A stretch of 64,000 nucleotides of DNA from Botryococcus braunii (Eukaryota; Chlorophyta; Trebouxiophyceae). Made by a program: the position numbers and the translations under genes. How positions within the stretch are numbered: position 1 is the first letter of the stretch; every line of letters starts with the position of its first letter. The notes below the pieces were generated by a model. It was not told the DNA's origin. It did no database searches and saw only the letters and a list, made by a program, of their open reading frames with translations. The DNA lies in assembly GCA_002005505.1 (NCBI GenBank), contig KV908645.1, positions 12,501-76,500 on the forward strand, read 5' to 3'. Shown here in pieces: positions 1-64,000 of this stretch.

Positions 1-347
1 TCCCCAATCCCTCTCCAATTTCCAAGTCCCTTCTAGTCACAAAGTCCACCAATCACCTAAAAAGTGCCCAGGATCCACAACTGATTGCTTGTGCTAGCAG
101 GTGTACTCCCCCCCCACCTATCCAAAGCGTGCAGACTCCGGGCTGCAACATGCCATGGTGTGTGACATCTGTCCACCCACACCGGAGTGGGCGACCCACT
201 CCCAATCCCATCCCGAGGGGGTGCACACATTTGCAATCCTACCACCGGCTTGTCTGTGCAGATCCTTGCGTACCCGACAAGGACTCCCTCCTAAAGAGAG
301 CAAAGACAAGGTAACCGACCGGAGGAGCGGGCAGCAGGGGAAAGGCC
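1..347. other. noncoding 3' region of gypsy-1
   Basis: Lies downstream (minus strand) of the chromodomain stop codon. It shows no similarity to the gypsy-1 5' LTR at 13043-13520, so it is read as the untranslated segment before the 3' LTR. gypsy-2 has a comparable segment of about 930 bp. No gene seen. Confidence 0.5.
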
Positions 348-1324
348 TCAAACGGCCGTCTCGCCCCACTTGGGCGGGCCCAACTCCTGGTGACGGTGGT
401 AGGCGTTGATGGTGTCCTTTGCGTGGTCGAACATGTCCAAGGGCTCCCAGTCGTCTCCGACGTCGTAACCTGACCACAGTACCCAGTACTGGTAGGCTGG
501 GGTACCGTCCGGGAAGTGGAGGGCCCGGCTCCCCTTCATCAAGGGACGGTGACCCAGGATGCCGTCCACGACGTACTCGGCATTCTCCGTGCCGTCATCG
601 CCCTTGACCATGCGTGGTCCCGGCTGGTATTTGTAAATGCTGAGGCGGTCTGGGTTACGTGGCCCCTTGTAGAGGTCCACATATTCCACGTTTATGCGTG
701 GGTGAAACTTCAGGGCGGCGGGGACGTCCAGCTCAACAGAGTTGGGATGGACGGCAGTGACCCGGAAGGGTCCAATCCGGCGCCTGGCAAGCTTTATGTA
801 CTTCTGCGACGTCAGGGCGGCTGGGAACTTCGTCCGAAGGAGAACAAGGTCCCCCTCCTTAAAGATCACAGCCCGGCGGTGGCGGTTCGCCTGGGCCGCC
901 TGCCGCTCCTGAGCTGCAGCCAAAAACTTCCGTGCATCTTCCGGAGGAAAAGATCTGCCCGATCTGCTTTCCCCCCCTCCATGTGTCCCATAGCAAATGG
1001 AATGTTTGGGTCCTGTCCATATGTCAAGCGGAACGGTGTGGTGTTGATCGAGGCTTGCCATGTATTGTTATAGGCAAACTCTGCAACAGCCAGATGGTTT
1101 TCCCATTCTTTAGGCTTATCCCAAACATAATGTTTGAGGTAGTCCTCAAGAATCCTGTTAACCCGTTCCGTTTGTCCGTCAGATTGTGGGTGATAGGCTG
1201 TAGACCGTGCAGGTTTGCAGCCTGTTAAATTTAGGAGTATATCCATAAATTTACTCACAAACTTAGGATCCCTATCCGACACAAGTTCCTGGTGGTGGTT
1301 GTGGTGGTCACAAAGTGAGCACAC
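348..1324 (-). pseudogene. pol: gypsy-1 integrase C-terminal half and chromodomain (frameshifted)
   Basis: Continuation of the gypsy-1 polyprotein after a break. The 866-1324 frame starts at the second catalytic aspartate (VSDRDPKF) and includes the DDE glutamate context (DGQTERVNRILEDYLKHY). A frameshift with small deletion near 930-950 passes reading to the 348-1061 frame, which has the integrase C-terminal GPF/Y-like segment (RRIGPFRVTAVHP) and a terminal chromodomain (YWVLWSGYDVGDDWEP). In chromoviruses this domain directs integration to chromatin marks. About 20 residues between the first-Asp region and VSDRDP, present in gypsy-2, are missing here at about 1325, which also breaks the frame. 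Confidence 0.85.
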
Positions 1325-4300
1325 TTACTTAACCGGTCCACCACAACCCATATGGCATCATTCCCGTTTGCACTCCGTGGCAACCCCGTTATGAAATCCA
1401 TGGAAATGCTTTGCCATTTCCTAGTCGGGATTTGCAAGGGGTGAAGGAGGCCTGCGGGCAACTTGTTTGAAGCTTTGACCCTTTGACAAGAATCACAGTA
1501 GGCAACATATTCCCGCACGTCCTCTGTCATTCCCGGCCACCACCATTCCCGTTTCACCAGTTCATACATCTTGGCAAAACCAGGGTGTCCCACATACAAA
1601 GGTTCATGCAATGCCTTGAGTATATCTTGTCTTAGGTTTCTCCCCACGACTCCTTCCCCATCCTTCACCTCATAATGCCCTGGGACATACTTTCGTCCCT
1701 CCTTCCCATATTCCCATATCCCATTCCTGAAATGCACCTTCCTTCTGTTCGACCTCTTTCCCAACCACTCATCATCCATGTAAGCCCTCTTTACTAACTC
1801 CAGGAAGGGTTCACACGTGTCAAGCTGCTGGGTGACTCCGCTCGGGCGGGCCCTCCCGCCGGAGTCCATTGCGACCCGGGGCTTGACACTCCTGAGCTCG
1901 GGCTCCGCTGGCTCGACGTTGCGTCGGAGCTGCCTGGCCGCGAGGATTGGGACCCTGGACAAGGCATCTGCGACGTTAGTCTTGCCTGGCTCCCAAACCC
2001 AGAGTATGTCAAACTCCTGCAATCGCTCAGCCCACCTAGCTCTTCTCGGGCTAAGTCCTGCCTGTTGTTGCAAAAAGGTATTACACTTATGGTCAGTGGT
2101 TACGGTGACTGGTTTTCCTAACACATAACATCTCCATTCCTGTAGAGCATACACTACAGCCAGCAATTCCCTTTCCGTAGCAGAATAGTTACGCTCTGCA
2201 CTATTCAACTTTTTGCTATAGTATGCTACTACTTTCCCGTCCTGCATGAGAACTGCTCCCACCCCAAAATCACTTGCATCACATGTCACTTGGAATGGTT
2301 TCCGAAGATCAGGTAGTGATAAGATAGGGGCCTCTACCAAAGCAGTCTTCAATGCTGAAAAAGATTCCTCCTGTTCCAATTCCCATTCCCATGCCCTCTT
2401 GCTGCTTGACAACTTTGTCAAGGGAGCAGCGATGGCACTGAAGTCCCTGATAAACTTCCTGAAGTAGTTTGCAAGGCCCAGAAACCTACGGACATCCGTG
2501 GTGTTTTTGGGTACGGGCCATTCCTTGACTACTTCCACCTTTTGTGGGTCCACCTTTAATCCATCCCTTCCAATGATATGCCCCAAGTATCGAAGTTCAG
2601 AACGCATGAACTCACACTTGGGTAGCTTGGCAAAGAGTTGCTTCTCTCGCAAGCGAGCGAAGACTTTTTCCAAATGAACATAATGCATGTTTTCATCCTT
2701 GCTGAAAATGAGCACATCATCCAAATAGACAACGACAAATCCCTCCCGAATGAAATCATGGAAGATTTCATTCATCAGCCGTTGAAAAGTGGCCGGAGCA
2801 TTCGTTAAACCAAAGGGGAGCACCAGAAACTCGTACAACCCAAATGGTGTTCTAAATGCTGTCTTTGGGATATCTTCTTCTTTAAGCCGGACCTGATGGT
2901 ATCCGCTCAATAAGTCCAGGCTTGAGAAGACCTTTGCTCCTTTGAGCCTATCAAGCAAATCATCAATCCGGGGCAAGGGGTACCTATCCGGAATGGTAAT
3001 CTGGTTGACAGCTCTATAATCAATTACCATCCTATAAGTTCCTTCCTTCTTTTTAACAAAAAGAAAAGGGGATGCATAAGGTGAGTGACTAGGCCGGATG
3101 TGCCCTAATGCGAGAAGCTCATCCACTGTTTTAGTACACTCTTCCATTTCTAGAGAAGATAAACGATAAGCAGGCCTATTAGGAGGTACAGAGCCAGGTT
3201 GTATCCTGATGGTGTGATACACCTGTCTGTGCGGTGGCAATCCTGGCAAACCTTGAGGAAACAAATCACAGTACTCCCTAAGGAACACCCCCAATTGTTC
3301 CGGTTTGCCCTTCAACACCTCCTCCAATCCCAAGGATCCCGTGAGCTTACCCGACGACGACGTTTGTTCCTCCTCCTCCTCCTCTATTATTCCCTCTTCC
3401 TCCCCCTCCACTGGGGGTTCCGAGAATAATTCCGGGACCGGCCCGCCCTGGGTACCCGGTCCCGTGGAGTTGGTTGAGGAGATGTGAAATTCGTCGTCGG
3501 AGGGATCGAGCCCGTTTTCCTCCAGGGATGACTCCTGCTCATCCCATGCATACTCTTCAGGTCTCATGACAACATTCAACAAACAAAGTCTCCATTGATC
3601 TACTTTGTTCTTCCCCTTCCTCACTATGTTCATACCCCATTGCAACGTGCAGGGTAAGACTTTCCTGTGAGGGTCCAACGTTACCCACTTCCCTTGATGT
3701 TTTATTTGTGCCTTTCCAACCCCAACACTGACTGTGGCCTCCCTTAGAGACATCCAGTCTTGTCCCAGAATGAGGTCCACCCCCTCCATGATAGAATCAC
3801 ATACAAAGAAAGTATGGCGGGTGACTACCGAAGGGGTGAACCTAACACTAAGGTCAACCTTCCCCTTGGTTTCAGACAAGGACCCATCTGCAAGGACTAC
3901 TGTTGTTGCTACCTTGTGATACCTAAGCCCTTGTAGCACTTTGCCTCGGACAAAGGAATGGGTAGCCCCAGTGTCCATGAGTGCACGAAACTCCATGCCT
4001 CGAACAGTAACGGCAAAAGTCAGGTTGAGTGGGGAGAGATTTCCCACATGCCCTACATGACAAGATGGTTGTGGCATGACACATGCAAGCACAAAGGAAA
4101 AAGGAAATATTCCTGCCTTGCCCGAGAACATAAATTGTTCTCCCCTACATCCCCGAGCAAGAACTTTTAGTTTGGCCTTTGTCCTATACTCTAAGAAAAA
4201 CCTCATGCTTTTCCAGACTTTTTGACTAATAACAAAGCAGGCACCAAGGCTGGGATCATGTTTTCTCTTTGCAAAGAAATCATGCAAGCAAGCCTCTGCA

Positions 4301-4374
4301 CAATTTTTCTTAGGTACTACCAACTCAAAGGGTTCAGAGAGTGAAGACAAATAGGCCAAACAATGGGGATCCAT
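1255..4374 (-). CDS. pol: gypsy-1 pol: aspartic protease, RT, RNase H, integrase N-terminus
   Basis: Open frame of 1039 codons. In order: a pre-protease region (ACFVISQKVWKS, also present in gypsy-2); retroviral-type aspartic protease (FRALMDTGATHSFV); Ty3-type reverse transcriptase with YRMVIDYRAVNQ and catalytic YLDDVLIFSK; RNase H (VTCDASDFGVGAVL, ATERELLAVVYAL); integrase HHCC zinc region (HPGFAKMYELVKREWWWPGM, YCDSCQRVKASN) and first catalytic Asp (SMDFITGLP). True homology ends near 1325, just after DRLSKCAHF; the last codons are out of frame because of the deletion described for the downstream piece. The start ATG at 4374 lies in a different frame from gag, so expression needs frameshifting or reinitiation. 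Confidence 0.92.
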   Translation of the reverse strand: MDPHCLAYLSSLSEPFELVVPKKNCAEACLHDFFAKRKHDPSLGACFVISQKVWKSMRFFLEYRTKAKLKVLARGCRGEQFMFSGKAGIFPFSFVLACVMPQPSCHVGHVGNLSPLNLTFAVTVRGMEFRALMDTGATHSFVRGKVLQGLRYHKVATTVVLADGSLSETKGKVDLSVRFTPSVVTRHTFFVCDSIMEGVDLILGQDWMSLREATVSVGVGKAQIKHQGKWVTLDPHRKVLPCTLQWGMNIVRKGKNKVDQWRLCLLNVVMRPEEYAWDEQESSLEENGLDPSDDEFHISSTNSTGPGTQGGPVPELFSEPPVEGEEEGIIEEEEEEQTSSSGKLTGSLGLEEVLKGKPEQLGVFLREYCDLFPQGLPGLPPHRQVYHTIRIQPGSVPPNRPAYRLSSLEMEECTKTVDELLALGHIRPSHSPYASPFLFVKKKEGTYRMVIDYRAVNQITIPDRYPLPRIDDLLDRLKGAKVFSSLDLLSGYHQVRLKEEDIPKTAFRTPFGLYEFLVLPFGLTNAPATFQRLMNEIFHDFIREGFVVVYLDDVLIFSKDENMHYVHLEKVFARLREKQLFAKLPKCEFMRSELRYLGHIIGRDGLKVDPQKVEVVKEWPVPKNTTDVRRFLGLANYFRKFIRDFSAIAAPLTKLSSSKRAWEWELEQEESFSALKTALVEAPILSLPDLRKPFQVTCDASDFGVGAVLMQDGKVVAYYSKKLNSAERNYSATERELLAVVYALQEWRCYVLGKPVTVTTDHKCNTFLQQQAGLSPRRARWAERLQEFDILWVWEPGKTNVADALSRVPILAARQLRRNVEPAEPELRSVKPRVAMDSGGRARPSGVTQQLDTCEPFLELVKRAYMDDEWLGKRSNRRKVHFRNGIWEYGKEGRKYVPGHYEVKDGEGVVGRNLRQDILKALHEPLYVGHPGFAKMYELVKREWWWPGMTEDVREYVAYCDSCQRVKASNKLPAGLLHPLQIPTRKWQSISMDFITGLPRSANGNDAIWVVVDRLSKCAHFVTTTTTTRNLCRIGILSL

Positions 4375-4437
4375 GACCCTTGCGAGTCAAGTTTTGGGTT
4401 TCCCCTTCCCTTTCCCCTTCCACTTCCTTCTTCCCTT

Positions 4438-4670
4438 TCATTTTCCTTGCCAATTACCTTGCCCTCCTTGAGGTGGTGGAAGCCCTCCTTGCACTGGTGC
4501 CACCACTGGTGGGGCCTGTGGTGCAGAGGGAAAGCAACCCGGTTGAAAAACTGGTGGTTGGAACCCTCTCGCTTTAGCTTTAGCAGCCAACCACTCCCTT
4601 TTCAACTGACATTGCCATGCTTCATGGCCCAACTGTTTGCAAAAGTAACACTCCCTATTAGCGGGGATGA
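4438..4670 (-). pseudogene. gag: gypsy-1 gag C-terminus (zinc knuckle), split off by copia-A
   Basis: Encodes the nucleocapsid end of gag: a CCHC zinc knuckle of the form CYFCKQLGHEAWQC and a Pro/Gly/Gln-rich tail (PPPQGGQGNWQGK). The zinc knuckle binds genomic RNA in the capsid. Its N-terminal continuation lies at 11961-12936 on the other side of copia-A. In gypsy-2 the same protein ends in a Lys/Gly-rich tail (KGKGKGKGPKQD). Here a stop comes earlier, at the purine-rich stretch 4385-4440, probably after a small frameshift. Confidence 0.85.
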
Positions 4671-4851
4671 CCTTCTGTTATAATAGTGACAGAACATTTT
4701 TGGTGCCTTTCCCTCAGAAGAGTAATAGTGGCCAGATCAGCTTCGATGAATAATTGGTGGCAGAACCTGGGGGTTCTGCCAGATCCCATCTAGACCAATT
4801 GTACGTTGATTAGGAAGGATGAGGTAATCAGACACGATTTGCTAGAAAGGA

Positions 4852-4881
4852 TTTATGACACCGGCGTGCAAGGACGAGGCA
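4852..4881 (+). promoter_or_regulatory. predicted copia-A core promoter and transcription start
   Basis: TTTATG starts 29 bp before the first base (A, 4881) of repeat copy 1. The same spacing is seen in copia-C (TATATG, -29) and copia-E (TATATG, -29). The start of the repeat is therefore the predicted +1. No such box precedes copy 2. Inferred, not measured. Confidence 0.5.
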
Positions 4882-5027
4882 CTTGATTGGGACATTAAAG
4901 GCACTTCGGGTGCTTATCTCTTGACTGTTGCCTATCAAGTCCTCATTCACATTCGGTCACTGCTTGTTCTCCTACACACAACAAGAGTACCGACGAGCTA
5001 ATCACCCTTCGTGCCCGGGTCATACAG

Positions 5028-5357
5028 GTAAACTGACGTTAAGAGACTAAAGCCTCATTGACAACGAGTTAGGAAAGGTCTAGGTAGTATTCTTAAGTTG
5101 ATGCTAATGTTTTTCCTCGTTGAACACCGATAATGCAGACTATCGATAGTTACGTAGATTAAATAGTTTGAATTACGGAGCGATGAGAGAAAGCAAGTAG
5201 CATTGTAATGACTTGATTGGGACATTAAAGGCACTTCGGGTGCTTATCTCTTGACTGTTGCCTATCAAGTCCTCATTCACATTCGGTCACTGCTTGTTCT
5301 CCTACACACAACAAGAGTACCGACGAGCTAATCACCCTTCGTGCCCGGGTCATACAG
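5028..5357 (+). other. predicted LTR intron, copia-A (330 bp)
   Basis: Donor CAG|GTAAAC directly after repeat copy 1; acceptor CATACAG|G at the end of copy 2, with a CTAAT branch-like motif about 30 nt upstream. Splicing would join exon 1 (copy 1) to the 24-nt LTR tail and the PBS. It would also remove the UGUAA motif at 5204. Confidence 0.55.
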
Positions 5358-5382
5358 GGAACGCCAACCTCAGAAGTTTACA

Positions 5383-5412
5383 GGTTATGGGCCCACGTCT
5401 TTTCTGCTGAGG
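5383..5412 (+). promoter_or_regulatory. copia-A primer-binding site, initiator tRNA-Met anticodon/D-arm type
   Basis: GGTTATGGGCCCAC directly follows the LTR and is complementary to the anticodon loop and stem of plant initiator tRNA-Met, not to its CCA end. A second block further on (TTCTGCTG) matches the D-arm complement with one change. This is the half-tRNA priming layout known from Drosophila copia and yeast Ty5. Confidence 0.8.
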
Positions 5413-5448
5413 CATGAAAAATGTATGACTTGGGCAAAGTAGTCCGCG

Positions 5449-5973
5449 ATGGCGCGATCGAGACCAACCGGACGTATGAGCACGGGCGGAAGGAGACCAC
5501 CTCCACCTCCACCTCCTCCTCCAACCTATAACGAACGTAGAAAGGCAGGAGGAGAGAAAGGCCCACGGACGATAGAAGAACGAGCATTCCTGGTGAAGGA
5601 CTTCGTCCACGAAGCACACGGACGGGGAGCACTCACGCCCCCCCAGTGGTTCCGAGAGCGTTTTTCGATATACCCAGCTTACAAATTCACGGTTTGGGAA
5701 ATCTCATTCATCAACGGAGAGCCGGGATATTTGACACGAGCAATTTTTGAGAGGTGTTTACAGCAAACGGGAGGTCCATCGCACGAAGCATATTGGACAG
5801 AGAAAGCTGCCTACACAGCGGTTGAGCTAGCCTTGAGCAGCCTGGGAGACGACTTCATTGATCATCTGATTCTCTACGGCGGGGGAGAATTTCACGTGGA
5901 CGAGTGGGACACAGAGAACGACAGCGAGGACGAGGACGGAGACTCTAGACTGTCAGAAAGGAGCGACGACTGA
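5449..5973 (+). CDS. copia-A ORF1, conserved protein of unknown function
   Basis: 174 residues; I do not recognise the family. Basic N-terminus, then a run of nine prolines, then a conserved core (RTIEERAFLVKDFVHEAHG, WFRERFSIYPAYKFTVWE, FINGEPGYLTRAIFERC, EAYWTEKAAYTAVELAL) and a very acidic tail rich in D, E and S. It lies between the PBS and gag and ends 15 bp before the gag ATG. Homologues occupy the same position in copia-B0, B1, B3, C and E, with the core kept while the ends vary, which implies selection. No zinc knuckle, membrane segment or enzyme motif is visible. A capsid accessory, RNA-binding or regulatory role is possible but not shown. Confidence 0.85.
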   Translation: MARSRPTGRMSTGGRRPPPPPPPPPTYNERRKAGGEKGPRTIEERAFLVKDFVHEAHGRGALTPPQWFRERFSIYPAYKFTVWEISFINGEPGYLTRAIFERCLQQTGGPSHEAYWTEKAAYTAVELALSSLGDDFIDHLILYGGGEFHVDEWDTENDSEDEDGDSRLSERSDD

Positions 5974-5988
5974 CAGGGTCAGAACAGC

Positions 5989-8373
5989 ATGAAGAAGAAA
6001 GGTACCAGCATCAGCTCTGAATCAAAGTCAGCAGGAGAGGAATCCACGTCAACTCCTACCAGGGAGCCTTGCACTCCCAGCACCTCCAGAGGGGAAGGAG
6101 ACACCCTCCCCAAGGTTATTGCCACTCAGGTCAAGGTCCATATAAAACTGCTACGAAAGGGCCAGAACTTTGTGGTTTGGGATAATGCTTTCACTGCAGC
6201 AAATGATGCCAAGGGTTCCTTGCCAGCCATCCAACAATCTATGCCTGGGACCACCCACAATGCTGCTGCGTTGTTGTTGTTGTATGAGTCAGTACCAGAA
6301 GACTGGTTGGGGGAGCTGTCAAGTAAGCCATCTGCCTATGATGCATATGTGTATATCTGTAGGAAGTTTGTGGGAGGCTACAATACTCAGGCGAATGCTG
6401 ACTGGCTAAAGGAGATGTCCCGTGGCATGAAACAAGGGGAAACCATCTCTCAGTATGTCAATAGGATTATCAATCTGAAAGGTTGCTTGAAACGCAATGG
6501 ACATGATCTTCTAGATGGGCACGTGGCCACCCAGATTGTGCAGGGGCTACCAGCAGCAGCCAACCCCCCTGGACTACTACCCACAGCAGTTGCTTATCCC
6601 CTGGACCAACTAGCAGATCTCATCTCCACCACAGCAGAAGCAGTGGGCTACGATGATGACCCAGACCTGCCTGCAGTGGTCATGATTGCCCCACCAGTGC
6701 AGACTGTTGCAGCCCCTGCACCCACTGCCTGTGCTTTGGCTCAGACCAGACAGCCTGCAGACACAGAGACCAAGGTGGAGGTACGTGGTACATGCAACTA
6801 CTGCCACAAAAAGGGACACTTCTGGAGAGACTGCCGCAAGAGACAGAGGGACGCTGAAACCCAGAGGAATGTGGTGGCAGCAGTGCAGCAACTGGCGGGC
6901 ATGTGGCCCCAAGGTCAGTTTCCTGGAGGACCCCAGCCCCCTCCAGCAGTCCAGCATATCTTCCCGGCAGTGGGGGCATTCCCGCTGCTGCATCCACCTC
7001 CTGGTCCACCTTCTCCCCCACCTGAAGGTATGCCACTCGTGGTATCCTATAATGTTCTCAAACCTTGCAAGGGGAGAAGTTCCAAACAGTCCTGGTTGGT
7101 AGACAGTGGTGCGTCAGTCCATCTTGTCAATGATCTGTCACTGTTACATGCCCCCACAGTCCATGCTGCTCCCATTCCTCTGCAGCTGGCCACGTCTGAT
7201 GCAACAGGAGGAATTACTGCCACTGGATCAATTTGCCTATTGAACCAGCAATCAATCCCGCTGTGGCTGCATCATGTCCAGTGTGTTCCCTCTGCAACGA
7301 TGAACATCCTGTCTGTGTCAGCTGCCCTTCGTGATGGAGCCTGCTTTACCACAGACAGCATGGGTGCTTTTACCACAGTCTCTGGCCCGAATGGCTGGAA
7401 GATGCCAGTTAGAGCAGAAAAAGGGCTTTATTATGTACATGACTGCTTATCTGTTCCACCAGTGCAATGGTTGTCACCAGTGGCAGCAGCAGTGAAGAGC
7501 AAACCCAAGAAGAATCTGCAGCATGATTGTGCGAAACGGTTTTTGTGGCACAGCAGAATGGGACATCCAGGCGAACCATGGATGCAGCGCCTGAGTAATG
7601 AACAGCTGGTCACAGGCATTGATACCTCCCTGTCATCCTGTGAGAACTGTCCAAAGTATTGTGAAGCATGCATTGAGGGGAAGCACACTCGTCCTCCCTT
7701 TGGAGAAAGTTCCAGGCCTGCAATAAATCCTCTTGACAGAATCCATATAGACACTGTAGGCCCTATTTCACCAGCAGCCGTCTCTGGGGAACGTTTCTGG
7801 GTGACTGTAGTTGATGAGGCATCTGGATGGAAGGCTGTCCTACCTGTAAAGTCAAAGGATGTAATTGCATCAGTTGTCAGGGACCTGATCCTATTTTGGC
7901 AGACAGAAAGAGGGACAACTGTTAAGTGCATTCGGTGTGACAGGGGCACAGAATTTATTAATTCCAGATTCAAGGAATTCTGTGCAACTCAGGGCACTAA
8001 GCTGGAGATGTCTGCCCCCTACACACCCCAGCAGAACGGGATAGCAGAGCGTGCCAACAGGACCTTGAAGGAGCGCACCAGAACCCTCCTCAACTTTGCT
8101 GGTGCCAGCCCAGTCATGTGGAAAGAGGCCCTCGAGACAGCCTGCATCCTCCTGAATATGGGACCCAGTACAGGCAGGCCTCTCACTCCTTGTGAACTAT
8201 TCATGAGATACAAGCCAGATGTGTCACTTCTTCGTACGTGGGGATGTCTGGCATTCGTGCATGTGCCTGATCAGCAGAGGGGGGTATTTGCACCAAAGGC
8301 TGTGCCTGGCATGTTCACTGGTTATTCCCCAGTGTCCAAGGCATATCGTATTTATCTGGGAGGGGGAGTCTAG
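5989..8373 (+). CDS. gag-pol: copia-A gag-protease-integrase (ends at premature TAG)
   Basis: 794 codons. Capsid-like gag of UBN2 type (residues about 40-230), CCHC knuckle CNYCHKKGHFWRDC (about 269-282), protease WLVDSGASVHLVND (about 369), pre-integrase and HHCC zinc domain (LWHSRMGHPGEPW; CENCPKYCEAC), integrase core with first Asp (HIDTVGPI, about 585), second Asp (RCDRGTEF, about 649) and Glu (QQNGIAERANRTLKERTR, about 683). The order PR-IN-RT-RH is Ty1/copia. The frame ends at TAG 8371-8373 where copia-C has TGG (Trp), so this is a nonsense mutation rather than the natural end. A C-terminal integrase and linker follow in the same frame. Confidence 0.93.
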   Translation: MKKKGTSISSESKSAGEESTSTPTREPCTPSTSRGEGDTLPKVIATQVKVHIKLLRKGQNFVVWDNAFTAANDAKGSLPAIQQSMPGTTHNAAALLLLYESVPEDWLGELSSKPSAYDAYVYICRKFVGGYNTQANADWLKEMSRGMKQGETISQYVNRIINLKGCLKRNGHDLLDGHVATQIVQGLPAAANPPGLLPTAVAYPLDQLADLISTTAEAVGYDDDPDLPAVVMIAPPVQTVAAPAPTACALAQTRQPADTETKVEVRGTCNYCHKKGHFWRDCRKRQRDAETQRNVVAAVQQLAGMWPQGQFPGGPQPPPAVQHIFPAVGAFPLLHPPPGPPSPPPEGMPLVVSYNVLKPCKGRSSKQSWLVDSGASVHLVNDLSLLHAPTVHAAPIPLQLATSDATGGITATGSICLLNQQSIPLWLHHVQCVPSATMNILSVSAALRDGACFTTDSMGAFTTVSGPNGWKMPVRAEKGLYYVHDCLSVPPVQWLSPVAAAVKSKPKKNLQHDCAKRFLWHSRMGHPGEPWMQRLSNEQLVTGIDTSLSSCENCPKYCEACIEGKHTRPPFGESSRPAINPLDRIHIDTVGPISPAAVSGERFWVTVVDEASGWKAVLPVKSKDVIASVVRDLILFWQTERGTTVKCIRCDRGTEFINSRFKEFCATQGTKLEMSAPYTPQQNGIAERANRTLKERTRTLLNFAGASPVMWKEALETACILLNMGPSTGRPLTPCELFMRYKPDVSLLRTWGCLAFVHVPDQQRGVFAPKAVPGMFTGYSPVSKAYRIYLGGGV

Positions 8374-9957
8374 AGAGAGAGCAGAGATGTTCAATTTGTG
8401 GAGCACATCAGAGGAGCTTCTCGGGTGGGAATGTCCGCTCTCCTTGACCAGTCCCTGCAGTTCTCATATCCAGAAGGCTTGCCAGACCAACACCCTCTCA
8501 GCAATCCTGCTGCCTCCTCACCTCAGTGCAGCACTCGGAAACAGGCTGTCAGCGCTCCCTGTCCCAGCAGCAGACCTGACAGCTCCTTCCCAGTACCCTC
8601 TGACCAGGCTGCAACCGAGCCTGATAGTCAGGGGAAGTCTTCCCAAGAGGAGGACATTTCCGATGGGTCTCCTGAATCAAGCACGGGAGAACAGCTGCCG
8701 GACTTGGATCAGTCCGGGGCTCTGGACGCAATTCAACGACTGGCGCGAGGAAGCTCGGACAGTGGGCAACACCAACGGATATTAGAGAGAGCACAGCTGT
8801 TACTGCGTAACACTCTTCCGGCAACGACCATTCCGCCTCCGGATGGACTGTCGCGGGCTCAACGCTATGAGCAACGAACTGCAGCTCGAGATATCCTGCT
8901 GGCACAGGATAAGGGAGAGAGCTGTGAGCGAGAGGGGTTGACTGATGGTGACACAGAGTCACTGGGACCAGGGGAAGTGCAGGAATTGGGTCAGATCACC
9001 GAGAGACCTGTTTCACCTGTAAGAGATGAGAGGGGGGCAGTCTCTGATCAGACTGCAGATGGTCCAAGTGAGCTGAGCTGTATGGGTGGGACCTGCTCAG
9101 TGCCTGAGAGAAATGTTAGAGGTGAGAACTCAATATGTGATGCCCAAGGACAATGTGGTGCCAGCCACGCAAGTGTGGGCCATGCATGGGAGTGTGCTGC
9201 TGGGCCTGCGCCCCAGCGCTCATGTCTAATAGGGAGCAGACAGAGAGAGAGAGAGACATGGGCACAGCATCAAGACAGACCAAGAGCTCATGCAGTGCAG
9301 AGTGGTTCCAATGCCTGTGAGAGTCCAGACGGGACTGCAAACCGTCAGCCATGTGAGAGTGTGTCTGAGGAGGTGAATCGGAAGCCTGGACAGTGTGAGA
9401 ACTCCCCCAATTACAAGAGCTTTCCGAGAGGTACCTGTGTTTGGGAGGATGATGTGAGAGTGTCTGACAGCAAGCTTGAGAGGGCACACTGTGAGTCTCG
9501 AAGAGAGAAAGAGCAGAGGGGAAGATCTGAGTCTGTGCCCACAGTGCCCACATGCAGTGCGGCGACCTTCAGCGAAAGAGTAGTGGGTGACAGTGAGGGT
9601 GAGAGCAAGCAAGATCAGGGGAAGCATACTGGGGTGAGATTTGGGAAGATTAGTGTCCCTTCCAGTCTAAGGGAGGCCCAGCAGTCCCCTCAATGGGAAT
9701 ACTGGAAGGCAGCTATGCAGGAAGAGCAAAATTCGTTAGATGCTCATGAGGTAATGGAATTTGTTCCAAGACCTCGTGGTCATAAAGTAATCCCAGTTCA
9801 CTGGATTTTTTCAGTGAAAATGAATGCACATGGTAATGTGCTTAGATTCAAGGCGAGGCTGGTGGCTCAAGGGTGTAGGCAAATTCCAGGCGTTGATGTA
9901 ATGGAGGTATTTGCTCCCACCAGCAGTTATGGGTCTAGAAGAGCTTGCTGTCAGTAG
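8374..9957 (+). pseudogene. gag-pol: copia-A integrase C-terminus, variable linker and RT start
   Basis: Same frame as the preceding gag-IN part, read after the premature stop. It holds the end of integrase (RGASRVGMS), a long Ser/Glu/Gln-rich linker, one copy of a cysteine motif (QCENSPNYK, RGTCVWEDDVRV), then the conserved entry to RT (SLREAQQSPQWEYWKAAM; VIPVHWIFSVKMNAHG). A single-base deletion near 9942 (copia-C has AGAGCCTTACTG, here AGAGCTTGCTG) ends the frame at 9957; RT continues in another frame from 9945. Confidence 0.88.
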
Positions 9958-11231
9958 CTGCACAGGAGGGTCTTGAAATTCACCAGGTGGATGTCAAGAC
10001 TGCATTTTTGAATGGTGAATTAGAGGAGGAGGTCTATGTCACACAACCTCCTGGGTTTGAGAATGGGGATGGGAACACTGTGTGTCGCTTGAAGAAGGCA
10101 CTGTATGGCCTGAAGCAAGCTCCAAGGGCATGGCATAAGACCCTTAATGAGAAGCTACATACCATGGGGTATGAGGTGTGCAAGAGTGATGCTGGGGTCT
10201 ATGTGAAATGTTCTGTGGATGGAGGGAAATCCTTTGTGCTGATTTATGTTGATGATCTATTGATAGTTTCAAAGGGCATGAGTGAGATTGAGAGAGTGAA
10301 AGGGTTGCTGAAGCAGGAGTTCACCATTCATGATCTAGGAGAGGTGAAAGATTTCTTGGGCTGCCAAGTGATGAGAGATAGAGAGAAAGGGCTGATTTCT
10401 TTGAGCTGCATTCCCAAGATTGATGCCCTAGTTGAGAAGTTTGGGCTGGATCTGGAGTCTGTGGGGCCTGACACCCCTATGACTAAGGATTTTGTAGCCA
10501 CACAGCGACCTGTGTCTAAGGACAACAGTGCCAGCATTGGAGCTGGGAGTCCCTTACCTCCAGGTCACAGATATTGTGAACTGGTTGGATCACTGTTGTA
10601 CATTGCCAACACCACCAGGCCTGATATTTCCCAGGCTGTGGGAGTGCTCTCCAGATACAGGATTACTCCCACCACTGCTCACTGGAATGAAGCCATCAGA
10701 GTGTTGAAATATCTGATGGCTACCAGGGATCTTGTTTTAGTACTTGGAGGGAAGGACACAGAGCTGGAGGGCTTTGTGGATGCAGATTATGGTGGTGATC
10801 AGGATCATCGTTTTTCCACCACTGGTTACGTAATTCGTGTGTTTGGAGGAGCTGTAGTTTGGGGAAGCAAGAAGCAGTCTGCAGTGGCCACATCCACTGT
10901 AGAGGCTGAGTTTATGGCAGCGAGTGCAGCTGTCAAAGAGGCCAATTGGATGAAGGGATTCCTGGAAGAAATTGGTATTTCTCCATGGATTGTGAAGATC
11001 CACTGTGATAATCAGGGATGCATCAATCATCTCAGAAATCCAGTGTTCTCTAAGCATACTAAGCACATTGCAATCAGCTTTCATTTTGCTCGGGAAGCTA
11101 TTGCATTGGGGCAGGTTGATGTGAAATACGTTCCTTCTGCTAGGAATGTGGCAGATATATTTACCAAGCCTCTGACTAGGCAGGTATTTCAGAGTCATCG
11201 TGAGGCTCTGGGACTGGCCAAGTTTTTGTGA
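9945..11231 (+). CDS. gag-pol: copia-A reverse transcriptase and RNase H
   Basis: 428 codons, continuing RT after the frameshift. Motifs: [34 protein letters not shown], catalytic [10 protein letters not shown] (10245-10275), then Ty1-type RNase H ([42 protein letters not shown]) and the usual C-terminal FTKPL motif. The stop TGA at 11229-11231 abuts the purine tract. The connection segment and RNase H look intact. Together with the upstream parts this makes a full-length but non-coding-competent gag-pol. Confidence 0.92.
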
Positions 11232-11249
11232 GGAAAAGGCAAGGGGAAG
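11231..11249 (+). promoter_or_regulatory. copia-A polypurine tract
   Basis: AGGAAAAGGCAAGGGGAAG lies immediately before the 3' LTR. The same or nearly the same tract precedes the 3' LTR of copia-B1, B3, C and F. It primes plus-strand DNA synthesis. Confidence 0.9.
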
Positions 11250-11955
11250 TGTTATAATAGTGACAGAACATTTTGGTGCCTTTCCCTCAGAAGAGTAATA
11301 GTGGCCAGATCAGCTTCGATGAATAATTGGTGGCAGAACCTGGGGGTTCTGCCAGATCCCATCTAGACCAATTGTACGTTGATTAGGAAGGATGAGGTAA
11401 TCAGACACGATTTGCTAGAAAGGATTTATGACACCGGCGTGCAAGGACGAGGCACTTGATTGGGACATTAAAGGCACTTCGGGTGCTTATCTCTTGACTG
11501 TTGCCTATCAAGTCCTCATTCACATTCGGTCACTGCTTGTTCTCCTACACACAACAAGAGTACCGACGAGCTAATCACCCTTCGTGCCCGGGTCATACAG
11601 GTAAACTGACGTTAAGAGACTAAAGCCTCATTGACAACGAGTTAGGAAAGGTCTAGGTAGTATTCTTAAGTTGATGCTAATGTTTTTCCTCGTTGAACAC
11701 CGATAATGCGGACTATCGATAGTTACGTAGATTAAATAGTTTGAATTACGGAGCGATGAGAGAAAGCAAGTAGCATTGTAATGACTTGATTGGGACATTA
11801 AAGGCACTTCGGGTGCTTATCTCTTGACTGTTGCCTATCAAGTCCTCATTCACATTCGGTCACTGCTTGTTCTCCTACACACAACAAGAGTACCGACGAG
11901 CTAATCACCCTTCGTGCCCGGGTCATACAGGGAACGCCAACCTCAGAAGTTTACA
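11250..11955 (+). repeat. copia-A 3' LTR
   Basis: 706 bp with the same internal layout as the 5' copy: repeat copy 1 11454-11601 followed by GTAAAC, copy 2 11784-11931 followed by GAACGCC. TGTAA precedes copy 2. Ends in TTTACA, then the target duplication CCTTC. Confidence 0.95.
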
Positions 11956-11960
11956 CCTTC

Positions 11961-12936
11961 CGAGAGTCCAACTTTCCTCCCTTCCCTGGTGCACCAGGGG
12001 GTCCTCCAACAGCTCCCTAGAAGGGTGGTGACCCTTGAACTTCCTCTGGGATATGAGCTGCACCAAGATTGGTGTGGAAGTTCGATAGTGTCCTCCTCTT
12101 GGGGGACCTCCCTGTGCATCCCCATGGGCACTCTTGAAACCACCTTCATACTTGACCACAAAGGAGCACAAGTCATCCAGGTCTGTGAAGGGTTTCCCTG
12201 TCCCGGGGTTGATGGTACTGGCCAATCTTAACTGCACATTAAGACCCTACATGAATAAGTGCAACTTATCCTGCTCTACCATTTCATATTCCACCTCAAT
12301 ATCCGAAAGCAAAGCAACAAATCTTTCAATGTACCTCTCCACACTTTCATTCCCTTGGTATACTTTGTCAAGCTTTTGTCTTGCTATTGCTACTGTGTCA
12401 GTGGCATCATATCTTTTGGACATAAAAGCTTTAAAGTCTTCCCACTCTATGGCATCTTCCTCTCCTCCCTCTTTTTCCCACTTACGCACAAAAGCATCCC
12501 ACACTTTAAGAGGTCTTTCTTCCAAGTGTTGAACTGCCAAAGCAACCCACTTAGCATCAGGCACGTTTGTGAGTTTAGCATATGATGCCAATTTCCGTGC
12601 AAAAAACATAAAACTTCCACGTTTTACGTTAAAGAGAGAAGGAGGGGCAGCACGCACTTGCACCGGTTTGAGGATCGGTGCTTGGGCCTCAGCCTGCCGA
12701 GCCTCCAACTTTTGTTCGACTAACGTGTTAATGTATTCTTCAATTTCATCCTTTGACAAGGGGCGTTTCTTCCTTTTGCCTTCCGATCCCTCGGTTGTAG
12801 GGGCGATCGGGTTCATGGAATCGACGTCCTCCTCTAACAAATCCGTAACCTCGAAGCCTTCCCGCAAAGAACCTTCCAAAAGGCTTCGGTCGTCCTCAGA
12901 AAGGTTTTTAAACCTATCTGATGTCACCGAGCTCAT
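11961..12936 (-). pseudogene. gag: gypsy-1 gag N-terminal and central region
   Basis: The 229-codon frame 12247-12936 begins MSSVTSDRFKNLSEDD and contains a Ty3-type capsid region (FARKLASYAKLTNVPDAKWV; SKRYDATDTVAIARQKLDKV; VERYIERFVALLSDIEVEYE). A frameshift near 12240 passes to the frame 11961-12237 (LASTINPGTGKPFTDLDDLC), which runs into the copia-A insertion; the zinc-knuckle end is at 4438-4670. The closest relative in the window is gypsy-2 gag at 57210-58448. Capsid assembly is the family function. This copy is broken. Confidence 0.87.
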
Positions 12937-13022
12937 CTACGAGGGGCATCCCAAAGTTAGATCCTTCCATCGGCATCTGCCAACTTCCAACAACTTGATC
13001 GAAAACCCCAAAGGATTGATAA

Positions 13023-13040
13023 CGGCTTTCGCCGATACCA
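13023..13040 (-). promoter_or_regulatory. gypsy-1 primer-binding site
   Basis: On the minus strand TGGTATCGGCGAAAGCCG lies 2 bp after the LTR end. gypsy-2 has TGGTATCGGCGAGATGCC at the same place. The first seven bases equal the start of the initiator tRNA-Met site; the rest does not match it, and I cannot name the tRNA. Confidence 0.6.
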
Positions 13041-13042
13041 AA

Positions 13043-13520
13043 TGTAATAACTCAGCGGAATTTATAAGGAAGTAAGGCAGGAGGGGAGCAAGGAACGAGG
13101 CGCGACACGAGGTCCGTCACTTGGGGCAAGCAAGCGTTTACAAGAACCACCCCACCACACAGCTTACCCTTGTGGTTTCTCCAGTTCTGTCCTCTCGTGT
13201 TAATCTACTCGGCACGCGGGTTCCTAGCCAGGGGACGCCTATGATTCGGACTCGGCCCATGTACGACTTATGTCCCTCTATCCTTCGTGAGAGCCCTAGA
13301 TCGTCCACTCGCTGGCGTGCTAACGGTGACAACTATTGTCATCAAACACACGCAATGACGGAGTGCCAACTATGCATGGCGTAAGCAACCATCACCGACG
13401 GAAGGTGCTACTCTCGTTCGAGCGGCTAACCACGTGGCTCCCACGGGCGTGCAGTATGGCGCCAAAGGGCGTCTCCCGCAGATGTCCCGAAATGCTTGGA
13501 AATCCTCGCATTCCGTTACA
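13043..13520 (-). repeat. gypsy-1 5' LTR
   Basis: 478 bp, TG...CA on both strands (TGTAATAACTC on the left, TTCCGTTACA on the right). It is related to the gypsy-2 LTRs at both ends but lacks any internal duplication. It abuts copia-E RNase H at 13521. The target duplication partner lies outside the window. Confidence 0.85.
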
Positions 13521-13980
13521 GCTGCACTTGCTGCCATAAACTCAGCTTCTACAGTAGATGTGGCTACTGCTGACTGCTTCTTGCTTCCCCAAACTACAGC
13601 TCCACCATACACTGGGATGACATAACCTGTAGTGGAGAACCGATGATCCTGGTCTCCTCCATAATCTGCATCTACGAACCCCTCCAATTCTGTATCCTTC
13701 CCTCCCAGGACTAGATCTCTCGTTCCCTTTAAATACTTCAGCACCCGAATGGCTTCATTCCAGTGTGCTGTAGTGGGATTTACTCTATAGCGAGAGAGTA
13801 CCCCCACTGCCTGTGCTATATCAGGCCTGGTGGTATTTGCAATGTACAACAGTGACCCCACCAGCTCACAATATCGGTGACCAGGAGGCAACAGACTCCC
13901 GGCGCCAATACTGTCACTGTTGTCTTTACACATAGGCCTCTGAGTGGCCACAAAATCTTTAGTCATTGGGGTGTCAGGCC
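13521..13980 (-). pseudogene. gag-pol: copia-E RNase H part, cut by gypsy-1
   Basis: Encodes [16 protein letters not shown], then RNase H ([30 protein letters not shown]) and stops where the gypsy-1 LTR begins. The C-terminal part (HCDNQGC, FTKPL) and the 3' LTR must lie left of gypsy-1, outside the window. It is separated from the upstream RT piece by the solo LTR at 13986-14211. Confidence 0.88.
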
Positions 13981-13985
13981 CCAAG

Positions 13986-14211
13986 TGTCATGACATGCTC
14001 AGCGGAAGAGGTTTTGAGAGCGAGCAAGCAGACCAAGTTGAGATCTCGGATGAATAGTCCTTACATTTACCAATGGCACTCGCTTATAACACAGGCGGAA
14101 CGCCAAATATAACCGTACGCGGTAAAGGCAAATATGTATGAATGTACGAATCTGTTACACGGGGTACTCCCTTGACCATACAACGAGGTACAAGGACCCA
14201 CTGTTCTTACA
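13986..14211. repeat. 226-bp solo LTR of an unidentified small retrotransposon
   Basis: Begins TGTCATGACATG and ends GTTCTTACA (TG...CA), with a perfect 5-bp direct duplication CCAAG at 13981-13985 and 14212-14216. It interrupts copia-E between the codons for LDLES and GPDTPM. No coding sequence and no similarity to other LTRs in the window were noticed. Strand cannot be fixed. Confidence 0.8.
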
Positions 14212-14216
14212 CCAAG

Positions 14217-14893
14217 GACTCCAGATCCAGCCCAAATTTCTCTACCAGTGCATCAATCTTGGGGATGCAGCTCAAGGAGATAAGCCCTTTATCCCTATCT
14301 CTCACTAATTGGCAGCCCAAGAAATCTTTCACCTCTCCCAGATCATGGATGGTGAATTCTTGCTTGAGCAGCCCCTTCACTCTCTCAATCTCTCCCATGC
14401 CCTTTGACACGATCAGCAAATCATCCACATAAATTAACACAAATGATTTCCCTCCATCTACAGAGCACTTCACATAGACACCTGCATCACTCTTGCAGAC
14501 CTCATACCCCATGGTATGAAGCTTCTCATTAAGAGTCTTATGCCAGGCTCTAGGTGCTTGCTTCAGGCCATAAAAAGCCTTCTTCAAGCGGTAGACAATG
14601 TTGCCATCTCCATTTTCAAAACCAGGTGCTTGTGCAACATACACCTACTCCTAAATGGTAGTCTTCTAACTTACCATTTAGGAAAGCAGTCTTGACATCC
14701 ACTTGATGGATCTCAAAACCCACCTTGGCAGCCACTACAAGTAATGCCCGTCTCGATCCGTAACTGCTGGTTGGAGCAAATACTTCCATGACATCTACTC
14801 CCGGAATTTGCCTACATCCCTGAGCAACCAGCCTGGCCTTGAATCTGATTACATTACCATGGGCATCCATTTTCACCGAAAATATCCAGTGAA
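14217..14893 (-). pseudogene. gag-pol: copia-E reverse transcriptase
   Basis: Two frames: 14616-14876 ([32 protein letters not shown]) and 14207-14644 ([16 protein letters not shown]; catalytic [31 protein letters not shown]). The frame change near 14650 coincides with a small inverted-repeat insertion (10-bp arms 14651-14660 and 14672-14681). Another indel at about 14880, in the codons for IFSVKM, ends the upstream frame. Relatives in copia-A and C are open here. Confidence 0.88.
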
Positions 14894-15861
14894 ACTGGAA
14901 TCACCTTATGCCCACGAGGCCTAGGAACATATTCCATCACCTCATGAGCATCCAACGAGTCGTGCTCCTCCTGCATAGCAGCCTTCCAGTATTCCCACTG
15001 TGGGGACTGCTGTGCTTCTCTCTAACTAGAGGGCACACTAATCTTGCTAAAACGCACCCCAGTGTGCTTCCCTTTTTCTCCCTGCTTCTCATCAGTGCCA
15101 CTCTCATTCTCTCCAGTACTCACTACTCTTCCACCGACATTCGCGCACTGCATACAGGGGCAGTCTGGGCTGCCTCTGGGTTTCCTCTCTGATCTCTCTC
15201 TCTCTTCGACTCGCAGTTTGCCTTTTCAAGCTTTACTGCTTCGCACACTTACATCATCCTCTCAAACACAGGTACCTCTCGGAAAGCTCTTATAATCTGG
15301 AGTTTCTGCACAGTGTCCAAGCTTCCGATTCACCTCCTCTGTCACACTCTGACATATCTGGTGAGCATCAGCCTCACCAGATCTCTCACAAACATGGCTG
15401 GCACAGTGTGTGGTGTGTGTGCACTTCCCCTCTTGCAGGCGTGCCAGAACCTCTCTCTGTCTTTTTCGTCCTCCCACCAAACATGAGCGCTGGGGCGCTG
15501 GCCCAGCTGCACTCTCACAAACAGTGCCCTCAGGTGTGTGGCTGGCACCACATTGTTCTATGTCTGGAGTCTGAGATGGGCAATTCACACTCTGCGCACA
15601 GCTCACATTGCTAACATTGCTCTCAGGTACAGAACAGGTCCCACCCAGGCAACTCAGCTCGCTCGGACCAGTGTCAGTCTGTTCAGAGACTGTCCCCCTC
15701 TCATCACTCACATGCATTGCAGGTCTCATGATCCTGACCCGTGTCCTGCACTTCCCCTGGTCCCTGTGACTCTCTGTCACGTTCACTTGACCCCTCTCGC
15801 TCACAGCTCTCTCCCATCTCCTGTGCCAGCGGGAGTTCACGAGTAGCATTTCGTTGTTCAT
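14894..15861 (-). pseudogene. gag-pol: copia-E variable linker between integrase and RT
   Basis: Rapidly diverging Ser/Glu/Cys-rich region. Recognisable blocks in the 15262-15861 frame are SDERGTVSEQTDTGPSELSC, a GGTCSVPE-type cysteine block and YKSFPRGTCV, the start of the cysteine motif seen once or twice in other families. The RT entry (SPQWEYWKAAM) is readable near 14960-15005 in another frame. Frameshifts break it. Confidence 0.75.
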
Positions 15862-16780
15862 ATCGTTGCGATCGAGTCAGACCGTCCGGCGGCTTGTCTT
15901 TGCTATCGGGTTGGTTGTTTCGAAGGGACTGCTGTGCCCGTTCCAAGAGAGGTTGGTGCTGTCCACAGTCATGGCTCCCTCTCGCCAGGTTGCGAAGTGA
16001 CTCCACTATTCCAGATTGGTTCAGATCCAACGAGCGTGGATCTCCTGATGGTCCAGTAGAGCCCTTAGTGGTGGCCTCCCCTGGGGAGCACTTCCCCTGA
16101 CAGTCTGGCTCGGTTGCAGCCTCGTCAAATGGTTCTGGGAAGGTGCTGTCAGGCCTGCTGCTGGAACTTGGAGTGTTGATTCCTCCATTCCCGATGCTAG
16201 TCTGAAAAGTGTCTGCAGACTGTTCACTGCTCTGCTGCTGGATAGTTAACCCTTCAGGATATGTGAAGTTCTGTGGTTGCCCAGAGGTTGCATTCACTCC
16301 CACCCGAGAGGCCCCTCGGATGTTTTCCACAACCTCCACATCTCTGCTTTCTCGCCAGACCCCTCCTCGCAGGTAAATTCTATACGCTTTGGACACATGT
16401 GAGTATCCTGTGAACATGCCCGGGACTGCCTTGGGGGAGAACACACCCCTCTGCTGATCAGGAACGTGGACAAATGCCAGGCATCCCCATGTGCGCAAGA
16501 GGGAGACATCTGGTTTATAGCCCAGAAACATTTCAAAGGGAGTAAGAGGCCTGCCTGTGCTGGGTCCCATATTCAGGAGGATGCAGGCTGTTTCCAGGGC
16601 TTCTTTCCACGTCACTGGGCTGGCTCCCGCAAAATTGAGGAGGGTTCTGGTGCGTTCCTTCAGGGTCCTGTTGGCTCGCTCTGCTATCCCGTTCTGCTGC
16701 GGGGTGTATGGAGCGGACATCTCCAATTTAGTTCCCTGAGAGGCACAAAATTCCCTTGAATAGGGAATTGATAAATTCAG
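15704..16780 (-). pseudogene. gag-pol: copia-E integrase C-terminal half
   Basis: Reads REFCASQGTKLEMSAPYTPQ, the catalytic Glu region (QNGIAERANRTLKERTR), the copia integrase tail (LLRTWGCLAFVHVPDQQRG; KAVPGMFTGYS; YRIYLRGGVWRESRDV) and the first part of the linker. It follows the upstream gag-IN frame after an insertion near 16745-16765 (FINSLFKGIL instead of FINSRFKEFC). Confidence 0.87.
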
Positions 16781-18758
16781 TACCCCGATCGCATCGAATA
16801 CACTTAACAATAGCTCCTCTTTCAGTCTGCCAAAATAGGATAAGGTCCCTGACCACTGATCCGATGACGTCCTTTGATTTAACTGGCAGGACTGCCTTCC
16901 AGCCAGATGCCTCATCAGCTACAGTCACCCAAAACCTTTCTCCAGTGATGACAGCAGGGGAAATAGGCCCAACTGTGTCAATATGGACTCTGTCAAGAGG
17001 GTTCACTGCAGGTCTGGAACTTTCTCCAAAGGGGGGACGAGCATGCTTCCCCTCGATGCAGCCTTCACAATACTTGGGGCAACTTTCACATGGGGACAGG
17101 GATGTATCAATTCCAGTGACCAGTTGTTCATTGCTCAGACGTATCATCCATGGTCCTCCTGGGTGTCCCATCCTGCTGTGCCACAAAAATCTTCTGGCGC
17201 AATCATGTTTTGGAATCTTCTTGCACCTGTTCTTCACTGCAGCTGTGACTGGAGAGTGGTTCTTAGTTGTGAGAACATGGAAGCAATCATGAATATAATA
17301 TAGACCGTTTTCTGATCTGACTGACATTCTCCACCCATTCGGACCAGACACTGCAGTGAATGCACCCACACTGTCTGTGGTAAAGCAAGCACCGTCCCGG
17401 AGGGCAGCAGACACTGACAGGATATTTGTTGTGGCAGATGGAACACACTGTACATGATGCAGCCACAGAGGAATTCCCTGTGGGGTTAAGAGGCATACTG
17501 ATCCAGTAGCAACAATCCCTCCTGTAGCAACAGACGTGGCAAGCTGTAGTGGGATGGGTGTGGCATGTACTGTGGGAGCATGCAGCAATGACATAGAGTT
17601 GACAAGATGGACTGAGGCTCCACTGTCTACCAACCACGACTGTTTGGACAACTTACTGTTGAAGGACTCTAATACATTGTAGGACACCACGTATGGCATA
17701 CCTTCTGGAGGAGGTGAAGGTGGACCAGGAGGTGGGTGTAGCAGGGGAAAGGCTCCAGCTCCAGGGAACGCATGCTGAACTGCTGGAGGTGGCCGAGGTC
17801 CTCCAGGAAGCTGTCCTTGAGGCCACATGCCTGCCAATTGCTGGAATGCTGCCACCACATTCCTCTGCGTTTTTGCATCCCTCTGCCTCTTGCGACAGTC
17901 TCTCAAGAAGTGCCCCTTTTTGTGGTAGTAGTTGCAGGTCCCACGTACCTCCGCTCTTGGGTCAGTGTCCACAGGCTGCCTGGGCTGGTTAGCCACACTG
18001 GCAGTAGGGGCCGGGATCGTAGCAGCTGGGGCAGGCTGGGCCATCATGACCCTTGCAGGCTGGTCTTCATCATCGTTATATCCAACTGCTTCTGCTATAG
18101 TGGAAATAAGGTCTGCCAGTTGGTCCAAGGGATGGGCAACGGCAGTGGGCAGCAGTCCTGGCGTGTTTGCAGCAGCAGGCAGACCTTGCACAATCTGAGT
18201 AGACACATGTCCGTCCAGCAGATCATGACCATTGTTTTTCAAGCAATTCTTGAGATTGATCATCCTATTGACATACTGGGATATAGTTTCTCCCTGTCTC
18301 ATGCCTCTAGACGTCTCTTTTAGCCAGTCTGCATTGGCCTGAACATTGCCTCCACCAGTGAATTTATTGCAAATGTGGATATAGGCATCATATGCAGAAG
18401 GTTTGCTAGACACTTCCCCCAGCCAGTCTTCTGGGACCGATTCATACAGCAGGAGCAAGGCAGCAACATTGTGGGTAGTACCAGGCATGGCTTCCTGAAC
18501 AGCAGGCAATGAGCCTCTAGAATCATTTGTTGCAATGAATGCATTCTTCCACACTGGAAAGTTCTGACCTTTAGCCTGTAGTTTCACGTGGACCTTGACC
18601 TGGGTGGCAATGACCTGTCTCCTTCTCCTCTGAATGTGCTTGGGGTGCAGGGTTCCCTGGTAGGCGTTGATGTAGACTGTTCGCTGGCTGACTTTTGATG
18701 CTTCAGAGGTGCTGGAACCCTTCTTCTTCATACTCTTTGGTGACTGATCAGTTTTCAC
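16728..18758 (-). CDS. gag-pol: copia-E gag-protease-integrase N-terminal half
   Basis: 676 codons from ATG 18758. UBN2-type gag, a knuckle with the second cysteine lost (CNYYHKKGHFLRDC, C to Y), protease WLVDSGASVHLVN, pre-integrase HHCC domain (LWHSRMGHPGGPW; CESCPKYCEGC), integrase first Asp (HIDTVGPI) and second Asp (RCDRGTEF). It ends in a short out-of-frame tail. The gag ATG overlaps the end of ORF1 (18748) by about 11 bp, unlike the 15-42 bp gaps in families A-C, which suggests coupled reinitiation or separate mRNAs. The mutated knuckle and downstream frameshifts mark it as non-functional. Confidence 0.9.
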   Translation of the reverse strand: MKTDQSPKSMKKKGSSTSEASKVSQRTVYINAYQGTLHPKHIQRRRRQVIATQVKVHVKLQAKGQNFPVWKNAFIATNDSRGSLPAVQEAMPGTTHNVAALLLLYESVPEDWLGEVSSKPSAYDAYIHICNKFTGGGNVQANADWLKETSRGMRQGETISQYVNRMINLKNCLKNNGHDLLDGHVSTQIVQGLPAAANTPGLLPTAVAHPLDQLADLISTIAEAVGYNDDEDQPARVMMAQPAPAATIPAPTASVANQPRQPVDTDPRAEVRGTCNYYHKKGHFLRDCRKRQRDAKTQRNVVAAFQQLAGMWPQGQLPGGPRPPPAVQHAFPGAGAFPLLHPPPGPPSPPPEGMPYVVSYNVLESFNSKLSKQSWLVDSGASVHLVNSMSLLHAPTVHATPIPLQLATSVATGGIVATGSVCLLTPQGIPLWLHHVQCVPSATTNILSVSAALRDGACFTTDSVGAFTAVSGPNGWRMSVRSENGLYYIHDCFHVLTTKNHSPVTAAVKNRCKKIPKHDCARRFLWHSRMGHPGGPWMIRLSNEQLVTGIDTSLSPCESCPKYCEGCIEGKHARPPFGESSRPAVNPLDRVHIDTVGPISPAVITGERFWVTVADEASGWKAVLPVKSKDVIGSVVRDLILFWQTERGAIVKCIRCDRGTEFINSLFKGILCLSGN

Positions 18759-19275
18759 TTCGTTCTAAGATCCTCGAGTCTCCGTCTTCGTCCTCGCCGT
18801 CTGTGTCCGTGATCCACTTGTCCACGTAGTAGCCCTCGCTGTGTGCTATCAATAACTCAATAAAGCTGTCTCCCAAGCTGACCAACGCAAACTCAATAGC
18901 GGCGTATGCAGCTTTCTCCGTCCAGTATGCGTCTTGGGACGGTCCTCCTATTTGCTGTAGGCACCTCTCAAAGATTGCTTTGGTCAGGTATCCAGGCTCT
19001 CCGTTGATGAATGAAACTTCCCACACTGTGAATTTGTAAGCTGGGCATATCGGGAAACGATCCCGAAACCACTGAGGGGGCGTGAGAGCTCCTCGTCCGT
19101 AGGCTGCGTTGACGAAGTCCTTCACTAGGAATGCTCTCTCTTCAATTGTCCGTGGTCCTCTCTCTCCTCCAGCCTTTCATCGCTCGTTATATGATGGAGG
19201 GGGAGGTGGTGGTTGTCTAATAGGTCCAGAAGCGCCAGAGCGCATTCGTCCGCTTTTGCCTCGTTCGCGCCATCG
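18748..19275 (-). pseudogene. copia-E ORF1 remnant
   Basis: The 18748-19125 frame (125 codons) holds the ORF1 core: WFRDRFPICPAYKFTVWE, FINGEPGYLTKAIFERC, DAYWTEKAAYAAIEFAL and an acidic tail. The N-terminal part including the start codon near 19275 and the polyproline run is readable upstream but is broken by a frameshift and a TGA where family A has a sense codon (GAGCGATGA against GAGCGAAGA). Function unknown; see copia-A ORF1. Confidence 0.8.
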
Positions 19276-19324
19276 CAGATTATGCCAATCGAGTCATACA
19301 TCTTACATGCCCAGCATAAAAATT

Positions 19325-19394
19325 GGTGGGCCCCTAACCGGTGAACTTATGAGCTTGGCGTTTCCTGTATGACCCCGGCACGAAGGGTGCTTAG
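19325..19394 (-). repeat. duplicated LTR tail and degenerate second PBS in the copia-E leader
   Basis: A second copy of the last ~55 bp of the LTR (19340-19394, including CATACAG|GAAACG) followed by a mutated PBS (minus GGTTAGGGGCCCACC, 19325-19339). The complete LTR plus an intact PBS (19397-19423) lies immediately upstream. The leader therefore has two LTR-end/PBS units in tandem. Confidence 0.8.
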
Positions 19395-19396
19395 TT

Positions 19397-19423
19397 CAGC
19401 GGAAGAGTGGTGGGCCCATAACC
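19397..19423 (-). promoter_or_regulatory. copia-E primer-binding site with 27-nt complementarity to initiator tRNA-Met
   Basis: Minus strand GGTTATGGGCCCACCAC followed by TCTTCCGCTGA. By memory of plant initiator tRNA-Met this pairs with anticodon loop, stem and D-arm at all but one of about 27 positions. It is the longest such match in the window. Confidence 0.8.
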
Positions 19424-20160
19424 TGTGAACTTATGAGTTTGGCGTTTCTTGTATGACCCCGGCACGAAGGGTGCTTAGCTCTGCGGCTCTCTTGTTGTGT
19501 GTGTATAACAAGCAAGGCCGACTGTGTGTGTAGACACTTGACAGGCAACTGTTACTGATAAGCCCCCGGAGTGCCTTTATAGTCCCAATCAAGTCATTAC
19601 ATTGCTTATTGCTTTCTCTCATCACTCACATAATTCAAACTGATCACTCGACATATCGACCGATAGCCTGTCTTACTATTGTTTTATGAATCAAAACATT
19701 AGCATCTTCTAATCATACTATCTTGACCTCTTCCTAACTGAACGTTCATGAGCATCCAGTGCTCCAACATCAAGTTACCTGTATGACCCCGGCACGAAGG
19801 GGGCTTAGCTCTGCGGCTCTCTTGTTGTGTGTGTATAACAAGCAGGGCCGATTGTGTGTGTTGACACTTGACAGGCAACTGTTACTGATAAGCACCCGGA
19901 GTGCCTTTATAGTCCCAATCAAGTGCCTCAACCTTGCGAGCCGGCGACATATATCCATCTAGCATAAACGTGTCAGGTTACCTCAATCTCTCGAATCTAA
20001 GTGGAATCAGTCTAGATGGGTCTTGGCAGAACCTCTAGGTTCTGCCATCTATTACTCATTCTACAGATTGTTCCCGCTTGTTAATCTGAGCTGGCCTGGC
20101 CACTATTACTCTCCTGAGGGAAAGGCACATGTTTTCTCTTCCAAATATAAAAGTGTTGCA
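19424..20160 (-). repeat. copia-E 5' LTR with internal exon-1 duplication
   Basis: 737 bp. On the minus strand: U3 20160-19925; copy 1 19924-19778; spacer; copy 2 19594-19448; tail to 19424 ending GTTCACA. Six mismatches in 147 bp between copies. TATATG at -29 before copy 1; TGTAATG directly before copy 2. Copy 1 is followed by GTAACT; copy 2 ends CATACAAG|AAACG. A 10-bp inverted repeat lies in U3 (20025-20034/20037-20046). Confidence 0.88.
19449..19778 (-). other. predicted LTR intron, copia-E (330 bp)
   Basis: Donor CATACAG|GTAACT at 19778. The acceptor of this copy has mutated from CAG|G to CAAG|A, which still leaves an AG one base downstream. The leader fragment at 19340 keeps the original CAG|GAAACG. 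Confidence 0.5.
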
Positions 20161-21527
20161 GGGCTCCAGTAGTTGCTGCAGTTCATCGTTGCCAGTTGCA
20201 GGTGATCCAGGGGTCCCATTGGTTGCGCCAGATGGTCTAGGTGATGGTCCTGCTCCAAGACGTGCTGGGACTCGTGTTTGCAGAGGGTCCATGGGTCATG
20301 GTCCAGCAGGCGCCTCCACTGCTGGGGCAGTTCTCGAGGAAGGGGACTGATTGCCTTGTGCAGCACGACTTTGTGGAGGCTGCGCTTGATGGCGCCCCCA
20401 TGTGCGAAGGTCCAGGTAGCCCACTGCTGGCGCTCCAAGCCCCTCTTTGATGAAGCGAACATCTCTGGACACCTTTATGCCTTGGGCGGTGAAGATGCGG
20501 TAGGCTTTGGATCCCAACTCGTATCCCACCATCATCCCAGGCACTGACCTTGGTCCAGTTGCTGTCATGTGTGGCTTCTGAAGGAGGACGAACGCCTTGC
20601 ATCCCCAGGTCCGAAGGGCAGCTGCTGATGGCTTGATGCCAAAGAAGGCCTCATATGGGGTGACGCTCCTGTTGCTGGCAGGCACAATGTTGCACAGGAG
20701 GACTGCTGCTGCTAGGGCCTCCTTCCATAGCGACTGTTTGGCTTAAGCTGCTGCTAGTAGGGTTCTGACACGCTCCCTGAGTGTGCGGCTCATGCGCTCC
20801 GCTGCTCCGTTCTGCTGGGGCGTGCCAGGCGCAGAGGTTTCCACCTCAATACCCTGGACGATGCAAAATGACCTGAACTCCTGGTTGAGGAACTCTGTGC
20901 CCCTGTCAGACCGTATGGATTTGATCTGCAGGGTCAGTCGCTTCTGCGAGAATGTGAGCAAATCCTTGAGCTTCTTGGGGATCTCTGCCTTGGACTTCAC
21001 AGGGATAGCTGCAACACAGTGTGACGCTTCATCCAGAACTGTGACCCAGTACTTCTCTCCAGTGAGGGCTCTGACAGGGATTTCTCCAACTGTGTCCAGA
21101 TGTATGCGTTCTAGGACACGACTGGCAGGCCTTGTGCTGTTTGGAAATGGCGGGCAGGCAGCTTTCCCTGAAGGCAGGCCTCACAGGCGGAGGAGCAGTC
21201 TGCACAGGGTATAAGGGACACAGGGATACCCTTGATCAATCCTTCTCGTGTGATCCTGGAGATGGCTGTCTCTCATGGATGGCCCAAGCGTCTGTGCCAG
21301 AGGTCTCTTTGCTGACAATTGTGAGGAAGCTTTACCGGTCCTTCTGCGCTGTCTGGCAGGGAGGCTGCTCTGGGCACTGACAGGGATCTGCACTGAACGC
21401 GCTGCAGGTAGTAAAGGCCCTTAGACATGGCAACTGCACGCTCCCAAGTTTCAGGACCCATCATCTGCACATGTGCTCCTCTGCTGTCAGTGCGAAACTG
21501 GCATCCATCTTTAATAGCTGCTGACAC
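20161..21527 (-). pseudogene. gag-pol: copia-D integrase fragments
   Basis: Frames in order: 21273-21527 pre-integrase (GLYYLQRVQCRS; DLWHRRLGHP, zinc histidines); 20743-21000 integrase core (IRSDRGTEFLNQEF, second Asp; PQQNGAAERMSRTLRERVR, Glu); 20296-20685 integrase tail (LRTWGCKAFVLLQKP; PGMMVGYELGSKAYRIF; SRDVRFIKEG). The 20161-20290 stretch is Pro/Ser-rich linker. Between these the frame is broken, including a TAA near 20744 where LWK is expected. The sequence is clearly diverged from families A-C and E. Confidence 0.85.
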
Positions 21528-21560
21528 TGAAATGAGGTTTGTCGTTGCCGTTGGTACACA

Positions 21561-21962
21561 CTATACATCATGGACCCAGAGCTGGGACCCACGTGCATCA
21601 AGAAGGCAGACTGATCCCTTTGCAATAATCCCCCCCACTGCATCATTGGTCGCCAGGTGGAGAGGTCTGGGGGACTGGTACACAACTGAATTGTGCAAGT
21701 ATTGGGGATTGTTCACCAAGTGGACGGATGCGCCATTGTCTAGGAGCCATGCCAGAGCGGTAGGGGACTGGCATCTGGCATAAAGGGTGGTGGAAACTGC
21801 ATGAGCTGTGCATCTGAGCTCATCTGAGCTATGCATCTGAGCTGTCATCCTGAGCTTTGCATCTGATGGCATAAACATTGCTCCCGTCGTGTTGGAAGGA
21901 GCTGATGTAGCGCCAGTGCTTGCTCCATAGTCGTTGATCGCGAGCATCGGCATCACTATCAC
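21561..21962 (-). pseudogene. gag-pol: copia-D protease fused directly to the leader
   Basis: 133-codon frame that opens at 21962, 14 bp after the PBS, runs through low-complexity ATCTGAGCT-type repeats (21800-21865) and reaches the protease motif (LAWLLDNGASVHLVNN; D-N-G instead of the usual D-S-G), then the pre-integrase segment. No gag capsid or zinc knuckle precedes it, unlike the other copia families where about 1.1 kb of gag lies there. A deletion joined leader to protease. Asn in the catalytic triplet would be unusual for an active enzyme. Confidence 0.75.
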
Positions 21963-21975
21963 TCATGCGGATGAG

Positions 21976-21990
21976 TTTGGGCCCATAATC
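21976..21990 (-). promoter_or_regulatory. copia-D primer-binding site
   Basis: Minus GATTATGGGCCCAAA directly after the LTR end. It is a slightly degenerate version of the initiator tRNA-Met anticodon-arm site seen in the other families. Confidence 0.7.
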
Positions 21991-22621
21991 TGTTGTATTT
22001 AGGTTATGGGCTGAAGACCTGCAAGCACGAGCAGAGCGAGTGATCAGTTGTCTTAGTTGGCTTGGCAGTCCGTGTGACGGCCTTACGCCATAAGCAGAAC
22101 ACTTGCTGCCTTCACACATGCATCAACCATTGATAGTGCTAGGCAAGTCGTTACATTTAGAGTCTTCTTATGCTAACGCAATTGAGCCTTCATAACATAA
22201 AACCTTGCATACGCTAACAAATATCTTGCATGATACTTGTCTCCCTGATCTTCACTCATAGGTATGACACCCACAACCCGATGAAGATACAGATGTTCAA
22301 CTGTTAAGTTATAGAGCAAGTAAATTGTCCATGCATGTCTAAACATGTCTAACTAGGCCAATCGGCCTTACCTGCACGCACGAGCAGAGCGAGTGATCAA
22401 TTGTCTTAGTTGGCTGGGCAGTCCATGTGACGGCCTTACGCCATAAGCAGAACACTTGATGTCTTCACACCTGCATCAATCGTTGATAGTGCTAGGCAAG
22501 TGACATTCAACTCCACTGCTTGCCTTTCAAATACCAGCGTTGCAAGATCACGCGTTGATCTGGCAACCATGTGCGAATACCGTACGACACTATTTATAAC
22601 ATGACCTTGTGCTTAATCACA
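21991..22621 (-). repeat. copia-D 5' LTR with internal exon-1 duplication (right end uncertain)
   Basis: Left end TGTTGTATTTAGG is firm from the PBS. Copy 1 22371-22501, copy 2 22018-22148 (131 bp each, 9 mismatches). Copy 1 is followed by GTAAGG, copy 2 by GTCTTC. TATTTG lies about 32 bp before copy 1 and TGTAACG directly before copy 2. The right boundary (TGTG... minus at 22621) is chosen only because of a TG terminus and could be off. Confidence 0.65.
22019..22371 (-). other. predicted LTR intron, copia-D (353 bp)
   Basis: Donor TGCAG|GTAAGG at the end of repeat copy 1, the best consensus donor of all families. Acceptor TGCAG|G at the end of copy 2. Confidence 0.5.
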
Positions 22622-22628
22622 CTTCTCT

Positions 22629-23420
22629 ATGATAAAAAGTTATAGTCGTCTCATGTATGCATTTGTTCATGCCATTGTTTATCACTTCCTTTTAAGAGTT
22701 CATGTCTGTTCAATAGGAAGGCAATCTCCCTATATGTCACGAAATGTAACAGCCACAAAGCATGAGTTTTATCGTTTCCTCCCTCAGCATCTGGAGGAGG
22801 TCTGTCTCCTGCACTTTGTTCGGTATGACCCACAGATTTCCTGCGTCTTTGGAGTATTGATACAGTATGATGATGTATACTGGTGTTTACACACTCTGCA
22901 TGCATGCAGTGACTACGAAGTACCTACGTCTGGAGAGGAGGATCAGAAGATTATTCTCTCGACTGGACAAGTGCGCTATGTACGTCCACGTTCTAAACCA
23001 GCTGTTGTTAGTATATATCCAAGGATGGCTGCTGATAGCCATGGGCAAGATTACTATTACAGCTTGCTGCTTCAGTGCGTTCCATATCGGGACGAAAGCC
23101 AACTGGTGAGTGCACTGAGATGCTGACCTCCATGCTTCTTGCATTCATCCTGCAGCACAGTATGGCTGGGGTTTACAACCCTAGTGTGCCATCGCAGGTT
23201 GGTGATGGTACCACTATGGCTGCATTTCATGAGTACGAACGTGCGGGACGCATTTGCAATGATGATCACTTCACCACAATAGATCTGGAGACCCATGTCC
23301 GGCACTACCTAGCTTTAGAAGGCGAAGGAGCACATGATAATGAGGGTGCAGATAACGAGGAGGCTGAACCAGATCCAGAATATGCTGCTATCCGTGCAGC
23401 TGACAACCTGCAACGCAACC
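22629..23420 (+). pseudogene. Helitron-like Rep/helicase fragment with a predicted intron
   Basis: The 22629-23105 frame contains KPAVVSIYPRM followed by YYYSLLLQCVPYRDESQL. This resembles the segment of Helitron replicase/helicase proteins with a PVVP-like motif, a tyrosine-rich stretch and LFKPWR-like end that lies before the helicase. A 50-bp intron (GTGAGT...CTGCAG, 23106-23155) then joins in phase to HSMAGVYNPSV and FHEYERAGRICNDDHF up to an acidic region cut by copia-B0 at 23421. No Rep HUH motif or helicase Walker box is present, so only a middle piece survives. Assignment rests on motif resemblance; a diverged host gene is the alternative. Confidence 0.4.
23106..23155 (+). other. predicted 50-bp spliceosomal intron in the Helitron-like fragment
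   Basis: CTG|GTGAGT donor and CATCCTGCAG| acceptor. Removal joins the upstream frame (ending SQL) to the downstream frame (HSMAGVY) in phase 0; without it the upstream frame stops at 23126. Confidence 0.5.
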
Positions 23421-24116
23421 TGTTGTGATAGATGAGTAATTTATGCCTTTCCCTCAGTGGAGTAATAATGGCTTTTCCGTCAGTGACAATAATAAGGGAC
23501 AAATAGGGCGAAACTGCAAAGACATCGTAGTTATGGTCAATTTGAATGTAGATAACGGTAACGCAAGTTACAGACACGTTTAGTGCAGGAAGGTAGTGGT
23601 GCTTGCACGGAGAGGCAAGGCACTTGATTGGGACTACACAAGCACTCCGGGTGTTTCCTTAAAGTTGCCCAATCAGTCCTTGATTGTTCATGTCCTAGAC
23701 TCTGCTCTTCGTCACACAGTAGAGCGGACCGTGACTCACACCCTCCGTGCCGCCACTGCACAGGTAACGTGATTGTGAATGGAATAGGAGATTTGAGGCT
23801 CTATTAGCCATTAGTATTTCATGTTATGTGTATGTGCTTGGCTTTCTTATCATCGGACAATGAGATTGATCCTTTCTGAGTGTGTACCAGTTAGGGTAGT
23901 TTGAATTCCGTTGTTAAGAGAGAGCGAGAGAGCAATTGTAATAAACTTGATTGGGACTACACAAGCACTCCTTAAAGGTGTTTCCTTAAAGTTGCCCAAT
24001 CAGTCCTTGATTGTTCATGTCCTAGACTCTACTCTTCGTCACACAGTAGAGCGGACCGTGACTCACACCCTCCGTGCCGCCACTGCACAGGAATACGCCA
24101 AGCCCATAACCTAACA
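23421..24116 (+). repeat. copia-B0 5' LTR with internal exon-1 duplication
   Basis: 696 bp. Copy 1 23622-23764 followed by GTAACG; copy 2 23945-24091 (with a private 4-bp insertion TTAA) followed by GAATACG. TGTAATAA directly before copy 2. Both copies share TTGATTGGG and CGGACCGTGA, which differ from B1 and B3. Ends GCCCATAACCTAACA. Confidence 0.92.
23764..24090 (+). other. predicted LTR intron, copia-B0 (327 bp)
   Basis: Donor CACAG|GTAACG, acceptor TGCACAG|G, with CTCAC branch-like motif about 25-30 nt before the acceptor. No clear TATA-like box at -29 in family B. Confidence 0.5.
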
Positions 24117-24145
24117 GGTTATGGGCCCACCACTCTCCCGTTGAG
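24117..24145 (+). promoter_or_regulatory. copia-B0 primer-binding site
   Basis: GGTTATGGGCCCACCAC then TCTCCCGTTGA. It is complementary to the initiator tRNA-Met anticodon arm and, with three changes, the D-arm. With the preceding LTR end it forms an 11-bp perfect inverted repeat (24103-24127). Confidence 0.8.
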
Positions 24146-24182
24146 TGTGGGTGGCTCTGAGAACGGAGGAAGACAGCCGTGA

Positions 24183-24513
24183 ATGGCTAAGAAACGCCGC
24201 ACGAAGCAGACGGCAAGAAAAACTACCTGTGTCAACGTTCCTGCTCACTTAAGGACCGGACCTCCTTCGTACAACGATCGAATCAAGGCTGGGGGACCTC
24301 GAGGAGATCGTACTCCAGACGAGCGAGCACTCATCATCAAAGACTACGTCCTTCATCTGTACGCTGGACGCCCTCTTCCTCGACCATCATGGTTTGAGGA
24401 AAGATTTCCTGTATATCCAGCTTATAAGTTCACCCCGTGGGAGGTCTCGTTTGTGAATCTTGAGCCGGGGTTCATCACGAAGGCTAAGTTCCTGAAGTAT
24501 TGGCGTGCCATCG
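24183..24513 (+). pseudogene. copia-B0 ORF1, 5' part (interrupted by copia-B1)
   Basis: Starts MAKKRRTKQTARKTTCVNVP and carries the ORF1 core (RTGPPSYNDRIKAGG; RFPVYPAYKFTPWEVSF; LEPGFITKAKFLKYW) up to the codons for RAIV, where copia-B1 is inserted with duplication CATCG. The remainder resumes at 31927. Joined across the insertion the frame is open, so B1 is what disabled it. Basic N-terminus with K/R runs; unknown function. Confidence 0.9.
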
Positions 24514-25205
24514 TGTTGTATTGGATGAGTTATTTATGCCTTTCCCTCCGTGGAGTAATAGTGGCTTTTCCGTCAGTGACAATAATAAATGACTAATATG
24601 GGCGAAACTGCAAAGACTTCGCGGTTAGGAACAATTTGAATGTAGATAGAGATAACGCAAGTTACAGACACGTTTAGTGCAGGAAGGTAGTGGTGCTAGC
24701 ACGGAGAGGCAAGGCACTTGTTTGGGACTACACAAGCACTCCGGGTGTTTCCTTAAAGTTGCCCAATCAGTCCTTGATTGTTCATGTCCTAGACTCTACT
24801 CTTCGTCACACAGTAGAGCGAACTTTGACTCACACCCTCCGTGCCGCCACTGCACAGGTAACGTGATTGTGAATAGAATGGGAGATTTGAGGCTCTGTTG
24901 GCCTTAGTATTTCATGTTATGTGTATGTGCTTGGCTATCTTATCATCGGACAATGAGATTGATCCGTTCTGAGTACGTACCAGTTAGGGTAGTTTGAATT
25001 CCGTTGTTAAGAGAGAGCAAGTGAGCAATTGTAATAGACTTGTTTGGGACTACACAAGCACTCCGGGTGTTCCCTTAAAGTTGCCCAATCAGTCCTTGAT
25101 TGTTCATGTCCTAGACTCTACTCTTCGTCACACAGTAGAGCGAACTTTGACTCACACCCTCCGTGCCGCCACTGCACAGGAATATGCCAAGCCCATAACC
25201 TAACA
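24514..25205 (+). repeat. copia-B1 5' LTR with internal exon-1 duplication
   Basis: Copy 1 24716-24858, followed by GTAACG; copy 2 25038-25180, followed by GAATATG; 143 bp each with one mismatch. Both carry TTGTTTGGG and CGAACTTTGA. TGTAATAG directly before copy 2. Tail ends GCCCATAACCTAACA. Confidence 0.95.
24858..25179 (+). other. predicted LTR intron, copia-B1 (322 bp)
   Basis: Donor CACAG|GTAACG, acceptor CTGCACAG|G, CTCAC branch-like motif in copy 2. Confidence 0.5.
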
Positions 25206-25234
25206 GGTTATGGGCCCACCACTCTCCCGTTGAG
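25206..25234 (+). promoter_or_regulatory. copia-B1 primer-binding site
   Basis: GGTTATGGGCCCACCAC adjoining the LTR; same bipartite complementarity to initiator tRNA-Met as B0, and the same palindrome with the LTR end. Confidence 0.8.
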
Positions 25235-25271
25235 TGTGGGTGGCTCTGAAGACGGAGGAAGACAACCGTGA

Positions 25272-25769
25272 ATGGCTAAGAAACGCCGCACGAAGCAGAC
25301 GGCAAGAAAAACTACCTGTGTCAACGTTCCTGCTCACCTAAGGACCGGACCTCCTTCGTACAACGATCGAATCAAGGCTGGGGGACCTCGAGGAGAACGT
25401 ACACCGGACGAGCGAGCACTCATCATTAAAAACTACGTTCTTCATCTGTACGCTGGACGCCCGCTTCCTCTGCCATCGTGGTTTGGGGAAAGATTTCCTG
25501 TGTATCCAGCTTATAAGTTCACCCCGTGGGAGATTTCGTTTGTGAATCTTGAGCCTGGGTTCATCACGAAGGCTAAGTTCCTGAAGTATTGGCGTACCAT
25601 CGTTTGGCTGAACAGAGAGCAGGAAACAGCCGAAATTGCAGCGTACAACTCAGTGCAGTTAGCATTGTCCACTATCCCGGTAGCTGTTTTCAAAGACACC
25701 CTGTCTCTGAGTGTTCGATGTGAAGCTGACTGGGAGACGGAGTCAGACAGTGATCAGTCCGTTGGTTGA
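25272..25769 (+). CDS. copia-B1 ORF1, conserved protein of unknown function
   Basis: 165 residues, open. Basic start (MAKKRRTKQTARKTT), core blocks RTGPPSYNDRIKAGG, RTPDERALIIKNYVLHLYAG, RFPVYPAYKFTPWEISFVN, LEPGFITKAKFLKYW, WLNREQETAEIAAYNSVQLA and an acidic end (ETESDSDQSVG). It ends 38 bp before the gag start and has no recognisable enzymatic motif. Compared with family A the polyproline run is missing but the PAYKF and PG-(F/Y)-(I/L)-T blocks are kept. Location before gag in five different elements argues for a conserved accessory role in the element life cycle. Confidence 0.87.
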   Translation: MAKKRRTKQTARKTTCVNVPAHLRTGPPSYNDRIKAGGPRGERTPDERALIIKNYVLHLYAGRPLPLPSWFGERFPVYPAYKFTPWEISFVNLEPGFITKAKFLKYWRTIVWLNREQETAEIAAYNSVQLALSTIPVAVFKDTLSLSVRCEADWETESDSDQSVG

Positions 25770-25806
25770 GATGACTGTCTGAATGTTTCCTTGATAATCA
25801 TATATA

Positions 25807-28800
25807 GTGCAGACAATGACATCAAAGAAGAAGGGGCAGTCAACGAGTGGGGCGTCAACCTCAAGCAGTGAGACCACCACCTCTACACTTGTCCGAGAAC
25901 CCTGCACCCCAAGTACATCAAGGGGGGAAGGTGATGTATTACCAAAAGTTATCCCCACTCAGGTTAAAGTACACATCAAACTGAGGGACAAGGGACATAA
26001 TATTCTGATCTGGAAGAGTGCTTATTTGGCAGCTAATGAGGCAAAGGGGTCCCTTCCTGCAGTGCTGGAGGCCATTCCTGGCACGTTGCATGATGCAGCA
26101 GCTCTATTACTATTGTATGAATCTGCACCAGAGGAGTGGCAGGGAGAACTGGCAGAGCTGGGATCTGCATATGATGCGTATGAGTACATATGCAGGAAAT
26201 TCATTGGTGGATATAATCTTCAGGCAAACATCGACTGGTTGCAAGAAATGGGTCAAGGGATGAGACATGATGAAACAATTTCCCAATACGTGAATCGCAT
26301 GCTCAATCTCAAAGCCTGCCTCCACAGAAACAATCATCATCTGATGGATGGCTTTGTAGCGACCCAAATAGTGCAGGGTCTCCCTGAGGCAGCTAAGGAG
26401 CCTGGCAGCCTGTCCATAGCCGTCGCATATCCACTCAACAAGCTGGCTGAACTACTACGTACCACTGCAGCGGCCCTGGGTTTTGATGAGACAGCTCCCC
26501 GCCAGCCCAGAGTCCTGGCCATCACCCCAAGCACTAGTGGAGCTAGCAACCCGCGAGCAGCAAGTGCAGCAACTGCTCAGGAGTCTTCTAGTGCATCTGA
26601 TCCCAAGGGAGTTTGCAACTACTGCAATAAAAAGGGCCATTATTGGAGAGACTGCAGAAAGAGGCGCAGGGACGAGGAGACCCAGAGGAATGTGGTGGCA
26701 GCAGTCCAGCAGCTGCAAGGCATGTGGCCACAGGGCCAGCCACCTGTGGGTGGCCACCATCCTCCAGTAGCCCAGCTGGCCCATCATGGTGCAGATGCCT
26801 TCCCTGCTTGGTTCCAGCCTCCTTCTCCACCTCCACCTCCTCCTGAAGGTATGCTGTACACAATATCCCACAGTGTCCTAGACAGTACGATCAGTAAACC
26901 CTTACAGCACTCCTGGCTGGTTGACAGTGGGGCATCGGTGCACCTAGTAAATGACGTGGCATTGCTGCATAATCCTATCATCCATGCCAAACCAATTCCC
27001 CTGCACTTGGCTACCTCTGATGCCACTGGTTGTATTATTGCATCTGGGTCAGTCTGTATTTTGAGCCCGCAACGCATTCCCTTCTGGATCCATCATGTGC
27101 AGTGTGTCCCCTCAGCTACCACCAACATCCTGTCAGTATCTGCTGCCCTTAAGGACGGTGCAGTATTCCAAACAGACAATGTGGGTGCCTTTTCATATGT
27201 CAGTGGATCAAACCACTGGAGAGCTCAGGTCACTGCAGAGATGGGACTGTACTACATTCATAGTGTAGTTGCAGTAAGAGGGACCAGCACGTCAAAGCAT
27301 GCAGCCAGTGCAACCAAACAGTTAAAATCCAGTATCTTGTCACACAGCTGTGCCAAACGTTACTTATGGCATAGCAGAATGGGACACCCTGGAGAAACGT
27401 GGATGCAGCGTCTTGCTAAGGAGAACCTGGTGACTGGGATTGACACCTCCCTCTCTCCCTGCACTGATTGCCCATTACACTGTGAGGCGTGTATTGAAGG
27501 AAAGGCTGCCAGACCCTCTTTCGGAACCAGTACCAGACCTGCCTTGGAACCCCTGGACCGAGTACACATAGATACTGTGGGTCCCATTACACCCGCAGCC
27601 ATTACTGGTGAACGTTTGTGGGTTACTGTACTGGATGAAGCCTCTCAGTGGAAAGCAGTTATCCCAGTAAAGTCCAAAGACACCATCAGTGCAGCTGTCA
27701 GGGACTTACTTGTTTACTGGCAGACGCAACGAAAAACCACTGTGAAGTGTGTCAGACGTGACAGAGGAACTGAATTTATTAATGCTCGATTCAAGGAGTT
27801 CTGTGCCTCCCAGGGGACTAAGCTTGAGACCTCTGCCCGCTACACCCCACAGCAGAATGGAGTGGCTGAACGAGCCAACCGAACCCTGAAGGAAAGAACC
27901 CGGACTATCCTGGCCTTTGCTGCTGCCAGTCCCACCCTCTGGAAAGAAGCCCTGGAGACAGCATGCACCCTGCTCAACATGGGCCCAAGTACAGGCAGGG
28001 ACCTTACCCCCTTTGAATTATTCTGGGGATATAAGCCTGATGTCTCACTTCTGCGCACATGGGGCTGCCTTGCATATGTGCATATCCCAGATGTCCAGAG
28101 GCCAGTCTTTGCACCAAAAACTGTGCCAGGAATGCTCACCGGTTATTCAGCCTCCTCCAAAGCCTATCGTATGTACATGGGTGGGGGTATATGGCGAGAA
28201 AGCAGAGATGTCATCTTTGTGGAGCACCTCAGAGGGGCCTCTCGTATTGGTCTCAGTGTGACTCCCGCTCATTCTGAGGAATTTCTGTGCCCTGTTCCCT
28301 CTGGGACCAGCACTTCCAAACAACACCCAGAGCCAGAGACTGTATCCTGTGAAGACGACAGTGAGGCAGAGATCCAGGACTCATCCGTTGAGTCATTGCA
28401 CCCTCACATTTCCCAGAAAGACGCAGACTCAGAATGTCCAGGACCCTCTGGGAAGGCTGAGCCCGAGCCTGACCCCCAGAGATCCTCTGCTCCCGCGGAG
28501 ATCCGAAGGACCATCGAAGCAACTCTGGACCTGGCCCGCGGCGCTCATTCGGACTCGGGCCTACAGCAACAAATGATGCGAGCTCAAGAGATTCTCAGAC
28601 CAACCAGCCTGGAGAATTCCAATTTGGCTGCTGATGGGCTGACAAGAGCTCAGAGGCATGAGCAACGAACACTTGCAAGAGAACTCCTGCTGTCACAGGA
28701 GATGGGAGAGAGCAGAGACAAAGTGGGGCTAACGGAAAGTGACACACAGTCACCGGGACCAGGGGAAGTGCAGGTAGATGGGTGCCAGTCTGAGAGCTCT

Positions 28801-29064
28801 GATTTTCATGTTAGTGATGAGAGGGGGGCAGCCACAATCATGACTGCACATGGTCCCAGGGAGCTGAGTTGCACCGGTGAGTCCTGTCCAGTGAATGAGC
28901 TTCATGTCAGCGGTGAGACTTGTGTGGAAACGTCTGGCTCTCCCCATCAGTGGCGTGGACTGGTAGGGGAAGGTGGTGACAGCCACAGTCCTGAGAAGAG
29001 ACATTCCACTCTCTCGGAAACAGCCAGAAATGTCTGTAAGAGCAGTACTGGGTCTGCATCCTAG
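25807..29064 (+). CDS. gag-pol: copia-B1 gag-protease-integrase and linker (ends at premature TAG)
   Basis: 1085 codons. Gag of UBN2 type, knuckle CNYCNKKGHYWRDC, a Pro-rich stretch, protease WLVDSGASVHLVND, HHCC domain (LWHSRMGHPGETW; CTDCPLHCEAC), integrase D-D-E (HIDTVGPI; RRDRGTEF, where other copies have RCDRGTEF; QQNGVAERANRTLKERTR), then the variable linker with ELSCTGESCPV-type block. TAG at 29062-29064 replaces the CAG seen in B0 and B3. The start could be ATG 25807 or the third-codon ATG at 25816. Confidence 0.92.
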   Translation: MQTMTSKKKGQSTSGASTSSSETTTSTLVREPCTPSTSRGEGDVLPKVIPTQVKVHIKLRDKGHNILIWKSAYLAANEAKGSLPAVLEAIPGTLHDAAALLLLYESAPEEWQGELAELGSAYDAYEYICRKFIGGYNLQANIDWLQEMGQGMRHDETISQYVNRMLNLKACLHRNNHHLMDGFVATQIVQGLPEAAKEPGSLSIAVAYPLNKLAELLRTTAAALGFDETAPRQPRVLAITPSTSGASNPRAASAATAQESSSASDPKGVCNYCNKKGHYWRDCRKRRRDEETQRNVVAAVQQLQGMWPQGQPPVGGHHPPVAQLAHHGADAFPAWFQPPSPPPPPPEGMLYTISHSVLDSTISKPLQHSWLVDSGASVHLVNDVALLHNPIIHAKPIPLHLATSDATGCIIASGSVCILSPQRIPFWIHHVQCVPSATTNILSVSAALKDGAVFQTDNVGAFSYVSGSNHWRAQVTAEMGLYYIHSVVAVRGTSTSKHAASATKQLKSSILSHSCAKRYLWHSRMGHPGETWMQRLAKENLVTGIDTSLSPCTDCPLHCEACIEGKAARPSFGTSTRPALEPLDRVHIDTVGPITPAAITGERLWVTVLDEASQWKAVIPVKSKDTISAAVRDLLVYWQTQRKTTVKCVRRDRGTEFINARFKEFCASQGTKLETSARYTPQQNGVAERANRTLKERTRTILAFAAASPTLWKEALETACTLLNMGPSTGRDLTPFELFWGYKPDVSLLRTWGCLAYVHIPDVQRPVFAPKTVPGMLTGYSASSKAYRMYMGGGIWRESRDVIFVEHLRGASRIGLSVTPAHSEEFLCPVPSGTSTSKQHPEPETVSCEDDSEAEIQDSSVESLHPHISQKDADSECPGPSGKAEPEPDPQRSSAPAEIRRTIEATLDLARGAHSDSGLQQQMMRAQEILRPTSLENSNLAADGLTRAQRHEQRTLARELLLSQEMGESRDKVGLTESDTQSPGPGEVQVDGCQSESSDFHVSDERGAATIMTAHGPRELSCTGESCPVNELHVSGETCVETSGSPHQWRGLVGEGGDSHSPEKRHSTLSETARNVCKSSTGSAS

Positions 29065-29723
29065 TACCTATGTGAGAGCCGAGAAGAGGAGGTGAATCAG
29101 GTGCACAGACAGTGTGTAGTACCACCAAATTACAAGTGCAGCCTGAGAGGTACCTGTGTATGGGAGAAGGATGTCAGGGATGAGAGGTCACAGACTCTTG
29201 TGACACAACGTGGAAGTCAGAGACACACAAGTCAAGAAAGGGAGGGGAAGCAAAGGGGCGACCAGAGCCTACCTCCCCCTGCCTATGAGAGCCCTCAAGA
29301 GCCTGAGCTTGAGAGGATGTGTAAGCGTGTGGATGTGGAGGTGAACCGGAAGCTCAGACAATGTGAGAAACCTCCTGACTATGGATGCTTCCCGGGAGGT
29401 ACCTGTGTCTGGGAGGAAGATGTGAGCGTGCAAGACAACAAATTGAGCAGTGCGAAGAGCGAATCCAAGAGAGAGAGAGAAGCATGAGAGAAAGCTCTGA
29501 TACCACTGAGAGAAAAGCTAGCTGTAGTGCGGCGAGTGTCAGTGGAAGAGTAGTGGGTTCTGAGGGTGCAACCAACGATTCTCCCAAGGGTACGGGAGAG
29601 GAGGGGAAGCACACTGGTGTTAGATTTGGTAAAATCCATGTTCCCTCTAATTTAAGAGAAGCTCAGATGTCCCTCAGTGGGAATACTGGAAGGCTGCGAT
29701 GCAAGAAGAGCAGAATTCATTAG
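29065..29723 (+). pseudogene. gag-pol: copia-B1 linker with two cysteine motifs
   Basis: Same frame as the upstream part to 29487: QCVVPPNYKCSLRGTCVWEK and QCEKPPDYGCFPGGTCVWEE, two copies of a cysteine motif about 85 residues apart. A two-base change in a GA run near 29475 moves to the frame 29385-29723 (KASCSAASVSGRVV; GVRFGKIHVPSNLREAQ). A missing C near 29670 (GATGTCCCTC against GATGTCCCCTC) then shifts again into RT. Confidence 0.85.
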
Positions 29724-31229
29724 ACACCCATGAGGTTATGGAATATGTTCCTAGACCTCATGGGCATAAGGTAATACCAGTTCACTGGATTTTCTCAGTG
29801 AAAATGGATGCACATGGCAATGTGGTGAGATTCAAGGCAAGATTGGTTGCTCAAGGGTGTCGACAAATTCCTAGAGTAGATGTCATGGAAGTCTTCGCAC
29901 CAACCAGCAGCTATGGAGCTAGGAGAGCCTTACTAGCTGTGGCTGCTAGGGAAGGTTACGAGATTCACCAGGTAGATGTTAAGACAGCCTTTCTCAATGG
30001 TGAGCTGGAGGAAGAAGTGTATGTAACACAACCTCCAGGATTTGAGAATGGTGATCGCAATACCGTGTGTCGACTCAAAAAGGCACTTTATGGCCTAAAG
30101 CAGGCCCCACGTGCCTGGCACAAGACCCTTAATGACAAACTTGAAGTCATGGGGTATGAGGTGTGCAAGATTGATGCTGGAGTTTATGTGAGATGCTCTG
30201 AAGATGGGGGTAAATCCTACGTGCTAATTTATGTAGATGATCGCTTGATTGTATCCAAGGGCATGTCAGAGGTGGAGAGAGTGAAAGAGCTTCTCAAGAA
30301 AGAATTCACCATCCACGATCTGGGGGAGGTGAAGGATTTCTTAGGTTGTCAAGTCATGAGAGATAGAGAGAAGGGGTTAATCTCCCTGAGTTGCATTCCT
30401 AAGATAGATGCACTTGTGAAGAAGTTTGGTCTTGATCTTGAGTCAGTTGGGCCCGATACCCCAATGACAAAAGATTTTGTAATGTCTCAGATGCCTGCAC
30501 CAAAGGATGGGAGTGATAGTATTGGTGCTGGGAGTGTTCTGCCTCCTGGTCACCGATACTGTGAGTTAGTTGGGTCACTGCTCTACATCGCTAACACCAC
30601 TCGTCCTGATATATCCCAGGCTGTAGGAGTTCTGTCGAGGTACAGGATGTCACCCACAACAGCACACTGGAATGAGGCCATCCGTGTGTTGAAATATCGT
30701 AAGGGAACCCGAGACCTAGTTCTGATCCTTGGTGGAAAAGAAACAGAGTTGGAGGGATATGTTGATGCTGATTACGGTGGAGATCAAGACCACCGTTTCT
30801 CCACCACCGGTTTCGTCCTCACTGTGTTTGGAGGAGCAGTTGTGTGGGGAAGTAAAAAGCAATCTGCTGTGGCTACTTCCACAGTAGAAGCAGAGTTCAT
30901 GGCAGCAAGTGCTGTTGTGAAGGAAGCTAATGGGCTGAGGGGATTCTTGGAGGGAATTGGTGTGTTACCGTGGATAGTGAAGATACATTGTGATAACCAA
31001 GGGTGCATCAACCACCTTAGGAATCCAGTGTATTCTAAACATACCAAGCACATTGCAATCAGCTGTCACTTTGCACGTGAAGCTATTGCAAAGGGGCAGG
31101 TTGACTTCAAATACATTCAGTCTGCCAGGAATGTGGCTGACATCTTCACTAAACCACTAGTAAGATTAGTGTTTCAGGGTCATAGAAACTCACTGGGTCT
31201 TGCCAAGGTGAGGAAAAGGCAAGGGGAAG
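29699..31229 (+). CDS. gag-pol: copia-B1 reverse transcriptase and RNase H
   Basis: Open frame from 29699. RT motifs [34 protein letters not shown] and the catalytic box read as YVDDRLIVSK, with Arg where all other copies have Leu, which may impair RT. RNase [43 protein letters not shown]. The normal stop is lost by a short deletion after GLAK (B3 ends GLAKFW), so the frame runs on into the LTR to 31312. Confidence 0.9.
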
Positions 31230-31921
31230 TGTTGTATTGGATGAGTTATTTATGCCGTTCCCTCAGTGGAGTAATAGTGTCTATTCCGTCAGTGACAATA
31301 ATAAATGACTAATATGGGCGAAACTGCAAAGACTTCGCGGTTAGGAACCATTTGAATGTAGATAGAGATAACGCAAGTTACAGACACGTTTAGTGCAGGA
31401 AGGTAGTGGTGCTAGCACGGAGAGGCAAGGCACTTGTTTGGGACTACACAAGCACTCCGGGTGTTTCCTCAAAGTTGCCCAATCAGTCCTTGATTGTTCA
31501 TGTCCTAGACTCTACTCTTCGTCACACAGTAGAGCGAACTTTGACTCACACCCACCGTGCCGCCACTGCACAGGTAACGTGATTGTGAATAGAATGGGAG
31601 ATTTGAGGCTCTGTTGGCCTTAGTATTTCATGTTATGTGTATGTGCTTGGCTATCTTATCATCGGACAATGAGATTGATCCGTTCTGAGGACGTACCAGT
31701 TAGGGTAGTTTGAATTCCGTTTTTAAGAGAGAGCAAGTGAGCAATTGTAATAGACTTGTTTGGGACTACACAAGCACTCTGGGTGTTTCCTTAAAGTTGC
31801 CCAATCAGTCCTTGATTGTTCATGTCCTAGACTCTACTCTTCGTCACACAGTAGAGCGAACTTTGACTCACACCCTCCGTGCCGCCACTGCACAGGAATA
31901 CGCCAAGCCCATAACCTAACA
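31230..31921 (+). repeat. copia-B1 3' LTR
   Basis: 692 bp. Copies at 31432-31574 and 31754-31896. Preceded by the purine tract (to 31229). Followed by target duplication CATCG. Confidence 0.95.
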
Positions 31922-31926
31922 CATCG

Positions 31927-32092
31927 TTTGGCTGAACAAAGAGCAGGAAACTGCTGAAATTGCAGCGTATAACGCAGTGGAATTAGCATTGTCCACTATC
32001 CCTGTGGCTGCCTTCAAAGACACCCTGTCTCTGAGTGTTCGATGTGAAGCTGCCTGGGAGACGGAGTCAGACAGTGATGAGTCTGTTGATTG
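31927..32092 (+). pseudogene. copia-B0 ORF1, 3' part
   Basis: Continues the ORF1 started at 24183: WLNKEQETAEIAAYNAVELA, FKDTLSLSVRC and the acidic end ETESDSDESVD with stop TGA at 32090-32092. Displaced 7.4 kb from its start by copia-B1. Confidence 0.9.
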
Positions 32093-32138
32093 AGGTGATT
32101 GTTTAAGTTTCCTTTGTTCACCGTAAACATTGCAGACA

Positions 32139-32693
32139 ATGACTTAAGAAGAAGGGACAGTCAACGAGTGGGGCTTCTACCTCAAACAGTGAGACCACCT
32201 CCTCTACACCTGTTCGAGAACCCTGCACCCCAAGTACATCGAGGGGGGAAGGAGATGAGTTGCCCAAAGTTATCCCTACTCAGGTTAAAGTGCACATCAA
32301 ACTGAGGGACAAGGGACGTAATATTCTGATCTGGAAGAGTGCATATATGGCAGCAAACGAGGCAAAGGGATCTCTTCCTGCAGTGCTGGAGGCCATGCCA
32401 GGCACGTTGCATGATGCAGCAGCTTTGTTACTGCTGTATGAATCTGTGCCTGTGGAGTGGCAGGGCGAACTGTCTGAGATGGCATCTGCATATGATGCTT
32501 ATGAGTACATATGCAGGAAATTCATTGGTGGCCACAATCTTCAGGCAAACATGGACTGGTTGCAAGAAATGGGTCAAGGGATGAGACATGATGAAACAGT
32601 TTCTCAATATGTGAATCGCATGCTCAATCTCAAAGCCTGCCTTCACAGAAATATTCATCATCTGATGGATGGGTTTGTAGCGACCCAAATAGT
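32139..32693 (+). pseudogene. gag-pol: copia-B0 gag N-terminal part (start codon region broken)
   Basis: The gag ATG is followed by ACT TAA because of a short deletion, so the natural frame is dead at codon 3. Downstream sequence from 32260 keeps the gag domain (VIPTQVKVHIKLRDKG; AAALLLLYESVPVEWQGEL; EYICRKFIGGHNLQANMDWL; RHDETVSQYVNRMLNLKAC) to IVQG, where the hAT element is inserted. Continues at 41048. Confidence 0.88.
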
Positions 32694-33190
32694 GCAGGGT
32701 CCAGTGAACGACAACCCGTACGGGAACCGTACCGGTTGGCGAATTTCAGTAGGGGTCCCGTACGGGTCGCCTAGGGGGGATACGACTAACCCGTTAGAAT
32801 TCATCAGATTCTGGTAGCGAAATACGGGTCATACCCAACGGGCTAAGCGGAAGTCTTACGGCTTACCCGGGAAATTTTCTATTCTATCGGGCCAACTCTT
32901 GGGGTCGACTTTACATGACTGATTACATTAATGCCGTGATTATGCCGTGATTATGTAGGCCTTCGCGGTTCCTATTGGGGCGATTTTTGGCCTTATTTGC
33001 CCGATGTAGCATGAAAACCGTGTCGAGGAATCCCAAGGTCCAGAAGGGTCTCCGCCGAAAGTTTCGGCCAGAAACCCCTTTGGTTCCAAAGGAAAGGCAC
33101 GTGAGACCCATGTGACAGTATTGACACTTAATGTCGCGCACTGCATTTGCTGGCGAAACATTGATGCAGCAAGTTCCACGATAGGATATA

Positions 33191-33882
33191 TGTTAGGTTA
33201 TGGGCTTGGCGTATTCCTGTGCAGTGGCGGCACGGAGGGTGTGAGTCAAAGTTCGCTCTACTGTGTGACGAAGAGTAGAGTCTAGAACATGAACAATCAA
33301 GGACTGATTGGGCAACTGTAAGGAAACACCCGGAGTGCTTGTGACGTCCCAAACAAGTCTATTACAATTGCTCACTTGCTCTCTCATAACAACGGAATTC
33401 AAACTATCCTAACTGGTACGTACTCAGAAAGGATCAATCTCATTGTCCGATGATAAGATAGCCAAGCACATACACATAACATGAAATATTAAGGTCAACA
33501 AAGCCTCAAATCTCCCTATCTATTCACCATCACGTTACCTGTGCAGTGGCGGCACGGAGGGTGTGAGTCAAAGTTCGCTCTACTGTGTGACGAAGAGTAG
33601 AGTCTAGAACATGAACAATCAAGGACTGATTGGGCAACTTTAAGGAAACACCCGGAGTGCTTGTGACGTCCCAAACAAGTGCCTTGCCTCTCCGTGCTAG
33701 CACCACTACCTTCCTGCACTAAACGTGTCTGTAACTTGCGTTATCTTTATCTTCATTCAAATTGTTCCTAACCGCTAAGTCTTTGTAGTTTCGCCCATAT
33801 TAGTCATTTATTATTGTCACTGACGGAATAGCCACTATTACTCCACTGAGGGAAAGGCATAAATAACTCATCCAATACAACA
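33191..33882 (-). repeat. copia-B3 3' LTR
   Basis: 692 bp. Repeat copy 1 33538-33680, copy 2 33216-33358 (143 bp, one mismatch, in GGCAACT(G/T)TAAGG). Both copies share GACGTCACAAG and GTTCTAGAC, which differ from B0 and B1. Confidence 0.95.
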
Positions 33883-33901
33883 CTTCCCCTTGCCTTTTCC
33901 T
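33883..33901 (-). promoter_or_regulatory. copia-B3 polypurine tract
   Basis: Minus AGGAAAAGGCAAGGGGAAG immediately before the 3' LTR and overlapping the gag-pol stop codon by one base. Confidence 0.9.
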
Positions 33902-36900
33902 CACCAGAACTTGGCAAGACCCAGTGAGTTTCTATGACCCTGAAACACTAATTTTACTAGAGGTTTAGTGAAGATGTCAGCCACATTTCTGGCAGACTGA
34001 ATGTATTTGAAGTCAACCTGCCCCTTTGCAATAGCTTCACGAGCAAAGTGACAGCTGATTGCAATGTGTTTGGTATGTTTAGAATACACTGGATTCCTGA
34101 GATGGTTGATGCACCCTTGGTTATCACAATGTATCTTCACTATCCAGGGTAACACACCAATTTCCTCTAGGAATCCCCTCAGCCAATTAGCTTCCTTCAC
34201 AACAGCACTTGCTGCCATGAATTCTGCTTCTACTGTGGAAGTAGCCACAGCAGATTGCTTTTTACTTCCCCACACAACTGCTCCTCCAAACACAGTGAGA
34301 ACGAAGCCGGTGGTGGAGAAACGGTGGTCTTGATCCCCACCGTAATCAGCATCAACATATCCCTCCAACTCTGTTTCTTTTCCACCAAGGATCAGAACCA
34401 GGTCTCGGGTTCCCTTAAGATATTTCAACACACGGATTGCCTCATTCCAGTGTGCTGTTGTGGGTGACATCCTGTACCTCGACAGAACTCCTACAGCCTG
34501 GGATATATCAGGACGAGTGGTGTTAGCTATGTAGAGTAGTGACCCTACTAACTCACAGTATCGATGACCAGGAGGCAGAACACTCCCAGCACCAATACTA
34601 TCACTCCCATCCTTTGGTGCAGGCATCTGAGACATTACAAAATCTTTTGTCATTGGGGTATCGGGCCCAACTGACTCAAGATCAAGACCAAACTTCTCCA
34701 CAAGTGCATCTATCTTAGGAATGCAACTCAGGGAGATTAACCCCTTCTCTCTATCTCTCATGACTTGACAACCTAAGAAATCCTTCACTTCCCCTAAATC
34801 GTGGATAGTGAATTCTTTCTTGAGAAGCTCTTTCACTCTCTCCACCTCTGACATGCTCTTGGATACAATCAAGAGATCATCTACATAAATTAGCACATAG
34901 GATTTACCCCCATCTTCAGTGCATCTCACATAAACTCCAGCATCACTCTTGCACACCTCATACCCCATGACTTCAAGTTTGTCATTCAGGGTTTTGTGCC
35001 AGGCACGTGGGGCCTGCTTTAGGCCATACAGTGCCTTTTTGAGTCGACACACGGTATTGCGATCACCATTCTCAAATCCAGGAGGTTGCGTTACATACAC
35101 TTCTTCCTCCAGCTCACCATTGAGAAAAGCTGTCTTAACATCTACCTGGTGAATCTCATAACCTTCCCTAGCAGCCACAGCTAACAAGGTTCTCCTAGCT
35201 CCATAGCTGCTGGTAGGTGCAAAGACCCCCATGACATCTACTCCAGGAATTTGTCGACAACCCTGAGCAACCAATCTTGCCTTGAATCTCAACACATTGC
35301 CATGTGCATCCATTTTCACTGAGAAAATCCAGTGAACTGGTATTACCTTATGCCCATGAGGTCTGGGAACATATTCCATAACCTCATGGGTGTCTAATGA
35401 ATTCTGCTCTTCTTGCATCGCAGCCTTCCAGTATTCCCACTGAGGAGACATCTGAGCTTCTCTTAAATTAGAGGGAACATGGATTTTACCAAATCTAACC
35501 CCAGTGTGCTTCCCCTCCTCTCCCTTGCCCTTGGGAGAATCGTTGGTTGCACCCTCAGAACCCACTACTCTTCCACTGACACTCGCCGCACTACAGCTAG
35601 CTTTTCTCTCAGTGGTATCAGGGCTTTCTCTCATGCTTCTCTCTCTCTTGGATTCGCACCTCGCACTGCTCAACTTGTTGCCTCGCACTTTCACATCTTC
35701 CTCCCAAACACAGGTACCTCCCGGGAAGCATCCATAGTCTGGAGGTTTCTCACATTGTCTGAGCTTCCGGTTCACCTCCACATCCACACTCTGACACATC
35801 CTCTCAAGCTCAGGCTCTTGAGGGCTCTCACAGGCAGAGGGAGGTAGGCTCTGGTCGCCCCTTTGCTTCCCCTCCCTTTCTTGACTTGTGTGTCTCTGAC
35901 TTTCACGTTGTGTCACAAGAGTCTGTGACCTCTCATCCCTGACATCCTTCTCCCAGACACAGGTACCTCTCAGGCTGCACTTGTAATTTGGTGGTACCAC
36001 ACATTGTCCGTGCACCTGATTCACCTCCTCATCTCGGCTCTCACACAAGTACTGGGATGCTGACCCAGTACTGCTCGCACAGACATTTCTGGCTGATTCC
36101 GAGAGAGTGGAATGTCTCCTCTCAGGACTGTGGCTGTCACCACCTTCCCCTACCAGTTCATGCCACTGATGGGGAGAGCCAGATGTTTCCACACAGGTCT
36201 CACCACTGACATGACGCTCATTCACTGGACAGGACCCACCCGTGCAACTCAGCTCCCTGGGACCATTTGCAGTCATGACTGTGGCTGCCCCCCTCTCATC
36301 ACTAACATGAAAATCAGGGCTCTCAGACAAGCACCCATCTATCTGCACTTCCCCTGGTCCCTGTGACTGTGTGTCACTTTCTGTTAGCCCCACTCTGTCT
36401 CTGCTCTCACCCACCTCCTGTGACAGCAGGAGTTCTCTTGCAAGTGTTCGTTGCTCATGCCTCTGGGCTCTTGTTAGCCCATCAGCAGCCAAATTGGAGT
36501 TCTCCAGGCTTGTTGGTCTGAGAGACTCTTGAGCTCGCATCATTTGTTGCTGTAGTCCCGAGTCCGAATGAATGCCGCGGGCCAGGTCCAGAGCTGCTTC
36601 GATGGTCCTTCGGATCTCCGCGGGAGCAGTGGATCTCTGGGGGTCAGGCTCGGGCTCAGCCTTCCCAGAGGGTCCTGGACATTCTGAGTCTGTGTCTTCC
36701 TGGGAAATGTGTGAATGCACTGTCTCGACTGATGAGTCCTGGATCTCTGCCTCACTGTCGTCTCCACAAGATACCTTAACTGGCTCTGGGTGCTGTTTGG
36801 TAGTGCTGGGTTCAGAGGGAACAGGGGACAGAAATTCCTCAGACTGAGCAGGAGTCACACTGAGACCAACACGAGAGGCCCCTCTGAGATGCTCCACAAA

Positions 36901-39309
36901 GATGACATCTCTGCTCTCTCGCCATATACCCCCACCCATGTATATCCGATAGGCTTTGGAGGAGGCTGAATAACCTGTGAGCATTCCTGGCACAGTTTTT
37001 GGTGCAAAGACTGGCCTCTGGACATCTGGGATATGCACATATGCAAGGCAACCCCATGTGCGCAGGAGTGAGACATCAGGCTTATATCCCCAGAATAATT
37101 CAAAGGGGGTAAGGTCCCTGCCTGTGCTTGGGCCCATGTTAAGCAGGGTGCATGCTGTCTCCAGGGCTTCTTTCCAGAGGGTGGGACTGGCAGCAGCAAA
37201 GCTCAGGATAGTCCGGGTTCTTTCCTTCAGGGTTCGGTTGGCTCGTTCAGCTGCTCCATTCTGCTGTGGGGTGTATGGGGCAGAGGTCTCCAGCTTAGTC
37301 CCCTGGGAGGCACAGAACTCCTTGAACCGGGCATTAAGAAATTCAGTTCCTCTGTCACATCTGACACACTTCACAGTGGTTTTTCGTTGTGTCTGCCAGT
37401 AAACAAGTAAGTCCTTGACAGCTGCACTGATGGTGTCTTTGGACTTTACTGGAATAACTGCTTTCCACTGTGAGGCTTCATCCAGTACAGTAACCCAGAA
37501 ACGTTCACCAGTAATGGCTGCAGGTGTAATAGGACCCACAGTGTCTATGTGTACTCGATCCAGAGGTTCCAAGGCAGGTCTGGTACTGATTCCGAAGGAG
37601 GGTCTGGCAGTCTTTCCTTCAATACACGCTTCACAGTGTACCGGGCAATCAGTGCAGGGAGAGAGAGAGGTGTCAATCCCAGTCACCAGGTTCTCCTTAG
37701 CAAGACGCTGCATCTTCGTTTCTCCAGGGTGTCCCATTCTGCTATGCCACAAGTAACGTTTGGCACAGCTGTGTGATAAGATACTGGATTTTGGCTGTTT
37801 GGTTGCACCTGCTGCATGCTTTGAGGTGCTGGTTCCTCTCACTGCAACTACACTATGAATGTAGTACAGTCCCATCTCTGCAGTGACCTGAGCTCTCCAG
37901 TGGTTTGGTCCACTGACATACGAAAAGGCACCCACATTGTCTGTTTGGAATATTGCACCATCCCTAAGGGCAGCAGATACTGACAGGATGTTGGTGGTAG
38001 CGGAAGGGACACACTGCACATGATGGATCCAGAGGGGAATGCGTTGCGGGCTCAAAATGCAGACTGACCCAGATGCAATAATACACCCAGTGGCATCAGA
38101 GGTGGCCAAGTGCAGGGGAATTGGTTTGGCATGGATGATAGGGTTATGCAGCAATGCCACGTCATTTACTAGGTGGACCGAGGCCCCACTGTCAACCAGC
38201 CAGGAGTGCTGCAGGGGTTTACTGATAGTACTGTCCAGGACATTGTGAGATATTGTGTACAGCATACCTTCAGGAGGAGGTGGAGGTGGAGCAGGAGGCT
38301 GAAACCAAGCAGGGAAGGCATCTGCACCACGATGGGCCAGTTGGGCTACTGGGGGATGGGGTCCACCCATAGATGGCTGGCCCTGAGGCCACATGCCTTG
38401 CAGCTGTTGGACAGCTGCCACCACGTTCCTCTGTGTCTCCTCGTCCCTGCGCCTCTTTCTGCAGTCTCTCCAATAATGGCCCTTTTTATTGCAGTAGTTG
38501 CAAACTCCCTTGGAATCAGACTGTCCGGTTGAGGGCGAAGGACTGGCTCCACTGAATGCTCCAGGGGTGCTGACTCTGTTGCTGCCCTGAGGAACAGCCA
38601 AAACTCGTGGCTGACGTGGGGCAGTCTCATCAAACCCCAGAGCAACGGCTGTGGTCCTCAGCAGGTCTGCCAGCTTGTTGAGTGGGGTCCCTGCTGCTGT
38701 TGACAGGCTGCCTGTCTCCTTGGCTGCTTCAGGTAGACCCTGCACAATTTGGGTAGCCACAAAGCTATCCAGAAGAGGATGATTATTCCTCTGAAGACAT
38801 GCCTTCAGATTCAGCATGCGACTCACATATTGGGAAATGGTCTCGTCGTGCTTCATCCCCTGACTCATCTCCAACAGCCAGTCCATGTTGGCTTGGAGAT
38901 TATAACCCCCAATGAACTTCCTACAGATATATTCATATGCAACATATGCAGAGGATAAATCAGATAATTCCCCGTGCCACTCTTCGGGTACAGATTCATA
39001 CAGCAACAGCAGTGCTGCAGCATCATGCGTGGTCCCAGGCATGTCCTCAAGTACTGCAGGCAGTGATCCCTTGGCCTCATTTGCTGCAAGGTACGCATTC
39101 TTCCAAATCATAATGTTGTGTCCCTTTTCTTTTAGCTTGATATGTACCTTCACAAGTGTAGGAATCACCTTTGGCAACTCATCACCTTCTCCCCTGGATG
39201 TGCTGGGAGTGCAAGGCTCTCTCACAGGTGTTGAGGTAGTGGTCTCACTCACAGAAGCAGAGGTTCCACTAGATGACTGACTCTTCTTCTTAGAAGTCAT
39301 AGTGTGCAC
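33901..39309 (-). CDS. gag-pol: copia-B3 gag-pol polyprotein, intact
   Basis: 1802 residues, no interruption. Gag capsid of UBN2 type (about 40-230); CCHC knuckle CNYCNKKGHYWRDC (about 268); Pro-rich spacer; protease WLVDSGASVHLVND (about 366); pre-integrase and HHCC (about 517-563); integrase catalytic D (HIDTVGPI, about 590), D (RCDRGTEF, about 651), E (QQNGAAERANRTLKERTR, about 685); long variable linker (about 815-1270) with two cysteine motifs (GTCVWEKDV about 1113, GTCVWEEDV about 1200); RT with catalytic [10 protein letters not shown] (about 1475); RNase H (VDADYGGDQ about 1650; [11 protein letters not shown] about 1688; HCDNQGC about 1727). Start: ATG 39309 or the ATG three codons later. 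It is longer than typical ~1300-1450-residue copia polyproteins because of the linker. Confidence 0.96.
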   Translation of the reverse strand: MHTMTSKKKSQSSSGTSASVSETTTSTPVREPCTPSTSRGEGDELPKVIPTLVKVHIKLKEKGHNIMIWKNAYLAANEAKGSLPAVLEDMPGTTHDAAALLLLYESVPEEWHGELSDLSSAYVAYEYICRKFIGGYNLQANMDWLLEMSQGMKHDETISQYVSRMLNLKACLQRNNHPLLDSFVATQIVQGLPEAAKETGSLSTAAGTPLNKLADLLRTTAVALGFDETAPRQPRVLAVPQGSNRVSTPGAFSGASPSPSTGQSDSKGVCNYCNKKGHYWRDCRKRRRDEETQRNVVAAVQQLQGMWPQGQPSMGGPHPPVAQLAHRGADAFPAWFQPPAPPPPPPEGMLYTISHNVLDSTISKPLQHSWLVDSGASVHLVNDVALLHNPIIHAKPIPLHLATSDATGCIIASGSVCILSPQRIPLWIHHVQCVPSATTNILSVSAALRDGAIFQTDNVGAFSYVSGPNHWRAQVTAEMGLYYIHSVVAVRGTSTSKHAAGATKQPKSSILSHSCAKRYLWHSRMGHPGETKMQRLAKENLVTGIDTSLSPCTDCPVHCEACIEGKTARPSFGISTRPALEPLDRVHIDTVGPITPAAITGERFWVTVLDEASQWKAVIPVKSKDTISAAVKDLLVYWQTQRKTTVKCVRCDRGTEFLNARFKEFCASQGTKLETSAPYTPQQNGAAERANRTLKERTRTILSFAAASPTLWKEALETACTLLNMGPSTGRDLTPFELFWGYKPDVSLLRTWGCLAYVHIPDVQRPVFAPKTVPGMLTGYSASSKAYRIYMGGGIWRESRDVIFVEHLRGASRVGLSVTPAQSEEFLSPVPSEPSTTKQHPEPVKVSCGDDSEAEIQDSSVETVHSHISQEDTDSECPGPSGKAEPEPDPQRSTAPAEIRRTIEAALDLARGIHSDSGLQQQMMRAQESLRPTSLENSNLAADGLTRAQRHEQRTLARELLLSQEVGESRDRVGLTESDTQSQGPGEVQIDGCLSESPDFHVSDERGAATVMTANGPRELSCTGGSCPVNERHVSGETCVETSGSPHQWHELVGEGGDSHSPERRHSTLSESARNVCASSTGSASQYLCESRDEEVNQVHGQCVVPPNYKCSLRGTCVWEKDVRDERSQTLVTQRESQRHTSQEREGKQRGDQSLPPSACESPQEPELERMCQSVDVEVNRKLRQCEKPPDYGCFPGGTCVWEEDVKVRGNKLSSARCESKRERSMRESPDTTERKASCSAASVSGRVVGSEGATNDSPKGKGEEGKHTGVRFGKIHVPSNLREAQMSPQWEYWKAAMQEEQNSLDTHEVMEYVPRPHGHKVIPVHWIFSVKMDAHGNVLRFKARLVAQGCRQIPGVDVMGVFAPTSSYGARRTLLAVAAREGYEIHQVDVKTAFLNGELEEEVYVTQPPGFENGDRNTVCRLKKALYGLKQAPRAWHKTLNDKLEVMGYEVCKSDAGVYVRCTEDGGKSYVLIYVDDLLIVSKSMSEVERVKELLKKEFTIHDLGEVKDFLGCQVMRDREKGLISLSCIPKIDALVEKFGLDLESVGPDTPMTKDFVMSQMPAPKDGSDSIGAGSVLPPGHRYCELVGSLLYIANTTRPDISQAVGVLSRYRMSPTTAHWNEAIRVLKYLKGTRDLVLILGGKETELEGYVDADYGGDQDHRFSTTGFVLTVFGGAVVWGSKKQSAVATSTVEAEFMAASAVVKEANWLRGFLEEIGVLPWIVKIHCDNQGCINHLRNPVYSKHTKHIAISCHFAREAIAKGQVDFKYIQSARNVADIFTKPLVKLVFQGHRNSLGLAKFW

Positions 39310-39351
39310 ACTGAATGTCAGTTTCTAGCGTCAGAGGTACACTTAAACCAC

Positions 39352-39885
39352 TTACTCCACAATGCCTTCAAGGTCTGAATCAGTTTCCCACTCAGACTCG
39401 TCACGAATGTTAGGAATCAGCACATCCTGAAAGGCCTTCACTGGAATAGTTGCCAGTGCAGACTCAACCGCCAAATATGCAGTGTGCTCAGCAAATTCTT
39501 GCTCTCTGTTGAGCCACTTCGTTACACTACAATACCTCCGAAATTTCTCTTTGGTGATGAAACCTGGTTCCAAATTAACGAATGATTGTTCCCAAGGAGT
39601 GAACTTATACGCTGGATACGTGGGAAATCTTGAACCAAACCACGCTGGCAGGGGGAGAGGTCGTCCAACGTACAGATGAAACACGTAGTCTTTTACAATG
39701 GCAGCCCGTTCGTCAGGAGTCCGATCTCCTTGCTGTCCTCCATTTCTGATTCTATCGTTGTACGAAGGTGGACCGGTTCTTAGCCGAGCAGGAACGTCGA
39801 CGTTGGTAGTCTTGCGAGCAGTCTGCTTCGCTCTGCGGCGCTTGGCCATACAGCTTCTCGTCTCCGATTCTTGAGCCAGCCACAC
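39352..39885 (-). CDS. copia-B3 ORF1, conserved protein of unknown function
   Basis: 177 residues as listed from ATG 39885; the conserved start shared with B1 (MAKRRRAKQTARKTT) is 12 codons further in, at 39849. Core blocks RTGPPSYNDRIRNGG, RTPDERAAIVKDYVFHLYVG, RFPTYPAYKFTPWEQSFVN, LEPGFITKEKFRRYC, WLNREQEFAEHTAYLAVESA and acidic end ESEWETDSDLEG. Relative to B1 it has many substitutions but no stop or frame change, which suggests that the protein is maintained. It precedes gag-pol by 42 bp. Confidence 0.88.
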   Translation of the reverse strand: MWLAQESETRSCMAKRRRAKQTARKTTNVDVPARLRTGPPSYNDRIRNGGQQGDRTPDERAAIVKDYVFHLYVGRPLPLPAWFGSRFPTYPAYKFTPWEQSFVNLEPGFITKEKFRRYCSVTKWLNREQEFAEHTAYLAVESALATIPVKAFQDVLIPNIRDESEWETDSDLEGIVE

Positions 39886-39902
39886 ACACTCAACGGGAGA
39901 GT

Positions 39903-39917
39903 GGTGGGCCCATAACC
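39903..39917 (-). promoter_or_regulatory. copia-B3 primer-binding site
   Basis: Minus GGTTATGGGCCCACC next to the LTR, complementary to the initiator tRNA-Met anticodon arm. Together with the LTR end it forms a perfect 11-bp inverted repeat with a 3-bp loop (39907-39931). Confidence 0.82.
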
Positions 39918-40609
39918 TGTTAGGTTATGGGCTTGGCGTATTCCTGTGCAGTGGCGGCACGGAGGGTGTGAGTCAAAGTTCGCTCTACTGTGTGACGAAG
40001 AGTAGAGTCTAGAACATGAACAATCAAGGACTGATTGGGCAACTTTAAGGAAACACCCGGAGTGCTTGTGACGTCCCAAACAAGTCTATTACAATTGCTC
40101 ACTTGCTCTCTCATAACAACGGAATTCAAACTATCCTAACTGGTACGTACTCAGAAAGGATCAATCTCATTGTCCGATGATAAGATAGCCAAGCACATAC
40201 ACATAACATGAAATATTAAGGTCAACAAAGCCTCAAATCTCCCTATCTATTCACCATCACGTTACCTGTGCAGTGGCGGCACGGAGGGTGTGAGTCAAAG
40301 TTCGCTCTACTGTGTGACGAAGAGTAGAGTCTAGAACATGAACAATCAAGGACTGATTGGGCAACTTTAAGGAAACACCCGGAGTGCTTGTGACGTCCCA
40401 AACAAGTGCCTTGCCTCTCCGTGCTAGCACCACTACCTTCCTGCACTAAACGTGTCTGTAACTTGCGTTATCTTTATCTTCATTCAAATTGTTCCTAACC
40501 GCTAAGTCTTTGTAGTTTCGCCCATATTAGTCATTTATTATTGTCACTGACGGAATAGCCACTATTACTCCACTGAGGGAAAGGCATAAATAACTCATCC
40601 AATACAACA
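39918..40609 (-). repeat. copia-B3 5' LTR with internal exon-1 duplication
   Basis: Copy 1 40265-40407, followed (minus) by GTAACG; copy 2 39943-40085, followed by GAATACG. TGTAATAG directly before copy 2. Starts TGTTGTATTGG, ends GCCCATAACCTAACA. Confidence 0.95.
39944..40265 (-). other. predicted LTR intron, copia-B3 (322 bp)
   Basis: Donor CACAG|GTAACG at 40265, acceptor TGCACAG|G at 39944. Because B3 is intact this is the best candidate for testing the LTR-intron model. Confidence 0.55.
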
Positions 40610-41047
40610 ATATATCATTCATGTTCACTGATTAGTGCATTGGCAAAAGATTGGGGCATCCGGAGTTGATTTTTCTACGTTCGCAGACGCGCCATCCGGA
40701 AAACATTGTCGACGAAAGCAATATGAGGAGATCGAAACGAAGCAAACATATGTCGGGTGCAATAAAGTTCAAATGTGCTGATATAGCTGAAAAATTTGCT
40801 TTGGATGCATACGGAATCACTGCTAGTCCTTCGAGGAACCCTGAGCGGCCTCAAGATAATCGCGGCCTAATTTTGCGCAAATTTCGCAAATTTACGACCC
40901 ACGCAGCTTTGACTTCGACATACAGGTAACCCGTATGTTTTCCCACTTTCCCTTGAGAGGCGTAGGGGTACGTCCCAGGCGGTGTTCAGGACCCACAGGG
41001 GTTTAGCCGTACGGGTTTTCAAGAGGCTGTCGAACACTGGCAGGGTC

Positions 41048-42032
41048 TCCCTGAAGCAGCTAAGGAGCCTGGCAGCCTGTCCACAGCCGTCGCACACCCA
41101 CTCAACAAGCTGGCTGAACTCCTGCGCACCACTGCAGCAGCCCTGGGTTTTGATGAGACAGCTCCCCGCCAGCCCAGAGTCCTGGCCATCACCCCATGCA
41201 CTAGTGGAGCCAGCAATCCGCCAGCGGCTAGTGCAGCCACCACCCAGCAGTCCACTGGTCCCCCTGAGCCCAAGGGAGTATGCAATTACTGCAACAAGAA
41301 GGGCCACTACTGGAGGGACTGCAGAAAGAGGCGCAGGGACGAGGAGACCCAGAGGAACGTGGTAGCAGCAGTCCAGCAACTGCAAGCCATGTGGCCTCAG
41401 GGCCAGCCTCCAGTGGGTGGGCCCCATCCTCTTGTGGCCCAACTGGCCCATCACGGTGCAGAAGCCTTTCCTGCATGATTTCAGCCCCTGCTCCACCTCC
41501 ACCGCCTCCAGAAGGTATGCAGTACACAATATCCCACAATGTCATGGACAGTACGATCAGTAAACCCTTGCTACACTCCTGGCTAGTAGACAGTGGGGCG
41601 TCAGTGCACCTAGTCAATGAGGTGGCATTGCTGCATAATCCAATCATTCATGCCAAACCAATCCCCCTGCACTTGGCCACCTCTGATGCAACTGGCTGTA
41701 TCATTGCATCTGGGTCAGTCTGTATCTTGAGTCCTCAACGCATTCCCTTTTGGATTCACCATGTGCACTGTGTTCCCTCAGCTACCACCAACATCCTGTC
41801 AGTGTCTGCTGCCCTTAGGGACGGTGCAGTATTCCAAACAGACAATGTGGGTGCCTTTTCGTATGTTAGTGGACCAAACCACTGGAGAGCTCAGGTCACT
41901 GCAGAGATGGGACTGTACTACATTCACAGTGTAGTTGCAGTGAGAGGGACCAGTACGTCAAAGCATGCAGCTAGTGCAGTCAAAGTCCCGTCCTCTGTCA
42001 CACAACTGTGCCAGACGTTACTTATGGCATAG
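41048..42032 (+). pseudogene. gag-pol: copia-B0 gag C-terminus and protease
   Basis: Resumes exactly where 32693 stopped (EAAKEPGSLSTAVAHPLNK), with knuckle CNYCNKKGHYWRDC, then a TGA near 41476 in place of a Trp codon and a one-base deletion in the Pro-rich stretch. In the shifted frame it continues through protease (SWLVDSGASVHLVNE) to about 41985, where another indel occurs (AVKVPSSVT). Confidence 0.88.
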
Positions 42033-44391
42033 CAGAATGGGACACCCTGGAGAAACGTGGATGCAGCGCTTGGCTAAGGAGAACCTGGTGACTGGGATTG
42101 ACACCTCTCTCTCTCCCTGTACTGACTGCCCGGTGCACTGTGAAGCGTGTATTGAAGGAAAGACTGCCAGACCCTCTTTTGGAACCAGCAGCACACCTGC
42201 CTTGGAACCCCTGGACACAGTGCACATAGATACTGTGGGTCCCATTACACCTGCAGCTATTACTGGTGAACGCTTGTGGGTTACTGTACTAGACGAAGCC
42301 TCTCAGTGGAAAGCTGTCATCCCAGTAAAGTCCAAAGACACCATCAGCGCAGCAGTCAGGGACTTACTCGTTTACTGGCAGACACAAAGGAAAACTACTA
42401 TGAAGTGTATCAGATGTGACAGAGGAACTGAATCTATCAATGCTCGGTTCAAGGAGTTCTGTGCCTCCCAGGGGACTAAGCTGGAGACCTCTGCTCCCTA
42501 CACCCCACAGCAGAATGGAGTGGCAGAACGAGCCAACCGCACCCTGAAGGAAAGAACCCGGACCATCCTGGCCTTTGCTGCAGCTAGTCCCACCCTCTGG
42601 ACAGAAGCACTGGAGACAGCATGCACCCTGCTCAACATGGGCCCAAGTACAGGCAGGGACCTTACCCCTTTTGAGTTATTCTGGGGATATAAGCCTGATG
42701 TCTCACTTCTGCGCACATGGGGCTGCCTAGCATATGTGCATATTCCAGATGTACAGAGGCCAGTCTTTGCACCTAAAACTGTGCCGGGAATGCTCACCGG
42801 TTATTCAGCTTCCTCCAAAGCTTATCGTATATCCATGGGTGGGGGTATATGGAGAGAGAGCAGAGATGTCATCTTTGTGGAGCACCTCAGAGGGGCTTCT
42901 CGTATCGGCCTCAGTGTGACTCTAGCTCAGTCTGAGGAATTTCTGTGTCATGTTCCCTCTGAGACCAGCATCCCCCAACTGTACCCAGAGACAGTTCATG
43001 TATCCTGTGAGAACGACAATGAGGCAGAGATCCAGGATTCAGCCAGTGAGTCCCTACACCCTCACATTTCCCAGAAAGATGCAGACTCAGACAGTCCAGG
43101 ACCCTCTTGGAAGGCTGAACCCGAGCCTGACCCCCAGAGATCCCCTGCTCCCGCGGAGATCCGAAGGACCATCGAAGCAGCTCTGGACCTGGCCCGCGGC
43201 ACTCATTCGGACCCTGGTCTGCAGCAACAAATGATGCGAGCTCAGGAGATACTCAGACCAACGGGTCTGGAGAATACGAGTCTGTCTGTTGACGGGCTGA
43301 CCCGAGCTCAGAGACATGAGCAACGAACACTTGCAAGAGAACTCCTGCTGTCACAGGAGATGGGAGAGAGCAGAGGTGGAGTGGGGCTGACTGAAAGTGA
43401 CACACCGTCACCGGGACCAGGGGAAGTGCAGGTAGATGGGTGTCAGTCTGAGAGCTCTGACTTCCATGTAAGTGCTGAGAGGGGGGCAGCCACAATCATG
43501 ACTGCAAATGGTCCCAGGGAGCTGAGTCGCATGGGTGGGTCCTGTCCAGTGAATGAGCATCATGTCAGCGATGAGACTTGTGTGGGAACATCTGGCTCTT
43601 CCCACCAGTGGTGTGGACTGGTAGGGGAAGGTGGTGACAGCCACAGACCTGAGAAGGGACATCCCACTCTTTCAGAAACAGCCAGAAATGTCTGTGAGAG
43701 CAGTACTGGGTCTGCATCCCAGTACCTGTGTGAGAGCCGAGAAGAGGAGGTGAATCATCTGCACAGACAATGTGTGATACCGCCAAATTACAAGTGCAGC
43801 CTGAGAGGTACCTGTGTATGGGAGCAGGATGTCAGGGATGAGAGGTCACAGACTGTTATGACACAATGTGGAAGTCAGAGACACACAAATCAAGAAAGGG
43901 AGGGGAAGCTCAGTGGTGATCACAGCCTACCTCCTCCCACCTGTGAGAGCCCTCGAGAGCCTGAGCTTAAGAGGATGTGTAAGCGTGTGGATGTGGAGGT
44001 GAACCGGAAGCCCAGACAATGTGAGAAACCTCCTGATTATGGAAGCTTCCCGGGAGGTACCTGTGTCTGGGAGGACGATGTGAGTGTGCGAGACAGTAAA
44101 CTGAGCAGTGCGAAATGCGAGTCTAAGCGAGAGAGAAGCATGAGAGAAAGTTCTGATCCCACTGAGAGAAAAGCTAGCTGTAGTACGGCGAGTGTCAGTG
44201 GAAGAGTAGTGGGTTCTGAGGGTGCAGCCAACAACTCTCCCAAGGGTAAGGGAGACGAGGGGAAGCACACTGGTGTTAGATTTGGTAAAATTCATGTTCC
44301 CTCTAACCTAAGGGAAAGCTCAGATGTCCCCTCAGTGGGAATATTGGAAGGCTGCTATGCAAGAAGAGCAGAATTCCCTAGACACCCATGA
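41965..44391 (+). pseudogene. gag-pol: copia-B0 integrase and cysteine-motif linker
   Basis: 808-codon frame: HHCC domain (LWHSRMGHPGETW; CTDCPVHCEAC), integrase core (HIDTVGPI; RCDRGTES, with Ser for the usual Phe; QQNGVAERANRTLKERTR), integrase tail, and the linker with both cysteine motifs (QCVIPPNYKCSLRGTCVWEQ and QCEKPPDYGSFPGGTCVWED; the Cys before FPGG is Ser). A one-base insertion near 44312 ends the frame just before the SPQWEYWKAAM entry to RT. Confidence 0.9.
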
Positions 44392-44896
44392 AGTTTTGGA
44401 ATATGTTCCTAGACCTCATGGGCACAAGGTGATACCAGTTCACTGGATTTTTTCAGTGAAAATGGATGCACATGGCAACGTTGTGAGATTCAAGGCAAGA
44501 TTAGTTTTCCAGGGATGTAGACAAATTCCTGGAGTAGATGTCATGGAGGTATTTGCACCAACTAGCAGCTATGGAGCTAGAAGAGCCCTGCTAGCAGTGG
44601 CTGCCAGGGAAGGTTACGAGATTCATCATGTGGATGTTAAGACTGCCTTTCTTAATTGTGAGCTGGAGGAAGAAGTGTATGTTACACAACCTCCAGGGTT
44701 TGAAAATGGTGATCGCAATACAGTGTGTCGACTGAAAAAGGCACTGTATGGCCTGAAGCAGGCCCCACGTGCTTGGCACAAGACCCTTAATGACAAACTT
44801 GAAGTCATGGGGTATGAGGTGTGCAAGAGTGATGCTGGAGTGTATGTGAGATGCTCTGAGGATGGCGGTAAATCGTACGTGCTGATTTATGTAGAT
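44324..44896 (+). pseudogene. gag-pol: copia-B0 reverse transcriptase, truncated by copia-C
   Basis: RT from SPQWEYWKAAM through VIPVHWIFSVKMDAHG and [14 protein letters not shown] to the codons for VLIYVD, where copia-C begins inside the catalytic YVDD box. The rest of RT, RNase H and the 3' LTR are missing from the window. Confidence 0.9.
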
Positions 44897-45625
44897 TGTT
44901 ATAATAGTGACTGAACATTTTGGTGCCTTTCCCTCAGAAGAGTAATAGTGGCCAGATCAGCTCCAATTACCAGTGAGACCACTTATTAAAATGAGTAATA
45001 GGTGGCAGAACCTAGGAGTTCTGCCAGAACCAATCTAGACCAATTGCACGTTATTAAGGGAGGATGAGGTAATCAGACACGGTTTGCTCGAAAGGATATA
45101 TGCTCCTGGCTCGAAGGGTTGAGGCACTTGATTGGGACATCAAAAGCACTTCGGGTGTTTGCTACTTCACTGTTGCCAGTCAAGTCATCTCATTCACAGT
45201 CGACACTGCTTGTTACTCGACACACAACAAGAGTGTCGCCGGGCTAAACACCCTCGTGCCGGGTCATACAGGTAAACTGCTGTTAGGACATCACATGCAC
45301 AAGAACAATGGATTAGGAAAGGGTCTAGATAATGTGTAATAGAAAGGTGCTACCGCTTAGCTCATCGGACATCGGTAATGCAGACTATCAGTAACTTCGT
45401 AGATAGAGTAGTTTGAATTGCTGAGTGATGAGAGAGAGCAATAAGCATTGTAGGACTTGATTGGGACATCAAAAGCACTTCGGGTGTTTGCTACTTCACT
45501 GTTGCCAGTCAAGTCATCTCATTCACAGTCGACACTGCTTGTTACTCGACACACAACAAGAGTGTCGCCGGGCTAAACACCCTCGTGCCGGTTCATACAG
45601 GGAACGCCGAACTCAGAAGTTTACA
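44897..45625 (+). repeat. copia-C 5' LTR with internal exon-1 duplication
   Basis: 729 bp. Copy 1 45126-45272 followed by GTAAAC; copy 2 45455-45601 followed by GAACGCC; 147 bp each, one mismatch. TATATG starts 29 bp before copy 1. The motif before copy 2 is TGTAGG rather than TGTAA. U3 inverted repeat at 45004-45011/45018-45025. Confidence 0.93.
45272..45600 (+). other. predicted LTR intron, copia-C (329 bp)
   Basis: Donor CATACAG|GTAAAC, acceptor CATACAG|G; branch-like GCTAAAC about 30 nt upstream of the acceptor. Confidence 0.5.
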
Positions 45626-45655
45626 GGTTATGGGCCCACGACTTTTCTGCTGAGG
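45626..45655 (+). promoter_or_regulatory. copia-C primer-binding site
   Basis: GGTTATGGGCCCAC, then a second block TTTTCTGCTGAGG resembling the D-arm complement. Same layout as copia-A. Confidence 0.8.
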
Positions 45656-45692
45656 CATGAAAAAATGTATGACTTGGGCAAAGTAGTCTGCG

Positions 45693-46217
45693 ATGGCACG
45701 AAAGAGACCAACCGGACGTATGAGCACGGGCGGAAGTAGACCTCCTCCACCTCCACCTCCTCCTCCAACATATAACGAGCGAAGAAAGGCAGGAGGAGAA
45801 AAGGGACCACGGACGATAGAAGAACGAGCATTCCTGGTGAAGGACTTCGTCCACGAAGCTCACGGACGGGGAGCACTCACACCCCCTCAGTGGTTCCGAG
45901 AGCGTTTTCCGATATATCCAGCTTATAAATTCACTGTTTGGGAAATCTCATTCATCAACGGAGAGCCAGGATATCTGACAAGAGCAATTTTTGAGAGGTG
46001 CTTACAGCAAACGGGAGGTCCATCGCACGAAGCTTATTGGACAGAGAAAGCCGCGTACGCAGCGATTGAGCTAGCTTTGAGCAGCCTGGGAGACGACTTC
46101 ATTGATCGTCTAATTCTCTACGGTGAGGGCGAATTTCACGTGGACGAGTGGGTCACAGAGGACGACAGTGAGGACGAGGACGGAGACTCCAGACTGTCAG
46201 AAAGGAGCGACGACTGA
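45693..46217 (+). CDS. copia-C ORF1, conserved protein of unknown function
   Basis: 174 residues, open, nearly identical to copia-A ORF1: basic start, nine consecutive prolines, the core RTIEERAFLVKDFVHEAHG / WFRERFPIYPAYKFTVWE / FINGEPGYLTRAIFERC / EAYWTEKAAYAAIELAL and an acidic tail. It ends 15 bp before gag. The differences from copia-A are mostly single substitutions and leave the frame open although gag-pol of both copies is broken. Confidence 0.86.
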   Translation: MARKRPTGRMSTGGSRPPPPPPPPPTYNERRKAGGEKGPRTIEERAFLVKDFVHEAHGRGALTPPQWFRERFPIYPAYKFTVWEISFINGEPGYLTRAIFERCLQQTGGPSHEAYWTEKAAYAAIELALSSLGDDFIDRLILYGEGEFHVDEWVTEDDSEDEDGDSRLSERSDD

Positions 46218-46232
46218 CAGGGTCCCAACAGC

Positions 46233-48150
46233 ATGAAGAAGAAGGGTACCAGCACCAGCTCAGAATCTAAGTCAGCAGGAGAGGAGTCCACATCAACTCC
46301 TACCAGGGAGCCTTGCACTCCCAGCACCTCCAGAGGGGAAGGAGACACCCTTTCCAAGGTTATTGCCACTCAGGTCAAGGTACATATAAAACTGCAACGA
46401 AAGGGCCAGAACTTTGTGGTGTGGGACAATGCTTTCACTGCAGCAAATGATGCCAAGGGTTCGTTGCCAGCCATTCAACAAGCTATGCCTGGGACTACCC
46501 ACAATGCCGCAGCATTGTTGTTGCTGTATGAATCAGTACCAGAAGACTGGTTGGGGGAGCTGTCAAGTAAGCCATCGGCATATGACGCATATGTGTATAT
46601 TTGTAGGAAGTTTGTGGGAGGCTACAATACTCAGGCCAATGCTGACTGGTTAAAGGAGATGTCCCGTGGCATGAAACAAGGAGAAACCATTTCTCAGAAT
46701 GTCAATAGGATTATCAATCTGAAAGGTTGCTTGAAACGAAATGGACATGATCTTCTAGATGGGCACGTGGCCACACAGATTGTGCAGGGTCTGCCAGCAG
46801 CTGCCAACCCACCGGGACTACTGCCTACAGCCGTTGCTTATCCCTTGGACCAACTCGCAGACCTCATCTCCACCACAGCAGAAGCAACGGGCTACGATGA
46901 TGACCCAGATCTGCCTGCAGTGGTCATGACTGCACAACCAGTGCAGGCTGCTGCAGCCCCTGCCCCTACTGCATGTGCTTTGACTCAGACCAGACAGCCT
47001 GCAGACACAGAGACCAAGGGGGAAGTACGTGGTACATGCAACTACTGCCACAAAAGGGGACACTTCTGGAGAGACTGCCGCAAGAGACAGAGGGACACCG
47101 AAACCCAGAGGAATGTGGTAGCAGCAGTGCAGCAACTGGCAGGCATGTGGCCCCAAGGTCAGTTTCCTGGAGGACCCCAGCCCCCACCAGCAGTCCAGCA
47201 TGTCTTCCCTGCAGTGGGAGCGTTCCCACTGCTGCACCCACCACCTGGTCCACCTTCTCCCCCACCTGAAGGTATGCCACACGTGGTATCCTATAATGTC
47301 CTCAAACCATGCAAGGGGAGAATTTCCAAACAGTCCTGGTTGGTAGACAGTGGAGCGTCAGTCCATCTTGTCAATGATCTGTCACTGTTACATGCTCCCA
47401 CAGTCCATGCTGCTCCTATCCCTCTGCAGCTGGCCACGTCTGATGCAACAGGAGGAATCACTGCCACTGGATCAATCTGCCTATTGAACCAGCATTCTAT
47501 CCCACTGTGGCTGCACCATGTCCAGTGTGTTCCCTCTGCAACGATGAACATCTTGTCTGTTTCTGCTGCCCTTCGTGATGGAGCTTGCTTTACCACAGAC
47601 AGCATGGGTGCATTTACCACAGTCTCTGGCCCGAATGGCTGGAAGATGCCTGTTAGAGCAGAAAAAGGTCTCTATTATGTACATGACTGCTTATCTGTTC
47701 CCCCAGTACAATGGTCGTTACCAGTGGCAGCTGCAGTGAAGAACAAATCCAAGAAGAACCTGCAGCATGATTGTGCAAAACGCTTTCTGTGGCACAGCAG
47801 AATGGGACATCCGGGTGAACCATGGATGCAGCGCCTGAGCAATGAACAGCTGGTCACAGGCATTGATACCTCCCTGTCATCCTGTGAGAACTGTCCAAAG
47901 TATTGTGAAGCATGCATTGAGGGGAAGCACACCCGTCCTCCCTTTGGTGAAAGTTCCAGGCCGGCAATAAATCCTCTTGACAGAATCCATATTGACACTG
48001 CGGGCCCCATTTCACCAGCAGCCATCTCTGGAGAACGTTTTTGGGTGACTGTAGCTGATGAGGCATCTGGATGGAAGGCTGTCCTACCAGTAAAGTCAAA
48101 GGATGTAATTGCCTCAGTTGTCAGGGACCTGATCTATTTTGGCAGACAGA
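46233..48150 (+). CDS. gag-pol: copia-C gag-protease-integrase N-terminal half
   Basis: Frame open to 48287, homologous to about 48131. UBN2-type gag, knuckle CNYCHKRGHFWRDC, protease WLVDSGASVHLVND, HHCC domain (LWHSRMGHPGEPW; CENCPKYCEAC), integrase first Asp (HIDTAGPI, with Ala for Val). A single missing C (GATCTATTTT against GATCCTATTTT in copia-A) at about 48134 shifts the frame before the second Asp. Confidence 0.92.
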
Positions 48151-49561
48151 AAGAGGGACAGTTGTCAAGTGCATTCGGTGTGACAGAGGCACAGAATTTA
48201 TTAATTCCAGATTCAAGGAGTTCTGTGCATCTCAGGGCACTAAACTGGAGATGTCTGCCCCCTACACTCCCCAGCAGAACGGGATAGCAGAGAGAGCCAA
48301 CAGGACCTTGAAGGAGCGAACCAGAACCCTCCTCAATTTTGCTGGTGCCAGCCCAGTCATGTGGAAAGAGGCCCTAGAAACAGCCTGCATCCTCCTGAAT
48401 ATGGGACCCAGTACAGGTAGGCCTCTCACTCCTTGTGAATTATTCATGGGATACAAGCCAGATGTGTCACTTCTTCGTACGTGGGGATGCCTGGCATTTG
48501 TGCATGTGCCCGATCAGCAGAGGGGGGTATTTGCACCAAAGGCTGTACCTGGCATGTTCACTGGTTATTCCCCAGTGTCCAAGGCATATCGTATTTATCT
48601 GGGAGGGGGGGTCTGGAGAGAGAGCAGAGATGTCCAGTTTGTGGAACACATCCGAGGAGCCTTTCGGGTCGGAATGTCTACCCTCCCTGACCAGCCACTA
48701 CAGTTCTCTTATCCTGAAGGTTTGCCAGCTCAGCAGCACATCAGCGACCCGACAGTCTCCTCACCTCAGTGCAGCACTCAGAATCAGGTTGTCAGAGCTC
48801 CCTGCCCCAGCAGCAGACCTGACAGCACCCTCCCAGGACCCCCTGACCAAGCTGCAACCGAGCCTGCATGTCAGGGGAAGTCTTCCCAAGAGGAGGGCGC
48901 TCCAGAAATTGGTCATGGACCAAGTGAGAAACCACTGCAGCTGGATCTGGACCAGTCCGGGGCACTGGATACACTGCAGCAACTTGCGCGAGGAGGCTCT
49001 GACAGTGGGCAGCATCAACGGACCTTGGAGCGAGCACAGCAGTCCCTCCGGAATACACCTCCTGCTCCTGTAATTCTGCCTTTGAATGGACCCTCTCGGG
49101 CCCAACGCTATGAGCATCGCACTGCTGCTCGCGAGCTCCTGCTGGCACAGGAGAAGGGAGAGAGCTGTGAGCGAGTGGGGGTGACTGAATGTGACTCCGA
49201 GTCACAGGGACCAGGGGAAGTGCAGGAAAGAGGTCAGGATCCTGAGAGACCTGAACTACATGTGAGCGATGAGAGGGGGACAGTCTCTGATCAGACTGAA
49301 AATGGTCCAAGCGAGCTGAGAAGTATGGGTGGGACCTGTCCAGTGCCTGAGGGGATTGTTAGAGATGTGAGTTCTGTCTGTTATGCCCAAAGACAATGTG
49401 GTGCCAGCCACACAAGTGTGGGCCTTGCTTGTGAGGGAGCGGCTGGGCCTGCGCCCCAGCGCTCATGTTTGGTGGGGAGCAGACAGAGAGAGAGAGAGAC
49501 ATGGGCACAACACCAAGACAGACCAAGTGTCCGAGCTGTGCAGAGGTTCAATTGCTTGTGA
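48071..49561 (+). pseudogene. gag-pol: copia-C integrase C-terminal half and linker
   Basis: Frame used after the 48134 deletion: LFWQTERGTVVKCIRCDRGTEF, catalytic Glu region (QQNGIAERANRTLKERTR), integrase tail with the Trp codon kept (GGVWRESRDV) where copia-A has a stop, and a Ser/Glu/Gln-rich linker with SDERGTVSDQTENGPSELRS and GGTCPVPE. An indel near 49545 ends it. Confidence 0.9.
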
Positions 49562-51473
49562 GAGCTCTAATGTGGCTGAAACCCGTCAGACATGTAAGAG
49601 TGTGGATGAGGAGGTGAATCGGAAGCTCGGACAGTGTGAGAATGTGCCTAATTATAAGAGCTTTCCGAGAGATGCCTGTGTTTGGGAGGATGATGTGAGA
49701 GTGCGAAGCAATAAGCTCGAAAGGGCAAACTATGAGTCAAAAAGAGAGAGAGAGCAGCGAGGAAAGTCAGAATCCTCACAACCTGCACCCAGGTGCAGTG
49801 CGGCGACATTCAGCGAAAGAGTAGTGGGTGAAAGAGAGAGTGAGAGCAAGCCAGATCAGGGGAAGCACACAGGGGTACGGTTTGGGAAGATTAGTGTGCC
49901 TTCCAACTTGAGGGAGGCACAGAAGTCCCCTCAGTGGGAATATTGGAAGGCTGCTATGCAAGAAGAGCAGAATTCCTTGGATGCCCACGAGGTCATGGAG
50001 TATGTCCCTAGACCTCGTGGCCATAAGGTGATTCCAGTTCATTGGATCTTTTCCGTGAAAATGGATGCCCATGGCAATGTGCTGAGGTTCAAGGCTAGGC
50101 TGGTAGCTCAAGGATGCAGGCAAATTCCTGGAGTAGATGTCATGGAAGTCTTTGCCCCAACTAGCAGCTATGGATCTAGGAGAGCCTTACTGTCAGTGGC
50201 TGCACAAGAGGGTCTTGAAATTCACCAGGTGGATGTCAAGACTGCGTTCCTGAATGGGGAATTAGAGGAGGAAGTGTATGTCACACAACCTCCTGGGTTT
50301 GAAAATGGGGATGGTAACACAGTGTGTCGCTTGAAGAAGGCTTTGTATGGCCTGAAGCAAGCTCCAAGGGCATGGCATAAGACCCTTAATGAGAAGCTGC
50401 ATACCATGGGCTATGAAGTGTGCAAGAGTGATGCTGGTGTCTATGTGAAGTGTTCAGTAGATGGAGGAAAGTCATTTGTGTTGATTTATGTAGATGATCT
50501 ACTGATAGTTTCAAAGGGAATGGGAGAGATTGAGAGAGTGAAGGGGTTACTCAAGCAAGAGTTCACCATTCATGATTTAGGAGAGGTGAAAGATTTTCTG
50601 GGCTGTCAAGTGATGAGAGATAGGGATAAAGGGCTCATTTCATTGAGCTGCATCCCTAAGATAGATGCACTGGTTGAGAAATTTGGGCTGGATCTGGAGT
50701 CTGTGGGGCCCGACACCCCTATGACCAAAGATTTTGTGGCCACACAGCGACCTATGTCCAAGGACAACAGTGACAGCATTGGTGCTGGGAGCCCACTTCC
50801 ACCAGGACACAGGTACTGTGAACTGGTTGGGTCACTGTTGTACATTGCAAATACCACCAGGCCTGATATTTCACAGGCTGTGGGAGTGCTTTCCAGGTAC
50901 ATGATTACCCCTACTACTGCTCACTGGCATGAAGCCATCAGAGTGTTGAAATATCTGAAGGCAACCAGAGATCTCGTTTTGGTCCTTGGAGGGAAGGACA
51001 CAGAGCTTGAGGGTTTTGTTGATGCAGATTATGGTGGGGATCAAGATCATCGATTTTCCACTACAGGGTATGTAATCAGAGTGTTTGGTGGAGCTGTAGT
51101 TTGGGGGAGCAAGAAGCAGTCTGCAGTTGCCACATCCACTGTAGAAGCTGAGTTCATGGCAGCAAGTGCAGCTGTCAAAGAGGCCAATTGGATGAAGGGA
51201 TTCCTGGAGGAAATTGGGATTTCCCCATGGATTGTCAAGATTCACTGTGATAATCAGGGATGCATCAATCATCTCAGAAATCCAGTGTTCTCTAAGCATA
51301 CCAAGCATATCGCTATCAGCTTCCACTTTGCGCGGGAAGCTATTGCATTGGGTCAAGTTGATGTGAAATACGTTCCTTCTGCAAGGAATGTGGCAGATAT
51401 ATTCACGAAGCCTTTAACAAGGCAGGTATTTCAGGGACATCGTGAGGCTCTGGGTTTGGCCAAGTTTTTGTGA
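49540..51473 (+). CDS. gag-pol: copia-C linker end, reverse transcriptase and RNase H
   Basis: The frame is open from 49383, homologous from about 49545. One cysteine-motif remnant (QCENVPNYKSFPRDACVWED, with GTC changed to DAC), RT entry SPQWEYWKAAM, RT motifs ([46 protein letters not shown]), RNase H ([42 protein letters not shown]) and C-terminal FTKPL. The stop overlaps the purine tract. The RT-RH portion looks intact. Confidence 0.93.
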
Positions 51474-51491
51474 GGAAAAGGCAAGGGGAAG

Positions 51492-51639
51492 TGTTATAAT
51501 AGTGACTGAACATTTTGGTGCCTTTCCCTCAGAAGAGTAATAGTGGCCAGATCAGCTCCAATTACCAGTGAGACCACTTATTAAAATGAGTAATAGGTGG
51601 CAGAATGTAGGAGTTCTGCCAGAACCAATCTAGACCAAT
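51492..51639 (+). repeat. copia-C 3' LTR, truncated
   Basis: Matches the start of the 5' LTR (TGTTATAATAGTGACTGAAC) up to CTAGACCAAT and then stops at the gypsy-2 LTR. The remaining ~580 bp is not found on the far side of gypsy-2. Confidence 0.92.
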
Positions 51640-52115
51640 TGTAGTAGAATGCACAAGTTAGAGAGAATTTCCAAGTTGTGAGAGAGAGAGAGACAAGGCC
51701 GGATGGCCGACAAGTTGGACGCTCTTTCCAATTACAAGTAACCCCCACCTCACGGAGCTTCCACTCCCTACTTGTGGTCTACTAAGCTTCCAAATTACCT
51801 GAGTGCGTGTCTTCCCGTGGCTTACGTCTCTATCCGTTCCTTCCCGTGGTTCGTGATCGTGTGTTCACGTTCCTCCAATGGTAGTGCACTAGTCCACCAA
51901 ACCTCTACAATAGTATCTAGAAAATATCCTAGAATCCTACTATGAGAGTAACGTCCATAACTATCCAATGGAATTCGACGGCTAGGAAGCCAAGGCTAGA
52001 CGCTAGGCACGTGCGTACTCGCGTTGCTCGTACGACATGTGCACCACATGTGCGCCTAGGCTAGGGGGTAAGGGAAATGTCCAGAAATGCCGGGAAATCC
52101 CTACATTCCATTACA
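51640..52115 (-). repeat. gypsy-2 3' LTR
   Basis: 476 bp, TGTAGTAG...CCATTACA on the plus strand. Contains a GA run. No internal duplication. Confidence 0.93.
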
Positions 52116-53047
52116 TCATCCCCCCCTTAATTCCTGCATGTCCTCATGCAGCCACATACACACATACAGTAGACCACAATTATAAGGGAATGGTCGTCAC
52201 CGAACGGCCCATCCACCAGCGCCGTTAGACCCTTGCCGAATGGGTTACATTAGGGTCCCCGCCTCCAAGTTATTCCCCTATCATCCCAAGCAATTGACTA
52301 AAGCGTCCATTTTTTTTTTTGTTTTTTTTTTTAATTTATTTATTAGGTGTGCTTTGTTTTAGTCCTAAGTACAATACTGTACGATACGATACGACACGGT
52401 ACGATAATTACGATAAATTACGGCGAACTACGACGAACGTTCGCCTTATTCCTTTCGAACTATCCAAGTCCGCCTTTATTGACACATCCCTATTTATTAT
52501 TTATTAAAACAATACAATGCTTGTGACACAACCGATAAACAATTGGAACAAGATAAATATGACACAGGTGTAGCTCAGTTCACAATGCTTTCCTAAAGTG
52601 GCTATCCATACAACACAGTTTCTTTATGATACATTGTCCATACTGTACACATACTGTACACATAAGGTACACATATAGTACATAGAAAGAAATCCATCCC
52701 AAGATGCCAAGTAGTCCATATCCAAGGGTTCCAAGTAGCCCATAGCCAAGGGTTCCAAGTCACTTCTGTACTTCAAGCCCACGTCCCAAGTGCTAGTTAA
52801 GCAGACTGCGGTTGCGCGCCATGTGTACTTCAATTCCCATCCCTGAATGCAGAACCCCGAGTTCAATGCATCGAAGCGGTATGAGGCCTCATGCCACACA
52901 TACCGAGGTAGGCAACCTACCCCGTTCCTCGTCCCAAAGTACACAAGATATACAGTCCCTACCATAGGTCCCGTCCCATGTATTCCCAGACACCAGGTGG
53001 GAACTCCACAAGTGGAATGAGGGGGACAACCGTCCGGAGGGGCCCGT
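52116..53047 (-). other. gypsy-2 3' noncoding region with purine tract and low-complexity stretches
   Basis: Between the pol stop and the 3' LTR. A minus-strand purine tract (AAGGGGGGGATGA) abuts the LTR at 52116. Poly-T lies at 52310-52332 and degenerate ACGATACG/ACGATAA repeats at about 52376-52440; TACACAT-type repeats follow near 52640-52680. The frame at 52624-53184 overlaps pol and looks fortuitous. No gene recognised. Confidence 0.6.
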
Positions 53048-56000
53048 TCAAGGGAAGGTGTCGCGCAGCGCCACCTGGTCCCAATTGGGCGGGGCGAGCC
53101 CCTGGAGTCTATGATAGGTATTAACCAGCCCGGGATGGGTCTCGAATGCCTCCTGAGATTCCCATGAGTCCTCTGTGGCCCCATGGCCTGCCCACTTTAC
53201 AAGGTACTCGAGAAAGGGTGTGCCATCCTCAAAATGGTAGGAGTACCCATCCTTGTCGTGCAACAGCCGGTGATCGACTAGTGCATCCACTACCCACTCC
53301 AGGTGAGTGGTGCCATCCGCTTTGGTGATGACTTTTGGGGGGCAGTATCCACGCGACTGCGCCTCCTCACGTGTCCAGTATGGCTTCAAATAGCAGACAT
53401 TTATGCGGGGGTGGATGTCCAGCCGGTCCGGAAGATCCAGTGTGACGAAGTTAACGTTGTCGGGCGTGACCGCCATGACCCTGAAGGGTCCCACGTGCCT
53501 GGGTTGCAGCTTGCTGAATCTGTTTGAAGTTAGCGTGGGGGCCGCACGGGTTGAAAGGAGGACATAGTCCCCTTCCTGGTAGATGGCCTCCCTCCTATGC
53601 CGGTTGGCATAGGCCGTCTGACGGTCTTGAGCTGCACGCAAACACTTCCTTGCAAGGGTGATTTTGTCTTGCATTTTTCTCATGAAGAGATCAGCCCTAT
53701 CCACCTTAGTGCCCTCCATGTGTCCCACCGCAAACGGTATATTTGGATCTTGCCCATATGTTAACCTGAAGGGTGTGGAGTTTAGGGAAGTTTGCCAAGA
53801 GTTGTTGTAGGCAAATTCCGCCACTGAAAGGTAATCCTCCCACTCCTTTGGGTTATCCTTGACATAGTGTTTCAGAAAATCTTCCAAGATCCTATTCACC
53901 CGTTCCGTTTGACCATCTGACTGAGGATGATATGCCGTAGTTCGAGCCGGCTTGCACCCCGTCAGACTTAGAAGTGTGTTCATGAAATTATTCACAAACC
54001 GAGGATCTCGGTCCGAAACAATTTCCTCAGGGAAACCGTGATACTTCCATACTTTATCCCTCATCAGAACAGCAACTTCATAAGCATCCGCATTGGTAGT
54101 GGTAGGGGCAAAGTGGGCACATTTGCTCAACCTGTCAACCACTACCCATATTGCGTTATGCCCGTGTTTGCTTTTAGGCAGTCCCGTGATGAAATCCATT
54201 GAGATGCTTTGCCATTTCCTTGTGGGGATTTGTAAAGGGTGTAAGAGTCCCGCGGGTAACTGGTTTGAGGCCTTCACCCGCTGGCATGAATCACAATACT
54301 TCACATACTCCCGCACATCCTCCGCCATTCCCGGCCACCACCAGTCCCGCTTCACTAGATCATACATCTTCGCAAAGCCTGGATGACCAACAGAAGGAGG
54401 TTCATGCAAAGCTTTCAATATGTCCTGCCGCAGATTCCTAGCAACTGGACCTTCCTTATCCCGGACTTCATAAAATGCAGGCACATATTTTCTTCCCTCC
54501 CTTCCAAATTCCCAAACCCCGTCCGTAAAGTGAACTTTTCTGCTATTTGCCCTTGTTCCCAACCACGAATCATGTGCATAAGCACCCTTCAACAATTCCA
54601 GGAAGGTGTCACACCCGTCAGACCCGAGGGTGATGGAGCCCGAGCGGGCCCTCCCGTCCCCATCCATCGAGGTTGCATTGATCCCCTTCCCGGGGTTGGG
54701 CTCCGTGGAGACGTTGCGCTGCTGTTGTCCCTGGAGCTGTCCCTGGAGGACTGGGTTCCTGGACAACGCATCCGCAACGTTAGTCTTTCCAGGCTCCCAA
54801 ACCCAAAGAATGTTGAACTCCTGCAACTTCTCAGCCCACCGTGCCCTCCGAGGGCTTAAACCAACCTGTTGCTGAAGAAAAGTGTTACACTTATGGTCTG
54901 TGGTGACAGTGACTTGTTTCCCTAGGACATAACATCTCCATTCAGTCAAGGCATACACTACAGCAAGTAACTCCCTCTCAGTTGCAGAATAGTTCCTTTC
55001 TGCACTATTGAGCTTCTTACTGTAATAAGCAATGACTCGACCTTCCTGCAATAGTACAGCGCCAACCCCAAAATCACTCGCATCACAAATTACCTGGAAG
55101 GGTTTACGAAGGTCTGGCAGTGATAGTATGGGTGCCTGTATTAATGCATCCTTGAGAGCCGCAAGGGCCTCATCTTGCTCCTTTCCCCAAGTCCAAGAAC
55201 TTTTGCTACTGGACAGTTTAGTCAAAGGAGCAGCAAGTGAGCTGAACCCCTGAATAAATTTTCGAAAATAATTTGCAAGCCCCAAAAATCTACGCACGTC
55301 GGTGACGTTTTGGGGTGTGGGCCAATCCTTGACTACCTCCACCTTTTGGGGGTCCACTTTCAGTCCATCCTTGCCAATGATATGCCCGAGGTATTTGAGT
55401 TCTGAGCATAAGAATTCACATTTGGCAAGTTTTGCAAACAATTCCTTTTCCCGAAGGCGTTGGAACACCTTCCGAAGATGAGCATAATGCTCCTCTTCAT
55501 CCCGACTGAAAATTAGAACATCGTCAAGGTACACTACCACAAACCCTTCCCTTATGAAATCATGAAAGATTTCATTCATTAGGCGTTGAAAGGTAGCGGG
55601 GGCGTTGGTGAGTCCAAAAGGAAGCACTAAGAACTCATACAGCCCAAAGGGTGTACGAAACGCTGTTTTAGGAATGTCTTCCTCCTTTAGCCTTACTTGA
55701 TGATAACCACTGAGGAGGTCCAGACTAGAGAAAATCTTGGCACCTTTAAGTTTATCAAGCAAGTCGTCTATGCGAGGGAGAGGGTACCTATCATGAATGG
55801 TGATTTTATTTAATGCCCTGTAGTCTATAACCATTCGGTATGTGCCCTCCTTCTTCCTCACGAACAAGACCGGTGAAGCATATGGTGAACATGAGGGGCG
55901 TATGTGTCCCTTAGAAAGTAGTTCATCCACAGTTCGCTCACATTCCTCAGTTTCTTCCACGGACAAGCGGTAAGCAGGACGGTTTGGAGGAGTTATTCCT

Positions 56001-56953
56001 TCCTGCACATTAATAGTGTGATAGACTTGTCGGTGTGGGGGTAGTCCTGGTAGCCCAGTTGGAAAAATGTCCTTGTACTCCCGGAGCAAGTGTGCTAGCC
56101 GCTCAGGCTTTTTAGCACAAATTTCCTCTAGAGGGTCCGAAGGCTTACCCGTGGTGACCTCGGATTCTCCCTCTTCCTCTTCCTTTTCCTCTTCCCTTTC
56201 CTCTTCCTCTTCCACTTCCTTCTCCACTTCTAGGCAACTCTCCATATCCGGGGCCGTGCCCGAGGTGTCCCCCGGCGCAGAGTTGTGTAAGGAAGTCCCG
56301 GATGACTCCGTCGAGGGGTCGTCCATATCCACTAAAGGTGGCATCTCTTCCTGTTCATCCCAACCAACATGTTCATCCTTGGCCATGACATTGAACAAGC
56401 AGGTTTTCCAATGATCCCGTTTCCCTTTCCTGGTATTTCCTAATTTGATTCCCCATCCCAACTTCTTTCCCAAGCCTTTGCCATGTTTGTTTAACAAGAC
56501 CCATTTGTTATTGTGTCTAATATGAGCCTTGCCAGCTCTCACATTAACATTAGCATGTCGTGGTGCTAGCCAATCCTGTCCCAAAATAATGTCAATTCCT
56601 TCCATTATTGAGTCACACACAAGAAAGGAGTGTCTCGTAATGATAGATGGAGCAAACCGGACACTCAAATCCACTTTCCCATTTGTGTGTGTTACTGTCC
56701 CATCAGGAAGTGTGACGGGTGAAGTCCTCTTGTTATACCTCAAACCTTGCAAAACTTTTTCCCGGACAAAAGAGTGTGTGGCCCCGGTGTCCATTAAAGC
56801 TTTACATTGTTGTCCCCTTGCCATGACAGGAAAAGTGAGGTTAAGAGGTGCAGCACTTGACGTTGAACCCAACTGACAAGATGCTTTGGGTGCTGCATAA
56901 GCTAAAACAAAGGAAAAAGGAAAGTACATTGCTGCCCTTGAAAAGAAAAGCAT
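53048..56953 (-). CDS. pol: gypsy-2 pol: protease, RT, RNase H, integrase, chromodomain
   Basis: 1301 codons, open. Protease CKALMDTGATHSFV (about residue 50); Ty3-type RT with YRMVIDYRALNK and catalytic YLDDVLIFSR (about 478); RNase H (VICDASDFGVGAVL; ATERELLAVVYAL); integrase HHCC (HPGFAKMYDLVKRDWWWPGM; YCDSCQRVKASN), catalytic D (SMDFITGLP), D (VSDRDPRF) and E (TERVNRILEDFLKHY); GPF/Y-like region (RHVGPFRVMAVTP); chromodomain YLVKWAGHGATEDSWES (about 1255). A Glu-rich acidic stretch precedes RT. A one-base shift near 56940 separates it from its N-terminal extension at 56902-57207. Confidence 0.95.
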   Translation of the reverse strand: MLFFSRAAMYFPFSFVLAYAAPKASCQLGSTSSAAPLNLTFPVMARGQQCKALMDTGATHSFVREKVLQGLRYNKRTSPVTLPDGTVTHTNGKVDLSVRFAPSIITRHSFLVCDSIMEGIDIILGQDWLAPRHANVNVRAGKAHIRHNNKWVLLNKHGKGLGKKLGWGIKLGNTRKGKRDHWKTCLFNVMAKDEHVGWDEQEEMPPLVDMDDPSTESSGTSLHNSAPGDTSGTAPDMESCLEVEKEVEEEEEREEEKEEEEGESEVTTGKPSDPLEEICAKKPERLAHLLREYKDIFPTGLPGLPPHRQVYHTINVQEGITPPNRPAYRLSVEETEECERTVDELLSKGHIRPSCSPYASPVLFVRKKEGTYRMVIDYRALNKITIHDRYPLPRIDDLLDKLKGAKIFSSLDLLSGYHQVRLKEEDIPKTAFRTPFGLYEFLVLPFGLTNAPATFQRLMNEIFHDFIREGFVVVYLDDVLIFSRDEEEHYAHLRKVFQRLREKELFAKLAKCEFLCSELKYLGHIIGKDGLKVDPQKVEVVKDWPTPQNVTDVRRFLGLANYFRKFIQGFSSLAAPLTKLSSSKSSWTWGKEQDEALAALKDALIQAPILSLPDLRKPFQVICDASDFGVGAVLLQEGRVIAYYSKKLNSAERNYSATERELLAVVYALTEWRCYVLGKQVTVTTDHKCNTFLQQQVGLSPRRARWAEKLQEFNILWVWEPGKTNVADALSRNPVLQGQLQGQQQRNVSTEPNPGKGINATSMDGDGRARSGSITLGSDGCDTFLELLKGAYAHDSWLGTRANSRKVHFTDGVWEFGREGRKYVPAFYEVRDKEGPVARNLRQDILKALHEPPSVGHPGFAKMYDLVKRDWWWPGMAEDVREYVKYCDSCQRVKASNQLPAGLLHPLQIPTRKWQSISMDFITGLPKSKHGHNAIWVVVDRLSKCAHFAPTTTNADAYEVAVLMRDKVWKYHGFPEEIVSDRDPRFVNNFMNTLLSLTGCKPARTTAYHPQSDGQTERVNRILEDFLKHYVKDNPKEWEDYLSVAEFAYNNSWQTSLNSTPFRLTYGQDPNIPFAVGHMEGTKVDRADLFMRKMQDKITLARKCLRAAQDRQTAYANRHRREAIYQEGDYVLLSTRAAPTLTSNRFSKLQPRHVGPFRVMAVTPDNVNFVTLDLPDRLDIHPRINVCYLKPYWTREEAQSRGYCPPKVITKADGTTHLEWVVDALVDHRLLHDKDGYSYHFEDGTPFLEYLVKWAGHGATEDSWESQEAFETHPGLVNTYHRLQGLAPPNWDQVALRDTFP

Positions 56954-57207
56954 TCCCCTTTTGCGCCCCTAGCAAGAATTTTCAGGTTTGCGCGAGAGCG
57001 TAACTGCAAAAAGAAACTCCTACTTTTCCACACCTTCTGGCCTATCACAAAGCATGCACTGACTTGTGAGTTTTCTTTTCGTTCAGCAAGAAAAGATTCA
57101 ATACAAGTCTCAGCTTTGTGTTTGCCAGGAACAATCAGAGGTGTATTCCAACTTCCCAAGGACTTCTGAACAAGAAAAGTTAAATATGAAAAACAAATTT
57201 CATTCAT
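56902..57207 (-). pseudogene. pol: gypsy-2 pol N-terminal segment (frameshifted)
   Basis: 101 codons starting 2 bp after the gag stop (TAG TC ATG), aligned with the start of gypsy-1 pol: SACFVIGQKVWKS, FFLQLRSRANLKILARG. In gypsy-1 this is continuous with protease; here an indel just after GECFSFQGQQ shifts the frame. The segment is of unknown function and is present in both gypsy copies. Confidence 0.8.
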
Positions 57208-57209
57208 GA

Positions 57210-58448
57210 CTAATCTTGTTTAGGGCCCTTGCCCTTCCCTTTCCCTTTCCAATGTTTTCCCTTGTTAAATCCCTTAGGCCCAATGTGTGAGGGAGGTGAA
57301 ACACCTTGCAGTGGTGCTGCCACTGGTTGATTGTTTCCTTGCCTCGGATAGAATCCAGGCTGAAAATTTGATGGGGTGTGCCCACTAGCTTGAGCTTTGG
57401 CAGCTAGATATTGCTTTTTAGCAACACACTGCCATGACTCGTGGCCTAGTTTATGACAAAAATAGCATTCCCTATCCTTTGGAATAGAGGTTCTAGAATC
57501 AATTTTTCTCCCGGACCCAAAAGGGGGTGCTCCCACCAAACCCAAGGAAGGTGGTGCAGGGGGCTGTTGTTCCACCACTCCTGCTGCCACTTGAGGTGTC
57601 TGGGTGTAGACCCTCTTCCTCTTGGGTCCCTGTGCATCCACATATGTGCTTTTGAGACTTGCCTCATATTTAACAACATAAGTGCAAATGTCTTCCAGAT
57701 CAGTGAAAGGACTGCCTGTTGCAGGGTTCACAGTGCATGCAAGTTTGAGAGGAGTATTAAGACCCTTGGTAAAAAGATGTAACTGGTCTTGCATGGCTAT
57801 TTGATAGTCAACCTCTACATCTGCTAAGAGAGACATAAATCTTTCAATATATCTCTCGACAGTCTCATTTCCTTGAAAGACTTTGTCTAATTTTGCCCTG
57901 GCAATGGCCACTGTGTCTGTGGAATCATATCTTTTAACCATAAAAGTTTTAAAATCCTTCCATTCCAATGTATGCTCATGTATCCCTTCCTTTTCTAGTT
58001 TCCTTACATGTGTGTCCCAAACTTTTGTGGGTCTTTCTTCCATCAATTGCACTCCCAAGGCCACCCACTTTCCTGCAGGCACATTGGTTAGTTTTGCATA
58101 GCCTTCCAACTTCCTTGCAAAATAGCAAAAAGATCCCCTCTTTCCCGAAAACAAAGAAGGAGGAGTTGCTCTTACTTGTCCACTAGGGCGAGGAGTCTCC
58201 TCCACCCCATCCCCTCCAACTTGCCTTTCGGCAAGAAGCTTTTCCTTAAATTCCAAAAATAACTGCTCCTTTATTTTATTGGTTAACTTGATCTTCTTTG
58301 TCTTTGGTGTGGACGGAGCGGGCGACGGATCGCGAGATGCCCCCTCCATCAAGTCCTCAACCAGCTCCCCTGAGCTTTCCAACGCTTCCAAAAATTCTCT
58401 TTCTTCCGAAGAAAGGTTTTTAAACTTCCCAGAAGAGGGCGGTGACAT
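57210..58448 (-). CDS. gag: gypsy-2 gag
   Basis: 412 residues, open. Capsid region (FARKLEGYAKLTNVPAGKWV; VKRYDSTDTVAIARAKLDKV; VERYIERFMSLLADVEVDYQ; NPATGSPFTDLEDICTYVVK), CCHC knuckle CYFCHKLGHESWQC (about 325-338) and a Lys/Gly-rich basic C-terminus (KGKHWKGKGKGKGPKQD). Gag forms the virus-like particle and packages RNA. Pol begins in another frame 2 bp after the gag stop, so Pol is presumably made by frameshifting or stop-reinitiation. Confidence 0.95.
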   Translation of the reverse strand: MSPPSSGKFKNLSSEEREFLEALESSGELVEDLMEGASRDPSPAPSTPKTKKIKLTNKIKEQLFLEFKEKLLAERQVGGDGVEETPRPSGQVRATPPSLFSGKRGSFCYFARKLEGYAKLTNVPAGKWVALGVQLMEERPTKVWDTHVRKLEKEGIHEHTLEWKDFKTFMVKRYDSTDTVAIARAKLDKVFQGNETVERYIERFMSLLADVEVDYQIAMQDQLHLFTKGLNTPLKLACTVNPATGSPFTDLEDICTYVVKYEASLKSTYVDAQGPKRKRVYTQTPQVAAGVVEQQPPAPPSLGLVGAPPFGSGRKIDSRTSIPKDRECYFCHKLGHESWQCVAKKQYLAAKAQASGHTPSNFQPGFYPRQGNNQPVAAPLQGVSPPSHIGPKGFNKGKHWKGKGKGKGPKQD

Positions 58449-58546
58449 CTACGGCCCACATATGAGAGTTAGGACCTTCCATCGAACGATCTCCCTCCTA
58501 CGACTTTCCTCCTTCCACCACGCGAAAGACTTGCAGAGAACAATTC

Positions 58547-58564
58547 GGCATCTCGCCGATACCA
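58547..58564 (-). promoter_or_regulatory. gypsy-2 primer-binding site
   Basis: Minus TGGTATCGGCGAGATGCC, 2 bp after the LTR end. It shares TGGTATCGGCGA with gypsy-1. Confidence 0.65.
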
Positions 58565-58566
58565 GA

Positions 58567-59042
58567 TGTCGTAGAATGCACAAGTTAGAGAGAATTTCCA
58601 AGTTGTGAGAGAGAGAGAGACAAGGCCGGATGGCCGACAAGTTGGACGCTCTTTCCAATTACAAGTAACCCCCACCTCACGGAGCTTCCACTCCCTACTT
58701 GTGGTCTACTAAGCTTCCAAATTACCTGAGTGCGTGTCTTCCCGTGGCTTACGTCTCTATCCGTTCCTTCCCGTGGTTCGTGATCGTGTGTTCACGTTCC
58801 TCCAATGGTAGCGCACTAGTCCACCAAACCTCTACAATAGTATCTAGAAAATATCCTAGAATCCTACTATGAGAGTAACGTCCATAACTATCCAATGGAA
58901 TTCGACGGCTAGGAAGCCAAGGCTAGACGCTAGGCACGTGCGTACTGGCGTTGCTCGTACGACATGTGCGCTACATGTGCGCCTAGGCTAGGGGGTAAGG
59001 GAAATGTCCAGAAATGCCGGGAAATCCCTACATTCCATCACA
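58567..59042 (-). repeat. gypsy-2 5' LTR
   Basis: 476 bp, TGTCGTAG...CCATCACA on the plus strand; about seven differences from the left LTR. Confidence 0.93.
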
Positions 59043-59812
59043 GTCTCTCTCTCTCTTCCTTTGCCACTATATCATCCAACTTTGGAGTGTCAACGTCAGC
59101 TTCAACAATTCCAGCTGGAGCCCCTGGTGGTACCATACATCAGACGTCCTGGAGGCACCATCAGTGGATTTGACATCCTCCACCAGTCTCAGGCAACTAC
59201 CCGCAATACCCTGTCGATCCGGGCTCTGGTGGGAATGTTCCTGGTGGCTTTGGTGGGGGTGGTCCTAGTGGTCATGGAGGACCAGGCGGTCCTGGTGGTC
59301 CAGGCGGTCCTGGTGGACCAGGTGGTGGTGGTTGGGGTGGTCCTCCTCATAGTCAGGGGCCACCATATAGTGCTGGGCAAGGTCAATTTCCAAACGTAGG
59401 TATTCCTGGTCTGCCCACCATAAATCCAACCACTGGTCCTTCGTTCTCTACTCATCAGAAGTTAACTCCAAAGATAGAGTTAGTCAAGCTGAATGATACC
59501 AATTTGTTGACATGGGCAAAGAAAGTGTATGCTATGCTGTGGGAAATGAATGTCAACTACTGTGTTCATGATGATTATCAGGGAGCTTATGATGATTTCA
59601 AAGCTCAAACCATTATCACTCAAGCATGTACTGAGCAATATTATGTTCAGATTACTGACTTGACAAGTGCTTACCATATGTGGAACAAGCTGCTGCAGGT
59701 GTTTAACGCTAGAGCAGCAGCTAGGCTGATGAGCCTCCACAGGGAGCAAAAGTTATTTGCCATGAAGCCAGGTGAAAAACCATCTGACTACGTGATAAGA
59801 TGCAGGAAAATT
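59043..59812 (+). pseudogene. gag: copia-G gag fragment with glycine-rich N-terminus
   Basis: Plus-strand copia gag of a family not otherwise present. A Gly/Pro-rich stretch (GGPGGPGGPGGPGG, about 59270-59335) leads into KIELVKLNDTNLLTWAKKVY and a UBN2-type capsid (ITDLTSAYHMWNKLLQVF; MSLHREQKLFAMKPGEKPSD; RCRKICERL). A TGA near 59171 and a frame change separate an upstream piece (STSASTIPAGAPGG). Cut on the left by gypsy-2 and on the right by the copia-F LTR at 59813. Confidence 0.75.
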
Positions 59813-60506
59813 TGTGAAAGGTTATGGGCAATCGGCTTTCCCTGTACAAAGCAGACAGGTCGTCAATAGACGAAGTTACTCCAGCTACAGTCCGTACGAC
59901 TGTCTGCTGAGTGCCACACACAACTGTCGGACAAGACTAGCATCTGGTGATGCCCAGCATCTTTCACAACCAGTTCCGTTACATCATTATCTTGTACACA
60001 AGCACCGATCAAGCAATCACTAGATAAGGCTCTAGACGGCTACGTTCAAGTACATGCCTATACTCCCTGAAGTCACTGTCCCTTATCTGTTTGAGTGACT
60101 ACAGGGTACACTAAGCTTGTTCACTCTCACAATAGCAACAATGATACAACACACACTGCCGCACCGTACCTGTACAAAGCAGACAGGTCGTCAATAGACG
60201 AAGTTACTCCAGCTACAGTCCGTACGACTGTCTGCTGAGTGCCACACACAACTGTCGGACAAGACTAGCATCTGGTGATGCCCAGCATCTTTCACAACCA
60301 GTTGGTATTCACTCCGGTGGGGCAGCCTTAAGAGTTCATTTGACAAACGTGTGATCTAGATAGGATTGTACCTTATGTTCGAAAACGTCCAGAATCTGCC
60401 GTGTCTCAAGGTACCTTATGTTCTCAATGGACCCATATCCTAATAGTGCACACATGAAGATCACTTAAAGCACAAGGCATTCAATAATAATGTTCAGAAC
60501 TCAACA
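59813..60506 (-). repeat. copia-F 3' LTR with internal exon-1 duplication
   Basis: 694 bp. Copy 1 60169-60303, copy 2 59841-59975; 135/135 identical. Copy 1 is followed (minus) by GTACGG, copy 2 by GAAAGCC. TTAAGG lies about 28 bp before copy 1 and TGTAACGG directly before copy 2. The tail contains GCCCATAACC and ends TTTCACA. The exact left end (59813 or 59815) is set by analogy. Confidence 0.88.
59842..60169 (-). other. predicted LTR intron boundaries, copia-F (328 bp)
   Basis: Donor TTGTACAG|GTACGG at 60169, acceptor TTGTACAG|G at 59842. Seen here in a 3' LTR; the 5' LTR lies outside the window. Confidence 0.45.
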
Positions 60507-60525
60507 CTTCCCCTTGCCTGCATGC
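60507..60525 (-). promoter_or_regulatory. copia-F polypurine tract
   Basis: Minus GCATGCAGGCAAGGGGAAG directly before the 3' LTR; the core AGGCAAGGGGAAG matches all other copia families here. Confidence 0.88.
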
Positions 60526-60526
60526 T

Positions 60527-62989
60527 TTAAGTGTATCTTCTCAAACCTAGTGAATCACGATGACCAACAAACACGGGCTTGGCAAGTGGCTTGGTCATAA
60601 TGTCAGCCACATTGCGTGCAGATTCCACATAGAGGATATCTACCTGCCCAAGTGCCATAGCTTCCCTAGCGTAGTGGAAGCTTACTGCAACGTGCTTTGT
60701 GAATTTGGAATACAGGGGGTTCCGTAAATTAGAAATGCATCCTTGGTTGTCACAAAAAATTTTGACCCTCCAAGGTGCAGCCCCTATCTCTTCCAAGAAG
60801 CCCCTTAGCCAGTTGGCTTCCTTCACAATATGGCCAGCTGCCATAAACTCAGCTTGCACAGTTGAGGTAGCAACTGAGCTCTGCTTCTTGCTTCCCCAAA
60901 CCACGGCACTACCATAGACTGATAGAACATAGCCAGTGGTGGAATACCTGTGGTCCAGGTCCCCAGCATAGTCGGCATCAACATAGCCTTCTAGCTCAGG
61001 GCCCTTTCCACCCAGAGTAAGAGCTAACTCTCTGGTATCTCTCAAGTACTTCAGCACTCGAATGGCCTCATTCCAGTGTGAGGTAGTGGGTGTCATTCTA
61101 TACCTTGACAACACTCCAACAGCCTGAGAAATGTCAGGCCGGGTCGTATTGGCTATGTACAGTAACGATCCAATTAACTCGCAGTATCGATGACCAGGTG
61201 GCAGAGGGGTACCAGCCCCATGTGACATACCATCTGAGGACTCGGGTCTGCTGCTAGCCACGAAGTCCTTGGACATGGGGGTATCAACCCCACGTCCATC
61301 ATCAGCAACGCCAAACTTCTCCACAAGAGCATCAATCTTGGGAGTGCAACTCATGGAAATAGTGCCCTGAACTCTATTGCGTAGGACCTGACACCCCAGG
61401 AAATCATTCACCTCTCCCAAATCATGGATGGTGAAGTCCTTCTTCAATAACTCTTTCCCCCACTCAATCTCTGCAACCACTCTGGCAACTATGAGAAGAT
61501 CATCGACATAAACAAGAATAAACGACAGATTACCATCAGGGGCCCTCCTGATGTATACCCCAGCGTCGCTCTTGCACACACTATACCCCATCACGCTCAA
61601 CTTGTCGCTCAAGGTCTTGTGCCAAGCCCGTGGGGCTTGCTTAAGACCGTAGAGTGCCTTCCTGAGCTTGCACACAACTCTCGTGTTGCCATTCTCAAAT
61701 CCTGGTGGTTGGGTCACATAGACCTCTTCCTCCAACTCCCCATTGAGAAAAGCTGTCTTGATATCCACTTGGTGGATCTCAAGATTTTGTGTGGCAGCCA
61801 CTGCCAGCACAGCTCTCCTAGCACCATAGCTGCTGGTAGGTGCAAAAACCTCACCAACATCTATACCAGGAATCTGTCTGCAACCCTGGGCAACCAATCT
61901 TGCTTTAAACCGAGTGACATTCCCATGTGCATCGTTTTTTGTAGAAAAAATCCAATGAACAGGGATAACTTTCTGCCCATGGGGTCTTTCCACATACTGC
62001 ATAACCTCATGGGTGTCTAAAGACTCCATCTCCTCTTGCATTGCCTGCTGCCAAAACTCCCACTGAGGTGAGCGCTGGGCTTCCCTCAAGTTTGAGGGCA
62101 CGTGAACTTTTCCCAACGTGACAGAAGGTACACTCTGTACCTTATGCTGTGGTGCAGCAGGGCTGTCAGCCTTACTGATGCTGTTCCCTTCTCTCTCTCT
62201 CTCTCCCTGGTTGCCAGAATAAGGTACATTATGTACCTTATGCTGGGACTGGGCAGTACTGCCGGGATTATCTGATTCCTTCTCAAGTCTCTCTCTCTCT
62301 CCTTGACTACTGGACTCATGTGCAGCACCCTTACATTCTCGCACCTTCCGCAATGCAGAGGGGAGCAGCAGCTCTCTCTCTCTCCTGGACTCACACTTGG
62401 GCACACTACCCAGACTTGCCTGAGCTGCGCCTACAATGTCAGCCTGCACACCATAAGCATGACTAGCCAGTGACTGGGATTGGGCACCAGCTTCCCCTAC
62501 TGCTGGCATGTCTAACCCACTGCTCTCATCTCTTACATCTGCACCGAACATAGCCTCGACTGTCTCAACCTGCCCCTGCATATCAGGGAGACCAACCATG
62601 TTTGGCTCACTCACAATTGCCTGACCTGGGTCAGGGGCATGCAATGGGATGTCAGAATGCTCTCTCCTAGCCACGCGCTGTACATAACGCTGCTCCCTTG
62701 TAAGGGTGGTCCCTGGAGGAAGGGGAATTTGTGACTTCCCCTGCATTCGCAACCCCTCTTGTACCTTCTGCATTTTTTCTACCTGGGATTGAGTTTCTAC
62801 ACCCCCCCTGGCCAGATTCTGCATATGCTCAAGCACCGACCACGAGTGCTGAGATGGTTCTGGGGTCCCAACAGTAGAATCCAGGCTGGTGGGGTTTCCT
62901 TGGTCATGTGCTGCTGTGGTCCCGTCTCCAGACTGATCCCCAGCACAAAGTCCAGAGGTCCCAGGAGCCCCAGTGGAAAGCGTCTCCAC
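60527..62989 (-). CDS. gag-pol: copia-F linker, reverse transcriptase and RNase H
   Basis: 820 codons. N-terminal 290 residues are a Gln/Ser/Glu-rich variable linker with GEREREGNS-type runs and no GTCVWE motif. Then comes the conserved RT entry (KVHVPSNLREAQRSPQWEFW), RT ([46 protein letters not shown]), RNase H (VDADYAGDLDHRYSTTG; STVQAEFMAAG; FCDNQGCISNLRNP) and C-terminal MTKPLAKPVF. The RT-RH part looks intact. The frame is separated from integrase by a shift between 62989 and 63093, near a run of seven Gs. Confidence 0.93.
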   Translation of the reverse strand: METLSTGAPGTSGLCAGDQSGDGTTAAHDQGNPTSLDSTVGTPEPSQHSWSVLEHMQNLARGGVETQSQVEKMQKVQEGLRMQGKSQIPLPPGTTLTREQRYVQRVARREHSDIPLHAPDPGQAIVSEPNMVGLPDMQGQVETVEAMFGADVRDESSGLDMPAVGEAGAQSQSLASHAYGVQADIVGAAQASLGSVPKCESRRERELLLPSALRKVRECKGAAHESSSQGERERLEKESDNPGSTAQSQHKVHNVPYSGNQGEREREGNSISKADSPAAPQHKVQSVPSVTLGKVHVPSNLREAQRSPQWEFWQQAMQEEMESLDTHEVMQYVERPHGQKVIPVHWIFSTKNDAHGNVTRFKARLVAQGCRQIPGIDVGEVFAPTSSYGARRAVLAVAATQNLEIHQVDIKTAFLNGELEEEVYVTQPPGFENGNTRVVCKLRKALYGLKQAPRAWHKTLSDKLSVMGYSVCKSDAGVYIRRAPDGNLSFILVYVDDLLIVARVVAEIEWGKELLKKDFTIHDLGEVNDFLGCQVLRNRVQGTISMSCTPKIDALVEKFGVADDGRGVDTPMSKDFVASSRPESSDGMSHGAGTPLPPGHRYCELIGSLLYIANTTRPDISQAVGVLSRYRMTPTTSHWNEAIRVLKYLRDTRELALTLGGKGPELEGYVDADYAGDLDHRYSTTGYVLSVYGSAVVWGSKKQSSVATSTVQAEFMAAGHIVKEANWLRGFLEEIGAAPWRVKIFCDNQGCISNLRNPLYSKFTKHVAVSFHYAREAMALGQVDILYVESARNVADIMTKPLAKPVFVGHRDSLGLRRYT

Positions 62990-63092
62990 TCCATGGTCAT
63001 CCTCCTCATCCCAGAACGTGGGTGGAGCAGCAGAGGGAATTGCTTGAGGCGTTGCCAGATTCTCACTGCCAAGGGGGGGTGATATCCTAGAA

Positions 63093-64000
63093 TCATAGAC
63101 AGACCCAGGCTGCCTTTGATAGACCCACTCTCTCAGCCCCCCTCAAGTGCTCGATAAAGCTGACGTCCCTACTCTCCTTCCACACTCCATTCCCCACGTA
63201 CACACGATACGCTTTAGACTGGGGACAATAACCAGTAAACATCCCAGGGATGGTCTTGGGCCCAAAAACAGACCTTTGGCCACTGGGAATGTGCACATGG
63301 GCTACACAGCCAAACGTGCGCAGCACAGACACATCAGGTTTGACACCAAAGAATAATTCCATGGGGGTCAGGGACCTGCCTGAAGTAGGACCCACATTGT
63401 AGAGGAGGGTAGCTGTCTCAAGCGCCTCCTTCCAAAGGGAGGGGTCTGCTGCAGCATGGACCAACAGAGTCCTTGTTCGCTCCTTCAGGGTCCTATTCAT
63501 CCTCTCCGCCACCCCATTCTGCTGAGGCGTGTAGGGCGCTGAGGACTCCATCTTAGTGCCCTGCTGAGCACAAAACTCTTTGAATTGCTGGTTCAGGAAC
63601 TCTGAACCCCTGTCAGTCCTCACACACTTCACAACCGTGCCTCGTTGGGTCTGCCAAAAACGGAGCAGGTCTATCACAGCCTTTGGGATGCAATCCTTTG
63701 ACTTCACAGGCAGGGAGGCAACTTGGTGTGAACTTTCATCCACTACAGTGACCCAATATCGTTCACCTGTGATGGCAGGAGGTGATATGGGACCCACAGT
63801 ATCCACATGGACTCTATCGAGTGGGTGATGTGCAGGCCTGGAAGATACAGGGAAAGGAGGTCTGGAGTGTTTCCCTTGTATACACGATTCACAGTGCTTG
63901 GGGCACTCAGAGCAGGGAGCAAGGGAGATATTGATTCCTGTAACCAGATCTTCCTTGGAGAACCTCTGCATGCTGCTGGCACCAGGATGACCTAACCTAG
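63093..64000 (-). CDS. gag-pol: copia-F integrase, N-terminus outside window
   Basis: Reads from the window edge: HHCC end (CSECPKHCESC), catalytic D (HVDTVGPI), second D (RTDRGSEF), Glu region (QQNGVAERMNRTLKERTR), integrase tail (LRTFGCVAHVHIPSGQRS; PGMFTGYCPQSKAYRVYVG; ESRDVSFIEHLRGAERVG). The frame closes at 63093, probably after an indel in the following linker. Gag and protease lie to the right of the window. Confidence 0.92.
   Translation of the reverse strand, partial: RLGHPGASSMQRFSKEDLVTGINISLAPCSECPKHCESCIQGKHSRPPFPVSSRPAHHPLDRVHVDTVGPISPPAITGERYWVTVVDESSHQVASLPVKSKDCIPKAVIDLLRFWQTQRGTVVKCVRTDRGSEFLNQQFKEFCAQQGTKMESSAPYTPQQNGVAERMNRTLKERTRTLLVHAAADPSLWKEALETATLLYNVGPTSGRSLTPMELFFGVKPDVSVLRTFGCVAHVHIPSGQRSVFGPKTIPGMFTGYCPQSKAYRVYVGNGVWKESRDVSFIEHLRGAERVGLSKAAWVCL

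Follow-up and report, generated by a model that had tools for sequence, protein, structure and literature searches.

In HTLV-1 and the foamy viruses, a splice donor lies in R, the genomic RNA is unspliced, and the unit stands once in each long terminal repeat (LTR). Drosophila copia is primed by a half-tRNA. The introns of Ogre and EVADE are located beyond the LTR, and no exon copy is known to restore them. PMC12786077 names these two as the intron-bearing exceptions among plant LTR elements, whose introns serve subgenomic RNAs via alternative splicing. The same text recounts the Ty intron test of 1985, in which retrotransposition removed an intron through the RNA intermediate.

We analyzed a stretch of 64,000 nucleotides of Botryococcus braunii DNA (the window) and its relatives in the same genome of 176 Mb, from which all the evidence comes. 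The LTRs of its copia elements differ from these systems in their internal repeat, which an earlier note on this DNA had read as a predicted exon 1 and its cDNA copy. We know of no copia element with an LTR-internal intron and a doubled exon 1. In the literature searched, mostly open-access titles and abstract openings and including PMC12786077 and PMC8226300, we met no account of an intron being maintained in an LTR through a copied exon.

LTR structure of copia-A

Copia-A is a Ty1/copia element, as seen from its coding domains, LTR ends, and target duplications. Its features are as follows.

4676..5382, plus strand: copia-A 5' LTR, TG...CA, 99.7% identical to 11250-11955; the LTR pair is flanked by the 5-bp target duplication CCTTC
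4676..4880, plus strand: U3, with TTTAT at −29 from copy 1
4881..5027, plus strand: copy 1, the predicted exon 1; begins at the A of ACTTG after a C and ends in CATACAG
5028..5357, plus strand: predicted intron, with a GTAAAC donor, the spacer, a poly(A) signal, and copy 2 with a CTAAT branch-like site and a CAG acceptor
5204..5208, plus strand: TGTAA, the green-algal poly(A) signal and sole TGTAA of the copia-A LTR; starts 7 nt before copy 2
5211..5357, plus strand: copy 2, read as a cDNA of spliced exon 1, its first bases being the predicted R; identical to copy 1 and co-varying with it in relatives
5358..5382, plus strand: LTR tail, the start of predicted exon 2
5383..5396, plus strand: putative primer-binding site GGTTATGGGCCCAC
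5449..11231, plus strand: coding region with integrase, SH3-like, and RVT_2 domains, integrase before reverse transcriptase
11250..11955, plus strand: copia-A 3' LTR, copies at 11454 and 11784

The direct repeat had been described as 148 bp long (4881-5028 and 5211-5358), and the description holds: the copies are identical at 147 of 147 positions (4881-5027 against 5211-5357), and the 148th base is the first G of GTAAAC and GGAACG. The TATA-like box claimed 29 bp before copy 1 is also present, as the TTTAT in U3. The putative primer site GGTTATGGGCCCAC is presumably complementary to the anticodon arm of the initiator tRNA. In the coding region, the open reading frame at 5989-8373 contains rve, gag_pre-integrs, and SH3-like domains, and RVT_2 was matched in the frames at 8398-9957 and 9945-11231. 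We infer splicing of the predicted copia-A intron; a splicing event is recorded in the DNA only in family I, described below.

Repeat-bearing LTRs of the window

When the window was scanned blindly for direct repeats, requiring 20 or more shared 16-mers at a shift of 230-480 nt, the only hits were 11 LTRs: two of A, one of B0, two each of B1 and B3, and one each of C, D, E, and F. Those other than copia-A are listed here.

23421..24116, plus strand: copia-B0 LTR, copies at 23622 and 23945
24514..25205, plus strand: copia-B1 5' LTR, copies at 24716 and 25038; donor GTAACG, TGTAA at −8, target duplication CATCG
31230..31921, plus strand: copia-B1 3' LTR, copies at 31432 and 31754
39918..40609, minus strand: copia-B3 5' LTR, copies start at 40407 and 40085; predicted intron 40265-39944, target duplication TATAT
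33191..33882, minus strand: copia-B3 3' LTR, copies start at 33680 and 33358
44897..45625, plus strand: copia-C LTR, copies at 45126 and 45455; TGTAG at −6
22018..22501, minus strand: copia-D repeat block, copies start at 22501 and 22148; donor GTAAGG at 22371
19448..19924, minus strand: copia-E repeat block, copies start at 19924 and 19594; acceptor decayed, copy 2 ending in CAA
59841..60303, minus strand: copia-F repeat block, copies start at 60303 and 59975; donor GTACGG at 60169

The earlier note had reported the same layout in the other copia types, and two copies were found at every place that it gave. For the types on the minus strand the places are valid (19448 for E included), but the numbers mark exon/intron borders and not the copy starts. 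It had further held that GTA follows copy 1 in every case and never copy 2. GTA does follow copy 1 in 11 of the 11 window LTRs; after copy 2 the distinction is narrower in D, where GTC follows, which is GT and not GTA. TGTAA or TGTAG stands just ahead of copy 2 in all 11 of these LTRs. The layout itself is confirmed for the window.

The 3' LTR region of copia-F (59760-60560, minus strand) is matched at 99-100% by 40 scored places, the window's own included, and had 1814 first-look candidates in the genome, so the family looks very young and abundant. Further repeated blocks of the window, unassigned to copia, pair 837-3186 with 53555-55990, 51634-52115 with 58561-59042, and 12091-12645 with 57614-58163 at 68-98% identity. 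Elsewhere in the genome (G000:C260:49257-50649), a pair of D-type LTR matches is arranged head to tail, the two overlapping by 5 bases.

Border signals across LTR families

The flanks of other loci contain further families (A', F', G, H, and I) with the same layout as the window types. Border signals were counted in 11 LTR types (A, A', B, C, D, E, F, F', G, H, and I), with one LTR for each. GT directly follows copy 1 in all 11 types, as GTA in eight and as GTG in F', G, and H, and TGTAA or TGTAG starts 5-8 nt before copy 2 in all 11. With a list of TATA-like motifs, 10 types were scored for the region 22-38 nt upstream of copy 1; such a motif is present in A, A', C, D, E, G, and H, and none from the list was found there in B, F, and F'. 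Branch-like sites, searched with the loose motifs CTAAT, CTAAA, CTAAG, CTGAT, and TTGAC, place the branch A 22-30 nt from the border in seven of eight LTRs examined; B0 has none by this pattern.

PMC4701671 reports an enrichment of UGUAA in Chlamydomonas at 10-20 nt ahead of the poly(A) site. In PMC1868727 it is the top pentanucleotide in all chlorophytes studied except Pyramimonas, with elements around −15 to −20. Since TGTAA starts 5-8 nt before copy 2, the Chlamydomonas spacing would let the predicted RNA end roughly 2-15 nt inside copy 2.

The spacers of families A, B, C, and E are clearly related (identity of 0.60-0.73), whereas those of D and F are 0.50-0.55 identical to all others. Among 200 shuffles, the observed similarity was reached by 163 for A-F, 45 for B-F, 13 for D-F, 6 for A-D, and 1 for B-D. 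The D and F spacers are therefore at or slightly above the shuffled background with respect to the A/B group, and a faint common origin with the other spacers is possible. Because both borders are kept although the D and F spacers are near background, a chance origin of the border signals is very unlikely.

Two side observations concern the copy and tail regions. At L030 (minus strand, from 626), copy 2 of family H is about 33 nt shorter and contains neither the branch-like site nor the acceptor; a deletion at an AGG microhomology and an alternative donor both fit, and this copy was not used as evidence. The LTR tails of B, D, F, and H carry GCCCATAACC near their end (25190-25218 in the window, and L030). 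It is complementary to the primer site just past the LTR in B and H, with one mismatch in D, and a hairpin across the LTR border could possibly form from the two sequences.

Comparison of the two copies between elements

We compared 28 A, 33 B, and 21 D LTRs (82 in all) from 15, 21, and 11 elements, counting LTRs matched over nearly their full length and excluding five loci (L001, L005, L009, L011, and L039) as duplicates of the window. Variants found in at least two elements numbered none in A, three in B (sites 6, 73, and 76), and five in D (sites 55, 86, 97, 98, and 116). These sit in both copies of every LTR that carries them, with one exception, the D element of the window, where site 86 reads C in the first copy but A in the second; we take this for a later change in copy 2. 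Nine more variants, each confined to a single element (one in A, six in B, two in D), are also concordant between the copies. Variants present in one copy only (7 in A, 17 in B, and 20 in D) are each restricted to one element; at D site 130, one element has an A in copy 1 and another has it in copy 2, which we read as two separate mutations. Concordance amounts to 63 of 63 element-by-site cells in B, reached by none of 10000 element shuffles, and to 64 of 66 cells in D, reached by 5 of 10000. The 30 F loci were too alike to inform, both copies matching the F unit at 100%.

Changes after insertion were followed in 35 LTR pairs (13 A, 12 B, and 10 D, the D pairs matched by distance). Target duplications of 5 bp were found for 12 of the 13 A pairs, the pair L086/L087 being the one with no duplication found, and for 12 of the 12 B pairs. 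The 5' and 3' LTRs differ at 27 positions, which are positions and not events, as adjacent differing positions were counted separately: 13 lie in copy 1 only, 14 in copy 2 only, and none in both. Two differences between the copies are common to both LTRs of an element, and hence date from its birth; they occur in two of the 35 pairs (L018/L030 of B, which is included among the pairs with a target duplication, and L096/L097 of D); a change in one parental LTR or a copying error would fit both.

Shared variants thus occur in both copies and changes after insertion in one only, which means that the copies are equalized at retrotransposition and not in the chromosome. At the level of sequence, this comparison demonstrates for A, B, and D that the equality of the copies is renewed only at transposition and that the copies drift afterwards.

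An intron missing from copy 2 of family I

The family I LTR was found in L025. Its copy 1 holds an extra 86 nt (GTAAGCCCC...CATTGAC...GGTACAG) and is composed of 133 nt, an 86-nt GT-AG intron (GTAAG...TTGAC...TACAG), and 68 nt. Copy 2 has 201 nt and is an exact fusion of the intron flanks, followed by the tail and the same primer site. Four LTRs were compared base by base. When the intron is removed from copy 1, the two copies are identical at 201 of 201 positions in three of them (L111, L112, and L113) and at 198 of 201 in L110, a locus that coincides with L025. Of 40 scored genome matches across the family I LTR, none shows a gain or loss of 86 nt, query and genome spans agreeing within about 3 nt.

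Genome-wide, with at most two mismatches, there are 51 spliced and 51 unspliced junctions of family I. They form 43 pairs in the order unspliced to spliced, 40 of them at exactly 358 nt and one each at 341, 375, and 171 nt. No pair in the reversed order occurs among the 51 and 51 sites, and no two alike junctions lie within 1000 nt on one strand. Eight spliced and eight unspliced sites are unpaired; one of each kind lies at C657, 335 nt apart on opposite strands.

Copy 2 of family I is best read as a DNA copy of the spliced copy 1, which also fixes the direction of copying. The GT-AG intron is precisely absent from copy 2, and this much can be taken from the alignments as demonstrated. Intron 1 of family I is also complete in the 3' LTR, so that the RNA would contain both of its splice sites there. 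With no double-spliced LTR among the 51 sites, the 5' LTR must be spliced and the 3' LTR not, which counts against the explanation that we prefer. Transfer between two RNAs or suppressed splicing of the last intron would resolve the discrepancy.

Discussion

The best explanation of these data, to which we give a probability of roughly 0.87, is a Ty1/copia LTR carrying an intron that is restored in each cycle via the spliced leader. In the 5' LTR, transcription would begin with the first base of copy 1, and splicing would then take out the intron, consisting of the spacer and copy 2. The result would be an RNA that begins with exon 1, a short tail, and the primer site; the end of exon 1 would serve as the donor side in copy 1 and, together with the branch-like site, as the acceptor side in copy 2. 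In the 3' LTR, the TGTAA just upstream of copy 2 would direct cleavage and polyadenylation of the RNA to a point a few bases past the start of that copy. This cleavage would remove the acceptor and the branch site and leave the second donor with no partner, so that copy 1 and the spacer would stay in the 3' end of the RNA. Reverse transcription from an initiator-tRNA fragment would then copy the tail and the spliced exon 1 as strong-stop cDNA. This cDNA would be transferred to copy 2 when its end pairs with the short R that opens the copy. The new LTR would take U3, copy 1, and the spacer from the 3' LTR, and copy 2 and the tail from the spliced 5' leader. If the RNA runs from copy 1 to copy 2, an unspliced leader would make the LTR gain one unit per cycle, whereas a spliced leader would restore it exactly.

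The earlier note proposed that each new LTR receives its copy 2 as newly made cDNA from the spliced exon 1, and this is supported by the equality of the copies at birth in A, B, and D and by the absence of the intron from copy 2 of family I. We infer the start site, the poly(A) site in the first bases of copy 2, the point of strand transfer, and the primer. An exact-match pattern search revealed no poly(A)-tailed retrocopies of F. This negative counts against the spliced-leader cycle, as do the loose branch-like motifs with none in B0, the shortened copy 2 of H at L030, the decayed acceptor of E, the unpaired junction sites of family I, the partial evidence for D and F as copia elements, and the restriction of the data to one genome. 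It is likely that the elements replicate in a way not described before for LTR retrotransposons, with one or two spliceosomal introns in the LTR, the spliced leader as the obligate strong-stop template, and the second exon 1 copy as both the landing site and the product. The intron would survive an RNA stage expected to erase it, and the poly(A) signal would be hidden in the intron of the 5' LTR and active in the 3' LTR.

The same product could arise with no splicing in families that have no inner intron, if reverse transcriptase jumped between the direct repeats on an unspliced leader and the shortened strong-stop cDNA were transferred to copy 2; the repeats would be homogenized and the donor would be incidental. 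Long direct repeats are known hot spots for such template jumps. However, family I loses its 86-nt intron with exact borders at GT and AG, which a jump between the repeats cannot achieve, and such a jump leaves the GT at the end of copy 1 in 11 of the 11 types unaccounted for. It would also give mixed copy numbers, whereas no doubled junction exists among the 51 and 51 family I sites, and we regard this route as very improbable. Splicing may instead be real, with two RNA species needed per particle: the strong-stop cDNA made on a spliced RNA would move to the 3' end of another RNA that had stayed unspliced. This would account for the intron 1 found in the 3' LTR of family I. Unspliced RNAs in the particle should then sometimes be primed and yield LTRs with an extra unit, but the same 51 and 51 sites contain no doubled junction; transfer between two RNAs is unlikely in our judgment.

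Two further explanations dispense with a spliced leader. The repeat could be a static duplication whose copies are equalized by chromosomal gene conversion, which would agree with the greater similarity of the two copies of one LTR than of copies from different families. Conversion would yield shared changes, but none of the 27 post-insertion positions in the 35 pairs is common to both copies; it would also move the family I intron into copy 2 or out of copy 1, and no doubled junction was found. On the LTR pairs and the family I junctions we reject this explanation, whose chance of being right is minimal. The LTR could finally be an ordinary copia LTR that starts and ends the RNA in the same copy, with GT, TGTAA, and the duplication as unrelated accidents, and most plant LTR elements are indeed described in PMC12786077 as having no intron. 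Such an LTR predicts independent evolution of the copies, which is contradicted by their co-variation, and the position of TGTAA or TGTAG and the GT border hold even in families whose spacers are near the shuffled background. We consider accident to be scarcely credible.

Restoration via the spliced leader, if true, has several consequences. Retrotransposition erases introns, and a spliced exon copy beside an unspliced one would preserve them. The old puzzle of why one poly(A) signal is passed over in the 5' LTR but used in the 3' LTR would have a solution as well, since the signal would be intronic in the 5' LTR and cleavage in the 3' LTR would remove the acceptor. As a DNA record of spliced RNA, copy 2 would allow start sites and splice junctions to be deduced from assembled genomes, and other genomes can be screened for the layout.

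Directly 3' of the LTR stands GGTTATGGGCCCA, a putative initiator-tRNA primer site. The frame adjoining the copia-F LTR contains RVT_2, and the frames adjoining copia-D LTRs contain SH3-like above and Pol_BBD below the cut-off. Family I has the same primer site as the others, with no Pfam match in the one short frame scanned. A reverse-transcriptase piece had 6144 relatives among 8000 scored proteins. No relatives were confirmed in bacterial/archaeal and viral contigs, collections that may leave out records of this genome, and the pattern is so far known from one genome. Scans of the window for tRNA genes and for Rfam families at the gathering threshold gave no match. On the host side, the genome of the window has 35 chlorophyll a/b-binding matches, counted exon by exon, which mark a photosynthetic eukaryote, and the gene at L069 is presumably Lhca-like; together with TGTAA, this gene suggests a green alga.

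With Ty1/copia elements (Pseudoviridae), the elements described here share the integrase before RVT_2, TG...CA LTRs, 5-bp target duplications, and, putatively, an initiator-tRNA-like primer site; they differ in that the predicted intron is wholly inside the LTR and exon 1 stands twice in each LTR. A splice donor inside the LTR and downstream of the start site, here a predicted one, is shared with HTLV-1 and the foamy viruses, but the predicted reverse-transcribed leader here is the spliced one. An intron in the transcript of an LTR retrotransposon is common to Ogre and EVADE, where it is functional according to PMC12786077, and to the present elements, where it is predicted. As in the Ty test, an intron is removed by way of an RNA; here, however, only a single copy within the LTR is affected, and its partner retains the intron. 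The element and its host are of known kinds, and the design of the LTR seems to be new.
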